A DNA stretch of 64,000 bases, taken from Streptomyces sp. 6-11-2. GTDB taxonomy: Bacteria > Actinomycetota > Actinomycetes > Streptomycetales > Streptomycetaceae. The notes beneath the pieces were generated by a model, which was not told where the DNA came from, did no database searches, and was given only the letters and a program-made list of their open reading frames with translations. The translations under genes were made by a program, and so were the position numbers. This document shows positions 1 through 64,000 of the stretch, one piece after another; position 1 is the stretch's first letter, and the number at the start of each line of letters is the position of its first letter. The DNA lies in contig NZ_BJOR01000001.1 of assembly GCF_006540305.1 (NCBI RefSeq), forward strand, positions 6,448,001 to 6,512,000, read 5' to 3'.

Positions 1-252
1 GACCTCCGACGACGGCCGCGCGGGATCGGCGCCGGTCAGCTCCATCCCCGGCAGCGCGTGCATCCCGTGCACCTTGCCGTACGTCAGCGAAGGCCACCGG
101 AACTGCCAGGCACCGCCCGGACCGGCGGGGCGGTCGAGCACGACGAAGTCGCGGTCCGGCTCGAATCCTGTGCGCCGCAGGTGATAGGCGCTGGACAGAC
201 CCGCCTGACCAGCGCCCACGACGACCACGTCGACCTCGCGTTCGGTGTTCAC
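1..252 (-). CDS. FAD/NAD(P)-binding oxidoreductase, N-terminal part (runs off the window)
   Basis: The reverse strand reads from a GTG at 252 down to base 1 without a stop, giving 84 codons of an N-terminus. After a short lead comes VDVVVVGAGQAGLSSAYHL, a classic Rossmann dinucleotide-binding fingerprint (GxGxxG/A), followed by the end of the first beta-alpha-beta unit (FVVLD). This is the FAD-binding start of the flavin-containing monooxygenase/thioredoxin-reductase-like superfamily. A purine-rich GGGAGGA lies just upstream of the GTG, but the spacing is short, so the exact start is uncertain. The substrate cannot be inferred because the rest lies outside. It is divergent from the YjbQ gene, with about 60 bases between them. 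Confidence 0.75.
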   Translation of the reverse strand, partial: MNTEREVDVVVVGAGQAGLSSAYHLRRTGFEPDRDFVVLDRPAGPGGAWQFRWPSLTYGKVHGMHALPGMELTGADPARPSSEV

Positions 253-312
253 CTTCCTCCCAACCGTGCCGCGGGCGCCGATCTTCCCCGGTGATCGAGG
301 AGGATGGGGACC

Positions 313-735
313 ATGTCACGTGCCTTCACCACCCGAGTGCTGAACGTGGCCTCCGGTTCCCGGGAGACGGTCGTCGACCTGACCCGTGACTGCGAGGCCT
401 TCCTCCAGGAGACCGCGGCCGGCCGGGACGGTCTGCTGAACCTGTTCGTGCCGCACGCCACCGCCGGCATCGCGATCATCGAGACCGGCGCCGGAAGTGA
501 CGACGACCTGCTCGCCGCCCTGCACACCCTGCTGCCCGCCGACGACCGCTGGCAGCACCGTCACGGCAGCCCCGGTCACGGCCGCGACCACGTGCTGCCC
601 GCCATCGTGCCGCCGCACGCGACCATCCCGGTCCTCGGCGGTCGGCTGGAACTGGGCACTTGGCAGTCGGTGTGCCTGGTGGACACGAACATCTCTAAAG
701 ACAACCGTCAGGTTCGTCTGAGCTTCCTCGGCTGA
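313..735 (+). CDS. YjbQ/UPF0047 family protein
   Basis: The 140-residue product matches the whole length of the YjbQ (UPF0047) family: an early strand, the conserved NLFVPHATAGIAIIET segment, a central HGSPGHGRDHVLPAIVPP segment, and the terminal LGTWQSVCLVD stretch. Family members are small trimeric beta proteins with conserved His/Glu; some have been credited with weak thiamine-phosphate synthase activity, but the physiological role is unsettled. An ATG at 304 sits only one base after GAGGAGG, so the ATG at 313, about ten bases away, is preferred. It stands alone and is divergent from the flavoprotein. Confidence 0.85.
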   Translation: MSRAFTTRVLNVASGSRETVVDLTRDCEAFLQETAAGRDGLLNLFVPHATAGIAIIETGAGSDDDLLAALHTLLPADDRWQHRHGSPGHGRDHVLPAIVPPHATIPVLGGRLELGTWQSVCLVDTNISKDNRQVRLSFLG

Positions 736-949
736 CCAAGATCGCTCGCGGGGGCCGTGCCGCCAATTCTCCGTACCATGCGTGCGCGAACGGAGAGAAA
801 CTTGCGCGGTACGGACCCAAGTGTGATCGAACGCCCCTATGACGGGTGCGGTAAATGTCTGCTCGGAGTGAGGCGGCTGTCGCGCGTGAAGCTGGCGACG
901 TCGTCCCCCGAGCGTCAGCGGGAGAACGTGCTCACTGCCGCCGCCTCAG

Positions 950-1563
950 TCGGCGCGCACACGAGGTCGCCCGTCGCGTCCTGGCCGATCCCGACAACGT
1001 CACCCCCAGTAGTGAGGCTGCCCGCCTCAACCGTGCTGGGGAACTGTCGCCCGCAGATCATTTGGCCGTGATGTACGGCAAGTCGGCCGGGGGCCGGCCA
1101 TGGTCCCCGCAGAGCCTGAAGAACATCCTCCTGTCGGAGGCCACGCTCGGCTACCTGATGCACCGGAACAAGCCGGTCCTTGGGAGGGACGGCAACCCCG
1201 TAAAGCTCTGCGAAGGACTGTGGGACCGGGCGACGCATGAGGCGCTCAAGAAAGCTGTACTCGACCGGAAGGTTCCTTGGACGCGTCACTCGAACCGTGA
1301 CTACCTGCTGACGTACGTCGCCCTGTGCGGACAGTGCCACACGCGCTTGTACACCCAGACGTCGCAGGATGCACCTCCGCGATATACCTGTACAGCCCGG
1401 AACAAGGGTTGGCGGCACGCCCAGCACTGTCGTCCTGCACCGCTCATCAACGCTCACCTCCTCGACTCGTACGTTGAGGAATGGTTTCTCCGTGAGCTGG
1501 GAGACGGCCTGATCTACGAGACGGTGTACGACCCGGGAAACGGCATCCCCGAGCGGATAGCGG
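950..1563 (+). pseudogene. Large serine recombinase, middle part (interrupted 5' piece)
   Basis: From about base 950 the frame reads HEVARRVLADPDNVT, then the recombinase domain (GRPWSPQSLKNILLSEATLGYL) and a zinc-ribbon segment (CGQCHTRLY followed by a downstream Cys). These belong to phage or integrative-element serine integrases. The catalytic resolvase N-terminus is not present upstream, so the gene was already truncated. At 1563 the frame is broken by the IS256-family element; it resumes in frame at 3447. If the element and one 8-bp target copy are removed, the reading becomes RIAE-TRASRERLRADREAG. The product is almost certainly inactive. Confidence 0.8.
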
Positions 1564-1599
1564 AGCAATAGTCAAGACTTGTGGATGAGTTGACTGCGG

Positions 1600-2067
1600 T
1601 CAGCGTCTCCTTTGCTGCTTCAGGTTGGCCCGGGCGGTGTTGCGGATCCGCTTGGTGCGGCCGCGGTCGGCGAGGATCTCGAGGGCGGCGGCGTTCGACG
1701 CTTCGGCTGTTTTGAGTTGGAGCCAGTCGGATGAGTCGAGCAGGGCGTCCGGACGCCACGGTTGCCGCAGTGTGATGGCTCGGAAGAGGGACCATTCGCG
1801 CAGGCGTCGGGTCAGGAACGGATAGTGCGTAGTGGCCTGGGTCATCTTCTCGGCCCAAGATTCATAGGCGTGTCCGCAGTGGAGGTCAGCAGCCCGGCGG
1901 TCCAGGTGCCGCAGGACGGCGGACTGGGCCATCGTCTGGTCCGCGTCGGTGAGGACTTCGCCGACCAGGTCGACCTCGTCGGCCTCCGTGACCTGCTCAA
2001 GCTCGCTCAGGTAGTCCCAGAAGCGAAGGTGCTCGGCCGGCTCCTCCTGCGGCGTGTCGTGGTTCAT
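1600..2067 (-). CDS. IS-associated accessory protein of unknown function
   Basis: A 155-residue hydrophilic protein rich in Trp, Arg and Glu, translationally coupled to the upstream transposase. It ends within 40 bases of the IS left end, so it belongs to the element. No catalytic motif is recognised. Such second ORFs occur in some actinobacterial IS256-like elements. A short ORF beginning MNDRN at 55681, directly after the remnant transposase there, may be the truncated start of a homologue, which would support the gene being part of the element. Confidence 0.7.
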   Translation of the reverse strand: MNHDTPQEEPAEHLRFWDYLSELEQVTEADEVDLVGEVLTDADQTMAQSAVLRHLDRRAADLHCGHAYESWAEKMTQATTHYPFLTRRLREWSLFRAITLRQPWRPDALLDSSDWLQLKTAEASNAAALEILADRGRTKRIRNTARANLKQQRRR

Positions 2068-3314
2068 GCGGCCTGGTCCTGTCGCTCGACCAGCGCGCCG
2101 TTCTCAAACGTGGCACCCGCCCGGACGAGAGGGACCAGGTGGGCGCCTGTGATCGAGCGCCAGCGGACCTGGGCGGACTCCACCAGCTTGAACACCATCG
2201 CCAGCGCCGCGGCCGGGCTGCCGGCCCCTCGGGTGACCTTGGTCCGCAGCTTGACCGTGGAGAACGTCGACTCGATCGGATTCGTGGTCCTCAGATGGAC
2301 CCAGTGCTCGGCGGGGAAGTCGTAGAACGCCAGCAGCTCATCCCGGTCGTCGGTGATCTTCGCGACGGCCTTGGGCCACTTGGCGCCGTAGGTCTTCGCG
2401 AACGCCTCGATCGCCTTCTCGGCGTGGGCGCGGTCCTCGGCGTTGTAGATCTCCCGCATCGCCTTGGTCGCACCCGGCTGCGCGGACTTCGGCAGGGCGT
2501 TCGATACATTCCGGGCCTTGTGAACCCAGCACCGCTGGTGCCGGGCGGCGGGAAAGACCTCGGCCAGGGCGTTCCACAAGCCCATCGCGCCGTCGCCGAC
2601 CACCAGCTCGGGGTCACGCATGCCCCGGCGGCGGCAGTCGCGCAGCAGGTCCGCCCACGATTCGGTGGACTCCCGCAGCCCCTCGGCCAGCGCGACCAGC
2701 TCTTTGGTGCCGTCCAGGCGGACCCCGAGCAGGACCAGCACGCACGAGTGCGCCTGGCCGAGCCGGACCTTGGGGTGCACCCCGTCAGCCCACACGTAGA
2801 CGTAATCGGTCTGCGACAGGTCACGCTGCTGGAAGGCGGCGTGGTCGTCGCTCCACTGCCTGGTCAGCCGGGTCACGGTCGCCGGCGACAGGCCGGCCGC
2901 GCCGCCGAGGAACTGCTCCAACGCGGGCACGAAGTCCCCCGACGACAGACCGTGCAGATAGAGCAGCGGCAGCACCTCGGACACCTTCGGCGACTTGCGG
3001 CACCACGGCGGCAAGATCTTCGAGGAGAACCGCTTGCGCTCACCGGTCGCCTCGTCGACGCGCCGGTCGTTCACCCGCGGGGCCCTGACCTCGACGGGAC
3101 CGGCCGCGGTGACCACGGTGCGGGGCCGATGGTGGCCGTTGCGGACCACCAGACGACGACCCGCCTCGTCGGTCTCGGCCGCCAACTCGGCTATGTACTG
3201 GTTGACTTCCGCCTCCAGCGCGGCGGCCAGCATCCGGCGTGCGCCTTCACGCACAATCTCATCGATCAGGGAGCCGGACTGGGTGGAGCCGTCGTCGGTG
3301 ACTACGCTGAGCAC
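2064..3314 (-). CDS. IS256-family (mutator-type) transposase
   Basis: A 416-residue protein covering the whole mutator-type transposase family: an N-terminal GARRMLAAALEAEV segment, then YVYVWADGVHPKVR with the first catalytic Asp, VVGDGAMGLWNAL with the second, and TTNPIESTFSTVKLRTK with the catalytic Glu. It cuts and pastes the element that contains it. The stop overlaps the start of the accessory gene (ATGA at 2064-2067), implying coupled translation. A closely related C-terminal remnant lies at 55448-55684. Confidence 0.95.
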   Translation of the reverse strand: MLSVVTDDGSTQSGSLIDEIVREGARRMLAAALEAEVNQYIAELAAETDEAGRRLVVRNGHHRPRTVVTAAGPVEVRAPRVNDRRVDEATGERKRFSSKILPPWCRKSPKVSEVLPLLYLHGLSSGDFVPALEQFLGGAAGLSPATVTRLTRQWSDDHAAFQQRDLSQTDYVYVWADGVHPKVRLGQAHSCVLVLLGVRLDGTKELVALAEGLRESTESWADLLRDCRRRGMRDPELVVGDGAMGLWNALAEVFPAARHQRCWVHKARNVSNALPKSAQPGATKAMREIYNAEDRAHAEKAIEAFAKTYGAKWPKAVAKITDDRDELLAFYDFPAEHWVHLRTTNPIESTFSTVKLRTKVTRGAGSPAAALAMVFKLVESAQVRWRSITGAHLVPLVRAGATFENGALVERQDQAA

Positions 3315-3446
3315 GGGCGTGCCTTCCCGACCCGCGCTGCGAACGCGGGCCTACTCGGTGACCATCACAGGATCATTCGGGAAGGTACGCCCTCCGCATG
3401 CCTTCCCGGAACCGATCCACAAGTCCTGAGCATTGCTCGATAGCGG

Positions 3447-3781
3447 AGACACGAGCCAGCCGCGAACGACTTCGAGCCGACCGTGAGGCCGGGCTCTACG
3501 ACTCGCCGGACGACGCCGCCTGGTTCCGGGATCGGTACGCTGCGTTGGGTCGTGAGTTGGCTGCTCTCGAGGCTGAGCCCCAGCGGGCACCCGGCATGGT
3601 CCGGCGGCCGACAGGTGAGACGGTCGCCGACCGTTGGTTCGGTGCTCCTGACGTGCAAGCCCGCAAGGAGATTCTGATCGACTTCGGCGTCCGGGTAACC
3701 CTCTTCCCGGCCATCGCTCCGGTTCGCTGGGTACCCGGCTTCCTGCATGGCCCCGAGCAGAGTCCGACGGACACGCTGTAG
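3447..3781 (+). pseudogene. Large serine recombinase, C-terminal piece
   Basis: This is the continuation of the recombinase fragment that ends at 1563. It reads in frame from the right-hand target duplication: a coiled-coil-like Arg/Glu segment, then WFRDRYAALGRELAALEAEP, and a terminal segment ending FGVRVTLFPAIAPVRWVPGF before TAG at 3779-3781. Long helical coiled coils followed by a small C-terminal strand are usual in serine integrases. It has no start codon or ribosome-binding site of its own. A strong hairpin follows directly. Confidence 0.75.
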
Positions 3782-3788
3782 GGGAAAA

Positions 3789-3830
3789 CTCACGTGGGTG
3801 ATGCGCCGACGGGCGGATCACCCACGTGAG
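3789..3830 (+). terminator. Perfect 14-bp hairpin after the recombinase gene
   Basis: CTCACGTGGGTGAT (3789-3802) is exactly complementary to ATCACCCACGTGAG (3817-3830), with a 14-base GC-rich loop. It begins eight bases after the recombinase stop codon. There is no T-run, as is common for Streptomyces terminators, so it could end transcripts from either side. Confidence 0.7.
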
Positions 3831-4769
3831 CCCACTACCGCGCAACTCCGGCCTATGCAAGCCGAGTATCGCTGCCAGGCTTTCAACACGGCGGAAAAGC
3901 GGCAAGGCGAGTGAGGCGGCTGGATGGACGAGGCGAAACTGCGTGAGAGCGCAGTGGCAGAGTTGCGGGTTGATCACACGACTTCCGATGGGGTGTGGAC
4001 GATCACGTCGCGAGACCGGTTGGCCGACCAGGCGATCGCCGAAGCCCTCCCGACGGAGCGGTGTGACGGGTCTCCAGAATCCTGTGGGCTCGTACGGACT
4101 GTCCTGGCGGATGAGGTTGCGATACGAATAAAAGATGCTGGCTCCGTGCTTGGCGGCCGGGAGCTCTTGGACGGGGCGGGTGAGCAATGGCGTTCCTGTT
4201 CACCCTCCGATCTGAACCCGCCGTTGGCCCTATCTACATGGAGTCGACTTCATGGGGGTTGTGCCTTTGGCTCCGCAAGATCACACGGGATGGCGGATGG
4301 GTAGACGGACCCCTGGACGTCAGGCTCCGGCTGCAACGGAACTTCACGCGGACCCGATCAGGGATTGAGGTGGCTCTCGCTCAACCGAGGGTCCAGCTTC
4401 TGCGATCCGGGGCCTCGGCTGCGTCCTACCAGTTGGCTGTTTAGAGAGTTGGCGCATTCTATCGAAACGTCCGGGCGGAGAGGAGGATGTAATGCTTCCC
4501 CTGCTCGAGGTGTGACAATCAAATTCTGGTGTGTTCGGCGCTGGAGGAAGCCGCGGCAACGTCTCGTACAGCGGGGTCCACCTGGCGGTGGTCGCAAGCT
4601 GCCGCTCGGCTGCGGCATTGGCCTTGAGGTCCTCCGAAAGTCCTTCATCGCCAGCGGTGGTGTTCTCGCTTTCTCCGCATCAAGCCGAACTACGAACCTT
4701 GTGAGAGAGCGCTCGGCGGAGCATGTGTGTTGCACCGCCCCTTGTACTACAGCCGGTGAACCTTCCCCT
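3831..4769. other. Region without a recognised gene
   Basis: Between the hairpin and the IS3-like element I see no protein I can identify. The longest plausible forward frame starts at 3924 (MDEAKLRESAVAEL) and runs to 4304, but its second half looks non-coding and there is no good ribosome-binding site. The stretch is less GC-biased at third codon positions than its neighbours and may be decayed mobile DNA. Confidence 0.4.
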
Positions 4770-4823
4770 TGATCGTGGACACCTGGAAACTGGGACATGA
4801 GGTTCCAGAGGAAGTAGTGCCAG

Positions 4824-5129
4824 GTGGGAAGCAAGAACAAACGCAGCAGGCGGTACACGGAGGAGTTCAAACGGGACGCGGTCGCGCTCGTTCGCTCCTC
4901 CGGGAAGACCGTCACCGAGGTGGCCCGGGAGATCGGGGTCAGCGCCGAGGGACTGCGGAACTGGGTCAAGCAGGACACGATCGACCGTGGGCAGGGGGCG
5001 CCGGGAGAGCTGACGACGGCCGAGCGTGAAGAGCTGCGCCGGCTGCGGAGGCTGGCCGCCGAGCAGGCGGAGACGATCGAGGTGCTGCGAAAAGCGGCGG
5101 TCTTCTTCGCGAAGGAGAGCGATCGATGA
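4824..5129 (+). CDS. IS3-family transposase OrfA (DNA-binding subunit)
   Basis: A 101-residue protein with the standard IS3 OrfA pattern: an N-terminal helix-turn-helix (RRYTEEFKRDAVALV, then TEVAREIGVSAEGLRNWVKQ) and a C-terminal leucine-zipper-like coiled coil (EELRRLRRLAAEQAETIEVL). It binds the element ends and is normally also fused to OrfB by programmed -1 frameshifting. The start is GTG at 4824, after GAGGAAG. It overlaps orfB by four bases (ATGA at 5126), so coupled initiation is also possible. Confidence 0.9.
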   Translation: MGSKNKRSRRYTEEFKRDAVALVRSSGKTVTEVAREIGVSAEGLRNWVKQDTIDRGQGAPGELTTAEREELRRLRRLAAEQAETIEVLRKAAVFFAKESDR

Positions 5130-6019
5130 GCGAGGTGTACGCGTTCATCGAGGCGGAGAAGACCACCCATAACGTTGCTCTGTTATGCCGGCTGCTGAAG
5201 GTGGCCCGCTCCTCCTTCTACGCGTGGCTGGCCGGCGAGAAGACGCGCTCGGCGAGGAAGGCCGCCGATGACGCCCTGGCCCACGAGATCACCGTGCTCC
5301 ACGTCGCCTCCAAAGCCACCTACGGGGTGCCGCGCATCCACGCCGGGCTGCGCCGGCTCGGACACCGCGTGAACCGCAAACGGATCGAGCGCGTCATGCG
5401 TGAACGCGGCATCAGCGGTGTCACACGGCGCAGGCGCAAGGGCCTGACCCGCCCGGCCAAAAGGGCGGTGCCCGCCCCGGACCTGATCGGCCGAGACTTC
5501 ACCGCACCGGCGCCGGGGATGAAGCTGGTCGGCGACATCACCTACATCGCCACCGATGAGGGCTGGCTGTATCTGGCGACCTGGCTGGACCTCGCAACCC
5601 GCGAGATCGTCGGCTACTCGATGGCCGACCACCACCGCGCCGGCCTGGTCGTGGACGCGCTGAAGATGGCCGCCGGACGCGGGCAGCTGAAGCCCGGATG
5701 CATTGCGCACTCGGACCGCGGCAGTGAATACACCTCCGACGAACTCCGGCGTGAAATAGACAGGTTGGGACTGCATCAGAGCATGGGCCGCACCGGCTCA
5801 TGCTTCGACAACGCCGCCGCCGAGTCGTTCTTCGCACTGCTGAAGGAGGAGATCGGAACCCGCAGCTGGCCCGACCGGTCCAGCGCCCGCGCGGAAATCT
5901 TCGCTTTCGTCGAGACCTTCTACAACCGACAGCGCCTACGCCGCCATCCACGCTGGGGCTACCTCACCCCGCTGGAGACCCGACAGCGCCTCGAACAAGA
6001 ACACGCCCTCGTGGCGTAA
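5126..6019 (+). CDS. IS3-family transposase OrfB (DDE catalytic subunit)
   Basis: A 297-residue rve-type integrase-core protein. An N-terminal HTH_21 region (YGVPRIHAGLRRLGHRVNRKRIERVM) precedes the catalytic core, with the first Asp in KLVGDITYIAT, the second in IAHSDRGSEY and the Glu in NAAAESFFALLKEE. The C-terminal FYNRQRLRRHPRWGYLTP motif is also standard. All catalytic residues are present, so the copy may be active. It is translated from an ATG overlapping orfA. Confidence 0.95.
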   Translation: MSEVYAFIEAEKTTHNVALLCRLLKVARSSFYAWLAGEKTRSARKAADDALAHEITVLHVASKATYGVPRIHAGLRRLGHRVNRKRIERVMRERGISGVTRRRRKGLTRPAKRAVPAPDLIGRDFTAPAPGMKLVGDITYIATDEGWLYLATWLDLATREIVGYSMADHHRAGLVVDALKMAAGRGQLKPGCIAHSDRGSEYTSDELRREIDRLGLHQSMGRTGSCFDNAAAESFFALLKEEIGTRSWPDRSSARAEIFAFVETFYNRQRLRRHPRWGYLTPLETRQRLEQEHALVA

Positions 6020-6094
6020 GCATCGAGTGTCCAAGATCACGGGAAGCTTCACGGAGATCTTGTGGCGGGTTCTGTGGCGCGTCGTTGACCGGGC

Positions 6095-7354
6095 ATGATG
6101 CTGGGTGTGACGGCTGAGCAGATAGCCGAGTGGGATGCGGAACTGTCCGTGTTGACCGGGTCGTTGGGGTGTTTGTTCAACCGTCCGGAGTCGCGGGTGG
6201 TGTTCGCGCAGTTCATCGAGGGACTGCTGGCGGAGCTGCCGAAGAAGAACGGCTGGACGCTGTCGGAGCGGGCGGGGCATGTCACAGCGGACCGGATGCA
6301 GTGGCTGCTCAACGGCTCGGTATGGGAGGCGGACCGGCTGCGCGGCGCGGTGCGTGACTACGTGCTTTCGCACCTGGGCGATGCGGACGCCTCGCTGGTC
6401 ATCGACGACACCCAGGTTCAGAAGAAGGGCGCGAAATCGGTCGGGGTGGCCTTCCAGCACTGCGGACTGACCGGCGATGTCCGCAACTGCCAGACCATGG
6501 TGATGCTCACCTACGCCACCGCCGCCGGACACGCCTTTATCGACCCCCGCCTGTATCTGCCCGAAGAGTGGACCGCCGACCGGGAGCGGTGCCGCCAGGC
6601 GGGCGTTCCCGACGAGGTCGCCATCGCGACCAAGCCCGAGCTGGCCATCACCATGCTCGAACAGGCCCGGGCGGCCCGCGTTCCGTTCACCTGGGTGCCG
6701 GCCGACGCCGGCTCCGGCCGCGACCCGCAGCTGCGGGCCTGGTGTCACCAACGAGTGGTGCCCTATGTACTCGGCGTCCCGGTCGACCTGCCCCTCGACG
6801 GCCCGCCCGGCAAACCCCGCCACCCAGCCGTGAAGCGCGCCGATGGCCTGCTCCACCACGCCAAGGCCCGTGACCAGTGGGAACGCCGCTCCTGCGGCGA
6901 CGGAGCCAAGGGCACCCGCCTCTACGACTGGACGGCCTTCGCCATGACCGTGAAGGACGAGGACCCGGCCGACACTTTCACACACTGGCTGGTGCTGCGA
7001 CGGTCCCTTCACCCCAACCGGCGCGGCAAGGACGGCCAACTCCACAGCGAGATCGCCTACTTCCTCGTCCACGCCCCCGCCGACACCGCCATCTCGGAGA
7101 TCATCGCCCGGGCCGGCGGCCGCTGACAGATCGAGGAGGACAACGAGATCAACAAGCAGCTCGTCGGCCTGGCCCAGTACCAGGTCCGCAAGTGGACCCC
7201 CTGGCACCGCCACGTCACCGCCTGCATGCTGGCCACCGCGTTCCTTGCCGTCCAACGCGCCGCCTTCCCCGAACCCGACCAGGACCCCGAGCTGGAACAA
7301 GCTCCTGACCTGGGAAAAGACCAGAGCACCGGCGAGAGCGGGGCCACCGGCTGA
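6095..7354 (+). pseudogene. IS701-family transposase with a Trp-to-stop change
   Basis: A 420-codon frame for an IS701-type transposase. The N-terminal half (FAQFIEGLLAELPKKNGWTL), SLVIDDTQVQKKGAKSVGVA with the first catalytic Asp, and WVPADAGSGRDPQLRAW with the second are intact. After ISEIIARAGGR a TGA at 7124-7126 interrupts the frame, which then continues QIEEDNEINKQLVGL and VRKWTPWHRHVTACML to 7354. In relatives a Trp stands where the TGA is (GGRW-IEE), so TGG has become TGA. The product would lack the region carrying the catalytic Glu and is probably dead unless the stop is suppressed. Confidence 0.85.
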
Positions 7355-7599
7355 TCCCCGGCCCGCTCCTGCGGCCCTCCGTCCACGCCATCCGGCACTG
7401 CCTGGCCGCCACCCACCTCAACCCCCGCCACCCCGTCGAGACCGTCCTGACCTGCGAGTTATGGCGCCGCCTGCACCAGACCCGTGCCATGGTCAGCCAC
7501 TACCGACGCCGCGGCGACCCGCTACCGCCCCGCCTGCGGCCCTGGGAGCACCACCGGCCTATCCCGCCGATCACCGACCCTCAAGATCTCCGGCTGTAG
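7351..7599 (+). pseudogene. C-terminal tail of the IS701-type transposase in a shifted frame
   Basis: Directly after the IS701 frame, and in the +1 frame relative to it, an open stretch reads LIPGPLLRPSVHAIRHCLAA and later LWRRLHQTRAMVSHYRRRG. Segments of this kind (a helix, then a Trp-Arg-Arg block and HYRRRG) form the distal end of many actinobacterial IS701 transposases, where they are in one frame with the core. A second lesion in the same gene is the simplest reading, although a separate short cistron cannot be excluded. Confidence 0.5.
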
Positions 7600-7829
7600 T
7601 ACCGGCGGGATATCGAAGCCGCGCACAATGGCGCTCACGGCCTCGATTTGATGGTCACTGATGGGCGTCATCTGTTTTCACTGCTGCGGGGCGGGTTGTG
7701 GTGGGTGGTTGGTGTTGATGGTGTCGTCTGGTTGGTGAAGATTGTTGTCGTTTCACCGGGTGGGGTGGATGACGCCTGCGTGGGCGGGAGTTGGTGGATT
7801 CCGGGGCTGGGGGAGTGCGGGTTTGGACC

Positions 7830-8891
7830 TCACGCGTGCGTCGCGTCCGGGGTGGCGTGATCGGCGATCCAGTGGTCGACGCGGGCCCACTGGGTGAGCA
7901 GCCACTCGCTGCGGGCATCGTCGCCCGGCGGGACGCGGCTTGGGGGTATGCGCCACCAGTACACTCGCACGCTGTCGCGTAGCGGCAGCCGGCTCCAAGC
8001 GGTGCGTGCCGAGTGGACGACGTCGAGGCCGGTGTGGGCGACGAAGACCACGTCGGCCGTGGGCGCGGCGGCGATCGCGGCGAGGGCCCCGGCGTCCTGC
8101 GGCGGCAAGACATGGTGCATTTGTTCCGCGCGGGACGCCCGGCGCGGCAACCCCCGGCGCCGCAGCGAGGCGATTGCGCGTCGGCGGCGGCGCGGTGTGA
8201 AGTTGCCGCCCTCCGGAAAAATCACGAGGGCGTCACCCGGGCCCAGCCCGGCCGCCAGGCCCCTGATCGCGTCCTCGGCCTGGCCGCCGAAGGGTGGAAG
8301 GAAGCAGTGGGGGACCCGCCCGATGAGGACGTCGAGAGCGGGATCGGTGCGTAGTGTCCGCTTCAGGACCGTGTGGGGGCGCAGTCCGACCTGGCTGAGC
8401 AATGTCTGAAGCAGCAGGAAGGAGTCGCCGACCCCGGCGTGCCGTGCGAAGACCAGGACCGGCGCCGCCGCGTTTCCGGTCCCGCTTGGCGGCGGGGGCG
8501 TCACCTCCACCCGGAGCCGGAAGACCCGCTCGCCCGCACGTCGTAGCAGCCGCAGCAGCCTCTCCAGCACGGCGAATGCATCGGCGGCGCGCCGCTCCTG
8601 GCGGTCCCGCCTGTCGGGCAGTCGCCGCGCCCACAGGCCGGCGGCGGCCACCAGCCCGGCCAAATCCACCAGGAGGTACACCAGGGCGAAGCCGGTGATC
8701 CGAACCGGCCTCCAGGGGCCGCGGGTGGCGAGCGAGACCGGCGCGCAGAGTACGCCCGCGGCGAGGAGGAGCGCGGCCACCATGGGGATGAGGACGACCA
8801 GCAGCGCGGTGGTGGTCGTGCGGCGCAGCCCGGTGAGCACTGCATCGGTCAGCCGCGCCGGGCGCCTTCGGGGCGCAACCGCATCGGTCAT
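7830..8891 (-). CDS. 1-acyl-glycerol-3-phosphate acyltransferase-like membrane protein
   Basis: A 353-residue protein with an N-terminal two-helix membrane region (TTALLVVLIPMVAALLLAAG; FALVYLLVDLAGLVAAAG) and a PlsC-type acyltransferase domain: FARHAGVGDSF provides the HX4D catalytic motif, and VIFPEGGNF the FPEG substrate-binding motif. It probably acylates a lysophospholipid or related acceptor at the membrane. The ATG at 8889-8891 overlaps the stop of the upstream patatin gene (ATGA), so the two are coupled; an esterase plus an acyltransferase suggests phospholipid acyl-chain remodelling (inference). Confidence 0.85.
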   Translation of the reverse strand: MTDAVAPRRRPARLTDAVLTGLRRTTTTALLVVLIPMVAALLLAAGVLCAPVSLATRGPWRPVRITGFALVYLLVDLAGLVAAAGLWARRLPDRRDRQERRAADAFAVLERLLRLLRRAGERVFRLRVEVTPPPPSGTGNAAAPVLVFARHAGVGDSFLLLQTLLSQVGLRPHTVLKRTLRTDPALDVLIGRVPHCFLPPFGGQAEDAIRGLAAGLGPGDALVIFPEGGNFTPRRRRRAIASLRRRGLPRRASRAEQMHHVLPPQDAGALAAIAAAPTADVVFVAHTGLDVVHSARTAWSRLPLRDSVRVYWWRIPPSRVPPGDDARSEWLLTQWARVDHWIADHATPDATHA

Positions 8892-9763
8892 GGCGTGCCG
8901 TCGGGTGCGCTGAGAGCGGTCTCGAGGTACCGGGAGGTGGCCGCGTAGGCGCGCTCGATGCGCTCGGCAGTCCGGCCGAAGCTGCGGTACCGCAGCTGCC
9001 GCAGAGTGGCTGTGCCCTCCTCGGGGCCCGAGCCCGAAGGCAGCACGCGGACCGTAACGCCGGGCGGCAGGTCCGCCATGTCGCGGGCGAACCGGTGTCT
9101 GCGAGCGATCTCGAACGCCACCAGTGCCACCTGCCAGGGAGCCCGCGGCGGGGAGAGGGCTCGCTCGACACGGCCGACCTGCAGGACGTAGACCTCGGTC
9201 GCGCCGAGGGCCACTGCGCGGCCGACGGGGATGCTGTTGACCAAGCCGCCGTCGACGAAGTGCTCGCCGTTGAGCCGGACGGGCGGCAGCAGCCCGGGCA
9301 CTGCGCACGAGGCGAGTACCGCGTCCACCAGCGGCCCGGCGGCGAACCAGTGCTCGGCGGCCCGTTCGATGTTCGCCGCGACGCACTGGAACGGCAGGGC
9401 CAAACCCTCGATATCAGTCACCGGAAGGTGGGAGGAGAGCAATTCTCGCAGCGGCGTGGGGTGGTACAGGTGAGTGCCACTGCGCACGGCGGTGCTCAGC
9501 CGCCCGAGCAGCGACCCGGAGAATACGCCGGCGCGCCCAAGGCCGGTCCACAGGTCAGCGAGCTGGGTTACCGACGCCCGCGACGGGTCGGCCGCGACGG
9601 CGGCGCCGTTGATCGCGCCAACCGAGGTGCCGACGACGAGGTCCGGGTGCACGGCGGCGGCGAAGAGCGCCTTGAGCATGCCAACCTCGTAGGCGCCGAG
9701 TGCACCGCCGCCGCCCAGCACGAAGGCACGGGTCGGCGGGCGGGTGGGCCGGCTGTCCTCCAT
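8888..9763 (-). CDS. Patatin-like phospholipase
   Basis: The patatin catalytic dyad is clear: GGGGALGAYEVGML forms the oxyanion hole, VVGTSVGAINGAA contains the GxSxG nucleophile Ser, and HFVDGGLVNSIP contains the DG(G/A) Asp. It is expected to hydrolyse acyl esters of membrane lipids. The ATG at 9763 (MEDSRPTRPPTRAFVLGG) is chosen because it places the oxyanion loop near the N-terminus as in relatives; a GTG at 9814 would add 17 residues with no better ribosome-binding site. It is coupled to the downstream acyltransferase. Confidence 0.87.
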   Translation of the reverse strand: MEDSRPTRPPTRAFVLGGGGALGAYEVGMLKALFAAAVHPDLVVGTSVGAINGAAVAADPSRASVTQLADLWTGLGRAGVFSGSLLGRLSTAVRSGTHLYHPTPLRELLSSHLPVTDIEGLALPFQCVAANIERAAEHWFAAGPLVDAVLASCAVPGLLPPVRLNGEHFVDGGLVNSIPVGRAVALGATEVYVLQVGRVERALSPPRAPWQVALVAFEIARRHRFARDMADLPPGVTVRVLPSGSGPEEGTATLRQLRYRSFGRTAERIERAYAATSRYLETALSAPDGTP

Positions 9764-10088
9764 GGCCGAAGGGTGCCCCGACACGGCGCCGCCAACCAGC
9801 AAGGGACCCGTCACCGACCACGGCCTGCTGGTCCTGCGCGCCGACTCCGCGTCCTACGCGAGCGCCGATGGCTACCGGGCCGCGGCGGTCCCACAAGTCG
9901 GGACCCACCGCCGCGGCCCGCTCCTCCTGAGCAGCTCGCCCGATTGCGGGCGGAGCGAGGGCGGGACGGTTCCTGCAGTCCGCCCGATCGCCCAGCCCCT
10001 CCCGATTACGTGGACCACCGGACTGTGCGGCTTTCAGGCATGGTCCGGCAGCGGGACACAGGCGGAAATGGGGAGCTGCAGGCCAAGA
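9764..10088. other. Intergenic stretch between two reverse-strand genes
   Basis: No convincing gene. It presumably contains the promoter of the patatin-acyltransferase pair and the downstream end of the anti-sigma-type ATPase gene. I found no strong hairpin or repeat. Confidence 0.4.
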
Positions 10089-10571
10089 TCACAGCTGGAG
10101 CGATGCATTGTGGGAGGCAAGGGCTTCGGGGCACCGGAAGTGGACGAAGATGATCTTGCCTCCGTGTTTAACCGGAGCAACGGTCACTCCGCCTCCGTAC
10201 AGCTTGGCGAGGTCGACAACCGTGCGTAGCCCCTCGCCTGCGTCCGCGCGCGTTGTGGGTGGAATGTGTGGGTCACGGTCCGCGACACCGACCACCAGGT
10301 AATCGGCACCTACCGTAATAACGACTTGTGCGCTGGGAGAGCGATCACCTGTGTGCCTCACCACGTTCGTGACCAACTCGCTGACGACCAGCAGCACCGC
10401 GTCGACCAGAGCGGAACCTGGCGCCACTTCCCACTCCGCGAGCGCCGCCTGCGTGGAGACGCGTGCCTGATGAACCGATGCCGGCTCCGTCGGCACGCTG
10501 AAGACGCGGCGGCACGGGCCCAGAGGTAGTACCTGCGTCTCGGCCGTCGTCGCTCGGCTGGACCACCTCAT
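10089..10571 (-). CDS. RsbW-type ATP-binding protein (HATPase_c)
   Basis: A 160-residue GHKL ATPase of the kind abundant in Streptomyces. The N box is in VVSELVTNVVRHTGD, the G1-like DRDPHIPP follows, and GEGLRTVVDLAKLYGG is the G2 box. Such proteins act as anti-sigma factors/serine kinases or as small signalling ATPases beside regulators. The ATG at 10571 has GGGAGG four bases upstream; an in-frame ATG at 10583 lies before that site and is less likely. No partner anti-anti-sigma or sigma gene is adjacent. Confidence 0.82.
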   Translation of the reverse strand: MRWSSRATTAETQVLPLGPCRRVFSVPTEPASVHQARVSTQAALAEWEVAPGSALVDAVLLVVSELVTNVVRHTGDRSPSAQVVITVGADYLVVGVADRDPHIPPTTRADAGEGLRTVVDLAKLYGGGVTVAPVKHGGKIIFVHFRCPEALASHNASLQL

Positions 10572-10583
10572 GACGCCTCCCAT

Positions 10584-11330
10584 GACCGGAGTGCCTGTCG
10601 GACCGCCTGAACCGCGTAAAGAGACCCGGCGGCCAGGGGGATTCAGGCCAATGCCTCCTATTCACGGTGGCCTACCAGCGGCCATGACTATAAAAGCGGG
10701 CATTATTCGCATACCCGCTATACGTGCGGCCGTACTCAGCTTGGACGCCTAACGACAGTGGCGAGTGCACGCCCGCCCGCCTTGCCGCTACACCCCGATG
10801 TAGGCGACCACGGCGATGGTCCTACAGGGCGGTGACGCAGTTGCCGCCGGGCTGCTCCTTGAGCGCCCCAGCGATGTCGTCGCCGCTGATCGGGCGACTG
10901 GTGTGCCACTTCCCGGCCGCAGCCCGGGCGCTGGCGACCTGCCGGGCAGGCAAGGACATTGCCGAACGGCTCAACGACCAGCAGACCGCCGAGCTGCCCG
11001 GACCCGGTCCGGCCTCCCGGCGAGCGGCTCCAGCGGCAATATTCGACACCGGCGACCTCCTGGCCCGTTGTGCGACTCCTACGCCGGTGCACCGCCTCGA
11101 GCGACAATTCCGGCAGCGACACCACCGGGCCGCCCGCGCACAGCACCGCGTCTGTTAGGCCCATCGGGGTGATCCTGCCGACGCGCCCGACCGGTTCGCG
11201 GAGTGCGTACGACTGGCGCACGATTGATCCCGGACGGGACAGCAACGCCTCACTGTGGTGTCCGAATCTCACCGGGCTGGACCGCCGACGATCGAACCCC
11301 GCGACCGGGGCGAACGAAGGAATCCAGAGC
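10584..11330. other. Mostly non-coding region upstream of the ferredoxin reductase
   Basis: No recognised gene. A reverse-strand frame ending at 10822 reads RQVASARAAAGKWHTSRPIS and ends GALKEQPGGNCVTAL. It looks more protein-like than its surroundings and may be the tail of a lost gene, but I cannot name it. GAAGGA at 11314-11319 is the probable ribosome-binding site of the next gene. Confidence 0.35.
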
Positions 11331-12449
11331 ATGGCGTTGCCCGTTCTCTCCACCTTGCGCGATCAAGCGGGGCGGCTTGCGCTCCAGGCCGCGGGCCGGC
11401 TGACCACTCCGCTCCTGCCCGATGACTATCTGGCGCTGCTCGACCCCCTCCTGTCGGCCAGGTGGCCGGCCGGGCGGGTGCAGGCCATGCTGCAGGAGAC
11501 CCCGGAGGCCACGACCCTGGTGATCCGGCCGGGGCGCGGCTGGTCCGGACACCGGCCGGGGCAGTACGTGCCGGTCGGGGCCGAGATGGACGGGGTGCTC
11601 ACTTGGCGTACGTACACGATCTCCTCCGCCCCCGGGCGGCGGCCCGGAGAGCCGTTCGCCATCACCGTGAAGGCGCTTCCGGGCGGCCGGGTCTCGACGC
11701 ACCTGGCACGCCGCGTGCGCCCTGGCACCGTGCTGCGGCTCGGCCCGGTCCAAGGGGAGTTCGTCCTGCCGGCCGGGGCGCTGCCCGGGAAGGTGCTGAT
11801 GCTTACTGCCGGCATCGGCGTCACGCCGGTGATGAGCATGCTGCGCGCCCTTGCCCGGTCCGGGGGTCACGCCACGGCGGACGTGGATGTGGTGATGGTG
11901 CACAGTGCGCCGGACGCCGAACGCACCGTCTTCGGGGCGGAGCTGCGCGCACTGCACGCCGCGCTCCCGTGGTTCCGGTTGTACGAGCACCGCACCCGCC
12001 CTGCCGGGCACCTCACGGTGGGCCGACTGTCCGCACTGTGCCCCGACTGGCGCGAGCGGGACACCTGGATGTGCGGCCCCGAGGCGATGCTCGACTCCTT
12101 CCAGCAGCATTGGCAGCGCGAAGGCAGCGGGCACCGGCTCCGCCTCGAACGCTTCCGCCCTTTGGCACTGCTTCCCCCGGCCCGCGCGGGCGCGCCCGGC
12201 CGAGTGCGCTTCCTCCGCAGCGACGTCGAGACGGACGCGGGTCCGGACACCCCGCTGCTCGACATCGGCGAGGCCGCCGGAGTCCTCATGCCGAGCGGCT
12301 GCCGTATGGGCATCTGCTTCAGCTGCGTGAGCCCCCTCGTGGCGGGGCGGATCCGTGACCTGCGTACCGGCGAGGTCTCCGGCGAGCCCGGCGACCTCGT
12401 CCAGACCTGCGTGTCGGCCGCCGCGGGCGCCGTTGCCCTCGACCTGTGA
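11331..12449 (+). CDS. Ferredoxin reductase with C-terminal 2Fe-2S domain (electron donor to desaturase)
   Basis: A 372-residue flavodoxin-reductase-like protein. The FAD-binding barrel shows RPGQYVPVGAEMDGVLTWRTYTISS (R-x-Y-S/T-I-S). The NAD(P)-binding lobe has MLTAGIGVTPVMSML and the family CGPEAML. A C-terminal plant-type ferredoxin has CRMGICFSC, with another Cys in VQTCVSA, giving the C-x4-C-x2-C...C cluster ligands. It should pass electrons from NADPH through FAD to 2Fe-2S and on to the desaturase encoded 64 bases downstream. The same pairing is known for mycobacterial DesA3 and its oxidoreductase. The start is ATG at 11331, after GAAGGA. Confidence 0.92.
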   Translation: MALPVLSTLRDQAGRLALQAAGRLTTPLLPDDYLALLDPLLSARWPAGRVQAMLQETPEATTLVIRPGRGWSGHRPGQYVPVGAEMDGVLTWRTYTISSAPGRRPGEPFAITVKALPGGRVSTHLARRVRPGTVLRLGPVQGEFVLPAGALPGKVLMLTAGIGVTPVMSMLRALARSGGHATADVDVVMVHSAPDAERTVFGAELRALHAALPWFRLYEHRTRPAGHLTVGRLSALCPDWRERDTWMCGPEAMLDSFQQHWQREGSGHRLRLERFRPLALLPPARAGAPGRVRFLRSDVETDAGPDTPLLDIGEAAGVLMPSGCRMGICFSCVSPLVAGRIRDLRTGEVSGEPGDLVQTCVSAAAGAVALDL

Positions 12450-12513
12450 GACCCGCGAGATCTGCGCGGCCCGTTCACACAGCCACCGTACCGAGAGAGT
12501 GAGAGGCGATCCC

Positions 12514-13587
12514 ATGACCCTGCACGCCGTCCGATCCATCGCCCCGGAGGCCCTCGTCGACGTGGAATCCTTCGGCCGCGAGCTGGACGCCCTCCGCCGC
12601 GAGGTCCTCGCCGAACGCGGGGCCGAGGACGTCCGCTACATCCGCACCCTCATCGCCGTGCAGCGCGGCCTGGAGGCCGGCGGACGGGCCGCGCTCGCCG
12701 TCTCCCTGCTGCCGCCGGCCTGGCTGGCCGGCACGGCGATGCTGACCGTCGCCAAGGTGCTGGAGAACATGGAGCTGGGCCACAACATCCTGCACGGCCA
12801 GTGGGACTGGATGCGCGACCCGGCCATCCACTCCACCACCTGGGAATGGGACTTTCCCACCCCGTCCGCGGCGTGGAAGCACACCCACAACGACCTCCAC
12901 CACACCTGGACCAACGTCGTCGGCCGCGACCGCGACCTCGGCTACACCATCCTCCGAATGAGCGCGGACCAGCCCTGGCACCCCGCCCACCTGGCCCAGC
13001 CCCTCTACGCTGCCGCGATCGCCCCGGTCTTCGAGTGGACCATCGCGCTGTACGACCTGGAACACGACGCCGTCCTCGACGGCCGCAAACCGCTGCGCGT
13101 CTTCCTCGGCGACCTGACGGACATGCTCCGCAAGGCCGCCCGGCAGGCCGGCAAGGACTACCTGCTGTTCCCGCTGCTGGCCGGCCCCTCGGCACTGCCC
13201 TGTCTGCTCGGCAACCTCACCGCCAACACGGCCCGCAGCATCTGGGCGCACACCGTCATCTTCTGCGGCCACTTCCCCGACGGCGCGGAGTCCTTCACCG
13301 CGGACGAGATCGAGGGCGAGACCCGCGGCGAGTGGTACCTGCGCCAGGCCCTCGGCTCCGCCAACATCGAGGGCAGCCCGGTCTTTCACATCCTCACCGG
13401 CAACCTCAGCCACCAGATCGAGCACCACCTCTTCCCCGACCTGCCCAGCAACCGCTACGCCAGGATCGCCCCACGGGTGCGCGCACTGTGCGAGAAGCAC
13501 GGCGTCCCCTACACGACGGGGCGGCTGGTACGGCAGTACGCCTCCGTCTGGGCGCGCATCTGGCGCCTGGCACTGCCGGGCTCATAG
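12514..13587 (+). CDS. Membrane acyl-lipid fatty acid desaturase
   Basis: A 357-residue integral-membrane di-iron desaturase. The three histidine boxes are present: GHNILHGQWDW, KHTHNDLHHTW and NLSHQIEHHLFP. Hydrophobic segments lie at about residues 65-85 and 220-245. The architecture matches DesA3-like stearoyl desaturases. It introduces a double bond in membrane acyl chains with electrons from the adjacent ferredoxin reductase. GAGAGG seven bases before the ATG supports the start. With the upstream acyltransferase/patatin pair, the local theme is membrane-lipid adjustment (inference). Confidence 0.93.
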   Translation: MTLHAVRSIAPEALVDVESFGRELDALRREVLAERGAEDVRYIRTLIAVQRGLEAGGRAALAVSLLPPAWLAGTAMLTVAKVLENMELGHNILHGQWDWMRDPAIHSTTWEWDFPTPSAAWKHTHNDLHHTWTNVVGRDRDLGYTILRMSADQPWHPAHLAQPLYAAAIAPVFEWTIALYDLEHDAVLDGRKPLRVFLGDLTDMLRKAARQAGKDYLLFPLLAGPSALPCLLGNLTANTARSIWAHTVIFCGHFPDGAESFTADEIEGETRGEWYLRQALGSANIEGSPVFHILTGNLSHQIEHHLFPDLPSNRYARIAPRVRALCEKHGVPYTTGRLVRQYASVWARIWRLALPGS

Positions 13588-13599
13588 ATCACGACACCA

Positions 13600-13997
13600 G
13601 GGCAGCCGGTCACCTGGGCAGGGGTTGTCGGCGGGCTGGAGACGTCCGCGCAGCTCGCCACCTCCGGCGGGAGCGCCCTGGCCGCAATCCACACCGCCCG
13701 CTCCGAAGTCCGGCAACGTGTCTGGGAAACGGCCGGTGATCGAGCTCCGGATGCCGGTGGGCAGGTGAACGTGGACCTGGACGGAGTACTGGTCGTCGCC
13801 CACTCGGACAAGCAGGACGCGGCCCCGACCTGGAAGAAGGCCTACGGGCACCACCCGCTGATGGGATTCGTCGACCATGGCTCGGGAGGAACCGGCGAAC
13901 CCGTCGCTGCACTCCTCCGCCCCGGGAATGCAGGCTCGAACACGGCCGCCGACCATATCGCCGCCGCCCGGCTGGCCCTCGCTCAACTGCGCGGAGG
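13600..13997 (+). pseudogene. IS1380-family transposase, internal fragment
   Basis: One forward frame reads GGLETSAQLATSGGSALAAI, then the strongly conserved VNVDLDGVLVVAHSDKQDAA with the first catalytic Asp, WKKAYGHHPLMGF, and ends near AARLALAQLRG. This is the central part of an IS1380-type DDE transposase. Both ends are missing, and at about 13998 the homology switches abruptly to a radical-SAM gene on the other strand. A C-terminal IS1380 scrap lies at 30311-30453. Confidence 0.8.
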
Positions 13998-14633
13998 TGT
14001 AGAAGACGCGCTGGAGTCTTCGGTGATGACGAGTGGCCGGTGGAGGTTGCCGCTGAATCGGCCCCGCGGCGTACACGGCGGACGGTCGAGGACGGCCTCG
14101 GCGCGACCGAGTACGGCGGGCGTGACCGCCGCGATCACGCCAACCTTCCGCCCACGACTCCCCAGCAGTCGCAGGGCATCGGTGACGCGCGGGTAGACGG
14201 GCTTGCCGTCGTAGCCGACCCGCCAGGCGTTGCCCCTGGCGTCGCCGTCCAGGGAGATGCCGATCTGCAGGCGCGGGTACAGCGAGTCGAAGAGGTTCAG
14301 CCACTGCTCGTCCAACAGCACGCCGTTGGTCTGGAGCGAGACGCGGACGACCGTTGGGCTGTGAGGCCAGTTCACGGAGGACGTCGGCGATGTGGTCGCG
14401 GCCAGCGGTCAGCGGTTCCCCGCCGTGCAGTTCGACCGCGAGGGGGCGCCCCCGGAAGAGCCCTCGACAGCGTCTGCCGCGGCCTGCGGTACCGGGCAGG
14501 AGCATCCGGCCTGTTCGGTGGGCCGTTCGCCACGCAACTTCAGGATCACCGATACGGCGCTGCCGGTGTCCTCGGTGTCGAGTCCGCGGTACAGCTGGGC
14601 GATCGGGTCGTGCTGTTCGGTGGTGCGGCGCAT
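13998..14633 (-). pseudogene. Radical SAM/SPASM (FxsB-like) peptide maturase, decayed
   Basis: Read from the reverse strand, a good AGGAGG precedes ATG at 14633 and MRRTTEQHDPIAQLYRG, then SAVSVILKLRGER, where radical-SAM maturases normally continue into the CxxxCxxC iron-sulfur site. That segment is absent. Further on, in different frames, come VELHGGEPLTAGRDHIADVL and VSLQTNGVLLDEQWLNLFDS, LQIGISLDGDARGN and VTDALRLLGSRGRKVGVIAAV, as in FxsB-type enzymes that modify ribosomal peptides. At least one internal deletion and a frameshift are needed, and the 3' end is cut by IS1380 sequence, so the gene is dead. Confidence 0.72.
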
Positions 14634-14639
14634 CGGCTG

Positions 14640-15089
14640 CCTCCTGGGTGGCCGAGACCGGAAAGGATCAGTCGTACAGGCGTCCCAACAGGGCGAGTTG
14701 GTGCGAGACCCGACCGCCCTGGGCGATGGCCACGAAAAGAGCCTTCCAGCTCCGTGCGGACTCTGGGCGGACAGGTTGTCCATAGGAATCGTTGGTGAAC
14801 TCGGCTTACTTTCAGTCGAGTTGTGGTATCGGCGCGGGATTTTCGGTTGTCGGTTCGTCGTCCGGGCGAGGTGGCGTCCGTAGGCGTGGTCTACTGGGTC
14901 ACGGGTGTACGGAGGCGACGTATCGAGCGGCTGTTGCCGGTCCGCCGTTCGGCGGTTGCGTCCAGGGAAGTGGTGTACGGGTTCGACCTGATCCGGGGGT
15001 TTGTTCCGGCGTCGGGATGAGGCCCGCATAGACGAACGGCCACCGGCTGATCTTTCAAGACGACCAAGTCTTTGAAGGAGATCAGCACG
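14640..15089. other. Upstream flank and left part of an IS256-like segment
   Basis: Holds the left copy of a 20-bp repeat (14767-14786) and, on the reverse strand, a short tail ending VAIAQGGRVSHQLALLGRLY just before the radical-SAM remnant; this could be the end of a small peptide gene from the same lost cluster. AAGGAG at 15076-15081 is the ribosome-binding site of the transposase. The forward ORF 14823-15020 is not recognised. Confidence 0.4.
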
Positions 15090-16440
15090 ATGACCGCACC
15101 TGACAGTCTGCCCCTGCACGCCCTCGCGGAGGACAACCTCGCCTCGGCGAGTCCCGATCTGCTGCGCGCGATGGTCAAGACGTTCGCCGACGCGCTCATG
15201 TCCGCGGAGGCTGACGCTCTGTGCAACGCCGAATACGGGCAGGTCAGCGCGGAGAGAGTGAACCACCGCAACGGCTACCGCCCACGTGAGTGGGACACCA
15301 GGGCGGGAACCGTAGAACTGGCCATCCCCAAGCTCAGGTCCGGCAGCTACTTCCCGCACTGGCTCCTCGAACGGCGCCGCCGGGCCGAGCAGGCCCTGAT
15401 CTCGGTGGTCGCCACCGCCTACCTGCTCGGTGTTTCCACCCGGCGGGTCGAGAAGCTCGCCGAGTCCCTCGGCGTCACCCAGCTGTCGAAGTCCCAGGTC
15501 TCCGCGATGGCCCGGCACCTGGACGAGCAGGTCACCGCGTTCCGCAACCGGCCCCTGGACGCCGGACCGTATGCGTTCGTCTGGGTCGACGCCCTCACGC
15601 AGAAGGTCCGCGAGGGCGGCCGCATCATCAACGTCCACGCGCTCATCGCGGTCGGGGTCAACGCCGACGGCCACCGCGAGATCCTCGGCCTGGACGTCGC
15701 CACCGCCGAGGACGGCGCCGGATGGCTCGCCTTCCTGCGCTCACTGATCGCTCGCGGCCTGTCCGGCGTCCAACTCGTCGTCTCCGATGCCCACGCCGGC
15801 CTGGTCGACGCGATCGGCGCCGTCTTGCCCGGCGCATCCTGGCAGCGCTGCCGCACCCACTACGCCCGCAATCTGCTGAGCCAGGTCCCAAAATCGGCCC
15901 AGCCCTGGGTGGCCACCCTGCTGCGGACTGTCTTCGAACAGCCCGACACCGACGCGGTGAAGGCCCAGATGTCACACGTCCTGGACGCACTGGAGGCCAA
16001 GTTCCCCAAAGCCGCCGCCCACCTCGATGCCGCCCAGCATGACCTGCTGGCCTTCACCGCCTTCCCCCGCGAGAGCTGGCGGCAGATCTGGTCAAACAAT
16101 CCGCAGGAACGGCTGAACAAGGAGATCCGGCGTCGCACCGACGTGGTCGGTATCTTCCCCGACCGCACGGCCGTGATCCGGCTCGTCGGTGCCGTGCTGG
16201 CCGAGCAGAACGACGAGTGGACCGAAGCCCGCCGCTACATGGGACTCGACCTGCTCGCCAAGGCCCGCCTCCACCCGATCGAGTCGGAAACCGACTACAC
16301 CGCCCTGCCCACCGAACTCACCGCATAGCCTCAAAACGAGATCACCGAGTGGCCGTCGATACACCACTACAGCGGACGTGACCCGTTCGGCCCCTGGAGG
16401 TCGTCGCGGGTTAAGGCGGCGCGGACAGTTTGTCCATAGG
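14767..16440 (+). mobile_element. IS256-type segment bracketed by 20-bp direct repeats
   Basis: The transposase gene at 15090-16328 lies between GCGGACAGGTTGTCCATAGG (14767-14786) and GCGGACAGTTTGTCCATAGG (16421-16440), which match at 19 of 20 positions in the same orientation and each contain a GGACA-N3-TGTCC palindrome. Terminal inverted repeats could not be fixed by eye, so the true element may be shorter than the repeat-to-repeat interval. Confidence 0.55.
15090..16328 (+). CDS. IS256-family (mutator-type) transposase
   Basis: A 412-residue transposase with the full mutator-type pattern: YAFVWVDALTQKVREGGRI with the first catalytic Asp, LVVSDAHAGLVDAI with the second, and the WSNNPQERLNKEIRRRT region with the catalytic Glu. 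It is clearly divergent from the copy at 2064-3314. The ATG at 15090 is preferred over the in-frame one at 15072 because AAGGAG lies about eight bases before 15090. It appears intact. Confidence 0.93.
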   Translation: MTAPDSLPLHALAEDNLASASPDLLRAMVKTFADALMSAEADALCNAEYGQVSAERVNHRNGYRPREWDTRAGTVELAIPKLRSGSYFPHWLLERRRRAEQALISVVATAYLLGVSTRRVEKLAESLGVTQLSKSQVSAMARHLDEQVTAFRNRPLDAGPYAFVWVDALTQKVREGGRIINVHALIAVGVNADGHREILGLDVATAEDGAGWLAFLRSLIARGLSGVQLVVSDAHAGLVDAIGAVLPGASWQRCRTHYARNLLSQVPKSAQPWVATLLRTVFEQPDTDAVKAQMSHVLDALEAKFPKAAAHLDAAQHDLLAFTAFPRESWRQIWSNNPQERLNKEIRRRTDVVGIFPDRTAVIRLVGAVLAEQNDEWTEARRYMGLDLLAKARLHPIESETDYTALPTELTA

Positions 16441-16687
16441 TACTTCTCTGCGAGCTCTTGACGGCAGAGCTGCAACGACTCCCGAATGTTGTCCTGTTTG
16501 TTGGGTAATACCCTCATTCGATCTGGATCCAAAGGCTTTGCTTGAGGTCTCGGATGTGGCGCCAGCAGGCCTCGCCCGCTGGTCGCGGTGCTTCTGGCTC
16601 TGTTAACACTTGGCGACCATGGTCACGGTCCAGGGCCCTTTCCGTACCCTGATCCGAGTGCTCCATCGCGAAGGGACAGATCCACCG
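16441..16687. promoter_or_regulatory. Upstream region of the XRE-type regulator
   Basis: Non-coding. It contains an A/T-rich stretch near 16490-16530, unusual for this DNA and a likely promoter area, and AAGGGA at 16672-16677 as the probable ribosome-binding site for ATG at 16688. Confidence 0.4.
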
Positions 16688-17925
16688 ATGAGTGAAAACC
16701 TGACGCTGGGAGACCGTCTCCGTACGGCACGCAGGACACGGAAGCTGTCTGCCGCCCAGCTGGCACAGAAGGTCGCAGTCTCCCCGAGCTACGTGCAGAA
16801 GCTGGAGTCCGGCGCGCGGAAGGCCTCACCGTCGCTGGTGCTGGCGCTCGCCAAGGCGCTGCGCTTCGGTCCCGAGGTCCTGACCGGGCAGCCGTACTAC
16901 GGTGAGCCGGAAGCCGAGGACGGCGTTCACGCTGTCATTCCCGAGCTGCGCCGCCTCCTGCTCTGCTACGACACCCCCGACGACCTGGAGATCGCCCCGC
17001 GCGCGCTTCCTGTGCTCGCCTCGGAGGTCGACCAAGTGGCGGCCCTGCGTCGTGACGCACGCTACGCCCCGATGGGCCCCCTCCTGCCGCCGATCATCAC
17101 CGAGCTGACGCACGTGCCCTCGACGGCAGCAACGGTGACAGGAACAGGGCGTTCTGGCATCTCGCGCGCGCCTACCGCGCCGTGAACTCGCTCGCTCACA
17201 AGATGGGCCACCACGACCTATCGAACACGGCGTTGGAGCGTGTCCGGTGGGCGGCCAACCGCTCTGGCGACCCCCTGATGCAGTTCACGGCTGGCTATCT
17301 GGTCGCCGGGGCGATGCTCCGCCAGGGTGCCTACTCGCCAGCACGCCGCAGGCTCGTCGCGCTGCGCACCGAGCTCGAGCGGCTGCAGCCGGAACGCTCC
17401 TTCACGGAGGACGCGCTCGCGGTCGACGGCGCTCTGCTGCTGAAGCTCGCAGTCCTGGAAGCCCGCGAGAACAACTCCGATCGTGCCGAGGCGTACCTGA
17501 GGGAGGCGGAGCAGGTGGCGCTCATGGGGGGCAACCGCGACTCCCTGGCGTACGAGATGTCGTTCGGCCCGACGAACATCCGCATCCACGAGGTGCACGC
17601 GATGATCGACATGGGCGACACCGAGCAGGCTCTCGCCCGCCTGGCCGAGTGGTCTCCAGTCTCCGGCGGCGAGTGGGCGCCGCCCACGACGACCGTCGGT
17701 GAGCGGTCGAGCCACCACTTCATCGACGTGGCGTCCGCGAAGCTCGCTGTGGGCGACAGGGCCGGCTCCTTCGCCGATCTCAAGCGGGCGCGGAAGGTCG
17801 CACCGAACCATACGCGGTTCCACCCGTCCGTTCGCGAGACCACCGCATCGCTGCTCAGGATGGACACCCACCTCTCCAATGAGCTTTCCACGTTCGGTAG
17901 TTGGACGGGGATTAGCGCAACGTGA
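16688..17925 (+). pseudogene. XRE-family regulator split by a one-base frameshift
   Basis: The first part (MSENLTLGDRLRTARRTRKL) is a Cro/C1-type helix-turn-helix; LSAAQLAQKVAVSPSYVQKLESG is the DNA-binding motif. The frame stops after about 165 codons, while the adjacent frame from about 17120 continues FWHLARAYRAVNSLAHKMGH into a TPR-like ligand-binding domain up to 17925. Restoring one base in CACGTGCCCTCGAC (about 17111-17124) joins the two into a 413-codon protein, the usual size of streptomycete XRE-TPR regulators. It is either a recent pseudogene or a sequencing error. Confidence 0.85.
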
Positions 17926-17997
17926 TGTGGTGTCAAGGGCTTTGGCAGGTGAAGCCCACGGACAATCTGTCCGCGCAGAGCGCTTGCTGAGTGGAAT

Positions 17998-18027
17998 GGT
18001 CTCCTCACACGCAGTGGTGAGGAGGCC
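17998..18027 (+). promoter_or_regulatory. 5'-leader hairpin covering the ribosome-binding site
   Basis: GGTCTCCTCAC (17998-18008) pairs with GTGAGGAGGCC (18017-18027), 11 bp with one G-U wobble and an 8-base loop. The 3' arm contains the GAGGAGG ribosome-binding site of the gene starting at 18034, and TTTT follows the stem. It could mask the start or act as a short terminator/attenuator. Both roles are inferred from sequence only. Confidence 0.6.
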
Positions 18028-18033
18028 TTTTCC

Positions 18034-18474
18034 ATGTCCGACGCCAATCCCGCAGCTCGCGCGCTCCCGCCGCGCTGGATGCCCATCGGCGACGAGCCCG
18101 AACTGTGCTCGGCGGGCGAGTGGTGGGATGCCGTACGCGCCGTAGAGGCCGTCGGCCGGCGCGCCATCGAGATCCTCGGCGAGGGCGACGACCCGGTCGG
18201 CCCGGTGATCCTTGACCACGGAGGACCGGAGCCCCGGCTGTACTTCCTGGTCCCTGTGGGCACTGCGGTCCGCTGGGAGGAGCCGGGAACGGTGGCACTC
18301 GGGCTGAAGTGCCACGTCGTCGTGCCGTCCGCCGAGAGCGCGACGCCCCCGGGGATGCACTGGCACGTCTATCCCCCTGGTCCTCGAACACTGACCCGAC
18401 CCGAGGCTCTGCGTCGGGCACTGAGTCAGGCACGCAGGGAGCGACGAGGGCCGGCGGAGGAAGCAGCCTCCTGA
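18034..18474 (+). CDS. Hypothetical protein next to XRE regulator
   Basis: A 146-residue soluble protein of unknown function. It contains ELCSAGEWWDAVRAVEAVG, a beta-rich middle (PRLYFLVPVGTAVRWEEPGT) and MHWHVYPPGPRTLTRPEAL near the end. I recognise this as a type found beside XRE regulators in Streptomyces integrative elements, without an assigned role. The ribosome-binding site lies in the 17998-18027 hairpin. The stop overlaps the start of the next gene (TGATG), so the two are probably co-translated. The upstream XRE gene is its likely regulator, now frameshifted. Confidence 0.7.
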   Translation: MSDANPAARALPPRWMPIGDEPELCSAGEWWDAVRAVEAVGRRAIEILGEGDDPVGPVILDHGGPEPRLYFLVPVGTAVRWEEPGTVALGLKCHVVVPSAESATPPGMHWHVYPPGPRTLTRPEALRRALSQARRERRGPAEEAAS

Positions 18475-18668
18475 TGGCGCTGAGTATTTCCTCCGTGCTG
18501 TTGCTCGGGATCGTCGTGGTTGTTCTGTTCCGTGGAAAGTCCGTGAAGCCCGGACCTGCGATCGCCTGCGTACTCTTTGGGTTCTCCCTGGCGAGCACGT
18601 CCATGGCCCCGAGCATCAACCGGTTCATGACCAGCATGGCGGACATGATCGGCCAGATTCGCTTCTAG
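18474..18668 (+). CDS. Small membrane protein (64 aa)
   Basis: The product has two hydrophobic stretches (VLLLGIVVVVLFRG at residues 8-21; IACVLFGFSLASTSMAP at 30-46) separated by a basic turn, and ends MTSMADMIGQIRF. Such tiny two-helix proteins are frequent in actinobacterial integrative and conjugative elements near spread (Spd) genes; no biochemical role is established. The start ATG is embedded in the preceding stop (TGATG). Integrative-element origin is an inference from its neighbours. Confidence 0.72.
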   Translation: MALSISSVLLLGIVVVVLFRGKSVKPGPAIACVLFGFSLASTSMAPSINRFMTSMADMIGQIRF

Positions 18669-18864
18669 GCCGTCCGGCTCGACCATGCTGTCGGGGTCAG
18701 ATGTCGGCCAGCGTGGTTTTCCTCGGGGCCCCAAACACAAGTCCAGTAGCACACCAGCCGGGGCCCCGCTGGGGTTCGCGGACACCTCGCTCCGCCGTTG
18801 AGACCCGATTGGGCGGCTCTGCGACGCGAATCCAGCGGATCGGCCCCATCCGGGCATCTCTTCC

Positions 18865-20934
18865 TCAGGGATGCTGCGGGTGGCCTATGCGGGCGATGAG
18901 CAGGGCGATGTCGTCGTCGGTCGGGCCGGGGATCAGGTGAGTGATGAGGGCGTCGCGCAGTTCGTTCAGGTCGGGGTGGTGCCCGGTGAGTAGGCGGGTG
19001 AGGTGGTCCAGGCGCTGGTCCAGGTCGCGGCCCCGGGTTTCGATCAGGCCGTCGGTGTACAGGACCAGGATGCTGCCCTGGGCGAGGGTGAACTCGGTTG
19101 TGGCGAAGTCGATGTCGTCGATGCCCAGGGGGGTTCCCGCGGGCATCTGCAGCAGGTGGGCGGTGCCGTCGGGGTCGACAACGGCCGGGGGCGGGTGGCC
19201 TGCACGAGTGATCCTGATCCGGCCGGTCGCCGGATCGCACAGGCAGTACACGCAGGTGGCCAGCAGTGCCTCCCCCTGGTCGGTGACGGCCGGCTCCAGT
19301 GCGTGCAGCAGCTGCGCCGGGGGCAGGCCGAGGCGGGTCAGGGCCCGCACGGTGCTGCGCAGGTGTCCCATGGCTGCCGCCGCTTCGATGCCGTGACCCA
19401 TCACGTCGCCGACGACCAGGGCCGCGCTGCCGTCGGCCAGGGGGATCGCGTCGTACCAGTCGCCGCCGACCTCGTTGACGTCGCTGGCGGGCAGGTAGCA
19501 GTAGGTGACTTCGATTCCGGGCAGGTCCTCCAAGCGGTGGGGGAGCAGGCTGCGCTGCAAGGTCAGCGCAGTGGCGTGCTCCCGGCTGTACAGGCGGGCG
19601 TTGTCGACGCACATTGCCGCCCGGGTGGCCAGCTCGAAGCCGAGCGCGACGTCCGCGTCGTCGAAGGCGGAGCCCGGGCCGATGCGGTAGAAGGTGGCCG
19701 CCCCCAGCACCTGGCCGCGGGCGACCAGCGGGGCCATCATGAACGAGCGCACGCCCAGGTCGAGCAATTTGAAGGCCTTGTCGGTGTACCGGGCGGCTGG
19801 GGCGATGGCCCGCTCGTCCAGCTGGGCCACGACGAACGGCTGCCGGTCGGCCAGCGCCTGCACATACGGCGCGCGACGCGGGAAGATCAGGGTGCGCCCG
19901 ACCGGGGTGAGCACGCGGGTGACCGGGGAGCCCGCGTGCGGGGCCAGCCCGAGGCGACGCATCGCCGCGCCCTCGGAGAAGTCGAAGCCGATTTCGCCGC
20001 CCTCGGCGAGCGGCTCCAGCAGGTCCACGGTGGCCGCGTCCGCCAGCCGGGGCACGGCCACGTCCGCCAGCTCCTGGGCCGTGCGGCCGAGGTCCAGGGT
20101 GGTGCCGATCCGCGCCCCGGCCTCGTTCAGCAGGTCCATCCGCCGGCGGCCGGCGCCCGTGGCGAGCTGGTCCTGCTGGTGAACGGTGACATCGATGACC
20201 GAGGCACTGAGGCCTACCGGCCGGCCGCAGACGTCGTCCAGACGCAGATACGAGCACGACCACACCCGCTTGTGGCCGGGGGCGTCGGGGGTGTAGCCGA
20301 TGCGGCGAAAGTCGAGCACCGGCTCACCGGTGGCCAGCACCTTGCGCATCGCCGCCTCCATCTGCCAAGCGTTCACCCCAGGCATCACCTCCGCCGGACG
20401 CCGCCCGATATGAGCGGCCTCAGGCACGCCGTTCATCGCCACCAAGGCCGGATTGACCTGCTGGAACCGCAGCTCGGTGTCGAAGACCGCCAACCCCACC
20501 CGCGAGCCGGTGAACATGGCCTCCGACGACGCCCGCACCCCACGGGCCCTGCGGGCCGCGGCAGCGCCGACCGCGAACACCAGCATGGCCCTACCGCCGG
20601 AACCAGCCGGGCACGCCCATACCTCCAGCTCCACCGGCGACCCGTCGCGATGCCGCACCGTCAACGAGCCGATCATGCTGCGGCCGGACTCCAGCCCGGC
20701 CAGCAGCGCACGCGCCCGCTCCCGGCCCTCGGCCGGGACCAACAGCTCAACCGCCTCCCGCCCGACGGCCTCCCGCGGCGCATAGCCGAGCACCTCCGGC
20801 GCCGACATCCCCCACTCCGTGATCAGACCGTCCTCGTCCGTCGCCACCAGCGCCACCGGCAGCACATCCAGCCACGCCCCACCGCGCGCCACCGCGCCGC
20901 CCGCCGTCTCGTGCAACCGCTCGCGATCAGTCAT
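18865..20934 (-). CDS. PAS-PAS-GAF-PP2C (SpoIIE-type) serine phosphatase
   Basis: A 689-residue signalling protein. Two PAS sensors come first (WLDVLPVALVATDEDGLITE; MFTGSRVGLAVFDTELRFQ). A GAF domain follows (RTAQELADVAVPRLADAATV to ATRAAMCVDNARLYS). A C-terminal PP2C/SpoIIE domain has LQRSLLPH, EVGGDWYDAIPL with metal-binding Asp, VVGDVMGHGIEAAAAM, ITRAGHPPPAVV and LYTDGLIETRG. It should dephosphorylate an anti-anti-sigma factor in response to a small ligand, redox or light signal. Start ATG at 20934, with only a weak GGGG-like ribosome-binding site; the frame is open further upstream but that part is antisense to a recombinase remnant. Confidence 0.92.
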   Translation of the reverse strand: MTDRERLHETAGGAVARGGAWLDVLPVALVATDEDGLITEWGMSAPEVLGYAPREAVGREAVELLVPAEGRERARALLAGLESGRSMIGSLTVRHRDGSPVELEVWACPAGSGGRAMLVFAVGAAAARRARGVRASSEAMFTGSRVGLAVFDTELRFQQVNPALVAMNGVPEAAHIGRRPAEVMPGVNAWQMEAAMRKVLATGEPVLDFRRIGYTPDAPGHKRVWSCSYLRLDDVCGRPVGLSASVIDVTVHQQDQLATGAGRRRMDLLNEAGARIGTTLDLGRTAQELADVAVPRLADAATVDLLEPLAEGGEIGFDFSEGAAMRRLGLAPHAGSPVTRVLTPVGRTLIFPRRAPYVQALADRQPFVVAQLDERAIAPAARYTDKAFKLLDLGVRSFMMAPLVARGQVLGAATFYRIGPGSAFDDADVALGFELATRAAMCVDNARLYSREHATALTLQRSLLPHRLEDLPGIEVTYCYLPASDVNEVGGDWYDAIPLADGSAALVVGDVMGHGIEAAAAMGHLRSTVRALTRLGLPPAQLLHALEPAVTDQGEALLATCVYCLCDPATGRIRITRAGHPPPAVVDPDGTAHLLQMPAGTPLGIDDIDFATTEFTLAQGSILVLYTDGLIETRGRDLDQRLDHLTRLLTGHHPDLNELRDALITHLIPGPTDDDIALLIARIGHPQHP

Positions 20935-21044
20935 CACCGAACCCCATGGGAACCGCACAGCCCCGTAGGCCCAGTATCCGACGGCAGCGCGCACACGTCT
21001 CTTCACCCGGCCGGGGGCACACACTCGCACTCCACCGGCGCCCG

Positions 21045-21564
21045 CCGACCCGGCCGCGGGCCCGAACTGGAGGCCGCGCTCGCGCTGGCCCACCAGTTCA
21101 AGGAGGCCGCCCCCGACGCCCCGGTCATCTTCACCGTGCATGAGCTCCAGCGGCTCGGGCGGTTCACCGCGGAGCTGATGTCGCTGTCCGCCGAGCTCCA
21201 GGCCGGCCGCATCCAGCTCGAACTCCTCACCGGCCCCTTCACTGGCATCTACGACCCCAACGGCATGGGCGCCATGTTCTTCGCCGTCCTCGCCTTCGCC
21301 GGGCAGATCGAGCGCAACTACATCCGGGAGAAGACCCTCAAAGGGCAGGTCACCGCCGCGAAGAAGGGCAATCACGGCGGACGGCCCAAGGTCGTCGACG
21401 ACGACATGCTCACCTTCGCCCTCGCGCTCAAGGACAAGGGCGTACCCGTCCCCGACATCGCGAAGAAGCTCACCATCAAGACCGGCAAGAACGCAGGCAC
21501 GAGCCCGTCGGTCGCCTCGCTGTACCGCGCGTTCGCCGAGGCCGAGCAGGAGACGACCGCATGA
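21045..21564 (+). pseudogene. Serine recombinase, N-terminally truncated
   Basis: The frame carries the second half of a small resolvase catalytic domain: IFTVHELQRLGRFTAELMSL, then GMGAMFFAVLAFAGQIERNY and IREKTLKGQVTAAKKGNHGG, followed by a helix-turn-helix tail (VPDIAKKLTIK, SPSVASLYRAF). The catalytic serine and first strands, which would lie upstream of about 21045, are absent, and the sequence there belongs to the divergent phosphatase promoter. It is not the missing N-terminus of the 950-3781 recombinase: the linker and tail differ. Confidence 0.78.
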
Positions 21565-21818
21565 CCGCGCCCCAAGCCGTCGCAGACCATCCGGCCATCA
21601 CGTTCCGCGACACACTCCAGTTCTGCACGGACGGCCCGTCCTCCAGCGGCTGGTGGGGCGACCCCGCCATCGCCGAGCGGAAGTTCACCGAGTGGGTCGG
21701 CACGTACGGATAGCTGGACCAGGTGATCATCCAACTCGTCGAGGAACAGGGTGGCGGGCAGGAGACCGTGGTGAAGACCAGGACTAGGGAATCCGCAGAG
21801 ACCGCGGAAACCCCGTAA
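21561..21818 (+). pseudogene. Small hypothetical gene with internal TAG
   Basis: Starts with ATG overlapping the recombinase stop (ATGA at 21561) and reads MTAPQAVADHPAITFRDTLQ to VGTYG. A TAG at 21711-21713 follows, then the same frame continues LDQVIIQLVEEQGGGQE to TAA at 21816-21818. The coding character on both sides (86 codons in total) indicates that a CAG or GAG became TAG. Function unknown; its coupling to the recombinase suggests a recombinase partner gene. Confidence 0.6.
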
Positions 21819-21889
21819 ACCCGCTGGTGAGCGCCACAGCAGCGGAGGCAGGATAGCCATATCGATCACTTGGTGAAAGGACCTGATCC

Positions 21890-22204
21890 ATGGCACTCCC
21901 CCCGCTCAGTCCCGAACAGCGCCGAGCCGCGCTCGACAAGGCCGCCGCCGCACGTAAGGAGCGCGCCGAAGTCAAGGAGGCCCTCAAGCACGGCAAGCTG
22001 TCGCTGCCCGAGGTGCTGGCCAGCGACTCCGAGGTCATCCGCAAGATGCCGGTCCGCGCCCTGCTCGAATCCCTCCCCGACATCGGCAGGGTAAGGGCCC
22101 AGAAGATCCTCACCGAGCTGGGGATCTCCGACAGCCGCCGGATGCGCGGCCTCGGTATCAAGCAGCGGGAACGTCTTCTCGAACGGTTCGCGCCGCAGCG
22201 CTGA
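21890..22204 (+). CDS. mihF: Actinobacterial integration host factor (mIHF/sIHF) paralogue
   Basis: A 104-residue basic protein close to streptomycete sIHF: MALPPLSPEQRRAALDKAAA at the start, KHGKLSLPEVLASDSEVIRK, then the helix-two-turn-helix segment RALLESLPDIGRVRAQKIL and SDSRRMRGLGIKQRERLL. The family binds and bends DNA and supports nucleoid organisation and phage or element recombination. Because each Streptomyces chromosome normally carries a housekeeping copy, this one beside recombinase remnants is probably an accessory paralogue brought by a mobile element (inference). AAAGGA about nine bases before the ATG supports the start. Confidence 0.9.
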   Translation: MALPPLSPEQRRAALDKAAAARKERAEVKEALKHGKLSLPEVLASDSEVIRKMPVRALLESLPDIGRVRAQKILTELGISDSRRMRGLGIKQRERLLERFAPQR

Positions 22205-22210
22205 CCGGTC

Positions 22211-22231
22211 GAGCCCTTTCGGTACGGGCTC
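22211..22231 (+). terminator. Short hairpin after mihF
   Basis: GAGCCC (22211-22216) and GGGCTC (22226-22231) form a perfect 6-bp stem with a 9-base loop, seven bases after the mihF stop codon. No T-run follows. Confidence 0.5.
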
Positions 22232-22303
22232 AACTCCGGCAGGGTGGGTGCGTCCGCTGAAGCGATCAAGGCCGGCGACCGCGAAGAACCCGAGGAGAGA
22301 ACC

Positions 22304-22349
22304 GGTGACACCGTCCGTGCCCGAGTGGTGACACCGCCCGTGCCCGAGT
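22304..22349. repeat. Tandem duplication of a 23-bp unit
   Basis: Two head-to-tail copies at 22304-22326 and 22327-22349 that begin GGTGACACCG and end CGTGCCCGAGT, differing at one position. They lie between mihF and the hydrolase gene, outside any confident reading frame. Confidence 0.8.
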
Positions 22350-22483
22350 AGGGGAACTGACGAAACACGGGCTCTGGGGTGACGAAATGGTGCTGGCAGC
22401 GGCGATTCGTGGCCTTGGGCGAGCATCGCTCGTTTTGCCCCTTATGTTCGTCCGTAGTGGATCACGAACGAAGGGACACCGTG

Positions 22484-23311
22484 ATGGGGTACGTGGAGAC
22501 CAGCGACGGCACGCAGATCTATTACAAGGATTGGGGCCCGAAGAACGGAAGGCCGGTCCTGCTCAGTCACGGGTGGCCGCTGAACGCTGACGCCTGGGAA
22601 GCACAGGCGCTCTACCTCGCCGAGCGCGGCTGCCGGGTGATCGCACACGACCGACGGGGTCACGGCCGTTCCTCGCAACCGTGGGACGGCAACGGGATGG
22701 ACACCTACGCTGATGACCTGGCCGCCCTGCTCGATCATCTCGACGTCACCGGTCTCACTCTGGCCGGCCATTCCACGGGTGGTGGCGAAGTGGCGCACTA
22801 CATCGGGCGGCACGGCAGCGCGCGGGTTGCCAAGCTCGTCCTGGTCTCGGCAGTACCACCGATGATGGTCCGTACCGACGACAACCCCGAGGGGCTGCCC
22901 ATCGAGGTGTTCGACGGCATCCGCGACGGTGAGCGCAAGGCCCGCGGGCAGCTCTATCGCGACCTCGCCGACGGTCCGTTCTTCGGCCACAACCGCCGCG
23001 GAGACGTCGCCCAAGGAATCCGCGACGGCTTCTGGCTCAACAGCATGCTGGCCGGTCACCGCGCTGCGTTCGAATGCATCGCCGCGTTCTCTGCGACGGA
23101 CTTTCGCCCGGACCTGGAGAGGATTGACGTTCCCACGCTGGTCATCCACGGCGACGATGATCAGATCGTACCGTTCGAGGTCGGCGGTAAGCGTTCGGCG
23201 CAGATGATCCGAGGCGCTCAGCTCAAGGTGTACGAGGCCGCGGCGCACGGCATCACCGACACCGAGAAGGAGCGTCTATCCCGAGACCTCCTCGACTTCG
23301 TCCAGAGCTAA
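22484..23311 (+). CDS. Alpha/beta hydrolase of the non-heme chloroperoxidase (perhydrolase) family
   Basis: A 275-residue alpha/beta hydrolase matching cofactor-free haloperoxidases throughout: [36 protein letters not shown] with the oxyanion loop, [20 protein letters not shown] with the nucleophile Ser in [19 protein letters not shown] with the acid Asp, and AAAHGITDT with the catalytic His. Such enzymes hydrolyse esters and can form peracids. The ATG at 22484 follows AAGGGA by seven bases; a GTG three bases earlier is possible. The neighbours do not indicate a substrate. Confidence 0.9.
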
Positions 23312-23629
23312 GCCGGAAATTGCGCAAGCAGTGGGGAATCCCGTTCTCGGGCCGCCGGAACACCACCTGCTCAGGCGGTCTGCCCTCGACTCCAGGCGAT
23401 CCAGTCCGTGGTCCATCACCAGGCCGGCCCGGCCCGTGATTGTGTCCCGCACGAGGCTGCCCGGCCGCAGCCAGTCATAACTCTGCGTCGAATGCCGGTT
23501 ACCAATCACGGAGACCTCCCTCGCTCGGAAGCCGGACATCGCCCCCCATGGAACCACGCCCAGCCCTGCCCCGGGAGCCCTGTAGCGGGCCACCCCTCTT
23601 TGCGTGGGCCGGGCTCGAGGGGAGGAGGC
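23312..23629. other. Intergenic, with a weak reverse-strand ORF
   Basis: A reverse-strand frame starting near 23539 reads MSGFRAREVSVIGNRHSTQS and LRPGSLVRDTITGRAGLVMD. The second part resembles short streptomycete proteins of unknown function, but the frame then runs into the 3' end of the hydrolase gene and is probably truncated. Low confidence as a gene. Confidence 0.35.
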
Positions 23630-24169
23630 TCAGGTGCTGAGCAGCCAATTGAAGAAGAAGCGGTAGCGCCGCAGAGCCCTGCGCAGTTCCTCCGTGACCA
23701 CCTGCGCGCCCTGCCCCCACTGGTCCTCCAGGTCCTGTTTGTGCTGAGCAAACGTGGTGGCCAGGGTCTGCATGACGTCTGCGACGAGGGCGTCGGCGTC
23801 GTGCACGGCCTTGCGCGGGTCGTCCACGAACTTGTTCTGGATCTCCTGCCAGCGGCCGCGGAAGCCCTGGTCCTCCTCCTCCGTCAGGAGCCGCGGAGCC
23901 TCGTCGTCCGAGGTGTCCGGCGTGCCCGCGGCGCCCGTGGTGGCGGTTCCGGCGTCGGAGCGGTCGGCGGCGGACCGGTCCCCGCCGGCCTTGTCGGCCG
24001 GGCTCCGTGTCTCGGACGTCACGGCGGTGCCCTCACCGGGGTAGATCGGGGCTCGCGAGGAGGCCTCCTCCGTTTCTCCCGGCGTCCCGGTGGTGGCGCC
24101 GGAGGGCTGAGCGAGGTCTTCGGTGGTCAGGCTGCCGGTGGTGCGGTCCGTGTCGTCTTTGCGGTGCAT
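23630..24169 (-). CDS. Hypothetical protein with C-terminal helical domain (paralogue of next gene)
   Basis: The first ~105 residues are low-complexity, rich in Thr, Glu, Asp and Ala (a disordered region). The last ~75 form a conserved helical domain: FRGRWQEIQNKFVDDPRKAV, HDADALVADVMQTLATTF and EELRRALRRYRFFFNWLL. The same pattern (W..-Q-x-x-FVD-P..-AVHDAD-LV) occurs in the upstream gene 24198-24755, so the two are tandem paralogues that have kept the domain but changed the N-terminus. Role unknown. The start at 24169 is a guess; 24226 is also open. Confidence 0.7.
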   Translation of the reverse strand: MHRKDDTDRTTGSLTTEDLAQPSGATTGTPGETEEASSRAPIYPGEGTAVTSETRSPADKAGGDRSAADRSDAGTATTGAAGTPDTSDDEAPRLLTEEEDQGFRGRWQEIQNKFVDDPRKAVHDADALVADVMQTLATTFAQHKQDLEDQWGQGAQVVTEELRRALRRYRFFFNWLLST

Positions 24170-24197
24170 GGCGTTCCAAGCAAAGTCGGGGTGGGTG

Positions 24198-24755
24198 TCA
24201 GGGGCGGGCGGGCTGGGCCCGGCCACCGTCGGAGAGCAACTCGTCGAACACTGTGCGGTAGTGGATCATGGCACTCCGCAGTTGCTCGGTCGTCGCCTGG
24301 CTGCGCTGGCTGAGGGACTCCACCTCGTGCGCGGCGCGGTAGTGCTTGAGGGTGCGCCCGTGCTCCACCGAGAGGTCCTTCATCTGCTGATCGAAGCCCT
24401 CGGTCGGGTAGCCGCGGTCGTGCATCAGGGAGGTCACCAGCCGGTCCGCGTCGTGGACCGCGTCCTGCGGCCGGTCCACGAACTCGTCCTGGACGCTGCT
24501 CCACTCTCGCGTGTATCGATCACGCGAGACCGGGGGCAGCGGTTTGATGTCCAGCGAATCGTGCCGCCTCTCGCGTTCCCTGAGTTCACGCTCGGCGGCG
24601 AGCCGGCTGTCAGATCCTTCGACGGTCCGTTCGTACTCCGGGCCGAAGCGCTCACGGAGGTGACGGCGTCGCGTCATGAGTGAGACCGCCACAGCGGCCA
24701 GGGCGAGCACCACCACGATCGGAATGATGATCGCCAGAAGGGTTCCCGTGGACAT
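24198..24755 (-). CDS. Membrane-anchored hypothetical protein
   Basis: A 185-residue protein with an N-terminal membrane anchor (LLAIIIPIVVVLALAAVAVS, residues 6-25), a basic stop-transfer (LMTRRRHLRERFG), an Arg/Glu-rich linker, and the helical domain EWSSVQDEFVDRPQDAVHDA shared with the downstream gene. It probably sits in the cytoplasmic membrane with the domain inside. The next gene starts about 30 bases after its stop, so the two are likely an operon. Their position next to a phosphatase relic and AmaP/Asp23 genes suggests an envelope role (inference). Confidence 0.75.
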   Translation of the reverse strand: MSTGTLLAIIIPIVVVLALAAVAVSLMTRRRHLRERFGPEYERTVEGSDSRLAAERELRERERRHDSLDIKPLPPVSRDRYTREWSSVQDEFVDRPQDAVHDADRLVTSLMHDRGYPTEGFDQQMKDLSVEHGRTLKHYRAAHEVESLSQRSQATTEQLRSAMIHYRTVFDELLSDGGRAQPARP

Positions 24756-24884
24756 GGGGACACACTCCTCGTGGGAGTAGCGATGTGCAGTGTCCGCGTT
24801 CCCAATTGCCTGCTGTTGACCCTCTCCATGGCGAGCGACTGTCAGGCGACCGCCGCCACGTGCGTCCGGCGCGGCGCCGTGCCG

Positions 24885-25353
24885 TCAACGGGGGAGCGGG
24901 GCGGCGGCCCGAGCCGGCTCCCGCAGGTCCGCGCGGCCACCCGCCGGGAGTGGGCTGGCTCTGTGGCCCGTCCGAATCGGAACCGCTCGTGGCCGGAGAC
25001 CGGATCCTGGCTCCTCTGCACGCCTTGCCCCGGGTCCTGGTCCGTCAGAACACACGCCGCGCGGTCTGGGGGCGCCTTGCACAACGTCGGAGTTGAGACC
25101 CTGCTTTGGTTTCGCGACGGCGGCGTCGATGCTGTGGTCGGGACGCTCGATGAACCCGCCGGTATATAGCAGCAGGGGCAAGCGGAGGGGTTTTCGAGCC
25201 GGTGCTCGGTGCGGTGGAACGTCAGAAGCCTTGGTGCTGGAGGATGTCGCGTTCCGTGAGGGGTGGCGCGCGCGTCGGAGGTGCGGGGGAGTAGTGATGG
25301 GTGTCCGGCGTTGGACCAGGACAGGGTCCAGCCCGGACCGCCGTGGACGGGGT
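24885..25353 (-). pseudogene. SpoIIE/PP2C phosphatase, degenerate C-terminal remnant
   Basis: On the reverse strand one frame shows GGPGWTLSWSNAGHPSLLPR and TFHRTEHRLEN; a different frame continues MPLLLYTGGFIERPDHSIDA. Together these reproduce the end of a PP2C/SpoIIE domain (W-x-NAGHPPPLL ... LLLYTDGLIERP). The second motif has Gly where the metal-binding Asp belongs, there is a frameshift between the two, and no upstream domain remains. Clearly non-functional. Confidence 0.7.
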
Positions 25354-25509
25354 TCACCAGTAGTGGCGTCGTCCTGCGACGGCGTGCCCCATCGCGCCGA
25401 GGACCCACAGGATGGCTCCGATGACCGCCAGGATGATCCCGATGGTCCACAGGATGGCTATCCCGGTGACGAAGCCGACGACGAGCAGAATGATGCCCAG
25501 GATGATCAT
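25354..25509 (-). CDS. Small double-helix membrane protein, DUF6131-like
   Basis: A 51-residue, almost wholly hydrophobic protein: MIILGIILLVVGFVTGIAIL, then WTIGIILAVIGAILWVLGAM and a basic, aromatic C-terminus (GHAVAGRRHYW). This is the pattern of the streptomycete DUF6131 family, whose function is unknown. AAGGAAG about six bases before the ATG at 25509 supports translation. It lies directly downstream of amaP on the same strand, as part of or just after the envelope-stress operon. The opposite strand is open here but is a shadow. Confidence 0.8.
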   Translation of the reverse strand: MIILGIILLVVGFVTGIAILWTIGIILAVIGAILWVLGAMGHAVAGRRHYW

Positions 25510-25596
25510 GATTTCTTCCTTGGGGGGTAGTGCCGCTTCCGCTGTGAACTGCGAAAGACCGCAAGGGCGCGGACACGGGAATGGTCCGTCTCCTCC

Positions 25597-26205
25597 TTAC
25601 TCTGCGCGGTGTGGTTTGTGGCGGGCGACCTGTAGGCGGACCTCGGTGGGTATGTCAGTGAAGCCAGTGGACCGGTGGGCGGTTCGGAGCGGGCCTTCGC
25701 AGAGGGCGTGGAGGGCGGCGCCGGGTGCCCTCTGAGGGGTGAGGGTGAGCCTGACGCGGGTGCGGGGGTGGGCGGGCCGGCCGGTGATGCGTACGGCCGC
25801 ATGCTCAACTCCCGGCAGGGCACCGGCTTCGGCGGCGATCGCGTCGCTGAGCGCTCGGTCGCGCAGTTCGACGCCTTCCTGCGGGGGTGTGCCGCCGACG
25901 GACAGCGCTCCGGGGTGGCGTCGGCGCAGTTGGGCGAGCAGCCACCCCAGGGTGAGCAGGGCGACGAGGGCGAGGGCGGCGATGACGGCGGGCCACCACC
26001 ACCAGCCCTGGCTGCTCCAGCGAGCCCGGTCGGCGGAGCCGAGCAGGACGTCGTCCGGTGTGGTCAGGGGCCAGCCGGAGGGCGGGACCAGATCGTGTCG
26101 CCGGTAGACGTCGAACCCGGCGAAGAGGATCAGCAGGCCGCCGCCGAGCAGGACCAGTCCGGCGAGGGCCAGCAGACTGCGGTTGAGCACGGGTCGCGGC
26201 GTCAT
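25597..26205 (-). CDS. amaP: Alkaline shock response membrane anchor protein AmaP
   Basis: A 202-residue protein with two transmembrane helices (SLLALAGLVLLGGGLLILFA at ~10-30; WWWWPAVIAALALVALLTLG at ~68-88) enclosing an extracytoplasmic segment, and a cytoplasmic Asp23-like alpha/beta domain (GVELRDRALSDAIAAEAGAL; VRLTLTPQRAPG). AmaP anchors Asp23-family proteins to the membrane in Gram-positive bacteria. It is co-directional with two Asp23 genes and a DUF6286 gene, the conserved actinobacterial arrangement. Confidence 0.85.
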   Translation of the reverse strand: MTPRPVLNRSLLALAGLVLLGGGLLILFAGFDVYRRHDLVPPSGWPLTTPDDVLLGSADRARWSSQGWWWWPAVIAALALVALLTLGWLLAQLRRRHPGALSVGGTPPQEGVELRDRALSDAIAAEAGALPGVEHAAVRITGRPAHPRTRVRLTLTPQRAPGAALHALCEGPLRTAHRSTGFTDIPTEVRLQVARHKPHRAE

Positions 26206-26233
26206 GGTGTGGCTCCGGGTCTGGGTTCTCCGG

Positions 26234-26941
26234 TCAGTTGGTGCGTTGCCGCACCCGTACGACGATGCGAGGAGGGCGGGCGAGGGCGAGCCGGTGGCGC
26301 TCCTCGTCGAGGACGGCGGTGAGGTCGTCCTTCACCTGTTGAGGGTCGCGGAAGCGGACGTCCGCGCGGGCCTTGACGCGGTGGCGGCGCACCCGGATGC
26401 GGGCCTTGCTGACCCCGGGTACCCGCATGGCGGCGTCGCGCAGCAGAGCGGCGGTGCCGTCGCGGTCCAGGGAGGCGCGCAGCCCGGGCGCGGGGGAGCG
26501 CAGGGGCAGCCAGTGGCGTAGGCCAGGGGTGAGGGCCAGGACGATCAGCCAGATGCCGACGGCGGCGGCCACGGCGGCTCCCGTGAGCATCCACACGTCG
26601 TCCACGGGGCGGGTGGCCAGGGCGTCGGTCAGGAGCTGTCGCCAGGCTGCCGCGGGGCGTCCCGCCCGTACGGCGACGACGTCGACCAGCGCTGCGACCG
26701 CCGCCACGAGGATCACCGCGGCGACCAGCGCGGCCGGAATGCGGCGCGCGGACCACGGACGGTGGGTCCGGTGTCCTCTGTCGCGCTCGTCGGCCGTCAG
26801 GTTCGGCGAAGGCGTGTGGCGTTCGGGCGGACCGGGCCCTGTGGGCTCCCTCGGCTCCTGGGGCTCTTTCGTCATCGGGACCGCTGCACGGCGCGGGGGT
26901 GGCGCGGAGTCGCGGGCGGGAGGGTCCGGATCGGGTGTCAT
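26234..26941 (-). CDS. DUF6286 family membrane protein
   Basis: The N-terminal ~65 residues are Pro/Arg-rich and disordered. Two hydrophobic helices follow (AALVAAVILVAAVAALVDVV; LTGAAVAAAVGIWLIVLALT), then a cytoplasmic domain with ALLRDAAMRVPGVSKARIRV and VKARADVRF that mimics the Asp23/AmaP fold. It is located between amaP and an Asp23 gene. Function is not established; it is presumed part of the same membrane-associated assembly. Confidence 0.82.
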   Translation of the reverse strand: MTPDPDPPARDSAPPPRRAAVPMTKEPQEPREPTGPGPPERHTPSPNLTADERDRGHRTHRPWSARRIPAALVAAVILVAAVAALVDVVAVRAGRPAAAWRQLLTDALATRPVDDVWMLTGAAVAAAVGIWLIVLALTPGLRHWLPLRSPAPGLRASLDRDGTAALLRDAAMRVPGVSKARIRVRRHRVKARADVRFRDPQQVKDDLTAVLDEERHRLALARPPRIVVRVRQRTN

Positions 26942-26993
26942 TCCGGTCGTCCTTTCTGCGTGGTGGGCCCGGTGGTGCGGGCCGGGTGGCTGG

Positions 26994-27407
26994 TCACAGG
27001 GCCCGCCCCCGGTTCGCGCCGGAGGTGGCCACCAGCCGTCGGACGGTGAGGGTGACCTCCCCCACCCGCAAGCCGGTCAGCTGAACCACCCGTTCGGCGA
27101 CGTCCTGCTGGATCCGCTCGCAGACATGGGGGATGTCGGTGGGATAGGGCAGCTCCATGGTCAGGTGCAGGCGCACGGATCCGCTGCGGACTGCGGCGGA
27201 GGCGCTGGGTGCCGCCGGTCCGCTCGGGCCGGGCGGGAGGGCGGCGCGCCGGGACTGGGCCGTGCGTGCGGCCTGGGTGGCGATACGGGCGACCACCCTG
27301 TCCGGGATGACGGTGGCACCCCGCTCGGCCGGAGGCGGCAGGCCGGCGGCCCGCGCCGATGGGCCGGATCCTTCGCCGGGAGGTGGCGAGCCGGGCCGGG
27401 TCCTCAC
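26994..27407 (-). CDS. Asp23/Gls24 family envelope stress protein
   Basis: A 137-residue Asp23 domain: ATVIPDRVVARIATQAARTA at the start, SVRLHLTMELPYPTDIPHVC in the middle, and VVQLTGLRVGEVTLTVRRLV at the end. These proteins polymerise under the membrane and respond to cell-envelope or alkaline stress. I place the start at the GTG at 27405-27407, which has GGAGG six bases before it and overlaps the stop of the small upstream gene (GTGA); the longer open frame upstream reads through that gene. Confidence 0.82.
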   Translation of the reverse strand: MRTRPGSPPPGEGSGPSARAAGLPPPAERGATVIPDRVVARIATQAARTAQSRRAALPPGPSGPAAPSASAAVRSGSVRLHLTMELPYPTDIPHVCERIQQDVAERVVQLTGLRVGEVTLTVRRLVATSGANRGRAL

Positions 27408-27571
27408 CGCCGCCTCCGTGCACCGAGGTCGAGGTCGCCCTGCACGACGAGGCCGACGATCAGCCCCGCCGCCCCCAGGACCAGAACCAGCAGAAATGCC
27501 CAGAAGCCGCCGAAGTAGCCGGCGAAGCCCAGGGCCATCCCGGCCGCGAGGCCCGTGGTCGCTGTGTTCAT
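27404..27571 (-). CDS. Small membrane protein (55 aa) in Asp23 operon
   Basis: Product MNTATTGLAAGMALGFAGYF, then FWAFLLVLVLGAAGLIVGLV with a short acidic and basic tail (QGDLDLGARRRR). One long or two short membrane helices; no known domain. It is translationally coupled to the Asp23 gene downstream (stop/start overlap GTGA at 27404-27407). A small hydrophobic gene at this position recurs in streptomycete Asp23 clusters (recollection, not verified here). Confidence 0.75.
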   Translation of the reverse strand: MNTATTGLAAGMALGFAGYFGGFWAFLLVLVLGAAGLIVGLVVQGDLDLGARRRR

Positions 27572-27654
27572 GACGCACTCACCCGTCTCGCGAGCGTCAT
27601 CCGCGTGATCAGCCGCTTGCGCCGGGACGCGGCGGTGGCGGCGGTCACGGCGGA

Positions 27655-28137
27655 TCACCTCACGCGGCCCTCGTCCGATTCGGACTCTTCCTCCTCGTCG
27701 GGAAGGTGGACGTCGTCGACGACGATGTTCACCTCGACGACCTCCAGTCCCGTCATCCGCTCCACAGCGCTGATCACGTTGGTGCGCACGTCGCCGGCGA
27801 CGTCGACGATGGAGACGCCGTACTCGACGACGACGTCCAGGTCCACGGCGGCCTGCCGCTCGCCGACCTCGACCTTCACCCCTTGCGTGACGCTGCCGCC
27901 TCCGCCGGGGACGCGCTCCCGCATGGCGCCGAAGGCACGGGCCATGCCCGCCCCGAGGTTGTGGATGCCCGGTACCTCGCGGGCGGCCATGCCCGCGATC
28001 TTGGCCACTACGCCGTCCGCGATGGTGGTCTTCCCCCGGGTCTCGGCCGGAGCTCCGGCTCCAGTACGGCCCTTCAGCGCGCTCACGCCCGCGTCGGGTC
28101 GGCGGTCCGCCCCGACGCTGGTGATGTTGTCCGTCAT
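27655..28137 (-). CDS. Asp23/Gls24 family envelope stress protein
   Basis: A 160-residue Asp23 protein with the canonical core GKTTIADGVVAKIAGMAARE, VKVEVGERQAAVDLDVVVEY, GVSIVDVAGDVRTNVISAVE and TGLEVVEVNIVVDDVHLPDE, ending in an acidic tail. It is the best-conserved Asp23 homologue in the window. The ATG at 28137 has GAGG seven bases upstream; ATGs at 28197 and 28218 lack good sites. First gene of the reverse operon, divergent from the sigma factor across a CRP-type site. Confidence 0.88.
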   Translation of the reverse strand: MTDNITSVGADRRPDAGVSALKGRTGAGAPAETRGKTTIADGVVAKIAGMAAREVPGIHNLGAGMARAFGAMRERVPGGGGSVTQGVKVEVGERQAAVDLDVVVEYGVSIVDVAGDVRTNVISAVERMTGLEVVEVNIVVDDVHLPDEEEESESDEGRVR

Positions 28138-28228
28138 GGCGGTCGCCTCGATCGGTCGGCCGGACACCGGCGTGGTGCCCGTCGAAAGGTTGGACATGCG
28201 GGGCGGCGGACTTCTCACGAGCGTTCGA

Positions 28229-28244
28229 TGTGATGTGCATCACA
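28229..28244. promoter_or_regulatory. CRP-type operator between divergent Asp23 and sigma genes
   Basis: TGTGATGTGCATCACA exactly fits the CRP consensus TGTGA-N6-TCACA and lies within a perfect 8-bp inverted repeat (ATGTGATG-TG-CATCACAT). It is about 90 bases from the Asp23 start on one side and 34 bases from the sigma start on the other, well placed to control one or both. Binding by the streptomycete cAMP receptor protein is an inference. Confidence 0.65.
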
Positions 28245-28259
28245 TGCAAGGAGGTGGGT

Positions 28260-28274
28260 ATGCGATTGTCCTGA
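28260..28274 (+). other. Four-codon minicistron (MRLS) ahead of the sigma factor
   Basis: AAGGAGG stands the right distance before ATG CGA TTG TCC TGA. The stop lies three bases before the ATG of the sigma gene, which has no close ribosome-binding site of its own, so the sigma factor may be translated by re-initiation after this tiny frame. Confidence 0.5.
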
Positions 28275-28277
28275 ACC

Positions 28278-28868
28278 ATGAGCAGGAGAGGCATGATCGA
28301 ACGGACCGGTTCCGCACCTCTGGGAGGCGACCTGCCGGATGGGCTGCTGGCTGTGTGGGCTGCCGAGGGGGACGAGGACGCCTTCGCTGTTCTCGTCCGG
28401 CGGCACAGCCGTCCTCTGCTCGGCCTGGCCTGCTGCATGCTCGGTAACGCCCAGGATGCCGAGGAGGCCGTTCAGGACGCCTTCGTCAGCGCCTGGCGGC
28501 GACTGCCGGAATACCGCCACGATGCGGAGTTCCCCACCTGGATGTACCGCATCACCGTCAACCGCTGCCTGAACTCACGACGCCACAGACCGCCACCCCT
28601 TCCACTGGACGCCGTCGCCGAACCCGCAACGGGCGACGAGTGGAGCTCGCCCGCCCGAGCCGCAGAGGAGGACGCAGAAACGGCCGCTTTGACGTGCGCG
28701 CTCGGCGAGCTGGACGCCGGACAGCGTGTCTGCTGGATCCTGCGGGAGCTGCAGGGTCTGCCCTACAAGGAGATCGCTGTCGTGACACAGACCAGTGAGC
28801 AGACGGTGCGCGGCAGACTGTTCAGGGCACGCCGGTCCCTGAAGGAGGCGATGGCCTCATGGCGCTAG
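28278..28868 (+). CDS. ECF-type RNA polymerase sigma factor
   Basis: A 196-residue sigma-70 group 4 factor. Region 2: EDAFAVLVRRHSRPLLGLAC, ML-GNAQDAEEAVQDAFVSAW and FPTWMYRITVNRCLN. Region 4: LGELDAGQRVCWILRELQGL and YKEIAVVTQTSEQTVRGRLF. It lacks region 3, as expected. It probably drives the envelope-stress genes on both sides. The start overlaps the control region described above, and its stop lies inside the start of the next gene (28859), indicating coupled translation. Confidence 0.92.
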   Translation: MSRRGMIERTGSAPLGGDLPDGLLAVWAAEGDEDAFAVLVRRHSRPLLGLACCMLGNAQDAEEAVQDAFVSAWRRLPEYRHDAEFPTWMYRITVNRCLNSRRHRPPPLPLDAVAEPATGDEWSSPARAAEEDAETAALTCALGELDAGQRVCWILRELQGLPYKEIAVVTQTSEQTVRGRLFRARRSLKEAMASWR

Positions 28869-29536
28869 ACGACCCGCACGCGCAGCCTTCCGAACCGCCC
28901 GGAGACGACGGGTCTCCCGGCCACCCGGCCATCGATGACGCGGCTCCGCTCGCAGGTGACGAGGTACTGACCTGCGGCCGCCTGCTCAGCCAGGTCTGGG
29001 AACAGGCACAGGACGCGACGCCGGCTGCGGATCCGCACACCATGTCATGTCCCCAGTGCCGCGAGGCCGTCGAGGGGCTGGCCAGGCTGAACGCGGCCAC
29101 GCGGGCGCTGCGTGCCAAGGACCCTCCCGGCCTGCAGGCGCTGACCGACCGCGTCATGAGCATCGTCAGGGCCGAGGTCCGGCTGGGGCGGCTGCTGCCA
29201 CTGGCCGACACGATGCTGGATCTGCTGATCGCCGAGAGCGCCGCGGCGAAAGTGCTGCGGCATGCCGCGGATACGGTCCCCGGGGCGAGGGCCGTGTCCT
29301 GCCGGCTCGTGCCCGCAGGTGGCACCGGCGTGCAGGTGGCCATGACCCTGGCCGCCGCCCTCGACCGCCCGCTGCCCGACAGGGTCGATCAAGTACGCGG
29401 GTCGATCATCGATGCCGCCGTACAAGCCCTGGGGATGGACGTGACGGCCGTCGACATCATCGTGGTCGACGTACTGGAGCCGCCCTTGCCCCTCGGCCCT
29501 GCGGGCTCCGGCCAGACCACAGGCGGTGGTCTCTGA
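28859..29536 (+). CDS. Asp23-like/anti-sigma-type protein downstream of the sigma factor
   Basis: A 225-residue protein. The N-terminal third is acidic and contains SCPQCREAVEGLARLNAATR after CGRLLSQVWE, a Cys-x2-Cys arrangement reminiscent of zinc-dependent anti-sigma domains. The rest has an Asp23-like alpha/beta layout: LLIAESAAAKVLRHAADTVP, VQVAMTLAAALDRPLPDRVD and IIDAAVQALGMDVTAVDIIV. The gene overlaps the sigma gene by ten bases. A fused regulator linking the sigma factor to Asp23 assemblies is plausible but unproved. Confidence 0.72.
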   Translation: MALDDPHAQPSEPPGDDGSPGHPAIDDAAPLAGDEVLTCGRLLSQVWEQAQDATPAADPHTMSCPQCREAVEGLARLNAATRALRAKDPPGLQALTDRVMSIVRAEVRLGRLLPLADTMLDLLIAESAAAKVLRHAADTVPGARAVSCRLVPAGGTGVQVAMTLAAALDRPLPDRVDQVRGSIIDAAVQALGMDVTAVDIIVVDVLEPPLPLGPAGSGQTTGGGL

Positions 29537-29916
29537 TGGCTGCCACCGAAACGCCGCCTCCCCTCAGCGTCGCGGCCGCAGCGGCCCTCGCGGTTCCCGG
29601 CGTGGCCGGCCTTCAACCCCGCCTCGCCCACCGCCTCGCGGCAGCGGCCTCGCCCACATGGCCGGAGACAACAGCTCAACATGCCCCCGAGGCAGGTGTC
29701 CGCATCGACCGGGTGCCCGACGGCTCGGGATGGCACATCGAGGTGCGCTGCGTCCTGACCGAAGGCCACAGAGTGGTGGACACTGCCCGGGATGTCCACG
29801 ACCAGGTACGGGCCGCTGTCCTCTCCTACCTCGCCGCACACGACGCCCCGGTAGCGGTCACCGTGACGGTCACGGTCACGGTCACCCGCATCGCCGCCCG
29901 GGACTTCACAGTCTGA
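29536..29916 (+). CDS. Asp23-like small protein
   Basis: A 126-residue protein with AAAALAVPGVAGLQPRLAHR, the typical opening of the Asp23 fold (AIP-GV), WHIEVRCVLTEGHRVVDTAR, VHDQVRAAVLSYLAAH and a terminal strand with a Val/Thr alternation encoded by repeated GGTCAC. It starts with ATG overlapping the preceding stop (TGATG), completing a three-gene sigma-led operon. Function is inferred only from fold resemblance and context. Confidence 0.7.
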   Translation: MAATETPPPLSVAAAAALAVPGVAGLQPRLAHRLAAAASPTWPETTAQHAPEAGVRIDRVPDGSGWHIEVRCVLTEGHRVVDTARDVHDQVRAAVLSYLAAHDAPVAVTVTVTVTVTRIAARDFTV

Positions 29917-30750
29917 GCGCCGCACGCGACGGTCGGCGACGAGGCCGGACTGCTGCGTCTAGATCTAAAACGACGGGCGTTATCGACAGGTGGGTCTCCT
30001 ACGGGCCGCAGCCGGGAAGTTGCCTCGCTGCAGGCCACCGAGAGGCGCAAGGGCATACCGGCTGCCCGTGCAGGCCAACGGGATCTGCCGGACATGGTCC
30101 TCGATGTACAGACTCACGACGGCGAGAGCGACCGATGGGCACGATCTGAGCACGAGGCATGTCGGCTGTAGGACGGCTCAATGCGCGTCGGATGTTTGCA
30201 CACCCCGAAGGGAGAAGACGGCAGCCGCTGCTGTGCGGCGCAGCTCCTCGACGACGTCAATCTGATTGCGTGCGCGGTCCAGCAGATTCCTTGGTTGTGA
30301 CTCATCGAGACCAGGTTCCGCCTGTGCACCGCGGCCGGACAGCTCGTCACCACCGGCCGCCGTCGGGTCCTCCGTCTTGGCGGCCACTGGCCATGGACCA
30401 GCTGCATCACGGCCGCCCTCGACCGGCTCGCCCAACTCCCGAACCCAAGATGACCAGCTGATTTCCCGTCCCAACGACAGGACCACCCGACCCTGAGAAG
30501 TGGAACCCGGCGCCCGCCCGACGCGACACTCGGGCCCCCGGCATGCCCAACATCACCCACACAAAGCGGAACGGCCCGCCGACTCCGTTGGCAGACCGTC
30601 ACGAAAGTTCGAGGCTAGAAGTCAACGAAGCCACCGCGACGTGGTGACGACGGGGGACAGCACTCGCGAGCTGACGGCAATCGCAGCAGGGACTGTCCCG
30701 CTTCCGCTCGCGGGTTCTGTACGGTGTGAGCCGGTCGGCGGGGCCGAACG
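29917..30750. other. Long non-coding stretch with one transposase scrap
   Basis: Apart from the IS1380 remnant at 30311-30453 I recognise nothing. Reading frames here lack consistent GC3 bias. It separates the sigma operon from the reverse-strand UbiA gene. Confidence 0.5.
30311..30453 (+). pseudogene. IS1380-family transposase, C-terminal scrap
   Basis: A forward frame ending with TGA at 30451-30453 reads RFRLCTAAGQLVTTGRRRVL and then RLGGHWPWTSCITAALDRL. This is the terminal helix-turn region of IS1380 transposases (R-x-VLRL-x-x-x-WPW-x ... ALxRLxALP). No upstream core is present. It could have come from the same lost copy as 13600-13997, but the two do not overlap in homology, so this cannot be tested. 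Confidence 0.6.
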
Positions 30751-30751
30751 G

Positions 30752-31579
30752 TCAGGCGATCCCGGTGCCGCGTACCAGCAGCAACGTCACGTCCACCACC
30801 GCCACGGCGACCGCCGCCGCGAACGCCGCTCGCTCCCAGCGGCGTCCCAGCACCGTCCCCGCCACCGCGACCAGTCCGGCCACCGCGAGGGCCACCACTC
30901 CCCATCTGCCGGGTGGTCCGGCGGGCCCCAGCGTCAGAACCGCGGACGCGGTCGCCAGCGGTACCGGCAGCAGCAGCCGCGCGCCGTCCGGGCCCAGCCG
31001 CTGCGGAAATCCCCGTACGCCCGTCGCCAGATCCCCGCGGATGTCCGGCAGCACGTCACCCAGATGGGCACCGACCCCCAGGAGCGCCCCGGCGGTGACA
31101 ACCCACCAGGCCGGCCAGGGCTGCCCTGGGAGCCCCAGCGCCACGAACGCCGGGAGCGCGGCGAAACCCACCGCGTACGGCGCCCAGGACCATGCTGTCG
31201 CCTTGAGCCGCAGGTTGTACGCCCACGCCGCCGCCACACCGGCCAGATGAACGACGCCCGCCCACAGGCCACATGCGAACGACAACGGCACGCACAACGC
31301 CAGCGCGGCATACGCGGCCACCCACACCTCCGTCACACCCACCGCGCCGTCGACGACGGGTTTGCCACGGCGGGCGGCAGCGATGTCCCGGCGCGCGTCG
31401 AACGCGTCGTTGCACCAGCCGACGGACAATTGCCCGCTCAGAACGGCGGCGGTGGTCAGGACACAACGCGCGGCGCCCTGGCCGGCGGTCACGGCCAGCG
31501 CTGCCATCAACGCGGTGACCGCCACCACAGGCCCGGGGTGGCACGACCCGGCCAGGCCACCCGACCGGCCGGCCCGCAT
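30752..31579 (-). CDS. UbiA-family prenyltransferase
   Basis: A roughly 275-residue polytopic membrane protein. The first Asp-rich motif is in VGWCNDAFDARRDIAAARRG (N-D-x-x-D) and the second in LGDVLPDIRGDLATGVRGFP (D-x-x-x-D), as in UbiA enzymes that transfer a prenyl chain to an aromatic acceptor. Eight or nine hydrophobic helices are visible. No good ribosome-binding site was found; ATG 31579 (MRAGRSGGLAGSCHPGP) is preferred over GTG 31621. It is divergent from the type III polyketide synthase operon, so it may prenylate that product (inference). Confidence 0.82.
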   Translation of the reverse strand: MRAGRSGGLAGSCHPGPVVAVTALMAALAVTAGQGAARCVLTTAAVLSGQLSVGWCNDAFDARRDIAAARRGKPVVDGAVGVTEVWVAAYAALALCVPLSFACGLWAGVVHLAGVAAAWAYNLRLKATAWSWAPYAVGFAALPAFVALGLPGQPWPAWWVVTAGALLGVGAHLGDVLPDIRGDLATGVRGFPQRLGPDGARLLLPVPLATASAVLTLGPAGPPGRWGVVALAVAGLVAVAGTVLGRRWERAAFAAAVAVAVVDVTLLLVRGTGIA

Positions 31580-31770
31580 CGCGGCCACACCGCTGGGCGT
31601 CGACTGCTCAGGAGTGCCCACCCGGCCGATCGTAGGCGTCCTGGCCCCGACCGGCGTGGAGCACGCGCCCCGGGGCGAACGGCCGGACGGGCGATGCATG
31701 GTGCCGAAGCGTGGGTTCGGGGAACACGTGCAGAGCAACTCACCCCAGTCGACAGCCGGACGGGAACCCT

Positions 31771-32829
31771 ATGACGCGGATCGCCGCCGTTCACGGTGCC
31801 CTCGCACCGCACCGTCGCACCCAGTCCGAGATCACCGACATGGTGGCCCGCACCTGCCTGCCCGAGGGCACCGACCGCCGGGTCCTGGACCGGCTGCACC
31901 GCAGCGCGAAGGTCCGCTCGCGCCACATGACACTGCCGCTGGAACGGTACGAGGAACTGGACGGATTCGGTGCCGCCAACGACGTCTTCATCGCCGCCGC
32001 CACCGGTCTGGGCGCCAAGACAGTGAGAGCCGTACTGCAGATGGCCGGTCTGTCCGCAGCCGACGTCGACCTGCTGGTCTTCACCTCCGTCACCGGCATC
32101 GCCGTTCCCTCGATCGACGCACGGCTGGCCGGACGCCTCGGACTGCGGCCGGACGTCACACGACTGCCCCTCTTCGGCCTCGGCTGCGCCGGTGGCGCCG
32201 CCGGCCTGGCCCGTATGCACGACTACCTGCTGGGCCGGCCCGACCACGTGGCGGTCCTGCTGTCGGTCGAACTGTGCTCACTCACCTTCCAGCGCAACGA
32301 CGCCTCCGTGGCCAACCTGGTCGCCACCGGGCTGTTCGGCGACGGCGCCGCCGCAGTCGTCGCCTACGGCGCGGACCGCCCGGACGAGCCCATCGGCCCG
32401 ACAATCGTGGACACCCGCAGTCACCTGTATCCGGACACCGGGCGCCTCATGGGCTGGGACATCAAGAGCTCCGGCTTCCAGGTCGTCCTCGACCCGAAGG
32501 TCCCCGACGTCGTACGCCGCTCCCTCGCCGATGGCGTCGAGGGATTCCTCGGTGACCACGGCCTGAAGCCGAAGGACGTGACTGCCTGGGTCTGCCACCC
32601 GGGCGGACCCAAGGTCCTTCAGGCCGTCACCGAGGCCCTCGACCTGCCCGACGACGCACTCGATGTGAGCTGGCGTCATTTGGCCGACGTGGGCAACCTG
32701 TCCTCGTCGTCGGTGCTCCACGTGCTGCGCGACACCCTGGCCGAGCGCCGCCCGCCACCGGGCACCCCGGGTGTGCTGCTGGCGATGGGACCCGGCTTCG
32801 CCTGCGAACTCGTCCTGTTGCGCTGGTAG
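31771..32829 (+). CDS. srsA: Type III polyketide synthase (phenolic lipid synthase, SrsA-like)
   Basis: A 352-residue chalcone-synthase-fold enzyme. The catalytic Cys is in LPLFGLGCAGGAAGLARMHD, the His in TAWVCHPGGPKVLQAV and the Asn in LADVGNLSSSSVL. The next two genes encode an isoprenylcysteine-type methyltransferase and a flavin hydroxylase, the order known for srsA-srsB-srsC of Streptomyces griseus, where the pathway makes alkylresorcinols and alkylquinones that associate with the membrane and raise penicillin resistance. It probably condenses a long-chain acyl starter with malonyl-type extenders. Start ATG at 31771 with a weak GGGAA site. Confidence 0.88.
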   Translation: MTRIAAVHGALAPHRRTQSEITDMVARTCLPEGTDRRVLDRLHRSAKVRSRHMTLPLERYEELDGFGAANDVFIAAATGLGAKTVRAVLQMAGLSAADVDLLVFTSVTGIAVPSIDARLAGRLGLRPDVTRLPLFGLGCAGGAAGLARMHDYLLGRPDHVAVLLSVELCSLTFQRNDASVANLVATGLFGDGAAAVVAYGADRPDEPIGPTIVDTRSHLYPDTGRLMGWDIKSSGFQVVLDPKVPDVVRRSLADGVEGFLGDHGLKPKDVTAWVCHPGGPKVLQAVTEALDLPDDALDVSWRHLADVGNLSSSSVLHVLRDTLAERRPPPGTPGVLLAMGPGFACELVLLRW

Positions 32830-32842
32830 TTCGGACCGACGA

Positions 32843-32891
32843 AGGACACAGGACACAGGACACAGGACACAGGACACAGGACACAGGACAC
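32843..32891 (+). repeat. Seven tandem copies of AGGACAC abutting the srsB start codon
   Basis: A perfect heptanucleotide array of exactly seven units fills the gap between srsA and srsB, and the last unit is followed directly by ATG. Every unit contains AGGA, a Shine-Dalgarno core, giving overlapping possible ribosome-binding sites. The units are not a multiple of three, but the array is untranslated, so copy-number change would alter spacing rather than frame. Confidence 0.92.
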
Positions 32892-33422
32892 ATGATCTGG
32901 TACGGACTGCTGGTGGCCGCCGTCGCCGCCGAGCGCGTCGCCGAACTCGTCGTCGCCCGCCGCAACGAACGGTGGAGCACCGCCCGCGGCGCGACGCCGA
33001 CCGGGCAGGGCCACTACCCGGCCATGGTCGCCCTTCACACCGGCCTTCTGATCGCCTGCCCGGCCGAGGCATGGCTGGCCGACCGGCCCTTCGTAGCCGC
33101 CCTGGCCTGGCCGATGCTGGCCGTACTGGCGGGCGCCCAGGCACTGCGGTGGTGGTGCATCCACACCCTGGGACCCCGTTGGAACACCCGGGTGATCGTC
33201 GTACCCGGACTGCCGCTGGTGACGAGCGGCCCCTACCGGTGGCGGTGGCTGCGGCATCCGAACTACGTGGCCGTCGTCGCCGAGGGCGTGGCGCTGCCTC
33301 TGGTACACACCGCCTGGGTCACCGCGGCCGCGTTCACGGTACTCAACGCCGCCCTGCTCACCGTGCGCATCCGCTGCGAGAACCGGGCGCTCGCCGCCGC
33401 GACCACGCCGGCGTCGGCATGA
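32892..33422 (+). CDS. srsB: Isoprenylcysteine carboxylmethyltransferase-family O-methyltransferase (SrsB-like)
   Basis: A 176-residue membrane methyltransferase. Hydrophobic helices alternate with the conserved RWWCIHTLGPRWNTRVIVVP and GPYRWRWLRHPNYVAVVAEG, the SAM-binding RHPxY motif of the ICMT/PEMT family. In the srs pathway SrsB methylates the hydroxyl of the alkylresorcinol. It starts immediately after the heptamer array, and its stop overlaps the srsC start (ATGA at 33419-33422). Confidence 0.88.
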   Translation: MIWYGLLVAAVAAERVAELVVARRNERWSTARGATPTGQGHYPAMVALHTGLLIACPAEAWLADRPFVAALAWPMLAVLAGAQALRWWCIHTLGPRWNTRVIVVPGLPLVTSGPYRWRWLRHPNYVAVVAEGVALPLVHTAWVTAAAFTVLNAALLTVRIRCENRALAAATTPASA

Positions 33423-34432
33423 TCGACGTACTGGTGGCCGGCGGCGGCCCCGCCGGACTGGCCGCGGCCATCCACGCAGCGCTCGCCGGCCTGGAGGCCG
33501 TCGTCGTCGAACCCCGGACCGCGCCTGTGGACAAGGCCTGCGGAGAGGGAGTCATGCCCGGCGGTGTCGCCGCGCTGCGAACACTGGGCGTCGAGATCAC
33601 CGGCCGCGAACTGCGCGGCATCCGTTACGTGGAGGGCACCACCCGCGCCGAAGCGTCATTCCGCGGCCGGAGTGGGCGGGGAATCCGCCGTACAACGCTG
33701 CACTCCGCACTGCACCAGCGCGCGCTCAGCCTCGGCGTGCGCATGCTGCCGGGCAAGGTCGGCGAGGTACACCAGAGCGCAGACACGGTCACCGCCGCTG
33801 GAACCACGGCCCGTTGGCTGATCGCCGCCGACGGCCTGCACTCCCCGGTGCGCCGCAGCCTGGGGCTGGAACTGCCGGGCCGCCCCCATGGCCGCTACGG
33901 ACTTCGCCGGCACTACCGCGCCGAGCCGTGGACGGACTTCGTGGAGGTCCACTGGGCCCGGCACGGCGAGGCCTATGTGACACCGGTCGACGACGACCTG
34001 GTGGGCGTCGCGGTCCTCAGCCGCAACCGTCGCGGCTACGACGAGCACCTGGCCGGCTTCCCGACCCTCACCGCGTCGCTGCGCGGCTCGGTCGCGACGG
34101 AGGTACGCGGAGCCGGACCACTGCGGCAGCGGGTGCGGCGCAGAACCGCCGGCCGTGTCCTGCTCGTCGGCGACGCCGCAGGCTACCTGGATGCCCTCAC
34201 CGGCGAGGGCATCGCCCTCGCACTGGCCACGGCCGGGGCCGCCGTCCGCTGCCTGGCCGCCGGGCGACCGGACGAGTATGAGCGTGCCTGGGTGCGGCTG
34301 ACTCGGCGCCACCGGCTGCTCACCAGGGCCCTGCTGGCCGCAGGCGGCCGTCCCAGCACCGCCCGCCTCATCGTGCCGGCAGCGTCCCGGATGCCTTCGG
34401 TGTTCTCAGCCGCGGTCCACGCACTGCAGTAG
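33419..34432 (+). CDS. srsC: FAD-dependent hydroxylase/oxidoreductase (SrsC-like)
   Basis: A 337-residue flavoprotein: IDVLVAGGGPAGLAAAIHAA is the FAD-binding Rossmann motif, CGEGVMPGGVAALRTLG is characteristic of the geranylgeranyl-reductase/SrsC group, and VLLVGDAAGYLDALTGEGIA is the second FAD-binding motif. In the known pathway SrsC hydroxylates the phenolic lipid before oxidation to the quinone. It is coupled to srsB and ends the operon. Confidence 0.88.
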   Translation: MIDVLVAGGGPAGLAAAIHAALAGLEAVVVEPRTAPVDKACGEGVMPGGVAALRTLGVEITGRELRGIRYVEGTTRAEASFRGRSGRGIRRTTLHSALHQRALSLGVRMLPGKVGEVHQSADTVTAAGTTARWLIAADGLHSPVRRSLGLELPGRPHGRYGLRRHYRAEPWTDFVEVHWARHGEAYVTPVDDDLVGVAVLSRNRRGYDEHLAGFPTLTASLRGSVATEVRGAGPLRQRVRRRTAGRVLLVGDAAGYLDALTGEGIALALATAGAAVRCLAAGRPDEYERAWVRLTRRHRLLTRALLAAGGRPSTARLIVPAASRMPSVFSAAVHALQ

Positions 34433-34530
34433 TGGCCCGGCCTTATTCACCCCGAAAGCGAACGAAGCCAACCGTACGTGCTTTCCGCGCCAGCGGAGGT
34501 TGGTCTGGGGGCGAGGTGGGCGCCGAGTCT

Positions 34531-34750
34531 CCTGAGCTGGTTCTCTCCGCGCTGGTGAAGCTGGTGAACGCCACCTTCGCTGCCCGGGACGAGATGTGGT
34601 GGGGCAGCGGCACGGCGTGCGTCTCCGCCAGCGGCAAGTTCGACTTCTGGTCCTCGAACCTGATGGCCGAGTGACACCAGCGCTACCGCGGCCCGGGTGT
34701 GGTGATCTACTGGCACGTCGAGTGGAAGTCGGTGGGCATCGGGCCTTGAC
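34531..34750 (+). pseudogene. Tn3-family transposase, internal fragment with Trp-to-stop
   Basis: A forward frame reads LVLSALVKLVNATFAARDEM, WWGSGTACVSASGKFDFWSS and NLMAE, then TGA (34672-34674), and continues HQRYRGPGVVIYWHVEWKSV. Tn3 transposases have an uninterrupted TEWHxRYGGRGVMIYWHV here, so TGG has become TGA. Only about 70 codons around one catalytic region remain. Confidence 0.78.
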
Positions 34751-34868
34751 CCAAGGCCGGGCAGTGAAAGGGCCGACGGCACCACGGCGCTGAACCGGTG
34801 CCTCGGCGGACGGAAGCCGGCGGTGCGCCGCCGTAACGACTGCCGCACCCTGGACGGTCGCGGCCCCA

Positions 34869-34884
34869 TGTGAGCTGCATCACG
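34869..34884. promoter_or_regulatory. CRP-like dyad upstream of the antiporter
   Basis: TGTGAGCTGCATCACG differs at one base from TGTGA-N6-TCACA and lies 74 bases before the antiporter start codon. The core GAGCTGCATCAC also occurs twice in the 53254-53286 operator region. Confidence 0.45.
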
Positions 34885-34957
34885 GCCCGAGGTCGGTTAC
34901 GTTGATAAAGCACCTGGTCAGAGGGGGTAACAAGCCGTAACCCACCGGGGACGTTCC

Positions 34958-36544
34958 ATGACCGGCCTGACCGTCATCCTGCTGCTCGTGGTCCTGGCCA
35001 CAGCCGTGACGACCGGCGCTCGGCGCTGGCGTATGCCCGCCCCTTCGCTCCTGGTGGTTGCCGGTCTGATCGTTGGGTTGATGCCCTGGGTCCCCGGGGT
35101 CCGCCTGCCGCCGCACGTGATCAGTGTGTTGGTGCTGCCGCCACTACTCTTCGCCTCGGCCGGGGAAATCTCTGTCCGTGACCTGCGCACCGTGTGGCGG
35201 CCTGTGACCGGCTTGGTCTTCGGCCTGGTTCTCGCCTCAGCCATCGCTGTCGGGTACGTCGCGCGAGCGATCACACCGCTCACCACGGCGTCCGCGTTCA
35301 TCCTCGGATCTGTCCTGGCCAGCACCGACCCCGTGGCGGTCTCCGCGCTCGGTCGGCGCCTTTCCCTCCCACCCCGTGTGCAGGTGATGGTGCAGGCGGA
35401 AAGCCTGTTCAACGATGCCACGTCCCTGGTCCTGTACAAGGTCGCCGTGGCCACCGCGGTTTCCAGCAGCGCCATCACCGTGTCCGGAACCGTCGGACAG
35501 TTTCTGATCCTTGCGGGCGGAGGAGCCCTCATCGGCGCGGCTGTCGCCGCAGTGGTGACTCTCATCCGCAGACGGACCGAGGACCCCATGTTGGAGACCG
35601 TGATCGTATTGGTCACCCCGTACGCCTCGTACGTCATCGCGGACGATTCGCACACCTCCGGAGTGACTGCCGTCATTGTGTCCGGGGTCGTCCTCGGCAG
35701 CGCCGGCCACAAACTCAGCAGCGCCCCCAACCGCCTCCAGGTCCACGCCGTCTACGACACCGTGACCTTCCTGCTGGAGAGCGTCGTCTTCGCTCTCATC
35801 GGCCTCGAACTCCCCTCTCTCGTCCGTCAGCTCGCGCACGACGAGCACGGCTGGCCGCTGTGGGTCCCGGTGATCGTCTTCACTCTGCTCACGATCCGCC
35901 TGCTGTGGATCTTCCCGCTCTCTGCCCTGATCCAATACCGGCACAGAGAGGGCGACAGTCGCCTCTCCTGGCGCGTTCCGGCCGTCCTGTCCTGGGCAGG
36001 CACCCGAGGCGTCATGCCGCTGGCCGCCGCACTCTCCATCCCCCTGACCACCCACACAGGGGCGCCGCTGCCGCACCGGGCCCTCATCCTCATGCTCACC
36101 ACCGGAACCGTCGCGCTCACCCTCATCTTCCAGGGATTCACCCTCGCCCCTGTCGTACGCCTCTCCGGCATCGCTCTGGAGCCGGAGCACTCCGTGCGCG
36201 AGGAGGTCCGGACCCGCCGACACATTGCGAAGGCCGCTCTCGAAGAGCTCAAACAGCTTGGCGATCTGGATCAGCTCGCGGATCTGGGTGCCGCCGCCGA
36301 GACCGCCTTGAAACAGGCCCGTCGCCAATTGGAGGCGCGCATCCACCAGGCCGAAGATGCCCACTACAGCGACCCCGACGCCCGTCCTGCCGACGCCTAC
36401 CGCGAGATACGTCGGACACTCATCGCAATCGAAGCGGCCGAGCTCCAGCGCCTCTACGAAGCGAACAAGATCAGCAATGCCACCCGGCGCCGGATCCAGC
36501 GGGAACTCGACCTCGAAGAAGCCAGCCTCCGCGCCCGCGGCTGA
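34958..36544 (+). CDS. Na+/H+ antiporter, CPA1 (NhaP) type
   Basis: A 528-residue protein with about 11-12 membrane helices in the first 410 residues and a long cytoplasmic helical tail (EEVRTRRHIAKAALEELKQL onward). Family hallmarks are the ion-binding SVLASTDPVAVSALGRRL, QAESLFNDATSLVLYK and LSWAGTRGVMPLAAALSIP. It exchanges Na+ (or K+) for protons and serves pH/salt homeostasis. Start ATG at 34958 with GGGGA nine bases upstream. Expressed separately from neighbours; the upstream CRP-like dyad may regulate it. Confidence 0.93.
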   Translation: MTGLTVILLLVVLATAVTTGARRWRMPAPSLLVVAGLIVGLMPWVPGVRLPPHVISVLVLPPLLFASAGEISVRDLRTVWRPVTGLVFGLVLASAIAVGYVARAITPLTTASAFILGSVLASTDPVAVSALGRRLSLPPRVQVMVQAESLFNDATSLVLYKVAVATAVSSSAITVSGTVGQFLILAGGGALIGAAVAAVVTLIRRRTEDPMLETVIVLVTPYASYVIADDSHTSGVTAVIVSGVVLGSAGHKLSSAPNRLQVHAVYDTVTFLLESVVFALIGLELPSLVRQLAHDEHGWPLWVPVIVFTLLTIRLLWIFPLSALIQYRHREGDSRLSWRVPAVLSWAGTRGVMPLAAALSIPLTTHTGAPLPHRALILMLTTGTVALTLIFQGFTLAPVVRLSGIALEPEHSVREEVRTRRHIAKAALEELKQLGDLDQLADLGAAAETALKQARRQLEARIHQAEDAHYSDPDARPADAYREIRRTLIAIEAAELQRLYEANKISNATRRRIQRELDLEEASLRARG

Positions 36545-36748
36545 CCAGCAGCCCCGGTAATTCCTAGCTACTGCTCTGACCGGGGACGTTCGCCGGAACG
36601 GCTGTGGTCGGCCCCGGACGGCTCCCCCAGAGTGGATCAAGCCTGCCGATCACGCCCGGCGAAGTGCCAAGCCCGACCCGGTGCGCGTTCCTCTCGTCGC
36701 TCCGCCAAGCGTGAGAGCATGCCCGACAACATTCGCCGAGTTGTTCGA
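36545..36748. other. Junction region downstream of the truncated gvpL
   Basis: Non-coding on both strands as far as I can see. This is where the rest of gvpL, gvpS and gvpK would be expected; instead unrelated sequence leads to the end of the antiporter gene. Confidence 0.5.
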
Positions 36749-36841
36749 TCACGAGGCGAGGGCTGGTCTGCCGCCCCAGCGGATGCCCAGGGGCGCGCCG
36801 AGGGGCCAGCAGACGGCGTAGACGTACCGCAGTCCGGTCAT
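36749..36841 (-). pseudogene. gvpL: gvpL, truncated after about 19 codons
   Basis: The ATG at 36839-36841 overlaps the gvpJ stop (ATGA). The frame begins MTGLRYVYAVCWPLGAPLG, which is the normal GvpL/GvpF N-terminus (x-L-x-YVYAV), but then reads unrelated residues to TGA at 36749-36751. A full GvpL is about 250 residues, so nearly all of it is missing, and gvpS and gvpK that should follow are gone. This marks a deletion breakpoint at about 36780. Confidence 0.82.
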
Positions 36842-37224
36842 GGTGCCTCTTTACGGGCACGGTCCTGGTCCACGCGGCCCCGCTCCAGGCGGTCCGGCTC
36901 CGGTCGGCCGCGGTCCAGCTCCAGTTCCTCCAGCCGCGCCAGCCGCTCGCGCAGCTCCGCGTTCTCCCGGGCGAGTTCGTCGCGGCGGGCGCGGGACGAG
37001 AGCGCCGGGTCGGTCTCCCACCAGTCGATACCCATCTCCTTGGCCTTGTCGACCGAGGCGATGACGAGCCGGAGTTTGACGGTGAGCAGTTCGATGTCGA
37101 GCAGGTTGATGCGGATGTCGCCCGCGATGACGATGCCCTTGTCGAGCACGCGCTCGAGAATGTCGGCGAGGTTGGCCCCGCTGCTCGGGCCGTACGGTTC
37201 GGGCAGTCGGCTGGGCGTCGTCAT
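36838..37224 (-). CDS. gvpJ: Gas vesicle protein GvpJ (GvpA-like)
   Basis: A 128-residue protein. The GvpA-type core occupies residues ~18-60: NLADILERVLDKGIVIAGDI and NLLDIELLTVKLRLVIASVD. A charged coiled-coil extension follows (RRDELARENAELRERLARLE). Streptomycete GvpJ/GvpS are minor GvpA paralogues thought to shape or nucleate vesicles. ATGA overlap with gvpZ upstream and gvpL' downstream shows tight coupling. Confidence 0.88.
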   Translation of the reverse strand: MTTPSRLPEPYGPSSGANLADILERVLDKGIVIAGDIRINLLDIELLTVKLRLVIASVDKAKEMGIDWWETDPALSSRARRDELARENAELRERLARLEELELDRGRPEPDRLERGRVDQDRARKEAP

Positions 37225-38345
37225 CGGCGGCCCCCGCCCTCGGCGTACTCGGGCTCTTCCTCTTCCTCGGCCTCCTCCTCCCCCTCAGGCTCTTCCTCCC
37301 CCTCGGGCTCTTCCTCCTCCTCAGGCTCCTCTTCGGGCTCTTCCTCTCCCTCGGGCTCCTCTTCGGGCTCTTCCTCCTCCTCAGGCTCTTCCTCGGCGTA
37401 AGGGCCCTCCTCCTCTTCGGGCTCCCCCTCCGTGCCCTCGGCGGCCTCCCGCTCCTCCTCCTCGACCGCGTCCTCGTGGCTGCGGACGACCTCGCCGTCG
37501 CGGATCTCGCCGCGCCAGCCCTCGTCGGCCTCTGCCTTGAGGGTGATGAAGCGGACGTAGTTCTTCAGGTCCAGCCGGGCGCGGCGGCCCTGGGCCCGCC
37601 AGATGTTCCCGGTCTTCTCGAACAGGCCGCTCGGGTAGTACTCCATGACCAGCAGGACTCGGGTGAGGTTCTCCTCCAGCCGGTGGAAGGAGACGACGCC
37701 CTTCGTGGTGCCCTTCGCGCCCTCCGACGTCCACTGGATGCGGTAGTCGGGCACCTGCTCGATGGTGTGGGCCTTCCAGCTTCGGCTGGACCAGAACACC
37801 TTCAGCTGCCAGTCGGAGTGGGTGTCGTCGGCGCGGCTCGCGCTCTTGACGCCCTTGGCGAAGGTGCTGAAGTCCTGGAACTGGGTCCACTGGTCGTAGG
37901 CGGTGCGCAGCGGCACGCCGACGTCGACGGACTCGATGATGACGATGGGCTTGTTGCCCCCGCCGCGCTTGCGCTTGCCCTTGCCGCCCCCGAGGCTCTT
38001 CAGCGCGCCCATGACGCTCTCCTTGGCACGGGAGGCGCCCAGCTCCAGGGCCGAGCGCAGCGGGCCCTTGCCCTCGGCGAGCTTGCGGCCGGTGTCGAGG
38101 GCGAGCTTGGCGAAGCCGGGGCTGTTGCCCTCGGCGATGTCGGTCAGCTTGCCGGTGGTCTCGCCGAGCTTGTGGCCGAAGCCGGCCAGCAGCCGTTCGG
38201 CCTGGGCTGCGAGGTAGTCCTGTGCTTCGGCCTTGAGCCGGTCGGCGGCCTCGCTGTGGGCGAGGTCGGTCAAGGGGTTGTTCTTCGTCGCGCCGCCCGC
38301 CGCCCTGTCGGCGGTGGAGGTCACGGATCCCAGAGCCTCGGTCAT
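37221..38345 (-). CDS. gvpZ: GvpZ, SRPBCC-domain gas vesicle cluster protein
   Basis: A 374-residue protein in three parts: an N-terminal helical segment (LAHSEAADRLKAEAQDYLAA); a START/SRPBCC ligand-binding domain (IVIIESVDVGVPLRTAYDQW, KVFWSSRSWKAHTIEQVPDY, VSFHRLEENLTRVLLVMEYY); and a very acidic repetitive tail of about 70 Glu/Pro/Gly residues made of EEEPEEEP/EGEEEP units. The tail is encoded by a TCCTCCTCGGG-like repeat that is slippage-prone. It corresponds to gvpZ of the streptomycete clusters; molecular role unknown. Coupled at both ends by ATGA. Confidence 0.85.
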   Translation of the reverse strand: MTEALGSVTSTADRAAGGATKNNPLTDLAHSEAADRLKAEAQDYLAAQAERLLAGFGHKLGETTGKLTDIAEGNSPGFAKLALDTGRKLAEGKGPLRSALELGASRAKESVMGALKSLGGGKGKRKRGGGNKPIVIIESVDVGVPLRTAYDQWTQFQDFSTFAKGVKSASRADDTHSDWQLKVFWSSRSWKAHTIEQVPDYRIQWTSEGAKGTTKGVVSFHRLEENLTRVLLVMEYYPSGLFEKTGNIWRAQGRRARLDLKNYVRFITLKAEADEGWRGEIRDGEVVRSHEDAVEEEEREAAEGTEGEPEEEEGPYAEEEPEEEEEPEEEPEGEEEPEEEPEEEEEPEGEEEPEGEEEAEEEEEPEYAEGGGRR

Positions 38346-39046
38346 CGGTCACCATCACCCTTCGGCCGCCGGGAGCGGGCAGCGCGGGTCGCGTCGCCGG
38401 CCGCGGCCGTCTTCTTCGCGGCCGGGCGCCCGGCCGCCGTCTTCTTCGCCGCCGCTTTCTTGGCGGGGGCCTTCTTCGCGGGGGGCCTCTTCTTGGCCGG
38501 TGTGTCCGCCGACACCTTCTCTGCGGTCTTCTTCCCGGGCGCCTTCTTGGCGGGTGCCTTCCTCGCGGGGGGCCTCTCCTGGGCCGCTTCCTTCCGGGCC
38601 GGTTCGCCCCGGTCTGCGGCCTCGCCCGCGGGCTCGGTCTCCTCCTCGGCCTCGCGGCCCTCCCGCTCCTCGTACTCGTCCGGGTACGCGTCCTCCCCCT
38701 CGGCCTCCTCCCCGCCGGGCTGTGGCACGACGCCGGCGAGCTCGTCGCGGACCTGCGCGGTCCGCCCGTGCAGCCGGTCGGCGAGCGCGTTCATCTGCCG
38801 TTCGACCATGGCCCCTGAGGCCGCCTTGCCCACGCCCCGCAGTTCCTCGCGCAGTTGATCCCCGATCTCCTTGAACTGCGGGTTGTTCACCATCTGCTGG
38901 TTGACCAGCTCCGCGATTCCGCGCGGGCCGAGGTTCAGCTTCTTGCCCGCCACCATGCTGCCCACGGCGAGGGCGAGTTTCGCTTTCTTCGTCCGTCCCA
39001 GGAGATATCCGGCCCCTACCGCGAGGCCGAGTGCCACTCGATTCAT
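38342..39046 (-). CDS. gvpY: GvpY, gas vesicle cluster protein with Lys/Ala-rich tail
   Basis: A 234-residue protein: a short N-terminal hydrophobic stretch (LGLAVGAGYLLGRTKKAKLA), a conserved GPRGIAELVNQQMVNNPQFK helical region, an acidic linker, and a C-terminal histone-H1-like tail built of AKKAPAKKA-type repeats. Order and overlap with gvpG and gvpZ match streptomycete gvpY. The basic tail might bind nucleic acid or the acidic GvpZ tail encoded next door (inference). Confidence 0.82.
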   Translation of the reverse strand: MNRVALGLAVGAGYLLGRTKKAKLALAVGSMVAGKKLNLGPRGIAELVNQQMVNNPQFKEIGDQLREELRGVGKAASGAMVERQMNALADRLHGRTAQVRDELAGVVPQPGGEEAEGEDAYPDEYEEREGREAEEETEPAGEAADRGEPARKEAAQERPPARKAPAKKAPGKKTAEKVSADTPAKKRPPAKKAPAKKAAAKKTAAGRPAAKKTAAAGDATRAARSRRPKGDGDR

Positions 39047-39306
39047 CGTGCTGTCCCCTCACCTGTCCCCGCGCCCCCGCGCATGCCGATCTCCAGCCGG
39101 TCCAGGAGCTCGTCCTCCCGGCGGTCGTATTCCTCCTCGGTTATCTCGCCCGCTTCCAACTTCTCTTCCAGTCGCGCCAGTTCGGCCCGTACCGTGGCCG
39201 GGTCGTAGTAGATGCGCTCGGCTTCGCGCAGTACCTGCCTGACTGCCCACGCACTGCCGCGCGCCGGAGCGAACGGCAGCAGCAGCACCTCGGAGATGAG
39301 ACCCAT
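39043..39306 (-). CDS. gvpG: Gas vesicle protein GvpG
   Basis: An 87-residue protein with the complete GvpG pattern: MGLISEVLLLPFAPARGSAW, VLREAERIYYDPATVRAELA and RLEEKLEAGEITEEEYDRRE. GvpG forms complexes with GvpF and other accessory proteins during assembly. Start ATG at 39306, four bases after the gvpF stop; the longer open frame upstream is a shadow of gvpF. Coupled to gvpY by ATGA. Confidence 0.92.
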   Translation of the reverse strand: MGLISEVLLLPFAPARGSAWAVRQVLREAERIYYDPATVRAELARLEEKLEAGEITEEEYDRREDELLDRLEIGMRGGAGTGEGTAR

Positions 39307-39310
39307 GGCG

Positions 39311-40081
39311 TCACTCCGCTCCCGCGTCGGCCCCCGCCGTGGTGCTCGCGGGCTCGGCGGGGCCGGGCTCGACGAAGCTGTACGGCGGCAGCGGGCCGTT
39401 GACGCGCAGATCGAGGTGGGGCAGGTCTTTGCGGGCCTCTTCGACGGCGGCCAGGAACTCGTCTGCCGAGCCCCGGTCCACCAGGAACGACGCGTTGACC
39501 AGCCAGCCGGTGGAGGGCGGGCCGTCGCTGACCGCGGCGGCCCGCGGCTCAAGGGCGTGCACGATCTCGCGGGCGTCGTCGGCCTCGCGGGCCTGTACGG
39601 CGGCCGCGACCAGCTCACCGAGCCGGAGCTTGTCTTCGTAACCTCCGCCGCCGGAGCGCCGGTTGGCCTCCGCCAGGGACCGGATCTCGGGGTTCTCGGC
39701 CATCACGCGGTGCAGCACCGCCTCCTCGACGTGACTGCCCTTGACGTTGTACTCGACCTTGCCGTCCAGCGCCCGAAGGCGCTCCTTGTAGTGCTCGGCG
39801 CGCTCGGTGAGCACGCCGGTGACGGTGTCGTCGTCCGGGGAGACACTGCCGAACCGCATCGGCAGCACGCAGCCGCCCGCGCCGGCCTCGCTGAGCACGC
39901 TCTGGTGGGCGAGCAGGTCCCGCCGTTTGGGGCGCAGCCCCTCGGGCGCGTCGCTGACGACCGCCGCCAGCTCGCCCGCCTTGAGGATGCGTATCCCGCG
40001 CGGCGGATCGCCTACACCGCCCATGCCCTCCGGCAGCGAGGGGTGCGTGGCGGCCGTGATCCCGTAGACGTACGTGCTCAC
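39311..40081 (-). CDS. gvpF: Gas vesicle protein GvpF (GvpL/GvpF family)
   Basis: A 256-residue protein beginning STYVYGITAATHPSL, with LKAGELAAVVSDAPEGLRPK, VLPMRFGSVSPDDDTVTGVL (the invariant LP-x-RFG motif) and EVEYNVK-like NVKGSHVEEAVL. GvpF binds the structural protein GvpA and is needed for assembly. It starts with GTG overlapping the gvpA stop (GTGA). With gvpL truncated, this is the only complete GvpL/F protein left in the window. Confidence 0.93.
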   Translation of the reverse strand: MSTYVYGITAATHPSLPEGMGGVGDPPRGIRILKAGELAAVVSDAPEGLRPKRRDLLAHQSVLSEAGAGGCVLPMRFGSVSPDDDTVTGVLTERAEHYKERLRALDGKVEYNVKGSHVEEAVLHRVMAENPEIRSLAEANRRSGGGGYEDKLRLGELVAAAVQAREADDAREIVHALEPRAAAVSDGPPSTGWLVNASFLVDRGSADEFLAAVEEARKDLPHLDLRVNGPLPPYSFVEPGPAEPASTTAGADAGAE

Positions 40082-40503
40082 TCCTGCTCCTCCCTCCGGC
40101 GCGCCGACGTAGGCTTGCGGGCCCGCGGCCGGGTCTCGTCCGAGTGCTCCTCACGGGCCTGCTTAAAGGCGTCGGAGACGGTCTCCGCGGCGCCGGACAG
40201 CGCGCCCTTGGCCTTGCCGCGCGCACCGGACTCGGTGACCTCGCCGACGAGGTCGGGCAGGCCCGGGGTCCTGTGCGGACCGGCCTCCAGATCGAGCCGG
40301 TTGCACGCCTCCGCGAAGCGCAGGTAGGTGTCCACGCTGGCGACGACGACACGCACGTCGATCTTCAGGATCTCGATGCCTACCAGGGAAACCCTCACGA
40401 ACGCGTCGATCACCAGCCCCCTGTCGAGGACGAGTTCCAGTACGTCGTAGAGGCCGCTGCTGCCGCCTCCGCCACCGGACGTCTGTGCCGGAACAACGGT
40501 CAT
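40078..40503 (-). CDS. gvpA: Gas vesicle structural protein GvpA
   Basis: A 141-residue protein whose residues ~15-62 are the GvpA fold: LYDVLELVLDRGLVIDAFVR and VSLVGIEILKIDVRVVVASV. It then extends with a longer charged tail (about 75 residues) than cyanobacterial GvpA. It forms the ribbed vesicle wall. It lies second in the operon after gvpO. Whether vesicles are made here is doubtful because gvpL, gvpS and gvpK are missing. Confidence 0.92.
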   Translation of the reverse strand: MTVVPAQTSGGGGGSSGLYDVLELVLDRGLVIDAFVRVSLVGIEILKIDVRVVVASVDTYLRFAEACNRLDLEAGPHRTPGLPDLVGEVTESGARGKAKGALSGAAETVSDAFKQAREEHSDETRPRARKPTSARRREEQE

Positions 40504-40555
40504 GCCAACCGCGCCTCCTTGTCTGTGTGTGGGACTGTGATTGCGAGCGGGCGGC

Positions 40556-40837
40556 CTAGTGGCCGCCGGGCCGGTGTGCGTCGGCGCGTCCGCGTTCGTA
40601 GCGGCGCAGGCGCCGGTAACCGGTGAGCTGCCCCTGCGGATCGAGTTCGACCAGGTAGCTCGCCATCAGGCTCATGGTGTCGGGCACTCGAACGAGTTCG
40701 AGGACCTCGACCTCCAGCGACCAGCCGTCCTCCGTCTGCCCGAACGACGTGACGGACTCGGCGGTCAGGCCGGTCAGCTCGGCGAACTGGGCGCGCGCCT
40801 CGCGCAGCACCTGCATCGGGCTCGGCCGGTGGCCCAT
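40556..40837 (-). CDS. gvpO: Gas vesicle protein GvpO
   Basis: A 93-residue protein with the GvpO pattern: REARAQFAELTGLTAESVTS, EDGWSLEVEVLELVRVPDTM and YLVELDPQGQLTGYRRLRRY. It heads the operon as in other Streptomyces. The ATG at 40837 is the only standard start in this frame, yet GAAGGAG lies about 25 bases away, and a 15-codon ORF with a strong site precedes it, so translation may depend on the leader. Confidence 0.88.
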   Translation of the reverse strand: MGHRPSPMQVLREARAQFAELTGLTAESVTSFGQTEDGWSLEVEVLELVRVPDTMSLMASYLVELDPQGQLTGYRRLRRYERGRADAHRPGGH

Positions 40838-40878
40838 CGTGCTGTTGTTGTAGCCAGTGCGTGACTCCTTCGATTTTG

Positions 40879-40926
40879 TTACTTTTGCGAATTCTGTGAC
40901 CCTGATGCGTTATATGCGTTCGACAT
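40879..40926 (-). CDS. 15-residue leader ORF upstream of gvpO
   Basis: After GGAGGTGGCC the reverse strand reads ATG...TAA coding MSNAYNASGSQNSQK, polar and Asn/Ser-rich. The local base composition is markedly AT-richer than the neighbours. It ends 41 bases before gvpO and may be a leader peptide controlling gvpO translation; real expression is unproved. Confidence 0.45.
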   Translation of the reverse strand: MSNAYNASGSQNSQK

Positions 40927-40951
40927 GGCCACCTCCTTTTTTCGGGTGGCC
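40927..40951 (-). promoter_or_regulatory. Hairpin containing the leader ribosome-binding site
   Basis: On the reverse strand GGCCACC pairs perfectly with GGTGGCC around an 11-base, A-rich loop (CGAAAAAAGGA). The GGAGG ribosome-binding site of the leader ORF lies half in the loop and half in the 3' arm, directly before its ATG. A switch on translation is suggested. Confidence 0.5.
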
Positions 40952-40959
40952 GCAGGTTG

Positions 40960-41160
40960 CTAGGCCAAACCTCCGCGGGCGCGCCTGAGGGCCGGGTCGG
41001 CGAGCTGGTCCCGGGAGACGGGGACGGCGACGGGCGCACCGGGGCGGGCCCGTACGGTGAAGGGGGCGGCCGCGGTCTGGGCGTAGCCGTTGCGCTGTAC
41101 GTCCAGGTAGAGGCGGTCACCGCGGTCCTTCTTGCGGACGGCTGTGGTGAGCCGGTCGGG
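40960..41160 (-). pseudogene. LigD polymerase-domain remnant
   Basis: A reverse frame of 66 codons reads PDRLTTAVRKKDRGDRLYLD, VQRNGYAQTAAAPFTVRARP and GAPVAVPVSRDQLADPALR before a short unrelated end and TAG at 40960-40962. These are the closing strands of the archaeo-eukaryotic-primase-type polymerase domain of LigD (RKGRVFLDxxRNxxGQTxVAPYSVRARPGAPVATPL). Both the catalytic N-terminus and any ligase part are absent. It ends immediately upstream of the gvp operon, so it marks another breakpoint. Confidence 0.78.
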
Positions 41161-41652
41161 GGGTGGGGGGCTGGCAATCGTCCAGCTCGACTACGCCGCC
41201 CGCAACTGGACCCCGGGCCGCTGGGGCGGCCAGCGCGAGCAACTGGTCGACGCCATCGCGGAGAGCTGGACGGGCCTACTGAGCAGGGAGCTGACCGTGA
41301 CCGACGACAGGCTCTGAGCTGGCCCGCCGCCAGGCGGTCTCCAGCGCGCGGGCCGCCGCGTTGAGTGTGGTGCCCAGCGGCCGCAGCACGTGCGGGTCGT
41401 ACCGCACGCTCGGCATGGAGACCTCACCCGACCGGGCTCATGTGCCGACCCCATAGGTCCGGCGCCGCCGACGTCTGTCCCGTACTGCCGTGCCGCCCTC
41501 ACCGCACCGCCGCTTCCGCGCCGTCCGGCGGGCGCCCGAAAAGCCGCCCTTGCACACTGCAAGGGCGGGTACTCGCGGTGGATGACGGCGACAGGGCCGC
41601 CGTCCGCACGGCCCAGGACGTCCTGCACGGTCCAGGAAGGCGGTTGCCCCCG
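41161..41652. other. Mosaic of unassigned short frames
   Basis: A forward frame 41170-41317 reads LAIVQLDYAARNWTPGRWGG and AIAESWTGLLSRELTVTDD, which looks like the end of a real protein I cannot name. A reverse frame starting at ATG 41416, with GAGG six bases before it, reads MPSVRYDPHVLRPLGTTLNA and stops after about 46 codons. Both look like pieces left by rearrangement. Confidence 0.35.
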
Positions 41653-42467
41653 ATGCCCCGGATGAGTGGCACATCCCCCCTCGACGCCTCCGCGGTGGAC
41701 GTGGCCGGCCTGGAGGCGGCGCTGCGCGAGGCCGTGGACGGGGAGGTACGGTTCGACGCCGGGAGCCGAGGCGCGTACGTCACGGACGGCTCCAACTACC
41801 GGCAGGTGCCGATCGGCGTCGTCGTCCCGCGCACCGTGGAGGCCGGGGCAGAGGCCGTGCGGGTGTGCGCCCGGTTCGGTGCGCCGGGGCTGTCCCGCGG
41901 TGGCGGCACCAGCCTGGCGGGACAGACGACGAACACCGCCGTGGTGATCGACTGGACCAAGTACTGCCACGCCCTGATATCCGTCGACCCCGACGCGCGA
42001 ACCTGCGTGGTCGAACCGGGCATCGTCCTCGACGCACTCAACCAGCGGCTGTCCGGCCACGGCCTGCAGTTCGGGCCGAAGCCCTCCACCCACAGCCACT
42101 GCGCGCTGGGCGGCATGATCGGGAACAACTCGTGCGGCGCGTCAGCACAGGCGTACGGCAAGACCGTCGACAACGTACGCCGGCTGGAAGTCCTCACTTA
42201 CGACGGGCTGCGCATGTGGGTGGGCCCGACAACAGAGGCCGAGCGGGCGCGGATAGCGGCCGAGGGCGGTCGGAAGGCGGAGATCTACGCCGGCCTGGAC
42301 CGCATCGTCACCGAGTACCTGGCGGACATCCGGCGCGGTTTTCCGAAGAACCCCCGCCGGGTCTCCGGCTACAACCTCGACTCGCTGCTGCCGGAGAACG
42401 GCTTCGACGTCGCCCGGGCCCTGGTCGGCAGCGAGGGCACCCTGGTGACCGTACTGCGCGCCGAACC
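41653..42467 (+). pseudogene. FAD-linked oxidase (D-lactate dehydrogenase type), 3'-truncated
   Basis: About 270 codons of the PCMH-type FAD domain: YVTDGSNYRQVPIGVVVPRT, GLSRGGGTSLAGQTTNTAVV, GLQFGPKPSTHSHCALGGMI and GNNSCGASAQAYGKTVDNVR (the flavin pyrophosphate contacts), and RVSGYNLDSLLPENGFDVAR. Homology ends at GSEGTLVTVLRAE (about 42467); the frame runs on in unrelated codons to 42567. Full members have about 950 residues, with a cap and an Fe-S half, all missing. It joins directly to a TerD fragment in another frame. Confidence 0.85.
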
Positions 42468-42953
42468 GACGCCGACACAGCCTGGACGGTGGCCGCCGCG
42501 TGGGGTCAGCACACCACCTGCGAGGTGGACGTCGTCGCTTTCGCACTCGACGCGCATGAGCAGGTAGCAGGAGATGAGGACTTCGTCTTCTACGGCGCAC
42601 CCGAGCATCCGGACGGCACCGTACGGCTCGCTACGGACGGCCCCACGGAACAGGCCATCACCGCTGACCTGGAGCGACTGCCCCTGGAGGTCCACCGGGT
42701 CGTCATCGCCGCCGCGATCGACGGCACCGCTACGTTCTCCGACATCGGCGCCATCGAGATCACCGCCACCTGCGGGATCGGCGCGGCCCCGACCGCCCGG
42801 GCAACCCTCGACGCTGCCACCACCGAGCGCACCATGATCCTCGCCGAGATCTACCGCCGAGGCGACGGCTGGCGGCTGCGTGCCGTCGGGCAGGGCTACG
42901 ACCACGGTCTAGCCGACCTGGCCCGCGGCTACGGCGTTGACGTCGCCGAGTGA
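42468..42953 (+). pseudogene. TerD-family protein, N-terminally truncated
   Basis: A forward frame, different from that of the FAD oxidase, reads CEVDVVAFALDAHEQVAGDE, DFVFYGAPEHPDGTVRLATD, TATFSDIGAIEITATC and TMILAEIYRRGDGWRLRAVG, ending GLADLARGYGVDVAE. This is the TerD/TerZ beta-sandwich, including D-x-D-x-A-type and FVFY calcium-binding strands, which in tellurium-resistance-like clusters binds Ca2+. The first ~30 residues are replaced by FAD-oxidase sequence and there is no start codon in frame near the junction. Confidence 0.82.
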
Positions 42954-43523
42954 CCCAGGAGGCGCCCGAACGCCTACCGGTGCTGCTTGGCCCGTGCGGC
43001 GTGCCTTCGGCCGTGCGGTGCAAGGCTCACGTCAGGGCGAAGCCGAGAGGTTCGCGGGGCTCGTAGTGGGGGTGATGTCGCGGACCAGGCCGCTGGCGGT
43101 CAGACCGAGGGGGTGGCGCGGTTGAAGTCGAGGCCGTCGAGGTGAGCTCAGACGATGTCGAGGCTGAAGGAGCATTCGAAGGCGTAGATCCCGCGGGTGG
43201 AGCCGGCCAGGGTGCGCCAGATGGTGGTCGAGACGTTGGGGTGGGTCGGGGCCGGGGTGCCGAAGGGCTGGGCGGCGTTGTGCATGACGTTGAGCAGGAC
43301 GGCGTACGCGCGGGTGGGAAGCGCTGGAGGTAGTAACCGGCGAGGGCGAACCGGTCGGCTGCCCCGGTCGGGCCCGGCAGCGGTTCCTCGCCACCGAACC
43401 CGCTCCGGTGCATCGTCGCGTCCGAACTTCCGTCCATCGGCGCCGATTTGGTGCTATTGGGTCGCTTAGGCGTGCTAGGCAGCGACCGCCTGGGTGGGGC
43501 ACGATCGCTCATCGGGGGGGTGC
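42954..43523. other. Gene remnant region before the two-gene system
   Basis: Apart from the hydrolase scrap at 43080-43330 there is no recognisable gene. The promoter of the 43524 gene must lie in its right part; GGGGGGG directly before the start is a poor ribosome-binding site. Confidence 0.45.
43080..43330 (-). pseudogene. Choloylglycine hydrolase/linear amide C-N hydrolase, C-terminal scrap
   Basis: Reverse frame: AYAVLLNVMHNAAQPFGTPA, PTHPNVSTTIWRTLAGSTRG and IYAFECSFSLDIV, then TGA (43148-43150) and AHLDGLDFNRATPSV. This matches the end of Ntn-type choloylglycine/penicillin-V acylase-like proteins (W-x-T-x-x-D ... VYYF ... IVW-x-DLDGLDF), with Trp changed to stop. No catalytic N-terminus is present. 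Confidence 0.6.
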
Positions 43524-45284
43524 ATGGACACGGAGTCAGCAAGATCTGCGAAAGGCAAGGCAGACGAAGCTTGGTCGCTGCTGAAGGTGCCGACGGTGCC
43601 GCTGTACGGGGTGAATGGCCACCATCCGGCCGGCCATGGCATAGGCGGAATGACCGAGCCCACCCGATTACTGTGCGCGGTCGCGCACCTGCGGCCGGAC
43701 AGAGCCGAGGAGTTCGCCGAGAAGCTCGGAAAGTGGCGGCGGAAGAAGGCAAAGCAGCTCGGCGACAGACTCACCCCCAAGAAGGTGCGCGAGCGGCGCC
43801 TGGAGCAGGCCGCGAAGCGGGCCATCGCTGGTGAGCAAGACAAGCTGAAGAAGCTGTTGGACGACGAGGAGGAGCCGACCGCGCCCAGTCAGCCACGGGT
43901 ACTGGTTGGCCACGAGTACGCGCGATGGGTGCGCTGCCGGATCGCGGCCGGAGGGCGGCCGGTGCCGTCGCAGGGCTTCGACCTGGAGCCCGTACTGAAC
44001 GCGTGCGCGCAGGTGCAACGCCTGCTGTGGCTGCGTCGTGCTCTCACTGTCCTGGCCTGTGCGGCGGGCGGGCTGTGGGTGCTGACACCGCTCGCCTACC
44101 TGGCGCTGCTGGTGGTCCTGATCGGGCTGTGGGCGGCCTTCTATATGGATCGGGTGCTCGCCCAGAGGCAGCTACGCGCGGTGATCGGCGCCGACGCTGG
44201 TGAGACGTGGGGTGCCGATGTGCCCCGTCGATTCCGACGGGCGGTGGAGCGGATCCGGGACACGTCGTACGGGGAGGTCGTGCCGTATCAGAACCAGGTC
44301 CGTGCCTCGGGAGCGAAGTACCACTTCGTCGGGGCCGGCAAGGTCTGGTTCGAGACCCAGATCGGTATTGACGTGACGCCGGCCAAGCCGAGGGACGAGG
44401 ACGACGGCCAGGGCTCTGAAGACGGAAAGAGCCCTTTACGGGCTCTACCCAGTGTGGAGGAACTGTTGGCCGGGTCCCGCCCTGGTGAGGGGGTAGTCCG
44501 GTTCACCCCGGACGACCTGCACGCGCATGTAGCCCGCGAACTGCAGCGTCCCATAAAGCCACTGCCGGACTACCACCCCGACAGCCAGCAGGAGGTGTTC
44601 GGAGTCGCGGCTATCGCAGCTGACCGCTGGGAGGCGCTGACGCCCGAACGGTGGGAGGGGCTGGTCACACTGGCCCGGGAAGGCGTAATGGCAGCGAACG
44701 CGCAACGTGCGCCGAAGGTCGCCCGACGTTTTCTGTGCGCGCGGATGACCTCTTGGGACGGCGAACTGGTGGCCTCGATCTTCGTGGGCTTCGCCTACGA
44801 GAACCACTACCTGCGGGTCGTCGTCCGCCCCCACGTTGTCAACCCGATCCACCCCGTTGTACGCGAGGCGGAGAAGAAGGCGGCAGGCGCCGGGTGGGCA
44901 TGGCGGCGGCGCACGACGTACCTCGCCGCCGTGGACACGGGCTGGTTCGTGGTCCGGCTCTTCAAGCGAGCCAAGAACAGCGAGCTGCGGCCCGCCCAGG
45001 ACCCCGGTAATGGGCCGGTGAGCCTGCGCGAGGTCTACTCGACCCGATACATGGACGACATGCTTCAGTACGACGACGCCCGCCGCTACATCGAGATGAT
45101 GCAGGGCCGCGTCCTCGCTGCGGTCGAGGGCTTCCTCGTCGAGCACAACGTGGACACCGGCGAGTACAGGAAACGCATCACGGTCGTCCTCAACAACGGC
45201 ATCATCAACACCGGTGAAATGAGCAACGTGCAGAACCAGCCGGGGGCCGTGGGCTCTCATCAAAAGGCAGGAGGGGCAGTGTGA
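43524..45284 (+). CDS. Single-pass membrane protein with C-terminal Asn/Gly/Gln signalling-like motif
   Basis: A 586-residue protein of no family I recognise. Residues ~55-120 are a charged helical region. A membrane hairpin or long helix spans ~172-207 (LTVLACAAGGLWVLTPLAYL, ALLVVLIGLWAAFYM). The large cytoplasmic part contains PYQNQVRASGAKYHFVGAG, VAAIAADRWEALTPERWEGL and EVYSTRYMDDMLQYDDARRY. The last ~30 residues hold NNGIINTGEMSNVQNQPGA (about 557-575), almost repeated at the N-terminus of the next gene. ATG 43524 is preferred to GTG 43494. The start of the next gene overlaps its stop (TGATG). Confidence 0.75.
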   Translation: MDTESARSAKGKADEAWSLLKVPTVPLYGVNGHHPAGHGIGGMTEPTRLLCAVAHLRPDRAEEFAEKLGKWRRKKAKQLGDRLTPKKVRERRLEQAAKRAIAGEQDKLKKLLDDEEEPTAPSQPRVLVGHEYARWVRCRIAAGGRPVPSQGFDLEPVLNACAQVQRLLWLRRALTVLACAAGGLWVLTPLAYLALLVVLIGLWAAFYMDRVLAQRQLRAVIGADAGETWGADVPRRFRRAVERIRDTSYGEVVPYQNQVRASGAKYHFVGAGKVWFETQIGIDVTPAKPRDEDDGQGSEDGKSPLRALPSVEELLAGSRPGEGVVRFTPDDLHAHVARELQRPIKPLPDYHPDSQQEVFGVAAIAADRWEALTPERWEGLVTLAREGVMAANAQRAPKVARRFLCARMTSWDGELVASIFVGFAYENHYLRVVVRPHVVNPIHPVVREAEKKAAGAGWAWRRRTTYLAAVDTGWFVVRLFKRAKNSELRPAQDPGNGPVSLREVYSTRYMDDMLQYDDARRYIEMMQGRVLAAVEGFLVEHNVDTGEYRKRITVVLNNGIINTGEMSNVQNQPGAVGSHQKAGGAV

Positions 45285-45667
45285 TGTTCGGTCGCAGGCA
45301 ACAGCCGGGTGGCACCAACACAGGCATTCAGAACAGCGGATCCATGCAGAACGTGCAGAACCAGCCGGGGGCCTTCCACTCGACCCAGAGCCAGGACAAC
45401 TCCGGTCTCGGCCGGGAGGAGTTACAAGGCATCACCGAGCTCCTGGTGCGGATCCGGCAGGGCATGGAGCGTGAACGGGACCAAGTCGAGGACTACGAGC
45501 TGTGCGTCGGCTTCCTGGACACGGTAGCCGAGCAACCGCTGGACAACCCCGATGGGCGGGCCGTGGCCAGAGGGCTGTTGGAGACGATCCAGCAGAAGTG
45601 CGGAGGCGTGCCCGGCCTTGTATCCCTCATCGCGTCCACACTCTCGGCGGTCTCCGCGCTCGCCTAA
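45284..45667 (+). CDS. Small partner protein with N-terminal motif shared with upstream gene
   Basis: A 127-residue protein. Residues 12-30 (NTGIQNSGSMQNVQNQPGA) match the C-terminal motif of the upstream membrane protein at 14 of 19 positions, including an identical NVQNQPGA. A Ser/Gln-rich linker follows, then a helical domain (EELQGITELLVRIRQGMERE; RAVARGLLETIQQKCGGVPG; LIASTLSAVSALA) like small effector-associated domains of unknown function. ATG 45284 lies eight bases after GGAGGGG and overlaps the previous stop. The arrangement suggests the two proteins meet through the motif (inference). Confidence 0.72.
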   Translation: MFGRRQQPGGTNTGIQNSGSMQNVQNQPGAFHSTQSQDNSGLGREELQGITELLVRIRQGMERERDQVEDYELCVGFLDTVAEQPLDNPDGRAVARGLLETIQQKCGGVPGLVSLIASTLSAVSALA

Positions 45668-45696
45668 CGAACGCCCCCGGTAGAGGTGGGGAGGGG

Positions 45697-46260
45697 TCAC
45701 CCTCGTCGCCAGTCGTGCGTGGGCAGCGTGTCGGCGAGGGCGGCGAAAAACCGCTGGTCACGCCAAGCGTCGCGGTTGCCGATGAAGAACAGGAGATTGG
45801 GGCGGGAGGCAGCCCAGGCACGGGCGCCGGGGCGTCGCGCGTCTGTGCCGAGGATGAGGACCACGACGTTGGCCTCCTTCCCTCGGGTCGTATGGATGCT
45901 GCCCGACTCGACCGTCGGGCAGCAGGCCCCGGCAGGTCCTCCCGCGCCCCGAGGACGACGCCGCGGGAGGGGCTGATCCCGTACACGTCCCGGGCGAGGT
46001 CGATACCGCCGTCGCCCCGTAGCCGTTCGAAGATGCGGCGCAGCGCCATCCCCTCCTCGAGGATCCATTGCCCCTCGGCCCCGGCGGCGGTCACGTACAC
46101 CCAGCAGCTGCTGGGACCGTAGCGGTAGGGGCCTCGGTCGGGTGTGTCGTACACCATGACGTTGTCGTAGGCGATCGCGGTGCTGATGCTGAACGTGAGG
46201 TTGTTGCAGCGGCGGTGGACGCGCGGCGAGGCCCCGCTGTTGGCGCTCTCTGAAAATGGC
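45697..46260 (-). pseudogene. DNA/RNA helicase C-terminal remnant with internal deletion
   Basis: One reverse frame reads CNNLTFSISTAIAYDNVMVY, WVYVTAAGAEGQWILEEGMA and DLARDVYGISPSRGVV; a second frame finishes VESGSIHTTRGKEANVVVLI, LGTDARRPGARAWAASRPNL and IGNRDAWRDQRFFAALADTL. This is the C-terminal AAA_12-type part of a superfamily 1 helicase. A frameshift separates the halves, and the usual NVAVSRAKRRLYV block between SRPNLL and IGN is missing (RPNLLFFIGN), an in-frame deletion of about ten codons. Not functional. Confidence 0.72.
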
Positions 46261-46452
46261 TCTGTCCGCAGTTTCGTGAATCCCCAGGTCAGCAGCGGGA
46301 ACGAGGGATCGTTTCGGCAGAGTGTCTCCACCGTGGCGAGCAAGACGGTCGACGATGTGCTGTTTTCCGGGATCGATGTTCGGGTGGAGCGGGTGAGCGA
46401 CTTCTCCAGCGGCCAGGCTCTGGCGGCGACCCGGGAGCCCGCTATTGAAGTC

Positions 46453-46472
46453 GGCTCCCAAACGGCTCCCAA
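46453..46472 (+). repeat. 20-bp direct repeat, left copy
   Basis: GGCTCCCAAACGGCTCCCAA is identical to 57952-57971 in the same orientation, and the similarity continues for about 25 bases beyond. A related copy, GGCTCCCAGATGGCTCCCAG, occurs at 58189-58208. The repeats enclose the 46.9-55.2 kb cluster. Confidence 0.8.
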
Positions 46473-46499
46473 AATGACCCCAGGAACCTTCCTGGCGTG

Positions 46500-46770
46500 A
46501 ATTCACCTGGACGTGCCAGGGCGTCCAGCCTTCACAGGAGAGGTCTTCAAATCCCTCCGGGACAATGCGATCGATGACGAGAGCGCGGGACAGTACGCGG
46601 CCGCACAGCCACGCTCCGACGGCATCCTGGTAGTGAAACCCGCGGCCCGCCCGCGCCCCTGAGCGCGTCCGCATCCACAGGGATCCGTCGGGTCCACTAC
46701 TTGAGTTGCTCTGCTTCGCGGATACGGTGGGCCCGACCTGCCCACGCCGTCGCTTGTTCTTGCTGGCCAT
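46500..46770 (-). pseudogene. Cap4/DUF4297-like dsDNA nuclease domain, N-terminal scrap
   Basis: ATG at 46770 opens MASKNKRRRGQVGPTVSAKQ and continues RAGRGFHYQDAVGAWLCGRV, VIDRIVPEGFEDLSCEGWTP and WHVQVNSRQEG. The pattern G-x-x-FQDAVAAW ... VPEG-x-ED-x-x-C ... VQVKSRQ is the PD-(D/E)xK nuclease domain of Cap4/DUF4297-type defence proteins, often with a large NTPase or helicase. Here the catalytic Lys of the QVK motif is Asn and homology stops soon after. Together with the helicase debris it looks like a dead anti-phage locus. Confidence 0.62.
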
Positions 46771-46856
46771 CCAGGAAGCATGGCACCCGCGTATGACAGT
46801 CGAGGCGACTTCAACATGCGGGGCCCGCCGAGCATTGCCTCTGCAGAGGGATTGAA

Positions 46857-47921
46857 TCACATAGGCGCGGATCCACCTGGCGAAAAGGCCAGACCACGGA
46901 AGGCGTTGCGTACGTCGGCCAAGGGCTGCCGGTCACGGGTGTAGTAAAGCTTGTTCGTCAGCAGTGCGGCCCACCGGCCTTGGCGGGGTGAGATCCATGT
47001 GCCGGTTCCGGTGAATCCGTAGTGGACCCAGACATCGTCGACTGGGGCGGTCCCGGGAGCGGTGTGCCAGAACAGGCCACGCACGGGTGCCAAGGTGCCG
47101 GTCTGGATGGTCAGTGACGTTGCGGTCCAGCCGGGGCCGAAGCCGGCTCGCTGCGGTGCGGTACTGGTGTCCAACATGTAGCGGAGGAAGGCGGCGAGGT
47201 CGTCGAGGACGGTGAAGGCGCCTGCGATGCCGCAGACGCCACCCAGGAGGCGTGCAGAGAAGTCGTGGGCGGTTCCCTTGAGGTGGGTGTCAGTGTCCCG
47301 GTCGAGTTCGGTCGGGGCACAGCGATCCGCGATCTGATCGGGCAGTGGGCCGAAGCGGGTGCTATCCATGCCCAGTGGTTGCCAGATGCGGACGGTGGCC
47401 AGATGGTCCAAGGTCTGGCCGGAGAGGCGTTCGGCGAGGTAGCCGAGGATGAGGGCGGCCCGGTCGGTGTACTCGACGGCCTCGCCTGGTGGCCGGTGGA
47501 GTCGCTCGTGCAGCACGCCTCGGCGGATGTCCTCCTTGTCGGTGCCGTAGAGGTTCTTCAGCTGGGCACGCAGGGGAAGGCCAGCCGTGTGCGTCAGCAG
47601 CTGACGGGTGGTCACGGCGTCGAGGGGCTGGCCGGAGACCTCCGGCCAGAAGGTGCCGAGCGGCTGGTCGAGGTCGAGGGCGCCGTCCTCCCACAGAGCG
47701 CCGATGCATGACCAGACGGCGAGGATCTTGGTGAGGCTGGCGGCGTCGAACACAGTGTCGGCGCGCATCGGCACGTCCGGCTCGTCGGGATCGAGGACAC
47801 CAGCGATGCCTTGGGCGCGGATGCCATTGGCGTCTCCGACGGCCCACACGGCGCCGGGGTACACCTTGTCGCGGACGCCTTCGTCGAGCAGGGCTTCGAT
47901 GCGGTCGATGTCGTACGTCAT
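46857..47921 (-). CDS. Serine hydrolase (class C beta-lactamase/esterase family)
   Basis: A 354-residue beta-lactamase-fold protein without signal peptide. The nucleophile motif SLTK is at residues 62-65 (DAASLTKILAV), the second motif is YTD in EYTDRAALILGYLA in place of Y-x-N, and HYGFTGTGTW stands for the KTG box. Cytoplasmic members act as esterases, transesterases or D-aminopeptidases rather than lactamases. It is the last gene of the reverse operon, 92 bases after the glycosyltransferase, and may edit an ester or peptide bond in the product (inference). Start ATG 47921. Confidence 0.85.
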   Translation of the reverse strand: MTYDIDRIEALLDEGVRDKVYPGAVWAVGDANGIRAQGIAGVLDPDEPDVPMRADTVFDAASLTKILAVWSCIGALWEDGALDLDQPLGTFWPEVSGQPLDAVTTRQLLTHTAGLPLRAQLKNLYGTDKEDIRRGVLHERLHRPPGEAVEYTDRAALILGYLAERLSGQTLDHLATVRIWQPLGMDSTRFGPLPDQIADRCAPTELDRDTDTHLKGTAHDFSARLLGGVCGIAGAFTVLDDLAAFLRYMLDTSTAPQRAGFGPGWTATSLTIQTGTLAPVRGLFWHTAPGTAPVDDVWVHYGFTGTGTWISPRQGRWAALLTNKLYYTRDRQPLADVRNAFRGLAFSPGGSAPM

Positions 47922-48013
47922 GGTCTCCCTCTTCGCTGGGGCATCCCGCCGGCCAGCGTAGTGACGTTCGCGGAGCGGGCCGGGTAGCGGCGTGGCGGAC
48001 CGCTCGGAACCGT

Positions 48014-49129
48014 TCAGGCGAGTTGGCGGCCGAGTTCGGTCAGGGATCGCGCGGTCGCCGAGAGTGGATAGCGTGCGGCGTTCGCGTAGCCCGCCTGCCG
48101 TAGGGCGGGCAACAGGCCGGGGGAAGTACGCAGCCGGTCGAGGTCACGGGTCAGGGCGGCAGAGTGGGTAAAGTCGGTGGCAACGCCAGAGGCAGCGAGG
48201 GCTTCGTTGAGGCCGGGCACGGGTTGGTAGAGGACAGGCAGACCACAGGCTTGAGCCTCCAGTGCGACCAGGCCCATGGCCTCCAGGGTGGTTGACGGCA
48301 TGACCAGTACGTCATGCCCGGTGAACGCTCTCCACAGCTGTGGACGGCGGAGCCAGCCGAGGTAGCGGGCTCTGACGCCGGCCCGTTGCAGTAGCGGAGC
48401 CAGGGCATGGAACTGGGCTCTGGGGGCGGCGATGCTCAGCTCGACGCCTGGCACCGGGGCCACACTCTTGACCAGGGCCTCGATGCCCTTCTCGGCGGTC
48501 AGCCGTCCTGCGTACAGCAGTCGTAGGTGGCTGGAGGACGTGCGAGTGGGGCGAGGCGGTGGATCGGTGAGCAGGTGGTCGGGGATGCCCCAGGGAATGC
48601 GGGTGATCTTTCGCCGGTCGACCTGTGGGGCGAGCTTGAGGAGGTGGTCGGCCATTGCCCCCGTCGGAACGACGATCGCGTCGGCGGCCCTGGCGGTCTC
48701 GCGCAGAACTTGGAGCTGGTCGCGGTGGGCCTCCGCGAAGATCAGGTCTGTGCCGTGGACCAAGGCGATGCGGGGATGCAGGGGGAGCGCCCGCATCAGG
48801 GCCGGAGCGGCACCGAAGACGAGGTGCTGCAGGTGCAGTACGCCGATCTGGGCCGGGTTGATTGCAGTCGCGAGAGCCCTGCGCAGGGCTGCGACGTAGC
48901 GGCCGAAGGCGGGACCCTCCAGACACTTCCCGGTCACGGGCAGCAGGTCGAGCCCGGTCGGGAGAGGGCGTCTGGGACTCGACGGGGCCAGCATGAACGC
49001 GCGTGCAGGGATGAGGGGGCGGTCGCCCGTGTAGAGGTCGAGGAAGAGTTCGACGCTGCCGCCGGGGCTTCCGGCGGGCAGGTCCAGGAAGGTGGCGGCC
49101 AGCGGCCCGGTAGCCGAGCGGGAGCTCAC
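48014..49129 (-). CDS. Glycosyltransferase family 4-like enzyme
   Basis: A 371-residue GT-B protein. The N-lobe shows LVHGTDLIFAEAHRDQLQVL; the linker IPWGIPDHLL leads to the donor lobe with LRLLYAGRLTAEKGIEALVK and VMPSTTLEAMGLVALEAQAC (the E-x7-E nucleotide-sugar motif). It transfers a sugar from a nucleotide donor to an unknown acceptor. It starts with ATG overlapping the stop of the dCTP-deaminase-like gene, so it belongs to the operon. A free-standing GT beside nucleotide enzymes suggests a glycosylated small molecule. Confidence 0.85.
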   Translation of the reverse strand: MSSRSATGPLAATFLDLPAGSPGGSVELFLDLYTGDRPLIPARAFMLAPSSPRRPLPTGLDLLPVTGKCLEGPAFGRYVAALRRALATAINPAQIGVLHLQHLVFGAAPALMRALPLHPRIALVHGTDLIFAEAHRDQLQVLRETARAADAIVVPTGAMADHLLKLAPQVDRRKITRIPWGIPDHLLTDPPPRPTRTSSSHLRLLYAGRLTAEKGIEALVKSVAPVPGVELSIAAPRAQFHALAPLLQRAGVRARYLGWLRRPQLWRAFTGHDVLVMPSTTLEAMGLVALEAQACGLPVLYQPVPGLNEALAASGVATDFTHSAALTRDLDRLRTSPGLLPALRQAGYANAARYPLSATARSLTELGRQLA

Positions 49130-49662
49130 AGGACACCTCCGGGAATCTCTTCGTAGAGGCGGGAAATGTCGATGCCGTCTGTCGACGCGTACTTGGCGGA
49201 TTGCTGCTGGTAGCTGACCGGGGCGCCGAAGGCCGTGAGGAAGACGAGCTTTCCGAAGGTCATCCCCGGATAGACGCGCACGGGCCGGGCGGCCCGGATT
49301 TCCAGGGTCCAGCGGATGGCGTGGCCCTGGTGTCCGAGCGGGGCTGAGACGTGGACCCAGATGCCGAGGGCGCCGATGGTTCGGTCGCCGTTGAGCATCT
49401 GTGCGTACGTCTCCGAACCGGTCTTCTCCAGCGTGACGCCGAGGTAGAGCATCTCGGGCTGCAACACCAGGCCGGTGGCGGGGATGGGCTGCTCGATGAA
49501 TGTGGTTGGGGTGGCGGCGTCGAGGTCACCGTCGCAGACGCGGAGTGTGTCGCCGAGACGCCAGTCGTAGGCATTCGGGGAGATCCGGGCGGGGTCGTAC
49601 GGCTCGATGGTGATCTCGCCGGTCTGGACGGCGGCGGCGATTGCGGGGCCGGTGAGGATCAC
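49126..49662 (-). CDS. dCTP deaminase-like protein A (keeps Glu, lacks SSxxR)
   Basis: A 178-residue dUTPase/dCTP-deaminase fold protein starting GTG ATC CTC (VILTGPAIAAAV), with ISPNAYDWRLGDTLRVC, GLVLQPEMLYLGVTLEKTGS, GIWVHVSAPLG and VYPGMTFGKLVFL. In E. coli Dcd the catalytic Glu138 sits in the G-x-x-LE segment; here WTLEI keeps it (residue 121). The Ser111/Arg115 segment (KSSLARLG), however, is GDRTIGALG, without Ser and Arg. GTGA overlap with the upstream paralogue. Catalytic competence alone is doubtful. Confidence 0.85.
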   Translation of the reverse strand: MILTGPAIAAAVQTGEITIEPYDPARISPNAYDWRLGDTLRVCDGDLDAATPTTFIEQPIPATGLVLQPEMLYLGVTLEKTGSETYAQMLNGDRTIGALGIWVHVSAPLGHQGHAIRWTLEIRAARPVRVYPGMTFGKLVFLTAFGAPVSYQQQSAKYASTDGIDISRLYEEIPGGVL

Positions 49663-50198
49663 GAGGCCACCGTCCGAAGTTTTGTAAGGTCGCGCCAGTA
49701 GGCCGACGGTCGGGGGCCCACGGCGGCCTGGTACTTGCCGTGGTAGAGGTCGATGGCGCCGGTGGAGACGAAGAACATGATCTGCCCGATCTTCATGCCC
49801 GTGTAGACGCGCAACGGGCGGATCGGGGAGAGCATCAGCGTCCACTGGCCGTGAAAGCCGATGTCTCCGATCGGGGCGGTGATCTCTACGAACAGGCCCA
49901 GTCGGCCGACGGAGGAGCGGCCGAACAGCAGCGGCACGAAGGTGTCGGAGCCGACATGTTCGACCGTGTGGCCGAGGTAGAGCTCGCCGGGCTGGAGTAC
50001 GTATCCGCCTTGGTCGATCTCGACCTCGTGGGTGGGGTTGGGGCGGTGAGCGTCGATCTCAGCGGCGGTGTAGGTCAGCAGCGTGGGGCCGAGGCGGACG
50101 TTGTAGCTGTTGGGGTTGACCTGGTCCGGCTCGAAGGGGCTGATGACCAGGCGGCCGTCGTGGGTCGCGGCGGTGATCTCGGGCCCGGTGAGGATCAT
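49659..50198 (-). CDS. dCTP deaminase-like protein B (keeps SSxxR, lacks Glu)
   Basis: A 179-residue paralogue of the neighbouring protein: MILTGPEITAATHDGRLVIS, VNPNSYNVRLGPTLLTY, GYVLQPGELYLGHTVEHVGS, FVEITAPIGDIGFHGQW. It keeps the substrate-binding FGRSSVGRLG (Ser95, Ser96, Arg99), yet the catalytic Glu position is Met (TLMLSP, residue 122). This is the exact complement of protein A. AGGAGG precedes the ATG at 50198, the strongest ribosome-binding site in the operon, and its ATG overlaps the preceding stop. Confidence 0.85.
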   Translation of the reverse strand: MILTGPEITAATHDGRLVISPFEPDQVNPNSYNVRLGPTLLTYTAAEIDAHRPNPTHEVEIDQGGYVLQPGELYLGHTVEHVGSDTFVPLLFGRSSVGRLGLFVEITAPIGDIGFHGQWTLMLSPIRPLRVYTGMKIGQIMFFVSTGAIDLYHGKYQAAVGPRPSAYWRDLTKLRTVAS

Positions 50199-51430
50199 TG
50201 TTCGCCTCCTTCGATGAGGCCGGCAGTGGAGGGGAAGGGCGTGGCCAGGACACTTCGTGCGGCCTGCCCCAGCCGCAGTCCGGCTTGATGCGTACGTCCG
50301 CCGAGGTAGCTGTCGGCGAGGTAGTCGGTGGTCAGCACGCTGCGTATCGCCGACGGCAGAGGCGTGGGAGTGATGACCAGCGGACCGACCCGTTCGGTGA
50401 GGTGGCCGAGCAGCTTGTCGTGGCCCTGGGTGTGCTCGTCGGGGAGGAAGGCGTGGACGAGCTGGTTGTCGAAGGGCTCGATGGACAGCAGGTCGCCGAG
50501 GGTCAGGATGTGGCCGAGCGGGGTGGGACGCAGGGCGGTCTCGTTGAGGATGACCGCGTCCGCGCCGAGACCGGAGTGCAGTCGGCCGGCGATCTCGGTC
50601 AGGAGGTGGCGTCGGTCCAACGGAGTATTGCGGTATGGCTCGTTCACTGTGCCGAGCGGGTTCGTCAGCGTCCGTGCCACGAGGGTGATCTCGTTGTGCA
50701 GTGCGGTGAGGCCCTCGGGGATCGCGGCCGAGTTCGGGAAGGTGCACGGGCGGGCGTCCCAGCCGCTGTCGACGGGCTCTGCGGTGGCGTATCCGAGGCC
50801 GAGTTCGTGGCCCTTGACGACGAGGGTGTCGCCGATGTGCACGGGACCGTAGGTATCGCTGTGACAGTGGCCGGAGAAGATGACGTCCACGAACGGGCAC
50901 GCGCCGGCGAGCTTCAAGCCCTCGTCGAAGCCGGAGTGGGACAACACGATCCAGGCGTCGGTGAAGTGATGGTGTTCCAGCATCACCTTCCGCAGGGCCT
51001 GTGCCGGATCGGTGACCTGATGGCCTGCGCGTTGGTCGACGGGAACCGCGTTGAACGCTTGCGGTCCGATCACCGCGGTGACGGCGACTCGACGGCCGCC
51101 GATGCGTTTGATGCGTACGCGGTCGAAGAGGGGCTTGCCGTTCTCGTCGACTGCATTGGCGCACAGGGTCATCTCGTGCAGCGCCGGCTCGAAGTAGTGC
51201 GGCCAGCCGTGGTTACCCGGTGCGAGCAGGTCGTAGAGGCCAGTGAGGACCTGGTGCTCGATCCGGCCGTTGCCCAACCGGTAAAAGCCGCTGCCCTCGA
51301 AGAAGTCGCCGCAGTCCACGATCAGGCTGTCGGCCCTGGCGTTGTGGAGGTGGGCGAGCATCGCTGCGGCCGAGTCGAAGGCGGAATGCACGTCGGTCGT
51401 GGCGATGATCCGCCGGAGCTGTCGGCTCAC
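50195..51430 (-). CDS. Metallophosphoesterase with 5'-nucleotidase-like architecture
   Basis: A 411-residue calcineurin-fold phosphoesterase. Metal-binding motifs in order: IIATTDVHSAFDS (D-x-H), LIVDCGDFFEGSG (GD), LLAPGNHGW (GNH), WIVLSHSGFDEG (H) and IFSGHCHSDTYG (GHxH). The second half (VILNETALRPTPLGHILTLG; PFDNQLVHAFLP) resembles the C-terminal substrate domain of UshA-type 5'-nucleotidases. No signal peptide, so cytoplasmic. It would remove a phosphate from a nucleotide-like intermediate (inference). GTG start at 51430 overlaps the preceding stop. Confidence 0.85.
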   Translation of the reverse strand: MSRQLRRIIATTDVHSAFDSAAAMLAHLHNARADSLIVDCGDFFEGSGFYRLGNGRIEHQVLTGLYDLLAPGNHGWPHYFEPALHEMTLCANAVDENGKPLFDRVRIKRIGGRRVAVTAVIGPQAFNAVPVDQRAGHQVTDPAQALRKVMLEHHHFTDAWIVLSHSGFDEGLKLAGACPFVDVIFSGHCHSDTYGPVHIGDTLVVKGHELGLGYATAEPVDSGWDARPCTFPNSAAIPEGLTALHNEITLVARTLTNPLGTVNEPYRNTPLDRRHLLTEIAGRLHSGLGADAVILNETALRPTPLGHILTLGDLLSIEPFDNQLVHAFLPDEHTQGHDKLLGHLTERVGPLVITPTPLPSAIRSVLTTDYLADSYLGGRTHQAGLRLGQAARSVLATPFPSTAGLIEGGEQ

Positions 51431-52746
51431 GGGGTGACCTCGCAGATGTCGGCGCCGAGGGCATGCAGCTTGGTCGGCAGGTCGGCATGGCCGCGCCGGA
51501 GCTGTTCGAGCCCGCCGAGGGTGGTGACGCCGCGAGCGGTGAGGCCGGCGATGAGCAGGGCGGAGCCCGTACGGATGTCGGTGGTCTCCACCCCGGCGCC
51601 GGTCAGCTGCTGTGGGCCGGTGAAGCGGCACTCGGTGGGTGAGAGCTCGTGGATCTCGGCACCCAGGCGCGCGAGTTGGGGCAAGAGGTTGCCGTGGCGG
51701 CCCGGGTTGATGGTGTCAGCGAACAGATGGGTGCCGGGGCGGGTGAGGGCAAACGCCATCAGCGGTGGTTCGAAGTCAGCGTCCAGACCGCCGGGGGAGA
51801 GGGAAGCGATGGCTCGCAGTGGCTTGTTGGCGGAGCGGGCGTCCCGGGCCTGCACAGCGAGCACGTCGTCCTCGGTGCCGGCGGGTACACCGAGCGACCG
51901 CAGGGCGTCGACCAGGGGAGCGACGTCATCGCCGCGTACGCCGAAGATGCGCGCGTCGCCACCAGTCGCCGCGACCGCACAGGCCAGCGTTCCGGCCTCG
52001 ATCTTGTCGCCGGGCACCCTCCAGGTGATGGTCTCCGTGGGGGCTGCCGGGTGCGGCGCGAGCGTCAGGACGGATTCGCTGACCCGGCACTCCCATCCGG
52101 CCACCTGCAGCGCTTCGACGATGCTGAGCACTTCCGGTGACAGGTTGGGCTGGCCAAGACGAAGCGGCCGTCCGGCTACGGCCGCACGCAGGAGAGCAGC
52201 GATGCTCGCGCCCCGAGAGCGGAAGGGCAGCATGATCGAAACCGTTCCGGTCCGGGCGGATGCTGCCTCCACGAGGTAGCCGTGATCGTCGACGGTCGTA
52301 CGGTCACCGAAGCGCTCGTAGACCTTGAAATGCTGCTCCATCCCGCGCTCCCCGATACGGCAGCCGCCCGGCCAGGGAAGTAGGGCTCGCCCGTAAGCAC
52401 CCAGCAGAGCGGGTACGAGGTAGTACGAGGCCCGGATGCGGGCGGCGGTGTCGGCATCAGGGACCGACTGGATTCTGTCGCTCGGCAGGATCACCACGGT
52501 GTGTGGATCGCTGACGGGGCGGGCCGCGTGCCAGCCGGCCTGCTGAAGCAGGGTGAGCATGGTCTCGACGTCTGTGTTGCTCGGAACGTTGCCCACATGC
52601 ACCGGTCGGTGCATGGCCGCGGCGGCGGCCAGCAGTGGCAACGCCGCGTTCTTGGACCCGTCGACACCAACGGAACCGGTAAGCGGGCTGCCGGGCCGGA
52701 TGGCGACTACTTCTGCTGCGACTGGGGGAACCCCTACGGCTGTCAA
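51427..52746 (-). CDS. MurA-like UDP-GlcNAc/UMP enolpyruvyl transferase
   Basis: A 439-residue EPSP-synthase-fold protein. It has SVGVDGSKNAALPLLAAAAA (the Lys-Asn pair of MurA) and LLPWPGGCRIGERGMEQHFK, with the active-site Cys at residue 129 where MurA has PGGCxIGxRPVD. RPVDLH is changed to RGMEQH, so the sugar-nucleotide acceptor may differ. Other family motifs are DKIEAGTLACAVAATGG and HLFADTINPGRHGNLLPQLA. Either a second MurA or, by analogy with NikO/PolA, an enzyme adding enolpyruvate to a nucleotide. TTG start at 52746 follows GAGGAG, three bases after the ATPase stop. Confidence 0.85.
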   Translation of the reverse strand: MTAVGVPPVAAEVVAIRPGSPLTGSVGVDGSKNAALPLLAAAAAMHRPVHVGNVPSNTDVETMLTLLQQAGWHAARPVSDPHTVVILPSDRIQSVPDADTAARIRASYYLVPALLGAYGRALLPWPGGCRIGERGMEQHFKVYERFGDRTTVDDHGYLVEAASARTGTVSIMLPFRSRGASIAALLRAAVAGRPLRLGQPNLSPEVLSIVEALQVAGWECRVSESVLTLAPHPAAPTETITWRVPGDKIEAGTLACAVAATGGDARIFGVRGDDVAPLVDALRSLGVPAGTEDDVLAVQARDARSANKPLRAIASLSPGGLDADFEPPLMAFALTRPGTHLFADTINPGRHGNLLPQLARLGAEIHELSPTECRFTGPQQLTGAGVETTDIRTGSALLIAGLTARGVTTLGGLEQLRRGHADLPTKLHALGADICEVTP

Positions 52747-52749
52747 CAG

Positions 52750-53181
52750 TCAACTCCTCTGCAAGGGAGGGCGCTGTGAGGGCTGGCAGGGGGTGCTCAC
52801 CTTGAACTCGGCCCAACAGCGCTTGCCTCGTGACACCTGATCGAATCCGTGGCGATCCGCGAGCGCGGCGACGAGAAACAGGCCGCGTCCTCCTTCCTCG
52901 TCCATGGCGGGCAGACCGACCTGCGGGACGTCAGGGCTTGTGTCTGTCACCTCGATCAGCAGACGTGCGTCGCTCAGGCGCGCGCCGGCCAAGATCGGCC
53001 CGTGTCCCGCGTGCCGTACCGCGTTCGTGATCAGCTCGGCGGCCACCAACTCCGCCGTGTCCAGGAGTTCCGGCCCCAGGAACGCATCCCAGTTCCGTAT
53101 CGCGCCCGCGAGCTGCCGCCGTGCGGCCGTAGCTGCAGCAGGTGTGCCGGAGACGGGAAAACGGACTTGGTGCACTTCCAT
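52750..53181 (-). CDS. RsbW-type ATP-binding regulator
   Basis: A 143-residue HATPase_c protein: VSGTPAAATAARRQLAGAIR, AELVAAELITNAVRHAGHGP (N box), LLIEVTDTSPDVPQVG and EEGGRGLFLVAALADRHGFD (G boxes). AGGAGG seven bases before the ATG at 53181 fixes the start. It heads the reverse operon and faces the XRE regulator gene. Pairs of an XRE protein and an RsbW-like ATPase are a recurrent Streptomyces signalling module (WhiJ/AbaA-type systems), so it probably modulates the divergent regulator (inference). Confidence 0.85.
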   Translation of the reverse strand: MEVHQVRFPVSGTPAAATAARRQLAGAIRNWDAFLGPELLDTAELVAAELITNAVRHAGHGPILAGARLSDARLLIEVTDTSPDVPQVGLPAMDEEGGRGLFLVAALADRHGFDQVSRGKRCWAEFKVSTPCQPSQRPPLQRS

Positions 53182-53253
53182 GAGTGACCTCCTGGATCGG
53201 TGCGGCTTCTCCACGCAACCGCGCCAGGCACCAGCGGAGCCAGGCCGTGTGCC

Positions 53254-53286
53254 GGAGCTGCATCACTTATGCAGGAGCTGCATCAC
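53254..53286. promoter_or_regulatory. Paired 13-bp direct repeats between divergent operons
   Basis: GGAGCTGCATCAC occurs at 53254-53266 and again at 53274-53286, start to start exactly 20 bases, about two helical turns. The interval also contains the inverted repeat TGCAT-CACTT-ATGCA (53259-53273). They lie between the ATPase start (53181) and the XRE start (53349). Likely operator for the XRE regulator. Confidence 0.65.
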
Positions 53287-53348
53287 AGCCAATCGCCCCT
53301 CGGTTACGCTCGGTTGAGCAGGCAGGATCGGCGACGGCAGGAGGAGCC

Positions 53349-54629
53349 GTGGCACAGATGGCCGAGGCACAGAGCGAGGCGAGACGGATCGGAGAAGTGA
53401 TCCGTCAAGCCCGCGTGTTACAGCGGCGCTCGCAGAAAGACGTTGCTGCCGCACTTGGGTATCACCAGTCGAAGGTGAGCCGCCTGGAGAGTGGCCGGGG
53501 TACCGATGATGTCCGCATGCTGCGCGAGGTCGCACAAGCGCTGGACATTCCGCTGCACCGCCTTGGCCTCGCTGCCGCGTCGAGTACCAGCACCTCGGAC
53601 CTTGAGGCAGAGGACATGCACCGCCGTACCTTCCTTGCCGCGGGCGTTGCCGCGCTCACGGTTCCGCCTTCGCCCGCCGCAGCGCATCACGATCTGGTTC
53701 AGGTCCTGCTGCCCAGTGCCAGTCCAGCGACCACGGGCCAAGCCTTGGACATCAATGGGCTGCGCGATCGGACACGGGCCGTACGGCGGTTGTTCTGCAC
53801 GTGCGACTACACCGAGTTGGAGCGCACCCTGCCGGGACTGATCGCCGACCTGCGCCAGGCAGCCGGCGGCTCATCCGGCACGGCTGAGGCATCCGGATTG
53901 CTCGCGACCGCGTACCAGACGTCAGTGAGCCTCTTGCTGAAGCGAGCGGATCAAGGCAACGCCTGGCTCGCTGCCGGTCGCGCCATGGCCGAGGCGGAGC
54001 GATCTGGAGACCCCGTCGTCCTCGCCGCCAGCGTCCGCGTTCACGCCCACGTCCTCGTCCGCGAGAAGCACACACCACAGGCCGTGAACATCATCCGCCA
54101 CACCGCCGACCAGCTCACCGGCTCCTACGACCAGCGGTCGCCGCGCTACCTGGCAGCGGTCGGCCTGCTTCTGCTCCGTGGCGCGACCGCAGCCAGCAGG
54201 AACGGAGACCGCGACACCACCGAGGACTTCCTCACCGAAGCCCGAGAGGTGGCTCGCTACGTCGCTTTCGACCGGCCCGACGCCTGGGCGAACTTCAGCC
54301 CCACCAACGTCGCCCTCCATCAGGTCAGCGCAGCTGTCTCCTTCGGTGACACAGGCATCGCCCTGGAAACAGCCCGGCCGCTCATGCGCCGGCACATCCC
54401 GGTCCCCGAGCGCCGTGCCGCCCTGTGGGTCGACGCCGCCCGCTCCTATAGCCAGCAGGGCCGCATCGCCGATGGGTACCAGGCGCTGCGCATCGCCGAG
54501 AGCTGCGCGGCCCAGGACATCCGCCGCCCCGCTGTCCGGGAGCTGGTCGCCGACATGGCCGCCCGCGATCGCCGCCGTACCCTGCCTGCACTGCACCACT
54601 TCAGCCGTCAACTGGGAGTCCCCGCGTGA
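53349..54629 (+). CDS. XRE-family regulator with TPR-like sensor domain
   Basis: A 426-residue protein. The helix-turn-helix is at residues ~10-70: IGEVIRQARVLQRRSQKDVA and LGYHQSKVSRLESGRGTDD. After a linker comes a hydrophobic/alanine patch (RRTFLAAGVAALTVPP) and a long all-helical TPR-like domain (LKRADQGNAWLAAGRAMAEA; AANFSPTNVALHQ-type repeats). GTG at 53349 follows AGGAGG by about five bases. It faces the biosynthetic operon across the repeat operator, and the next gene overlaps it (GTGA). It is the probable cluster regulator. Confidence 0.87.
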   Translation: MAQMAEAQSEARRIGEVIRQARVLQRRSQKDVAAALGYHQSKVSRLESGRGTDDVRMLREVAQALDIPLHRLGLAAASSTSTSDLEAEDMHRRTFLAAGVAALTVPPSPAAAHHDLVQVLLPSASPATTGQALDINGLRDRTRAVRRLFCTCDYTELERTLPGLIADLRQAAGGSSGTAEASGLLATAYQTSVSLLLKRADQGNAWLAAGRAMAEAERSGDPVVLAASVRVHAHVLVREKHTPQAVNIIRHTADQLTGSYDQRSPRYLAAVGLLLLRGATAASRNGDRDTTEDFLTEAREVARYVAFDRPDAWANFSPTNVALHQVSAAVSFGDTGIALETARPLMRRHIPVPERRAALWVDAARSYSQQGRIADGYQALRIAESCAAQDIRRPAVRELVADMAARDRRRTLPALHHFSRQLGVPA

Positions 54630-55183
54630 GCGACCAGCCCGACCAGCAGACCAAGAAGCCGTTCCTCTATGTCGTCGTGTGCGCCGCCGGAGTCGCCGGC
54701 GACGTCGGCAAGCTGATCACGGCCGCCCAGGAGGTGGACTGGGACGTCGGCGTCATCGCCACCCCGCAGGGCCTGGGCTTCATGGATGCCACGGCCATCG
54801 AGGCCCAGACCGGCTACCCGATCCGCTCTGCGTGGCGCTCCCCCGGCGATCCTCGTCCGCTGCCGCCCGCCGACGCCATCGCGGTAGCCCCGGCGACCTT
54901 CAACACGGTCAACAAATGGGCCGCAGGGATATCCGACACGCTCGCCCTAGGCATCCTGTGCGAGGCGTACGGCTTCGGCATCCCCACCGCCGTTCTGCCG
55001 TACGTGAACTCGGCGCAGGCCGCCCACCCCGCGTACGGACAGAGCCTCGACCGGCTGCGCGAGATGGGCGTCCTGATCGGCTCGTACGAGCCCCACCGGC
55101 CAAAGGTCGGCGGCGGGGCCGACCGCTTCCGCTGGGAGGAAGCGCTGGAGCTGCTCACCCCCAGGCTGCCCGAGCGGGTGTGA
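54626..55183 (+). CDS. Flavoprotein, phosphopantothenoylcysteine-decarboxylase-like
   Basis: A 185-residue HFCD-superfamily flavoprotein: FLYVVVCAAGVAGDVGKLIT at the nucleotide end, WDVGVIATPQGLGFMDA, and IAVAPATFNTVNKWAAGISD, the FMN-binding APATxNTxNKxAxGISDTL motif. The family decarboxylates C-terminal cysteine or related substrates, as in CoaC, EpiD and MrsD, or acts as an accessory flavoprotein. It starts with GTG overlapping the XRE stop, so it is co-expressed with the regulator. Its role in the cluster is unknown. Confidence 0.85.
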   Translation: MSDQPDQQTKKPFLYVVVCAAGVAGDVGKLITAAQEVDWDVGVIATPQGLGFMDATAIEAQTGYPIRSAWRSPGDPRPLPPADAIAVAPATFNTVNKWAAGISDTLALGILCEAYGFGIPTAVLPYVNSAQAAHPAYGQSLDRLREMGVLIGSYEPHRPKVGGGADRFRWEEALELLTPRLPERV

Positions 55184-55186
55184 TCA

Positions 55187-55440
55187 GCGTCGCCGAATGT
55201 GCGGCGCCTGCGAGGGCGGCGCAGCCGTTGCTGCCTGTATTGGTTCGCCAGGGCGCCACGCTGCGCTGCGGGCCTGCGCTGCACGGGCACGTGCGCTGGG
55301 CACCGGCCTTGCGCTGAGACGCTGGACACGCCAGGTCAGGACCCGTGCTGGGTGGCGAGCATCGTCCAGAGCTCGCTGATCGGCGGCTTGCTGGAGGAGT
55401 TGCTGGGGGTCGTGTCCTGCGGCCTCGGCCTCGGCGAGTA
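55187..55440 (-). pseudogene. Relaxase/mobilisation protein, C-terminal remnant
   Basis: A reverse frame reads ILAEAEAAGHDPQQLLQQAA, DQRALDDARHPARVLTWRVQ and RLSARPVPSARARAAQARSA, ending at TGA 55187. The AAGHDPxxLLxQAAxxRxLDxAxSPAxVLxWRxxR pattern is the helical tail of actinobacterial plasmid/ICE relaxases. The rest of the gene is missing; the fragment is cut at about 55447 by IS256 sequence. Confidence 0.55.
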
Positions 55441-55447
55441 TGGCAGC

Positions 55448-55684
55448 GAGGGCGTCGACACGAATCCGATCGAGTCCACGTTCGCCACCGTCCGCCTACG
55501 GGCCAAGGTCACCCGAGGTGCCGGCTCCCGCACCGCCGCCCTGGCGATGGTCTTCAAGCTCGTCGAGTCCGCCCAGCAGCGGTGGCGAGCCGTGAACGCA
55601 CCCCACCTCGTCGCCCTCGTCCGCGCCGGCGCCCGCTTCGAACGCGGCCACCTCGTCGAACGTCCCGAAGTCCGCGCCGCATGA
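55448..55684 (+). pseudogene. IS256-family transposase, C-terminal remnant
   Basis: Forward frame DTNPIESTFATVRLRAKVTR, GAGSRTAALAMVFKLVESAQ and QRWRAVNAPHLVALVRAGAR, ending at TGA 55682-55684. It aligns closely with the last 80 residues of the intact transposase at 2064-3314, retains the catalytic Glu, and belongs to a related element. The ATG of a short ORF (MNDRNRSAERYPW) overlaps the stop, as in the intact copy. Confidence 0.85.
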
Positions 55685-55709
55685 ACGACCGCAACCGATC
55701 CGCAGAACG

Positions 55710-56165
55710 CTACCCATGGCTCCGGGTCACGGGCGCGAGAAGCGGGCGCGCACGGCGTCGATGCAAATCCTTGCGCTGAATGGCGGCCGGGGTCACCGAA
55801 TGCAGACACACGTACTGTCCGCTGAGATACGCATTCCACTCCGCCTTCCCGGTGATCGGGTCGGCCCAGTGAGCGGTGAACCACGCTTCGAGCAGCTCTA
55901 CGCCGCCGGATTCGTCGGCGAGAGCGAACAGGTCGGCCGGCACCATCTCAGCACCGTTGGAGCGCAGATATCCCGGAAGCGGCAGATACTGCCCCAGCAT
56001 CAGCCGGCGGACCGCATCGGCATCGCGGCCATGGACTGCGCACAGTTCCTCCAGGGCAACGAACTGCGCGCTGACATATACGTCATCTGCGTCGGTCATT
56101 GGATGGTCGCCGTTGACCTCGCGGAACCGCTCGGCGAGCTGCTGCTTCAGGTCCGTCTCCGACAT
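55710..56165 (-). CDS. DUF6058-like hypothetical protein, 3' end altered
   Basis: A 151-residue product: DLKQQLAERFREVNGDHPMT, YVSAQFVALEELCAVHGRDA, LMLGQYLPLPGYLRSNGAEM and WNAYLSGQYVCLHSVTPAAI are characteristic of the streptomycete DUF6058 family. After VTPAAIQRKD the sequence turns Arg-rich and probably reads into unrelated DNA next to the IS256 remnant, so the natural C-terminus is likely lost. Function unknown. Start ATG 56165. Confidence 0.7.
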   Translation of the reverse strand: MSETDLKQQLAERFREVNGDHPMTDADDVYVSAQFVALEELCAVHGRDADAVRRLMLGQYLPLPGYLRSNGAEMVPADLFALADESGGVELLEAWFTAHWADPITGKAEWNAYLSGQYVCLHSVTPAAIQRKDLHRRRARPLLAPVTRSHG

Positions 56166-56407
56166 CGGGTTGCTTCCGGCGCCACCAGCGCGGGCATCTC
56201 CCGCACAAGACTCCGCATGCTATCGGCCGGACAGTTCGGCACTCACCGAACCATCGATGGAATCACGACAGCACGAGGGCACCCTCGCCCTCACCTCCGC
56301 CCACCGATCCACAGCTCTTGATGCGATGAAGGGGCGGGGCCTCCACCCCGTGGGTTTCCCGGGTAGGTCCCGGGTGCTCACGTTCGTCACGGCGAAGGAG
56401 GCCCCTG

Positions 56408-57442
56408 GTGAGTGAGTATGACGGACACCAGTACGTCGGCATCGACCTGCATCGCAGGCGGTCCGTGATCGTGCGACAGACTGCTGAGGGAGAGCAACTG
56501 AGCACGGTGCGTATCCTCAATGACCCGGTCGCGCTGGGGCTTGAGATCGAGAAGGCGGGGAGCCGCCCGGACGTGGTGCTGGAGGCCACCTACGGCTGGT
56601 ACTGGGCGGTCGACGCACTGCGGGCCGCCGGGGCCGAGGTCCATCTCGCCCACCCGCTGGGCGTGAAGGGCTTCGCTTACCGGCGGGTGAAGAACGACGT
56701 CCGCGATGCCGCGGACCTGGCCGACCTGCTGCGCATGGGCCGGCTGCCGGAGTCCTGGATCGCCCCGCCCGACGTGCGGGAACTTCGCGAACTGGTGCGC
56801 TACCGGGCCAAACTTGTCGCGCTGCGCTCGGGCCTGAAGGCACAGGTCCACGCCGTGCTCGCAAAAGCCGGCGTGCTCATCGCCGTCTCCGACCTGTTCG
56901 GCTTCGACGGCCGCAGTCGGCTGGAGCAGACACCCCTGCCCGGCGCCTACGCCCAGCGCGTGACCTCCCTGCTGCACTTGATCGACATCCTCGACGCCGA
57001 GGTAGCCATCTTCGACCAGCGCATAGCCGGCCGGCTGCGCGGGCACCCCGGCTGCGGAGCCATCCTGTGGCTACCCGGCGTCGGCCCGGTGCTGGCCGCC
57101 GTCCTGGTTGCGGAGATCGGCGACGTGCACCGGTTCGCCTCCGCCGAGAAGTTGTGTTCTTGGGCCGGGCTGACCCCGCGCCACTACGAGTCCGACACCC
57201 TGGTGCGGCGCGGTCACGTCACCAAGCAGGGCAGCAGGCTGGTCCGCTGGGCGGCCGTGGAGGCGATCCAGCGGAAGGCCACTCCCAAGATCACCGGAGA
57301 CCGGGCCCGGATCGAGGCCCGCCGCGGCAAGAACATCGCCAAGGTCGCCGCGGCCCGCAAACTGCTCACCCTCGTCTACTACGGCCTGCGCGACGGGCAC
57401 ATCCGCGCGCTGGCCCGCTCCCTGGCCGAGCAGGCGGGATGA
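56408..57442 (+). CDS. IS110-family (DEDD) transposase
   Basis: A 344-residue Piv/MooV-type transposase. The N-terminal RuvC-like DEDD domain has YVGIDLHRRRSVIVRQ (first Asp), VVLEATYGWYWAVDAL (Glu) and KNDVRDAADLADLLRMG (Asp pair). The C-terminal Tnp_20 domain has ILWLPGVGPVLAAVLVAEIG and the conserved Ser region (SWAGLTPRHYESDT). GTG start at 56408, with GAAGGAGG directly upstream. The long non-coding flanks (56166-56407 and after 57443) are typical of IS110 elements, whose flanks can encode a bridge RNA. Confidence 0.93.
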   Translation: MSEYDGHQYVGIDLHRRRSVIVRQTAEGEQLSTVRILNDPVALGLEIEKAGSRPDVVLEATYGWYWAVDALRAAGAEVHLAHPLGVKGFAYRRVKNDVRDAADLADLLRMGRLPESWIAPPDVRELRELVRYRAKLVALRSGLKAQVHAVLAKAGVLIAVSDLFGFDGRSRLEQTPLPGAYAQRVTSLLHLIDILDAEVAIFDQRIAGRLRGHPGCGAILWLPGVGPVLAAVLVAEIGDVHRFASAEKLCSWAGLTPRHYESDTLVRRGHVTKQGSRLVRWAAVEAIQRKATPKITGDRARIEARRGKNIAKVAAARKLLTLVYYGLRDGHIRALARSLAEQAG

Positions 57443-57951
57443 GCAGCCCGGACGCGGCAGGCGCGAGGCCGGGCAATTGTCTGACCCCCACACGGCGCGG
57501 TCGCGGTTTTGATTGACCCCGCCTGCCGCACGTCGTAATGCTCCATGCGGCCAAGCGCCGCGAAGGAATGACCGGCAGCCGAGAAACGGCCCTGCCCCTC
57601 CCACATGACCGACCGGAGACGAACGACACCCACAACCACATCGCTGCCCGCCCGCTCGCCATCAGCATCCACCGACAGCGAGCCGGGCGCCCCTGCCCGG
57701 AACCGTCAATAACCAGCGCCGACACTCTGCATCCGCGCCCCGTGCTCCCTGTCGTGGGCCTCGGCATGGCACCTGCATCACTGGCTGCGGCGAGTCAGGA
57801 AACGCTGGGCTGGTAGTAGCCACGATTCTTTGCTGTGCCACCGCTCACTCAGGACCCCGAGGGCGGGGGGCGAGCGTCTGCGACCGGCGAGAGCGACCGT
57901 TCAGCGAATACGTGATCTTGCGAGCAGCTTTGGGAGCCGTCTCCCGTCCTT

Positions 57952-57971
57952 GGCTCCCAAACGGCTCCCAA
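57952..57971 (+). repeat. 20-bp direct repeat, right copy
   Basis: GGCTCCCAAACGGCTCCCAA, identical to 46453-46472. It lies 70 bases from the tRNA-Pro fragment, as is common for att-flanking sequence of actinobacterial integrative elements. Confidence 0.8.
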
Positions 57972-58040
57972 GAGTGCCCCAGAAACCACCCAGGGGCCCG
58001 ACCCGCTAAGCGGATCAGGCCCCTGACTTGGTACTACGGC

Positions 58041-58087
58041 GTCGGGGTAGCGGGATTTGAACCCACGACCTCTTCGTCCCGAATGAG
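58041..58087 (-). tRNA. 3' fragment of tRNA-Pro(CGG), attachment-site relic
   Basis: On the reverse strand the sequence TTCGGGACGAAGAGGTCGTG leads into GGGTTCAAATCCCGCTACCC and CGAC: anticodon loop (CGG), 3' side of the anticodon stem, variable loop, T arm and 3' acceptor strand of a tRNA. The bases before the loop (CCTCA) do not pair with CGAAG, and there is no D arm or 5' acceptor strand, so this is only the 3' part, as left at one end of an element integrated into a tRNA gene. Confidence 0.75.
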
Positions 58088-58253
58088 GTTCGGTCATGAT
58101 CGCCACCGGGCGGTTTGCTGTTTTGCCTGGTCAGGGCGTTGGGGTGCGGTGGTCTCGGATGGTCTCGAAGGGGCTTGGGGAGCGGGTTGGCTCCCAGATG
58201 GCTCCCAGTTCTGCTGCCCTGTGCGGGCTGGCTCTGTTCGGGGTCTGTCCGGT

Positions 58254-59105
58254 TCAGGCGTCGAGGCGGCGCCCCGCGAGCCAGGTGACGATCTCGGGGT
58301 CGTGGTGGTCGAAGAACAGCGAGCTGCCAGTGTCCAAGGTGGCGATCTGCGCCATCTGGTCGTCGGTGAGCTCGAAGTCGAAGGCGTCGATGTTCTCCGC
58401 CACGCGCTCGGGCCGCACGGACTTGGGGATGGCGATGACGCCGCGCTGGGTGAGCCAGCGCAGCACGACCTGGGCGACCGACTTGCCGTACTCCTTGCCG
58501 ATCTCGGCCAGCAGCGGGTTGGTGAACAGGTCGTTCTTGCCCTCGGCGAAGCCGCCCCAGGACTGGATCTGCACCCCGTGCTCGCGCATCAGGGCCTGGT
58601 AGTCGGTGCGCTGGAAGAACGGGTGGGTCTCGATCTGGTTGACCGCCGGGGTGATCTCGTTGTTGACGATCAGGTCGAGCAGCCGGTCGGGGTAGAAGTT
58701 GGCCACGCCGATCGCCTTGGCCCGGCCCTCGCGGTTGAGAGCCTCCATGGCGCGCCACTGTCCGTAGACGTCGCCGTAGGGCTGGTGCATCAGGTACAGG
58801 TCGAGGTAGTCGAGGCCCAGCTTGTTCAGTGACGTCTCGAAGGCACGGCGGGTGTTGTTCTCGGCGGGGGCGTCCTGCACCCACAGCTTGGTGGTGACGA
58901 ACAGGTCCTCGCGGGCGATGCCGCTGGCCTTGATGGCGCGGCCTACGGCCTCTTCGTTGCCGTAGGCGGCGGCGGTGTCCAGCAGGCGGTACCCGGCGGC
59001 CAGCGCGTCGGAGACGGCGCGCTCGGTGTCCTCGGCGGGGATCTGGTAGACGCCGAAGCCGAGAAGCGGCATCTCGATGCCGTTGTTCAAGGTCACGTAC
59101 TGCAT
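58254..59105 (-). CDS. Aldo/keto reductase
   Basis: A 283-residue AKR, 2,5-diketo-gluconate-reductase-like: [40 protein letters not shown] with catalytic Asp and Tyr, [13 protein letters not shown] with Lys, and [20 protein letters not shown] with His. NADPH binding is indicated by [20 protein letters not shown]. It reduces a carbonyl substrate. First of three oxidoreductase loci oriented the same way and facing a MmyB-type regulator, which may control them. Confidence 0.92.
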
Positions 59106-59143
59106 GAGCGGAAGTCCTTTGCTGTGCGGGTGGGAGGGGGGAG

Positions 59144-60062
59144 TCAGGGGCGGATGAGTGCCTTGAGGACCTGGCGGTCGGCCATGGCCTGGTAGGCGTC
59201 CGGGGTCCGGTTGAGGGGGAAGGTCTGGTCGAAGACGCGGCCGGGGGCGATCGTGCCGTCGAGGACGTCGGGCAGCAGTTGCTCGATGTAGGCGCGGGCC
59301 GGGCTGGCCCCGCCGGTCAGGGTGATGTTCCGCATGAACTCGGCCGGGCCGATCGGCCCCTGCTCGTACTGCGGGACGCCCAGGCGGCTGATGGTGCCGC
59401 CGTCCAGGACCGCGCCCAGGGCGGTGTCCAGAGCCTGGCGGGTGCCGACGGCCTCGATCACCTTGTCCACGCCGCCGGTCAGCTCACGGATGCGGGCGAT
59501 GCCCTCCTGGCCTCGCTCGGCGACGACGTCGGTGGCGCCGAACTCCCGGCCCAGGCCGGTGCGCGCCTCGTGCCGGCCCGCGAGCACGATCCGCTCGGCG
59601 CCCAGCCGCTTGGCGGCGATCACCGCGCACAGGCCGACCGCGCCGTCCCCGACGACCAGCACCGCATCCCCGCGGCCGACGTCGGCGGTGACCGCGCCGT
59701 GGTGGCCGGTGGTCATCACGTCCGACAGCGCCAGCAGGGACGGCAGCAGCGCGGAGTCGGCGGCCACCGGCAGCTTCACCAGGGTGCCGTCCGCATGCGG
59801 AACTCGGACGGCTTCGCCCTGCCCGCCGTCGACGCCGTCGAAGCCGTACCGGCCACCGTTGCGGCACGAGATGTGCAGGCCCTTGGCGCAGTAGTCGCAG
59901 GTGTTGTCGCTGTAGGTGAACGGGGCGACGACCAGGTCGCCCGCCTTCAGGCTGGTCACGTCCGCGCCGGTCTCCTCGACGACGCTGAGGAACTCATGTC
60001 TTCGGGTCGGGCCGGTCCTCGACGCGGACGTCTCCGGCTCCGTACATCACTGCTGCACGCAT
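59144..60062 (-). pseudogene. Zinc-type alcohol dehydrogenase with internal deletion
   Basis: A start codon at 60062 gives [20 protein letters not shown], the normal MDR N-terminus, then TGA. In another frame homology resumes with [40 protein letters not shown] (structural-zinc cysteines), VVGDGAVGLCAVIAAKRLGA (NAD-binding) and [13 protein letters not shown] at the end. About 40 codons between KT and HEF, including the catalytic-zinc Cys and His segment (CGSDLW), are deleted and the frame is shifted. It could only produce a non-catalytic 271-residue fragment. Confidence 0.83.
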
Positions 60063-60064
60063 AA

Positions 60065-61089
<1,025 letters not shown>

Positions 61090-61291
61090 CTCGCTCTCTC
61101 CGGTTCATGTCGTTGCGCAGCCCCTCACCTGGGCCCGAAGCCTGCTGTGGTTCGAGCGGCGGGGGTGCCGCGTCTTCCTCATTCACCTTGTCCCGGATTG
61201 CGTGTGGGTGGCAGGGCGGGCTCTTCGGGGGTAATGACAGGGCCCCCCCACCGACCCGTGCAGCGGCTGGCCGGCGGGCGAGACTGGAGCC

Positions 61292-62200
61292 ATGGCATCC
61301 GAGAGCGCGAACAGCGAGGGAGCCGAGCTGGGCCGCTACCTGCGCGCCCGCCGCACCCAGACCAGGCCCGAACACGTCGGCCTCACCGTCGGCGCCGGCA
61401 TCCGACGCACCCCTGGCCTGCGCCGCGAGGAGCTGGCCACCCTCGCCGGAATCAGCATCGACTACTACGTGCGCCTGGAACGCGGCAAAGAGACGCGCCC
61501 CAGCCCCTCCGTCCTCGATGCGCTCGCCCGCGCCCTGCACATGGACGACCAGGAGCACCAGCACCTGCGTGAGCTCGCTGCCCGGGCTGCCCGTTACGCC
61601 CCCGAACCCCCGCCCGCCCCGAGCCGCACCGTGCGCCCCCACCTCAAGCTGCTGCTCGAATCGCTGCGCCCGAATCCGGCCTACGTCATCAGCCGCAGCA
61701 TGGACATGCTCGCCTGGAACCCCGGCGGCCTCGCCCTCTACGCGGGCCTGGACGACTGGCCGGCCAAGCATCGCAACCTCGCCCGTTACCTCTTCCTGCA
61801 CCCCGCGGCCCGCGACCTCTTCCAAGACTGGGACCGGCAGATCACCGCCTGCGTCGCCCGCTTGCGCGCCATCGCCGGAACCGCCCCCGACGCACCCGAC
61901 CTGACCACCCTCGTCGGCGAACTCCTCCTCAAAAGCCCCGATTTCGCAGGGCTGTGGGAACGCTACGAAGTCACCGGACGCAAGCCCGCCCACAAGACGT
62001 TCCAGCACCCCCAGGTCGGCATGCTCACCCTCACAGCCCAGTCCCTGCACGTCGAGGGCACCCCAGGCCAGCGCATCGGCGTCTACACCGCCGAACCCGG
62101 AACTCCCGACCACGACGCCCTGCTTCTGCTCGACATGACCGCACCCGCCATGCCCAGCTCAGGCTCCTCGGACAGAAGCACCTCACCCCGACCGAGCTGA
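61292..62200 (+). CDS. MmyB-like XRE transcriptional regulator
   Basis: A 302-residue regulator: helix-turn-helix RRTPGLRREELATLAGISID, YYVRLERGKETRPSPSVLDA, and the MmyB ligand-binding domain (RPNPAYVISRSMDMLAWNPG; TFQHPQVGMLTLTAQSLHVE), which binds fatty-acid-like or other ligands in related proteins. Such regulators usually repress an adjacent divergent reductase/dehydrogenase gene; here it is divergent from the aldo/keto reductase at 61089. ATG 61292. Confidence 0.9.
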   Translation: MASESANSEGAELGRYLRARRTQTRPEHVGLTVGAGIRRTPGLRREELATLAGISIDYYVRLERGKETRPSPSVLDALARALHMDDQEHQHLRELAARAARYAPEPPPAPSRTVRPHLKLLLESLRPNPAYVISRSMDMLAWNPGGLALYAGLDDWPAKHRNLARYLFLHPAARDLFQDWDRQITACVARLRAIAGTAPDAPDLTTLVGELLLKSPDFAGLWERYEVTGRKPAHKTFQHPQVGMLTLTAQSLHVEGTPGQRIGVYTAEPGTPDHDALLLLDMTAPAMPSSGSSDRSTSPRPS

Positions 62201-62301
62201 CCCCCGTGCCCAGCAGGTCGGCGCCCGTGGCACGAGGAGTAGCGTGTAAAAGGCGAGGCGAGTCCTGTGATCGCCCCGATTCCCGAAGACGGGTGATCCT
62301 C

Positions 62302-62784
62302 ATGACCGGCTCCGATGCACGGCCTGTTTCCCGGCATCTGCCCAGCGGTGTTCACGAGGCCGTGCAGCCGGGGTGTGCGTTGCTCCGGCTGGAGACCACG
62401 GAGTCGCGCGAGGGTGTCCTCGACGGTGCGTGGTGGCCGCGGTCGCGCGACATCGCCGCCGAGCTGCCCGCGCTGCTCAGCGCCCTCACCGGCCATCTCG
62501 GCCCCCTCACGCGCGTCGGGCTGGACACCACGGCCTGGGAAGGGCTTCCGACGCGGATCGTCGTCGACGACCGGGTGGTGCACATCGACTCCTTTCCGCT
62601 GGGCGACGACACCGTGCTGATCACCCGAGGCGACCAGGACATCTTCTCGCTGCTGGTGGTTCCGCCGGACACAGCACCCGAGGCCGCCCGCGCCGCGATG
62701 GCCCAGGCCGTCCGGGCCGACAACGTCACCCAGGCGAATCAGATACTCATCGACATCCGAAGCGCGCAGGTGCCGCCGGAGTGA
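62302..62784 (+). CDS. DUF5994 family protein
   Basis: A 160-residue protein typical of the streptomycete DUF5994 family: LDGAWWPRSRDIAAELPALL, GLDTTAWEGLPTRIVVDDRV and VHIDSFPLGDDTVLITRGDQ. Function unknown. It ends two bases before the convergent phosphatase gene, a common DUF5994/SpoIIE neighbourhood in Streptomyces. ATG 62302 is used; GTG 62293 is an in-frame alternative. Confidence 0.82.
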   Translation: MTGSDARPVSRHLPSGVHEAVQPGCALLRLETTESREGVLDGAWWPRSRDIAAELPALLSALTGHLGPLTRVGLDTTAWEGLPTRIVVDDRVVHIDSFPLGDDTVLITRGDQDIFSLLVVPPDTAPEAARAAMAQAVRADNVTQANQILIDIRSAQVPPE

Positions 62785-62786
62785 GG

Positions 62787-63979
62787 TCAGCCGCGCCACT
62801 CCACCAGGAGCAGCGTCGCGTCATCCGTGGTGTGTCCGCCCCGCGCCCGCTTGAGCGTGTGGGACAGGGACCGCGCCACCGCCCGGATTCCGCGGCCGGT
62901 TCTCTCCAACTGGTTCACCCAGTCGATCATCAGGTCCTCCCCGAACTCGTCCTCCCCGGTCTTGTGCTCCTCGATCAGTCCGTCCGTGAAGCAGAGGAGG
63001 CGGTCCCCCGACTCCAGCTTCATCTCGCTCGTCTGCGGCTGCGGACCCCCGAAGCCGACAGGGAGGGTCGTCGGACCGGTCAGCCGGAGTGTGACGCGGT
63101 GATCACGGACGAGCATCGGTGACGGGTGCCCGGCGTTGACCCACTGAAGATGCCCCGTCGTGGTGTCCAGCTGCAGCATCTGCGCCGTGACGAAGTGCTC
63201 GGGGCCGAACTGGTCCGCCACTGCGCGGTCCATGAAGGCGTAGATCTCCGGCAGTCCGGTGCCAGCGCGGCGGGCGTGGCGGTAGGCGCCGATGGCCACG
63301 GTCGCCATCGTGGCCGCGTCCAGGCCGTGTCCCATCGCGTCGATCACGGCCACGTGGAGGACGTCTCCGTTGAGGGCGTAGTCGAAGCTGTCACCCGCCA
63401 CGTCATAGGCGGGTTCCAGGATCCCGGCCACTGCGACCCGAGGCATGATCATCGCCAGCGGTGGCAGCAGGGCCCACTGGATCTCGGCGGCGACGCTCAT
63501 CGGTTCGCTGCGTCGGACACCGAAGAAGAGGTCGGAGTAGCCGTGCTTGGTCACCAGTAGGTCGGCCACCAGGCCGGCGAGCCTGCGCAGCATGCGGCGG
63601 TCGTGTTCATCGACGCTGTCCAACGTCACTGCCATGACTCCGACCTGATCGCCGCCGTCCAGCAGCGGCAGCAGGATTCGCACGCCGTCGTCCTCGGGCA
63701 GCTCGACGGGGTGAGCGTCGAGAAAGCAGCGGCCCGCCTCCTCGGAGTCGTCGATCACCTGCGGTTCCCCGTCCGTGAGGCCGTCGCCGGGCAGGGGGAC
63801 GAGCAGCAGTTGGCCGTAGTCCTGCAGCAGCACCTGCGGCCGGCGACCCCCGAGCCGCTCCACCACGTCAGCGACCAATGGCCCTCATGCTCGCGATCGA
63901 GGACCTCGCCCAGCAGAGCTTCCCCGAAGCTCTCGGAGCGGTCCGCGCGCTGTCCGGCCGTCATCCCCTCACCCGCCAT
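62787..63979 (-). pseudogene. PP2C (SpoIIE-type) phosphatase with N-terminal frameshift
   Basis: From ATG 63979 one frame reads MAGEGMTAGQRADRSESFGE and LLGEVLDREHEGH; the family sequence continues in the next frame from TTG 63878 as LVADVVERLGGRRPQVLLQD. A GAF-like region follows (LPLLDGGDQVGVMAVTLDSV) and a PP2C domain with QWALLPPLA, VAGDSFDYALNGDVLHVAVI, DAMGHGLDAATMATVA, QWVNAGHPSPMLV and LLCFTDGLIEEH. A single base is missing near 63879 in CCAATGG. Either translation starts at TTG 63878 or the full gene is frameshifted; the phosphatase core itself is intact. Confidence 0.8.
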
Positions 63980-64000
63980 GATCCGAGTCGATCGGAGCGG

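Follow-up and report, generated by a model that had tools for sequence, protein, structure and literature searches.

Related enzymes and pathways

NikO and PolA are the enolpyruvyl transferases of the nikkomycin and polyoxin pathways, in which, as in the locus described here, a MurA-superfamily enzyme is encoded beside nucleotide-handling genes; unlike that of NikO, however, the core of the present locus carries no radical SAM gene, and its MurA-like protein shows no preferential similarity to NikO. CapW-type beta-lactamase-fold acyltransferases belong to the capuramycin pathway, and CapW, likened here by description, combines the fold of the serine hydrolase of this locus with a place in a nucleoside pathway. 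The bifunctional dCTP deaminase-dUTPases (PDB ID: 2qxx from M. tuberculosis, 4xjc from B. halodurans, and 1ogh from M. jannaschii) have the same fold as the two Dcd-like proteins of the locus, with the RSSxxR/KSSxxR loop and the Asp/Glu region. Whereas 2qxx and 4xjc hold both acids in one chain, here they are divided over two neighbouring paralogues. The Agrobacterium 2'-deoxycytidine 5'-triphosphate deaminase (PDB ID: 2r9q), whose chains (327-342 residues) are about twice as long as a Dcd, possibly contains two Dcd-like units in one chain (judging from this size and a TM-score of 0.35-0.36 by target), where the present locus has two proteins.

In the phaseolotoxin cluster, phtJ and phtK are adjacent, both annotated as deoxycytidine triphosphate deaminase, and located between desI (desaturase) and phtL (PPDK/PEP); an aminotransferase, a HAD hydrolase, and an L-amino acid ligase are also listed (PMC3927611, Table 2). 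The available sections of that paper give no role for phtJ/phtK. As far as the table goes, several gene kinds are common to this cluster and the Streptomyces type E loci, phtJ/phtK being likened by annotation: PPDK domains and ATP-grasp are encoded in L193 and L195, and LAL_C2 in L195 only. Unlike in phaseolotoxin-type clusters, a Pfam scan detects no PPDK, L-amino acid ligase, or sulfate-activation gene among the operon genes studied here. At the level of titles and opening lines of abstracts, with subscription journals mostly outside the coverage, no publication was found that deals with this operon or describes a split Dcd pair.

The interpretation that we favour, with somewhat better than even confidence, is that the operon encodes a regulated, mobile pathway to a small nucleotide-derived metabolite, as one layout of a class marked by a heteromeric Dcd-like enzyme.

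Gene organization and distribution

The window, i.e., the whole analysed stretch of 64,000 nt, comes from Streptomyces sp. 6-11-2 (NZ_BJOR01000001.1, 6,448,001-6,512,000). The nine genes originally reported in it were all recovered with the positions, strands, and Pfam families given for them (Table 1).

Table 1. Genes of the locus, numbered by position in the window
Gene product	Position	Strand	Family assignment and remarks
HATPase_c_2 (RsbW-type) anti-sigma-like ATPase, probable regulator	52750..53214	-	PF13581, E=3e-14
MurA-like enolpyruvyl transferase	51427..52746	-	PF00275; TTG start uncertain
5'-nucleotidase-like metallophosphoesterase (MPE)	50195..51430	-	PF00149
Dcd1 (DcdB)	49659..50198	-	PF22769
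Dcd2 (DcdA)	49126..49662	-	PF22769
GT4-family glycosyltransferase	48014..49129	-	PF00534 and PF13692; E-x7-E motif by eye
Class C beta-lactamase-fold serine hydrolase (SHY)	46857..47921	-	PF00144, E=2e-48; SLTK motif
XRE regulator, NsdA-like TPR	53184..54629	+	PF01381; NF053720 below its cut-off
PPC-decarboxylase-fold flavoprotein	54626..55183	+	PF02441; overlaps XRE stop

Stop/start overlaps, as described earlier, join the MurA-like, MPE, Dcd1, Dcd2, and GT4 genes (4 bases at each of the four junctions), and 3 bases lie between the ATPase stop and the putative MurA-like start, a TTG; the annotated plasmid copy of the MurA-like gene is shorter. For Dcd2, the GTG at 49662 (178 aa) is a more likely start than that of the longer mechanical ORF, while the true start of the XRE gene is probably near 53349. 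In the seven-gene reverse operon proposed earlier, the serine hydrolase gene lies 92 bases past GT4, so that its membership in the same transcript is suggested by conserved gene order. Within the core, no transporter or self-resistance gene is recognised.

The operon is real and conserved in Streptomyces, not a chance arrangement. Among 80 loci collected through the MurA-like gene, six core genes (MurA-like, MPE, Dcd1, Dcd2, GT4, and serine hydrolase) share order and strand in 72, a proportion that, given this choice of loci, measures what accompanies the MurA-like gene; the expected co-occurrence in other genomes is thereby borne out. Of the eight loci without the full core, six stop at contig ends; although the sequence at each continues for over 8 kb, L028 retains of the core only the MurA-like and MPE genes, and L078 the MurA-like gene alone. 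The serine hydrolase is present in 72/80 loci, and the ATPase, XRE, and flavoprotein genes are each matched in 71/80. The flavoprotein is missing from 6/72 complete cores and is therefore placed outside the core, while the regulators vary from locus to locus (a different HATPase_c_2 gene occupies the ATPase position in L085). An ATPase-MurA pair without the other genes occurs in G097 (L134), within 19.9 kb. Distribution is patchy: the operon is found in 13 of 150 genomes, that of the window counted, some strains having it twice or three times, and a Streptomyces plasmid carries the full nine-gene set.

Complementary loss of catalytic acids in the Dcd pair

Both Dcd proteins score above the Pfam DCD cut-off; against the NCBIfam dCTP_deam cut-off of 92.8 bits, Dcd1 reaches 98.7 and Dcd2 62.6, and the Dcd2 model (pLDDT 80) matches Dcd structures (E=8e-13). 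DcdB keeps the dUTPase-type Asp, with Gln or Met at the deaminase Glu position, and DcdA keeps the deaminase Glu but lacks the Asp. In the window, Dcd1 retains RSSxxR and the Asp with Met at the Glu position, whereas Dcd2 retains the Glu, has His in place of the Asp, and shows a phosphate-binding motif degraded to NGDRTIGALG. The PDB titles include E138A/D and E145A/Q variants of Dcd enzymes, the Glu of which we take to be the deaminase Glu considered here.

The same division is found in 20 pairs that represent several cluster layouts and include Rhizobium, with L058 and L158 left out; the pairs share common ancestry and are not independent. Glu is present in 20/20 DcdA and 0/20 DcdB, Asp in 20/20 DcdB and 0/20 DcdA. 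The combination of Glu and Asp in one chain, which is expected of a dCTP deaminase, occurs in neither protein of any pair. Type A rows contain RSSxxR and WTLM in 73/73 Dcd1 sequences and WTLE without RSSxxR in 72/72 true Dcd2 sequences, after removal of rows at least 25 residues off 179 (Dcd1 of L058 and L091, Dcd2 of L019 and L058) and, for Dcd2, of L037, which lies at a contig end and whose row had matched Dcd1 instead. The degraded phosphate loop characterizes DcdA of types A and E, and DcdB keeps a C-terminal stretch, KYQ..GP..S. Across layouts, one tree branch (98/93) separates DcdA from DcdB. On sequence grounds, the two are old paralogous families, and their complementarity, which the original prediction had missed, is new here.

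DcdA-DcdB pairs also occur repeatedly in gene clusters of several other kinds. In 392 Streptomyces genomes, a second Dcd-like gene lies on the contig for 65/66 high-scoring DcdB loci; two partial DcdB sequences that score below the line, G852:C166 and the broken second copy of G023, do not enter this census. Where a plasmid record matches DcdB at an identity of at least 46%, it has at least two Dcd places (11/11), and five more distant records (35-39%) have one each. Single-gene Dcd relatives were considered and rejected: 10/11 plasmid records had at least two Dcd places, and the ten used in the tree fall on the DcdA side.

The split acids and the recurrence of the pairs suggest that DcdA and DcdB may form a two-part nucleotide enzyme marking a little-studied natural-product class. 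Since Dcd and dUTPase active sites sit in intersubunit clefts (available text of PMC4827122), a working phosphate-binding loop in type A would have to come from DcdB. The two proteins would assemble into one trimer-like enzyme that binds a pyrimidine nucleotide. At sites faced by DcdA the base-side acid would be Glu, and at those faced by DcdB it would be Asp, presuming that cleft residues are assigned to subunits as in the dUTPase structure. Deaminase-type and diphosphohydrolase-type chemistry would then be split between the subunits, or a new reaction might be catalyzed. Complementary acid loss thus yields a sharp prediction, a heteromer with split chemistry. Against a two-part enzyme, type A DcdA, having no phosphate loop of its own, could be a structural or regulatory subunit.

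An unlikely alternative is that the pair forms a nucleotide-sensing or scaffolding heteromer with no enzymatic role, the other genes making a non-nucleotide glycoconjugate. The loss of one catalytic acid from each subunit and the loop degradation in type A and E DcdA are in keeping with it; however, the acid left in each subunit does not vary among the copies examined, a constancy for which a pure scaffold has no need, and a 5'-nucleotidase-like partner also occurs in type B.

Partner enzymes

The preferred reading, a pathway to a nucleotide-derived metabolite, draws further on the phosphatase. The MPE model (pLDDT 89) has a two-domain 5'-nucleotidase fold, its C-terminal domain giving no Pfam hit. 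Its best PDB matches are 3ive/3ivd (Foldseek, E=1e-24, TM 0.73-0.74 by query), and the three best structure matches are 5'-nucleotidase with cytidine or uridine, so that the predicted nucleotide-type chemistry is favoured by the modelled structure. Two type B clusters have relatives of MPE, DcdA, DcdB, and GT4 in common, the GT4 relatives showing 32 and 38% identity.

The MurA-like protein scores 243.8 bits, below the NCBIfam MurA equivalog cut-off of 392.7. A branch with SH-aLRT 100 splits its clade from housekeeping MurA in a quick tree without bootstrap, in which two long branches, L002 and L003 (the genome's second MurA-like gene), meet. The protein is thus placed outside the housekeeping clade, and the genome encodes two other full-length MurA homologues; taken with the co-occurrence in other genomes, neither of the refuting outcomes named at the outset was observed. 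The catalytic positions C, K, N, R, and D are invariant in 78/78 family rows, in an alignment that leaves out rows of 400 aa or less and in which one housekeeping row looks mistranslated; a distant relative in G097 has Ser in place of the catalytic Cys. We take the PEP-binding and catalytic residues to be K22, N23, R91, C115, R120, and D305 in E. coli numbering. The changed acceptor motif put forward earlier needs qualification: the G that replaces P in RGMEQH cannot serve as a diagnostic letter, as it also occurs in 7/26 comparison MurA rows, while the family does have acceptor-site letters of its own (an invariant M, an FRSR motif, and N-x-G-R-H-x-N, in which the two x letters vary). The suggested kinship to NikO is weakened, as NikO (PDB ID: 4fqd) scores 89.8 bits with the MurA-like protein and 79.5 bits with one of the genome's own MurA proteins, and MurA structures reach 113-149 bits. 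By these bit scores, the MurA-like protein is not markedly NikO-like.

The MurA homology and a weak match of the serine hydrolase to PBP4B (72 bits; cut-off, 385) would fit an operon for envelope modification, with peptidoglycan or the spore wall as the target of the MurA paralogue, GT4, and a hydrolase resembling penicillin-binding proteins. We regard this as quite improbable: no signal peptide is seen by eye in the serine hydrolase or MPE, the presumed uracil and diphosphate contact region, assigned from E. coli MurA, differs from that of MurA, and the two Dcd proteins would be left unexplained.

Proposed pathway

In the favoured nucleotide-derived pathway, DcdAB would act together with the MurA-like enzyme, which would use PEP to place an enolpyruvyl group on a hydroxyl of the intermediate, and with the 5'-nucleotidase-like MPE, which would remove a 5'-phosphate. 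GT4 and the serine hydrolase would attach or trim off a sugar or an acyl group, and expression would be controlled by the XRE and ATPase proteins. The nucleotide-depletion anti-phage system offered earlier as the other option is very improbable: dCTP deaminases do serve in phage defence, and the patchy, partly plasmid-borne, and multicopy occurrence would suit such a role, but none of the DcdB copies examined has the deaminase Glu, the pair has four conserved neighbours that are enzymes of other kinds, and PADLOC gives no hit for either Dcd (a weak negative, since an ordinary Dcd was also missed).

A bolder version of the nucleotide-derived pathway, which we hold to be speculative and on balance doubtful, takes DcdAB as a new obligate two-subunit enzyme predating its clusters, with a cytidine or uridine nucleotide as carrier or scaffold and perhaps with phosphorus-nitrogen chemistry as in phaseolotoxin-like clusters; type A would then make an enolpyruvylated, glycosylated member of a hidden natural-product class. 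If the prediction of a heteromer with split chemistry is right, an enzyme pair of a known toxin pathway, that of phaseolotoxin, would be linked to a larger group of uncharacterised clusters. The DcdA-DcdB pair also provides a simple genomic handle for clusters of dissimilar make-up in Streptomyces, other actinobacteria, and Rhizobium. An apparent Dcd fusion in L058 and another in L158 each seem to have arisen by internal deletion or by decay of a copy.

Conservation of the operon

The reverse-strand genes of the operon lie in the order ATPase, MurA-like, metallophosphoesterase (MPE), Dcd1, Dcd2, GT4 and serine hydrolase (SHY). From the MurA-like gene through GT4, each gene overlaps the next by 4 bases; an XRE gene and a flavoprotein gene diverge from this series. 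Pfam confirmed the family of each gene, and the seven-gene operon described in the original prediction is present as stated. When genome contigs were scanned with the MurA-like protein, 82 relatives turned up. Among the best 80 of these (loci L019-L098), 72 carry the six core proteins, MUR-MPE-Dcd1-Dcd2-GT4-SHY, in one order and strand, so the co-occurrence in other genomes that the original prediction set as a check does exist. Contig ends interrupt six of the eight incomplete loci (L023, L037, L081, L087, L089 and L090); despite ample sequence, L028 has only MUR and MPE of the core, and L078 only MUR.

The XRE protein, flavoprotein and ATPase each have matches in 71 of the 80 loci, and all nine genes are found in 66. 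Five loci with the full core (L083, L085, L086, L095 and L098) are without matches to these three; inspection by eye shows another XRE-like and another ATPase-like gene there, which Pfam confirmed for L085 alone (HTH plus DUF5753; HATPase_c_2). In Promicromonospora (L092), a HAD-like gene was seen upstream, also by eye. Three copies occur in S. hokutonensis and two in each of three other strains; a 208 kb plasmid bears a complete nine-gene copy. The MurA-like gene occurs at E 1e-60 or better in 13 of 150 relatives' genomes, the window's own included. At class level, 54 of 394 genomes match it at 1e-42, only four (own included) with at least 70% identity, the others listed having 31-35%. The operon is real, conserved and uncharacterised, patchy in distribution, and its biochemical core is the six genes.

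The split Dcd pair

In ordinary Dcd, such as L147 of the window's own genome and the M. tuberculosis enzyme (PDB ID: 2qxx), RSSxxR or KSSxxR, Asp and Glu are present within one chain. Dcd variants E138A/E138D and E145A/E145Q are named in PDB titles. In loci with the layout of the window operon (type A), Dcd1 has RSSxxR with WTLM replacing WTLE (73/73 rows) and, in an earlier alignment, Asp (74/74); Dcd2 has WTLE without RSSxxR (72/72), and His replaces its Asp in 73 of 74 rows, the odd row being a cross-hit (L037). Complementarity extends to the wider Dcd1 and Dcd2 families, DcdB and DcdA, in 20 pairs, six of type A and fourteen of other layouts, with near-identical pairs (L153/L160) counted separately: Glu is found in all 20 DcdA and no DcdB, Asp in all 20 DcdB and no DcdA. 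All fourteen non-type-A DcdB have Gln at the Glu site, and among these pairs the phosphate loop of DcdA is lost in types A and E only. A single branch parts the two families (support 98/93), so the duplication predates the cluster layouts. Type A and type E DcdA group together as sisters (99/94).

A DcdB profile, with which an ordinary Dcd scores about 110 bits, detected 66 loci of at least 249 bits in 60 of 392 Streptomyces genomes. Counted by hand, 64 of these share their contig with another Dcd-like match of lower score. In G989 the partner is frameshifted, as seen in L197, which brings the count to 65 of 66; the remaining locus (G939) lies where a contig ends. The reading of partners as DcdA covers the fetched loci only. 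By gene order alone, irrespective of a MurA-like gene, the partner is directly downstream in 48 loci (as in type A), directly upstream in 8 and 4-10 kb away in 8. Of 296 class-level genomes, four have a match, with two genes each; one is the window's own genome, and the others belong to its genus.

Searching 72,556 plasmid records with a DcdA-like protein matched 11, ten of them in two or more places. These records and further genome stretches contain DcdA-DcdB pairs in other layouts, including L152. Separate deaminase-like genes in L153, L155 (above the Pfam cut-off) and L194 (below it) hint at a role for the pair other than simply that of the deaminase in those clusters.

Layouts containing the DcdA-DcdB pair (letters are our own; gene names follow record annotation or inspection by eye unless Pfam is given)
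Type	Loci	Accompanying genes
B	L154, L196	MPE relatives (27 and 30%), GT4 relatives (32 and 38%), TauD; additionally PIG-L and WbqC in L154
C	L155, L156, L157, L159, L161, L162	Methyltransferase, sugar-nucleotide genes, larger GT4; P-loop, kinase-like gene in several (below Pfam cut-offs in L155 and L162)
D	L153, L160 (Rhizobium)	Methyltransferase, NUDIX, phosphoesterase
E	L193, L195 (Streptomyces G1014, G014)	DcdB fused to PPDK_N and PEP-utiliser domains; ATP-grasp in both; type I phosphodiesterase in L193; desaturase, class III aminotransferase and LAL_C2 in L195
F	L194	Kinase-like gene, deaminase-like protein, AMP-binding/condensation protein, HAD

MurA-like enzyme and metallophosphoesterase

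Two further full-length MurA homologues are encoded in the 8.7 Mb genome. The MurA-like protein fails the MurA equivalog cut-off, and in a quick tree its family forms one side of a branch (SH-aLRT 100), apart from housekeeping MurA. Positions were assigned from E. coli MurA. The catalytic and PEP-contact positions are invariant (78/78), and the acceptor region has letters of its own, the named ones invariant in the family: RGM followed by E, D or N; FRSR; LDADFEP; and N-x-G-R-H-x-N. These features make the protein a probable enolpyruvyl transferase whose acceptor differs from that of MurA. Comparison with NikO found no close kinship at the sequence level.

The MPE model, built from 19 sequences (pLDDT 89), matches two-domain 5'-nucleotidases, the top three being E. 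coli 5'-nucleotidase structures with either cytidine or uridine. As sequence identity to these structures is 16-18%, its substrate is inferred.

Proposed mechanism

The active sites of Dcd and dUTPase enzymes sit in clefts between subunits (PMC4827122). A DcdA-DcdB complex could combine the DcdB phosphate loop with either acid. Taken with the 5'-nucleotidase-like MPE and the probable enolpyruvyl transferase, this suggests a candidate pyrimidine-nucleotide route.

In the phaseolotoxin cluster, phtJ and phtK, both annotated as deoxycytidine triphosphate deaminase, are flanked by desI on one side and the PPDK gene phtL on the other (PMC3927611, Table 2); 11 of 14 mutated genes were needed for the toxin, though the passage leaves unstated whether phtJ or phtK was one of them. 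Phaseolotoxins and sulphostin are the known natural phosphosulfamates (PMC6429109). The type E clusters resemble these pathways in the DcdB-PPDK/PEP-utiliser fusion and DUF6001, and L193 also in DUF6031. The tie between the Dcd pair and P-N chemistry is one of annotation and gene content only. The enzyme class is already known; the split pair, of which our literature search found no published description, and its reach are new and constitute a strong, testable feature of the operon.

Genomic surroundings

The transposase genes of the window (Mutator family twice, IS110, and one IS3-like) make the region look like a genomic island.

Coordinates of surrounding and additional features
Feature	Location	Remark
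Transposase gene	window 2064-3314	
Transposase gene	window 4824-6019	IS3-like by eye
Transposase gene	window 15072-16328	
Transposase gene	window 56408-57442	
Gas vesicle genes	window 36838-40837	GvpO and Gas_vesicle domains in two proteins scanned
Two short overlapping matches to MurA-like C-terminal part	G000:C1:6514053-6514322 (L135:6056-6223), own genome, outside window	What is left of a second copy, some 13 kb past the intact gene; Mutator-type transposase nearby
ATPase adjoining MurA-like gene of 53% identity	L134:8873-10458 (G097)	Ser for catalytic Cys; no other core gene within the 19.9 kb covered
Dcd pair	L058:12552-13203	Seemingly damaged by deletion across Dcd1 end and Dcd2 start
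Fragments of type A MurA-like and GT4 genes	L162:16663-16933	Beside type C cluster, S. globisporus plasmid
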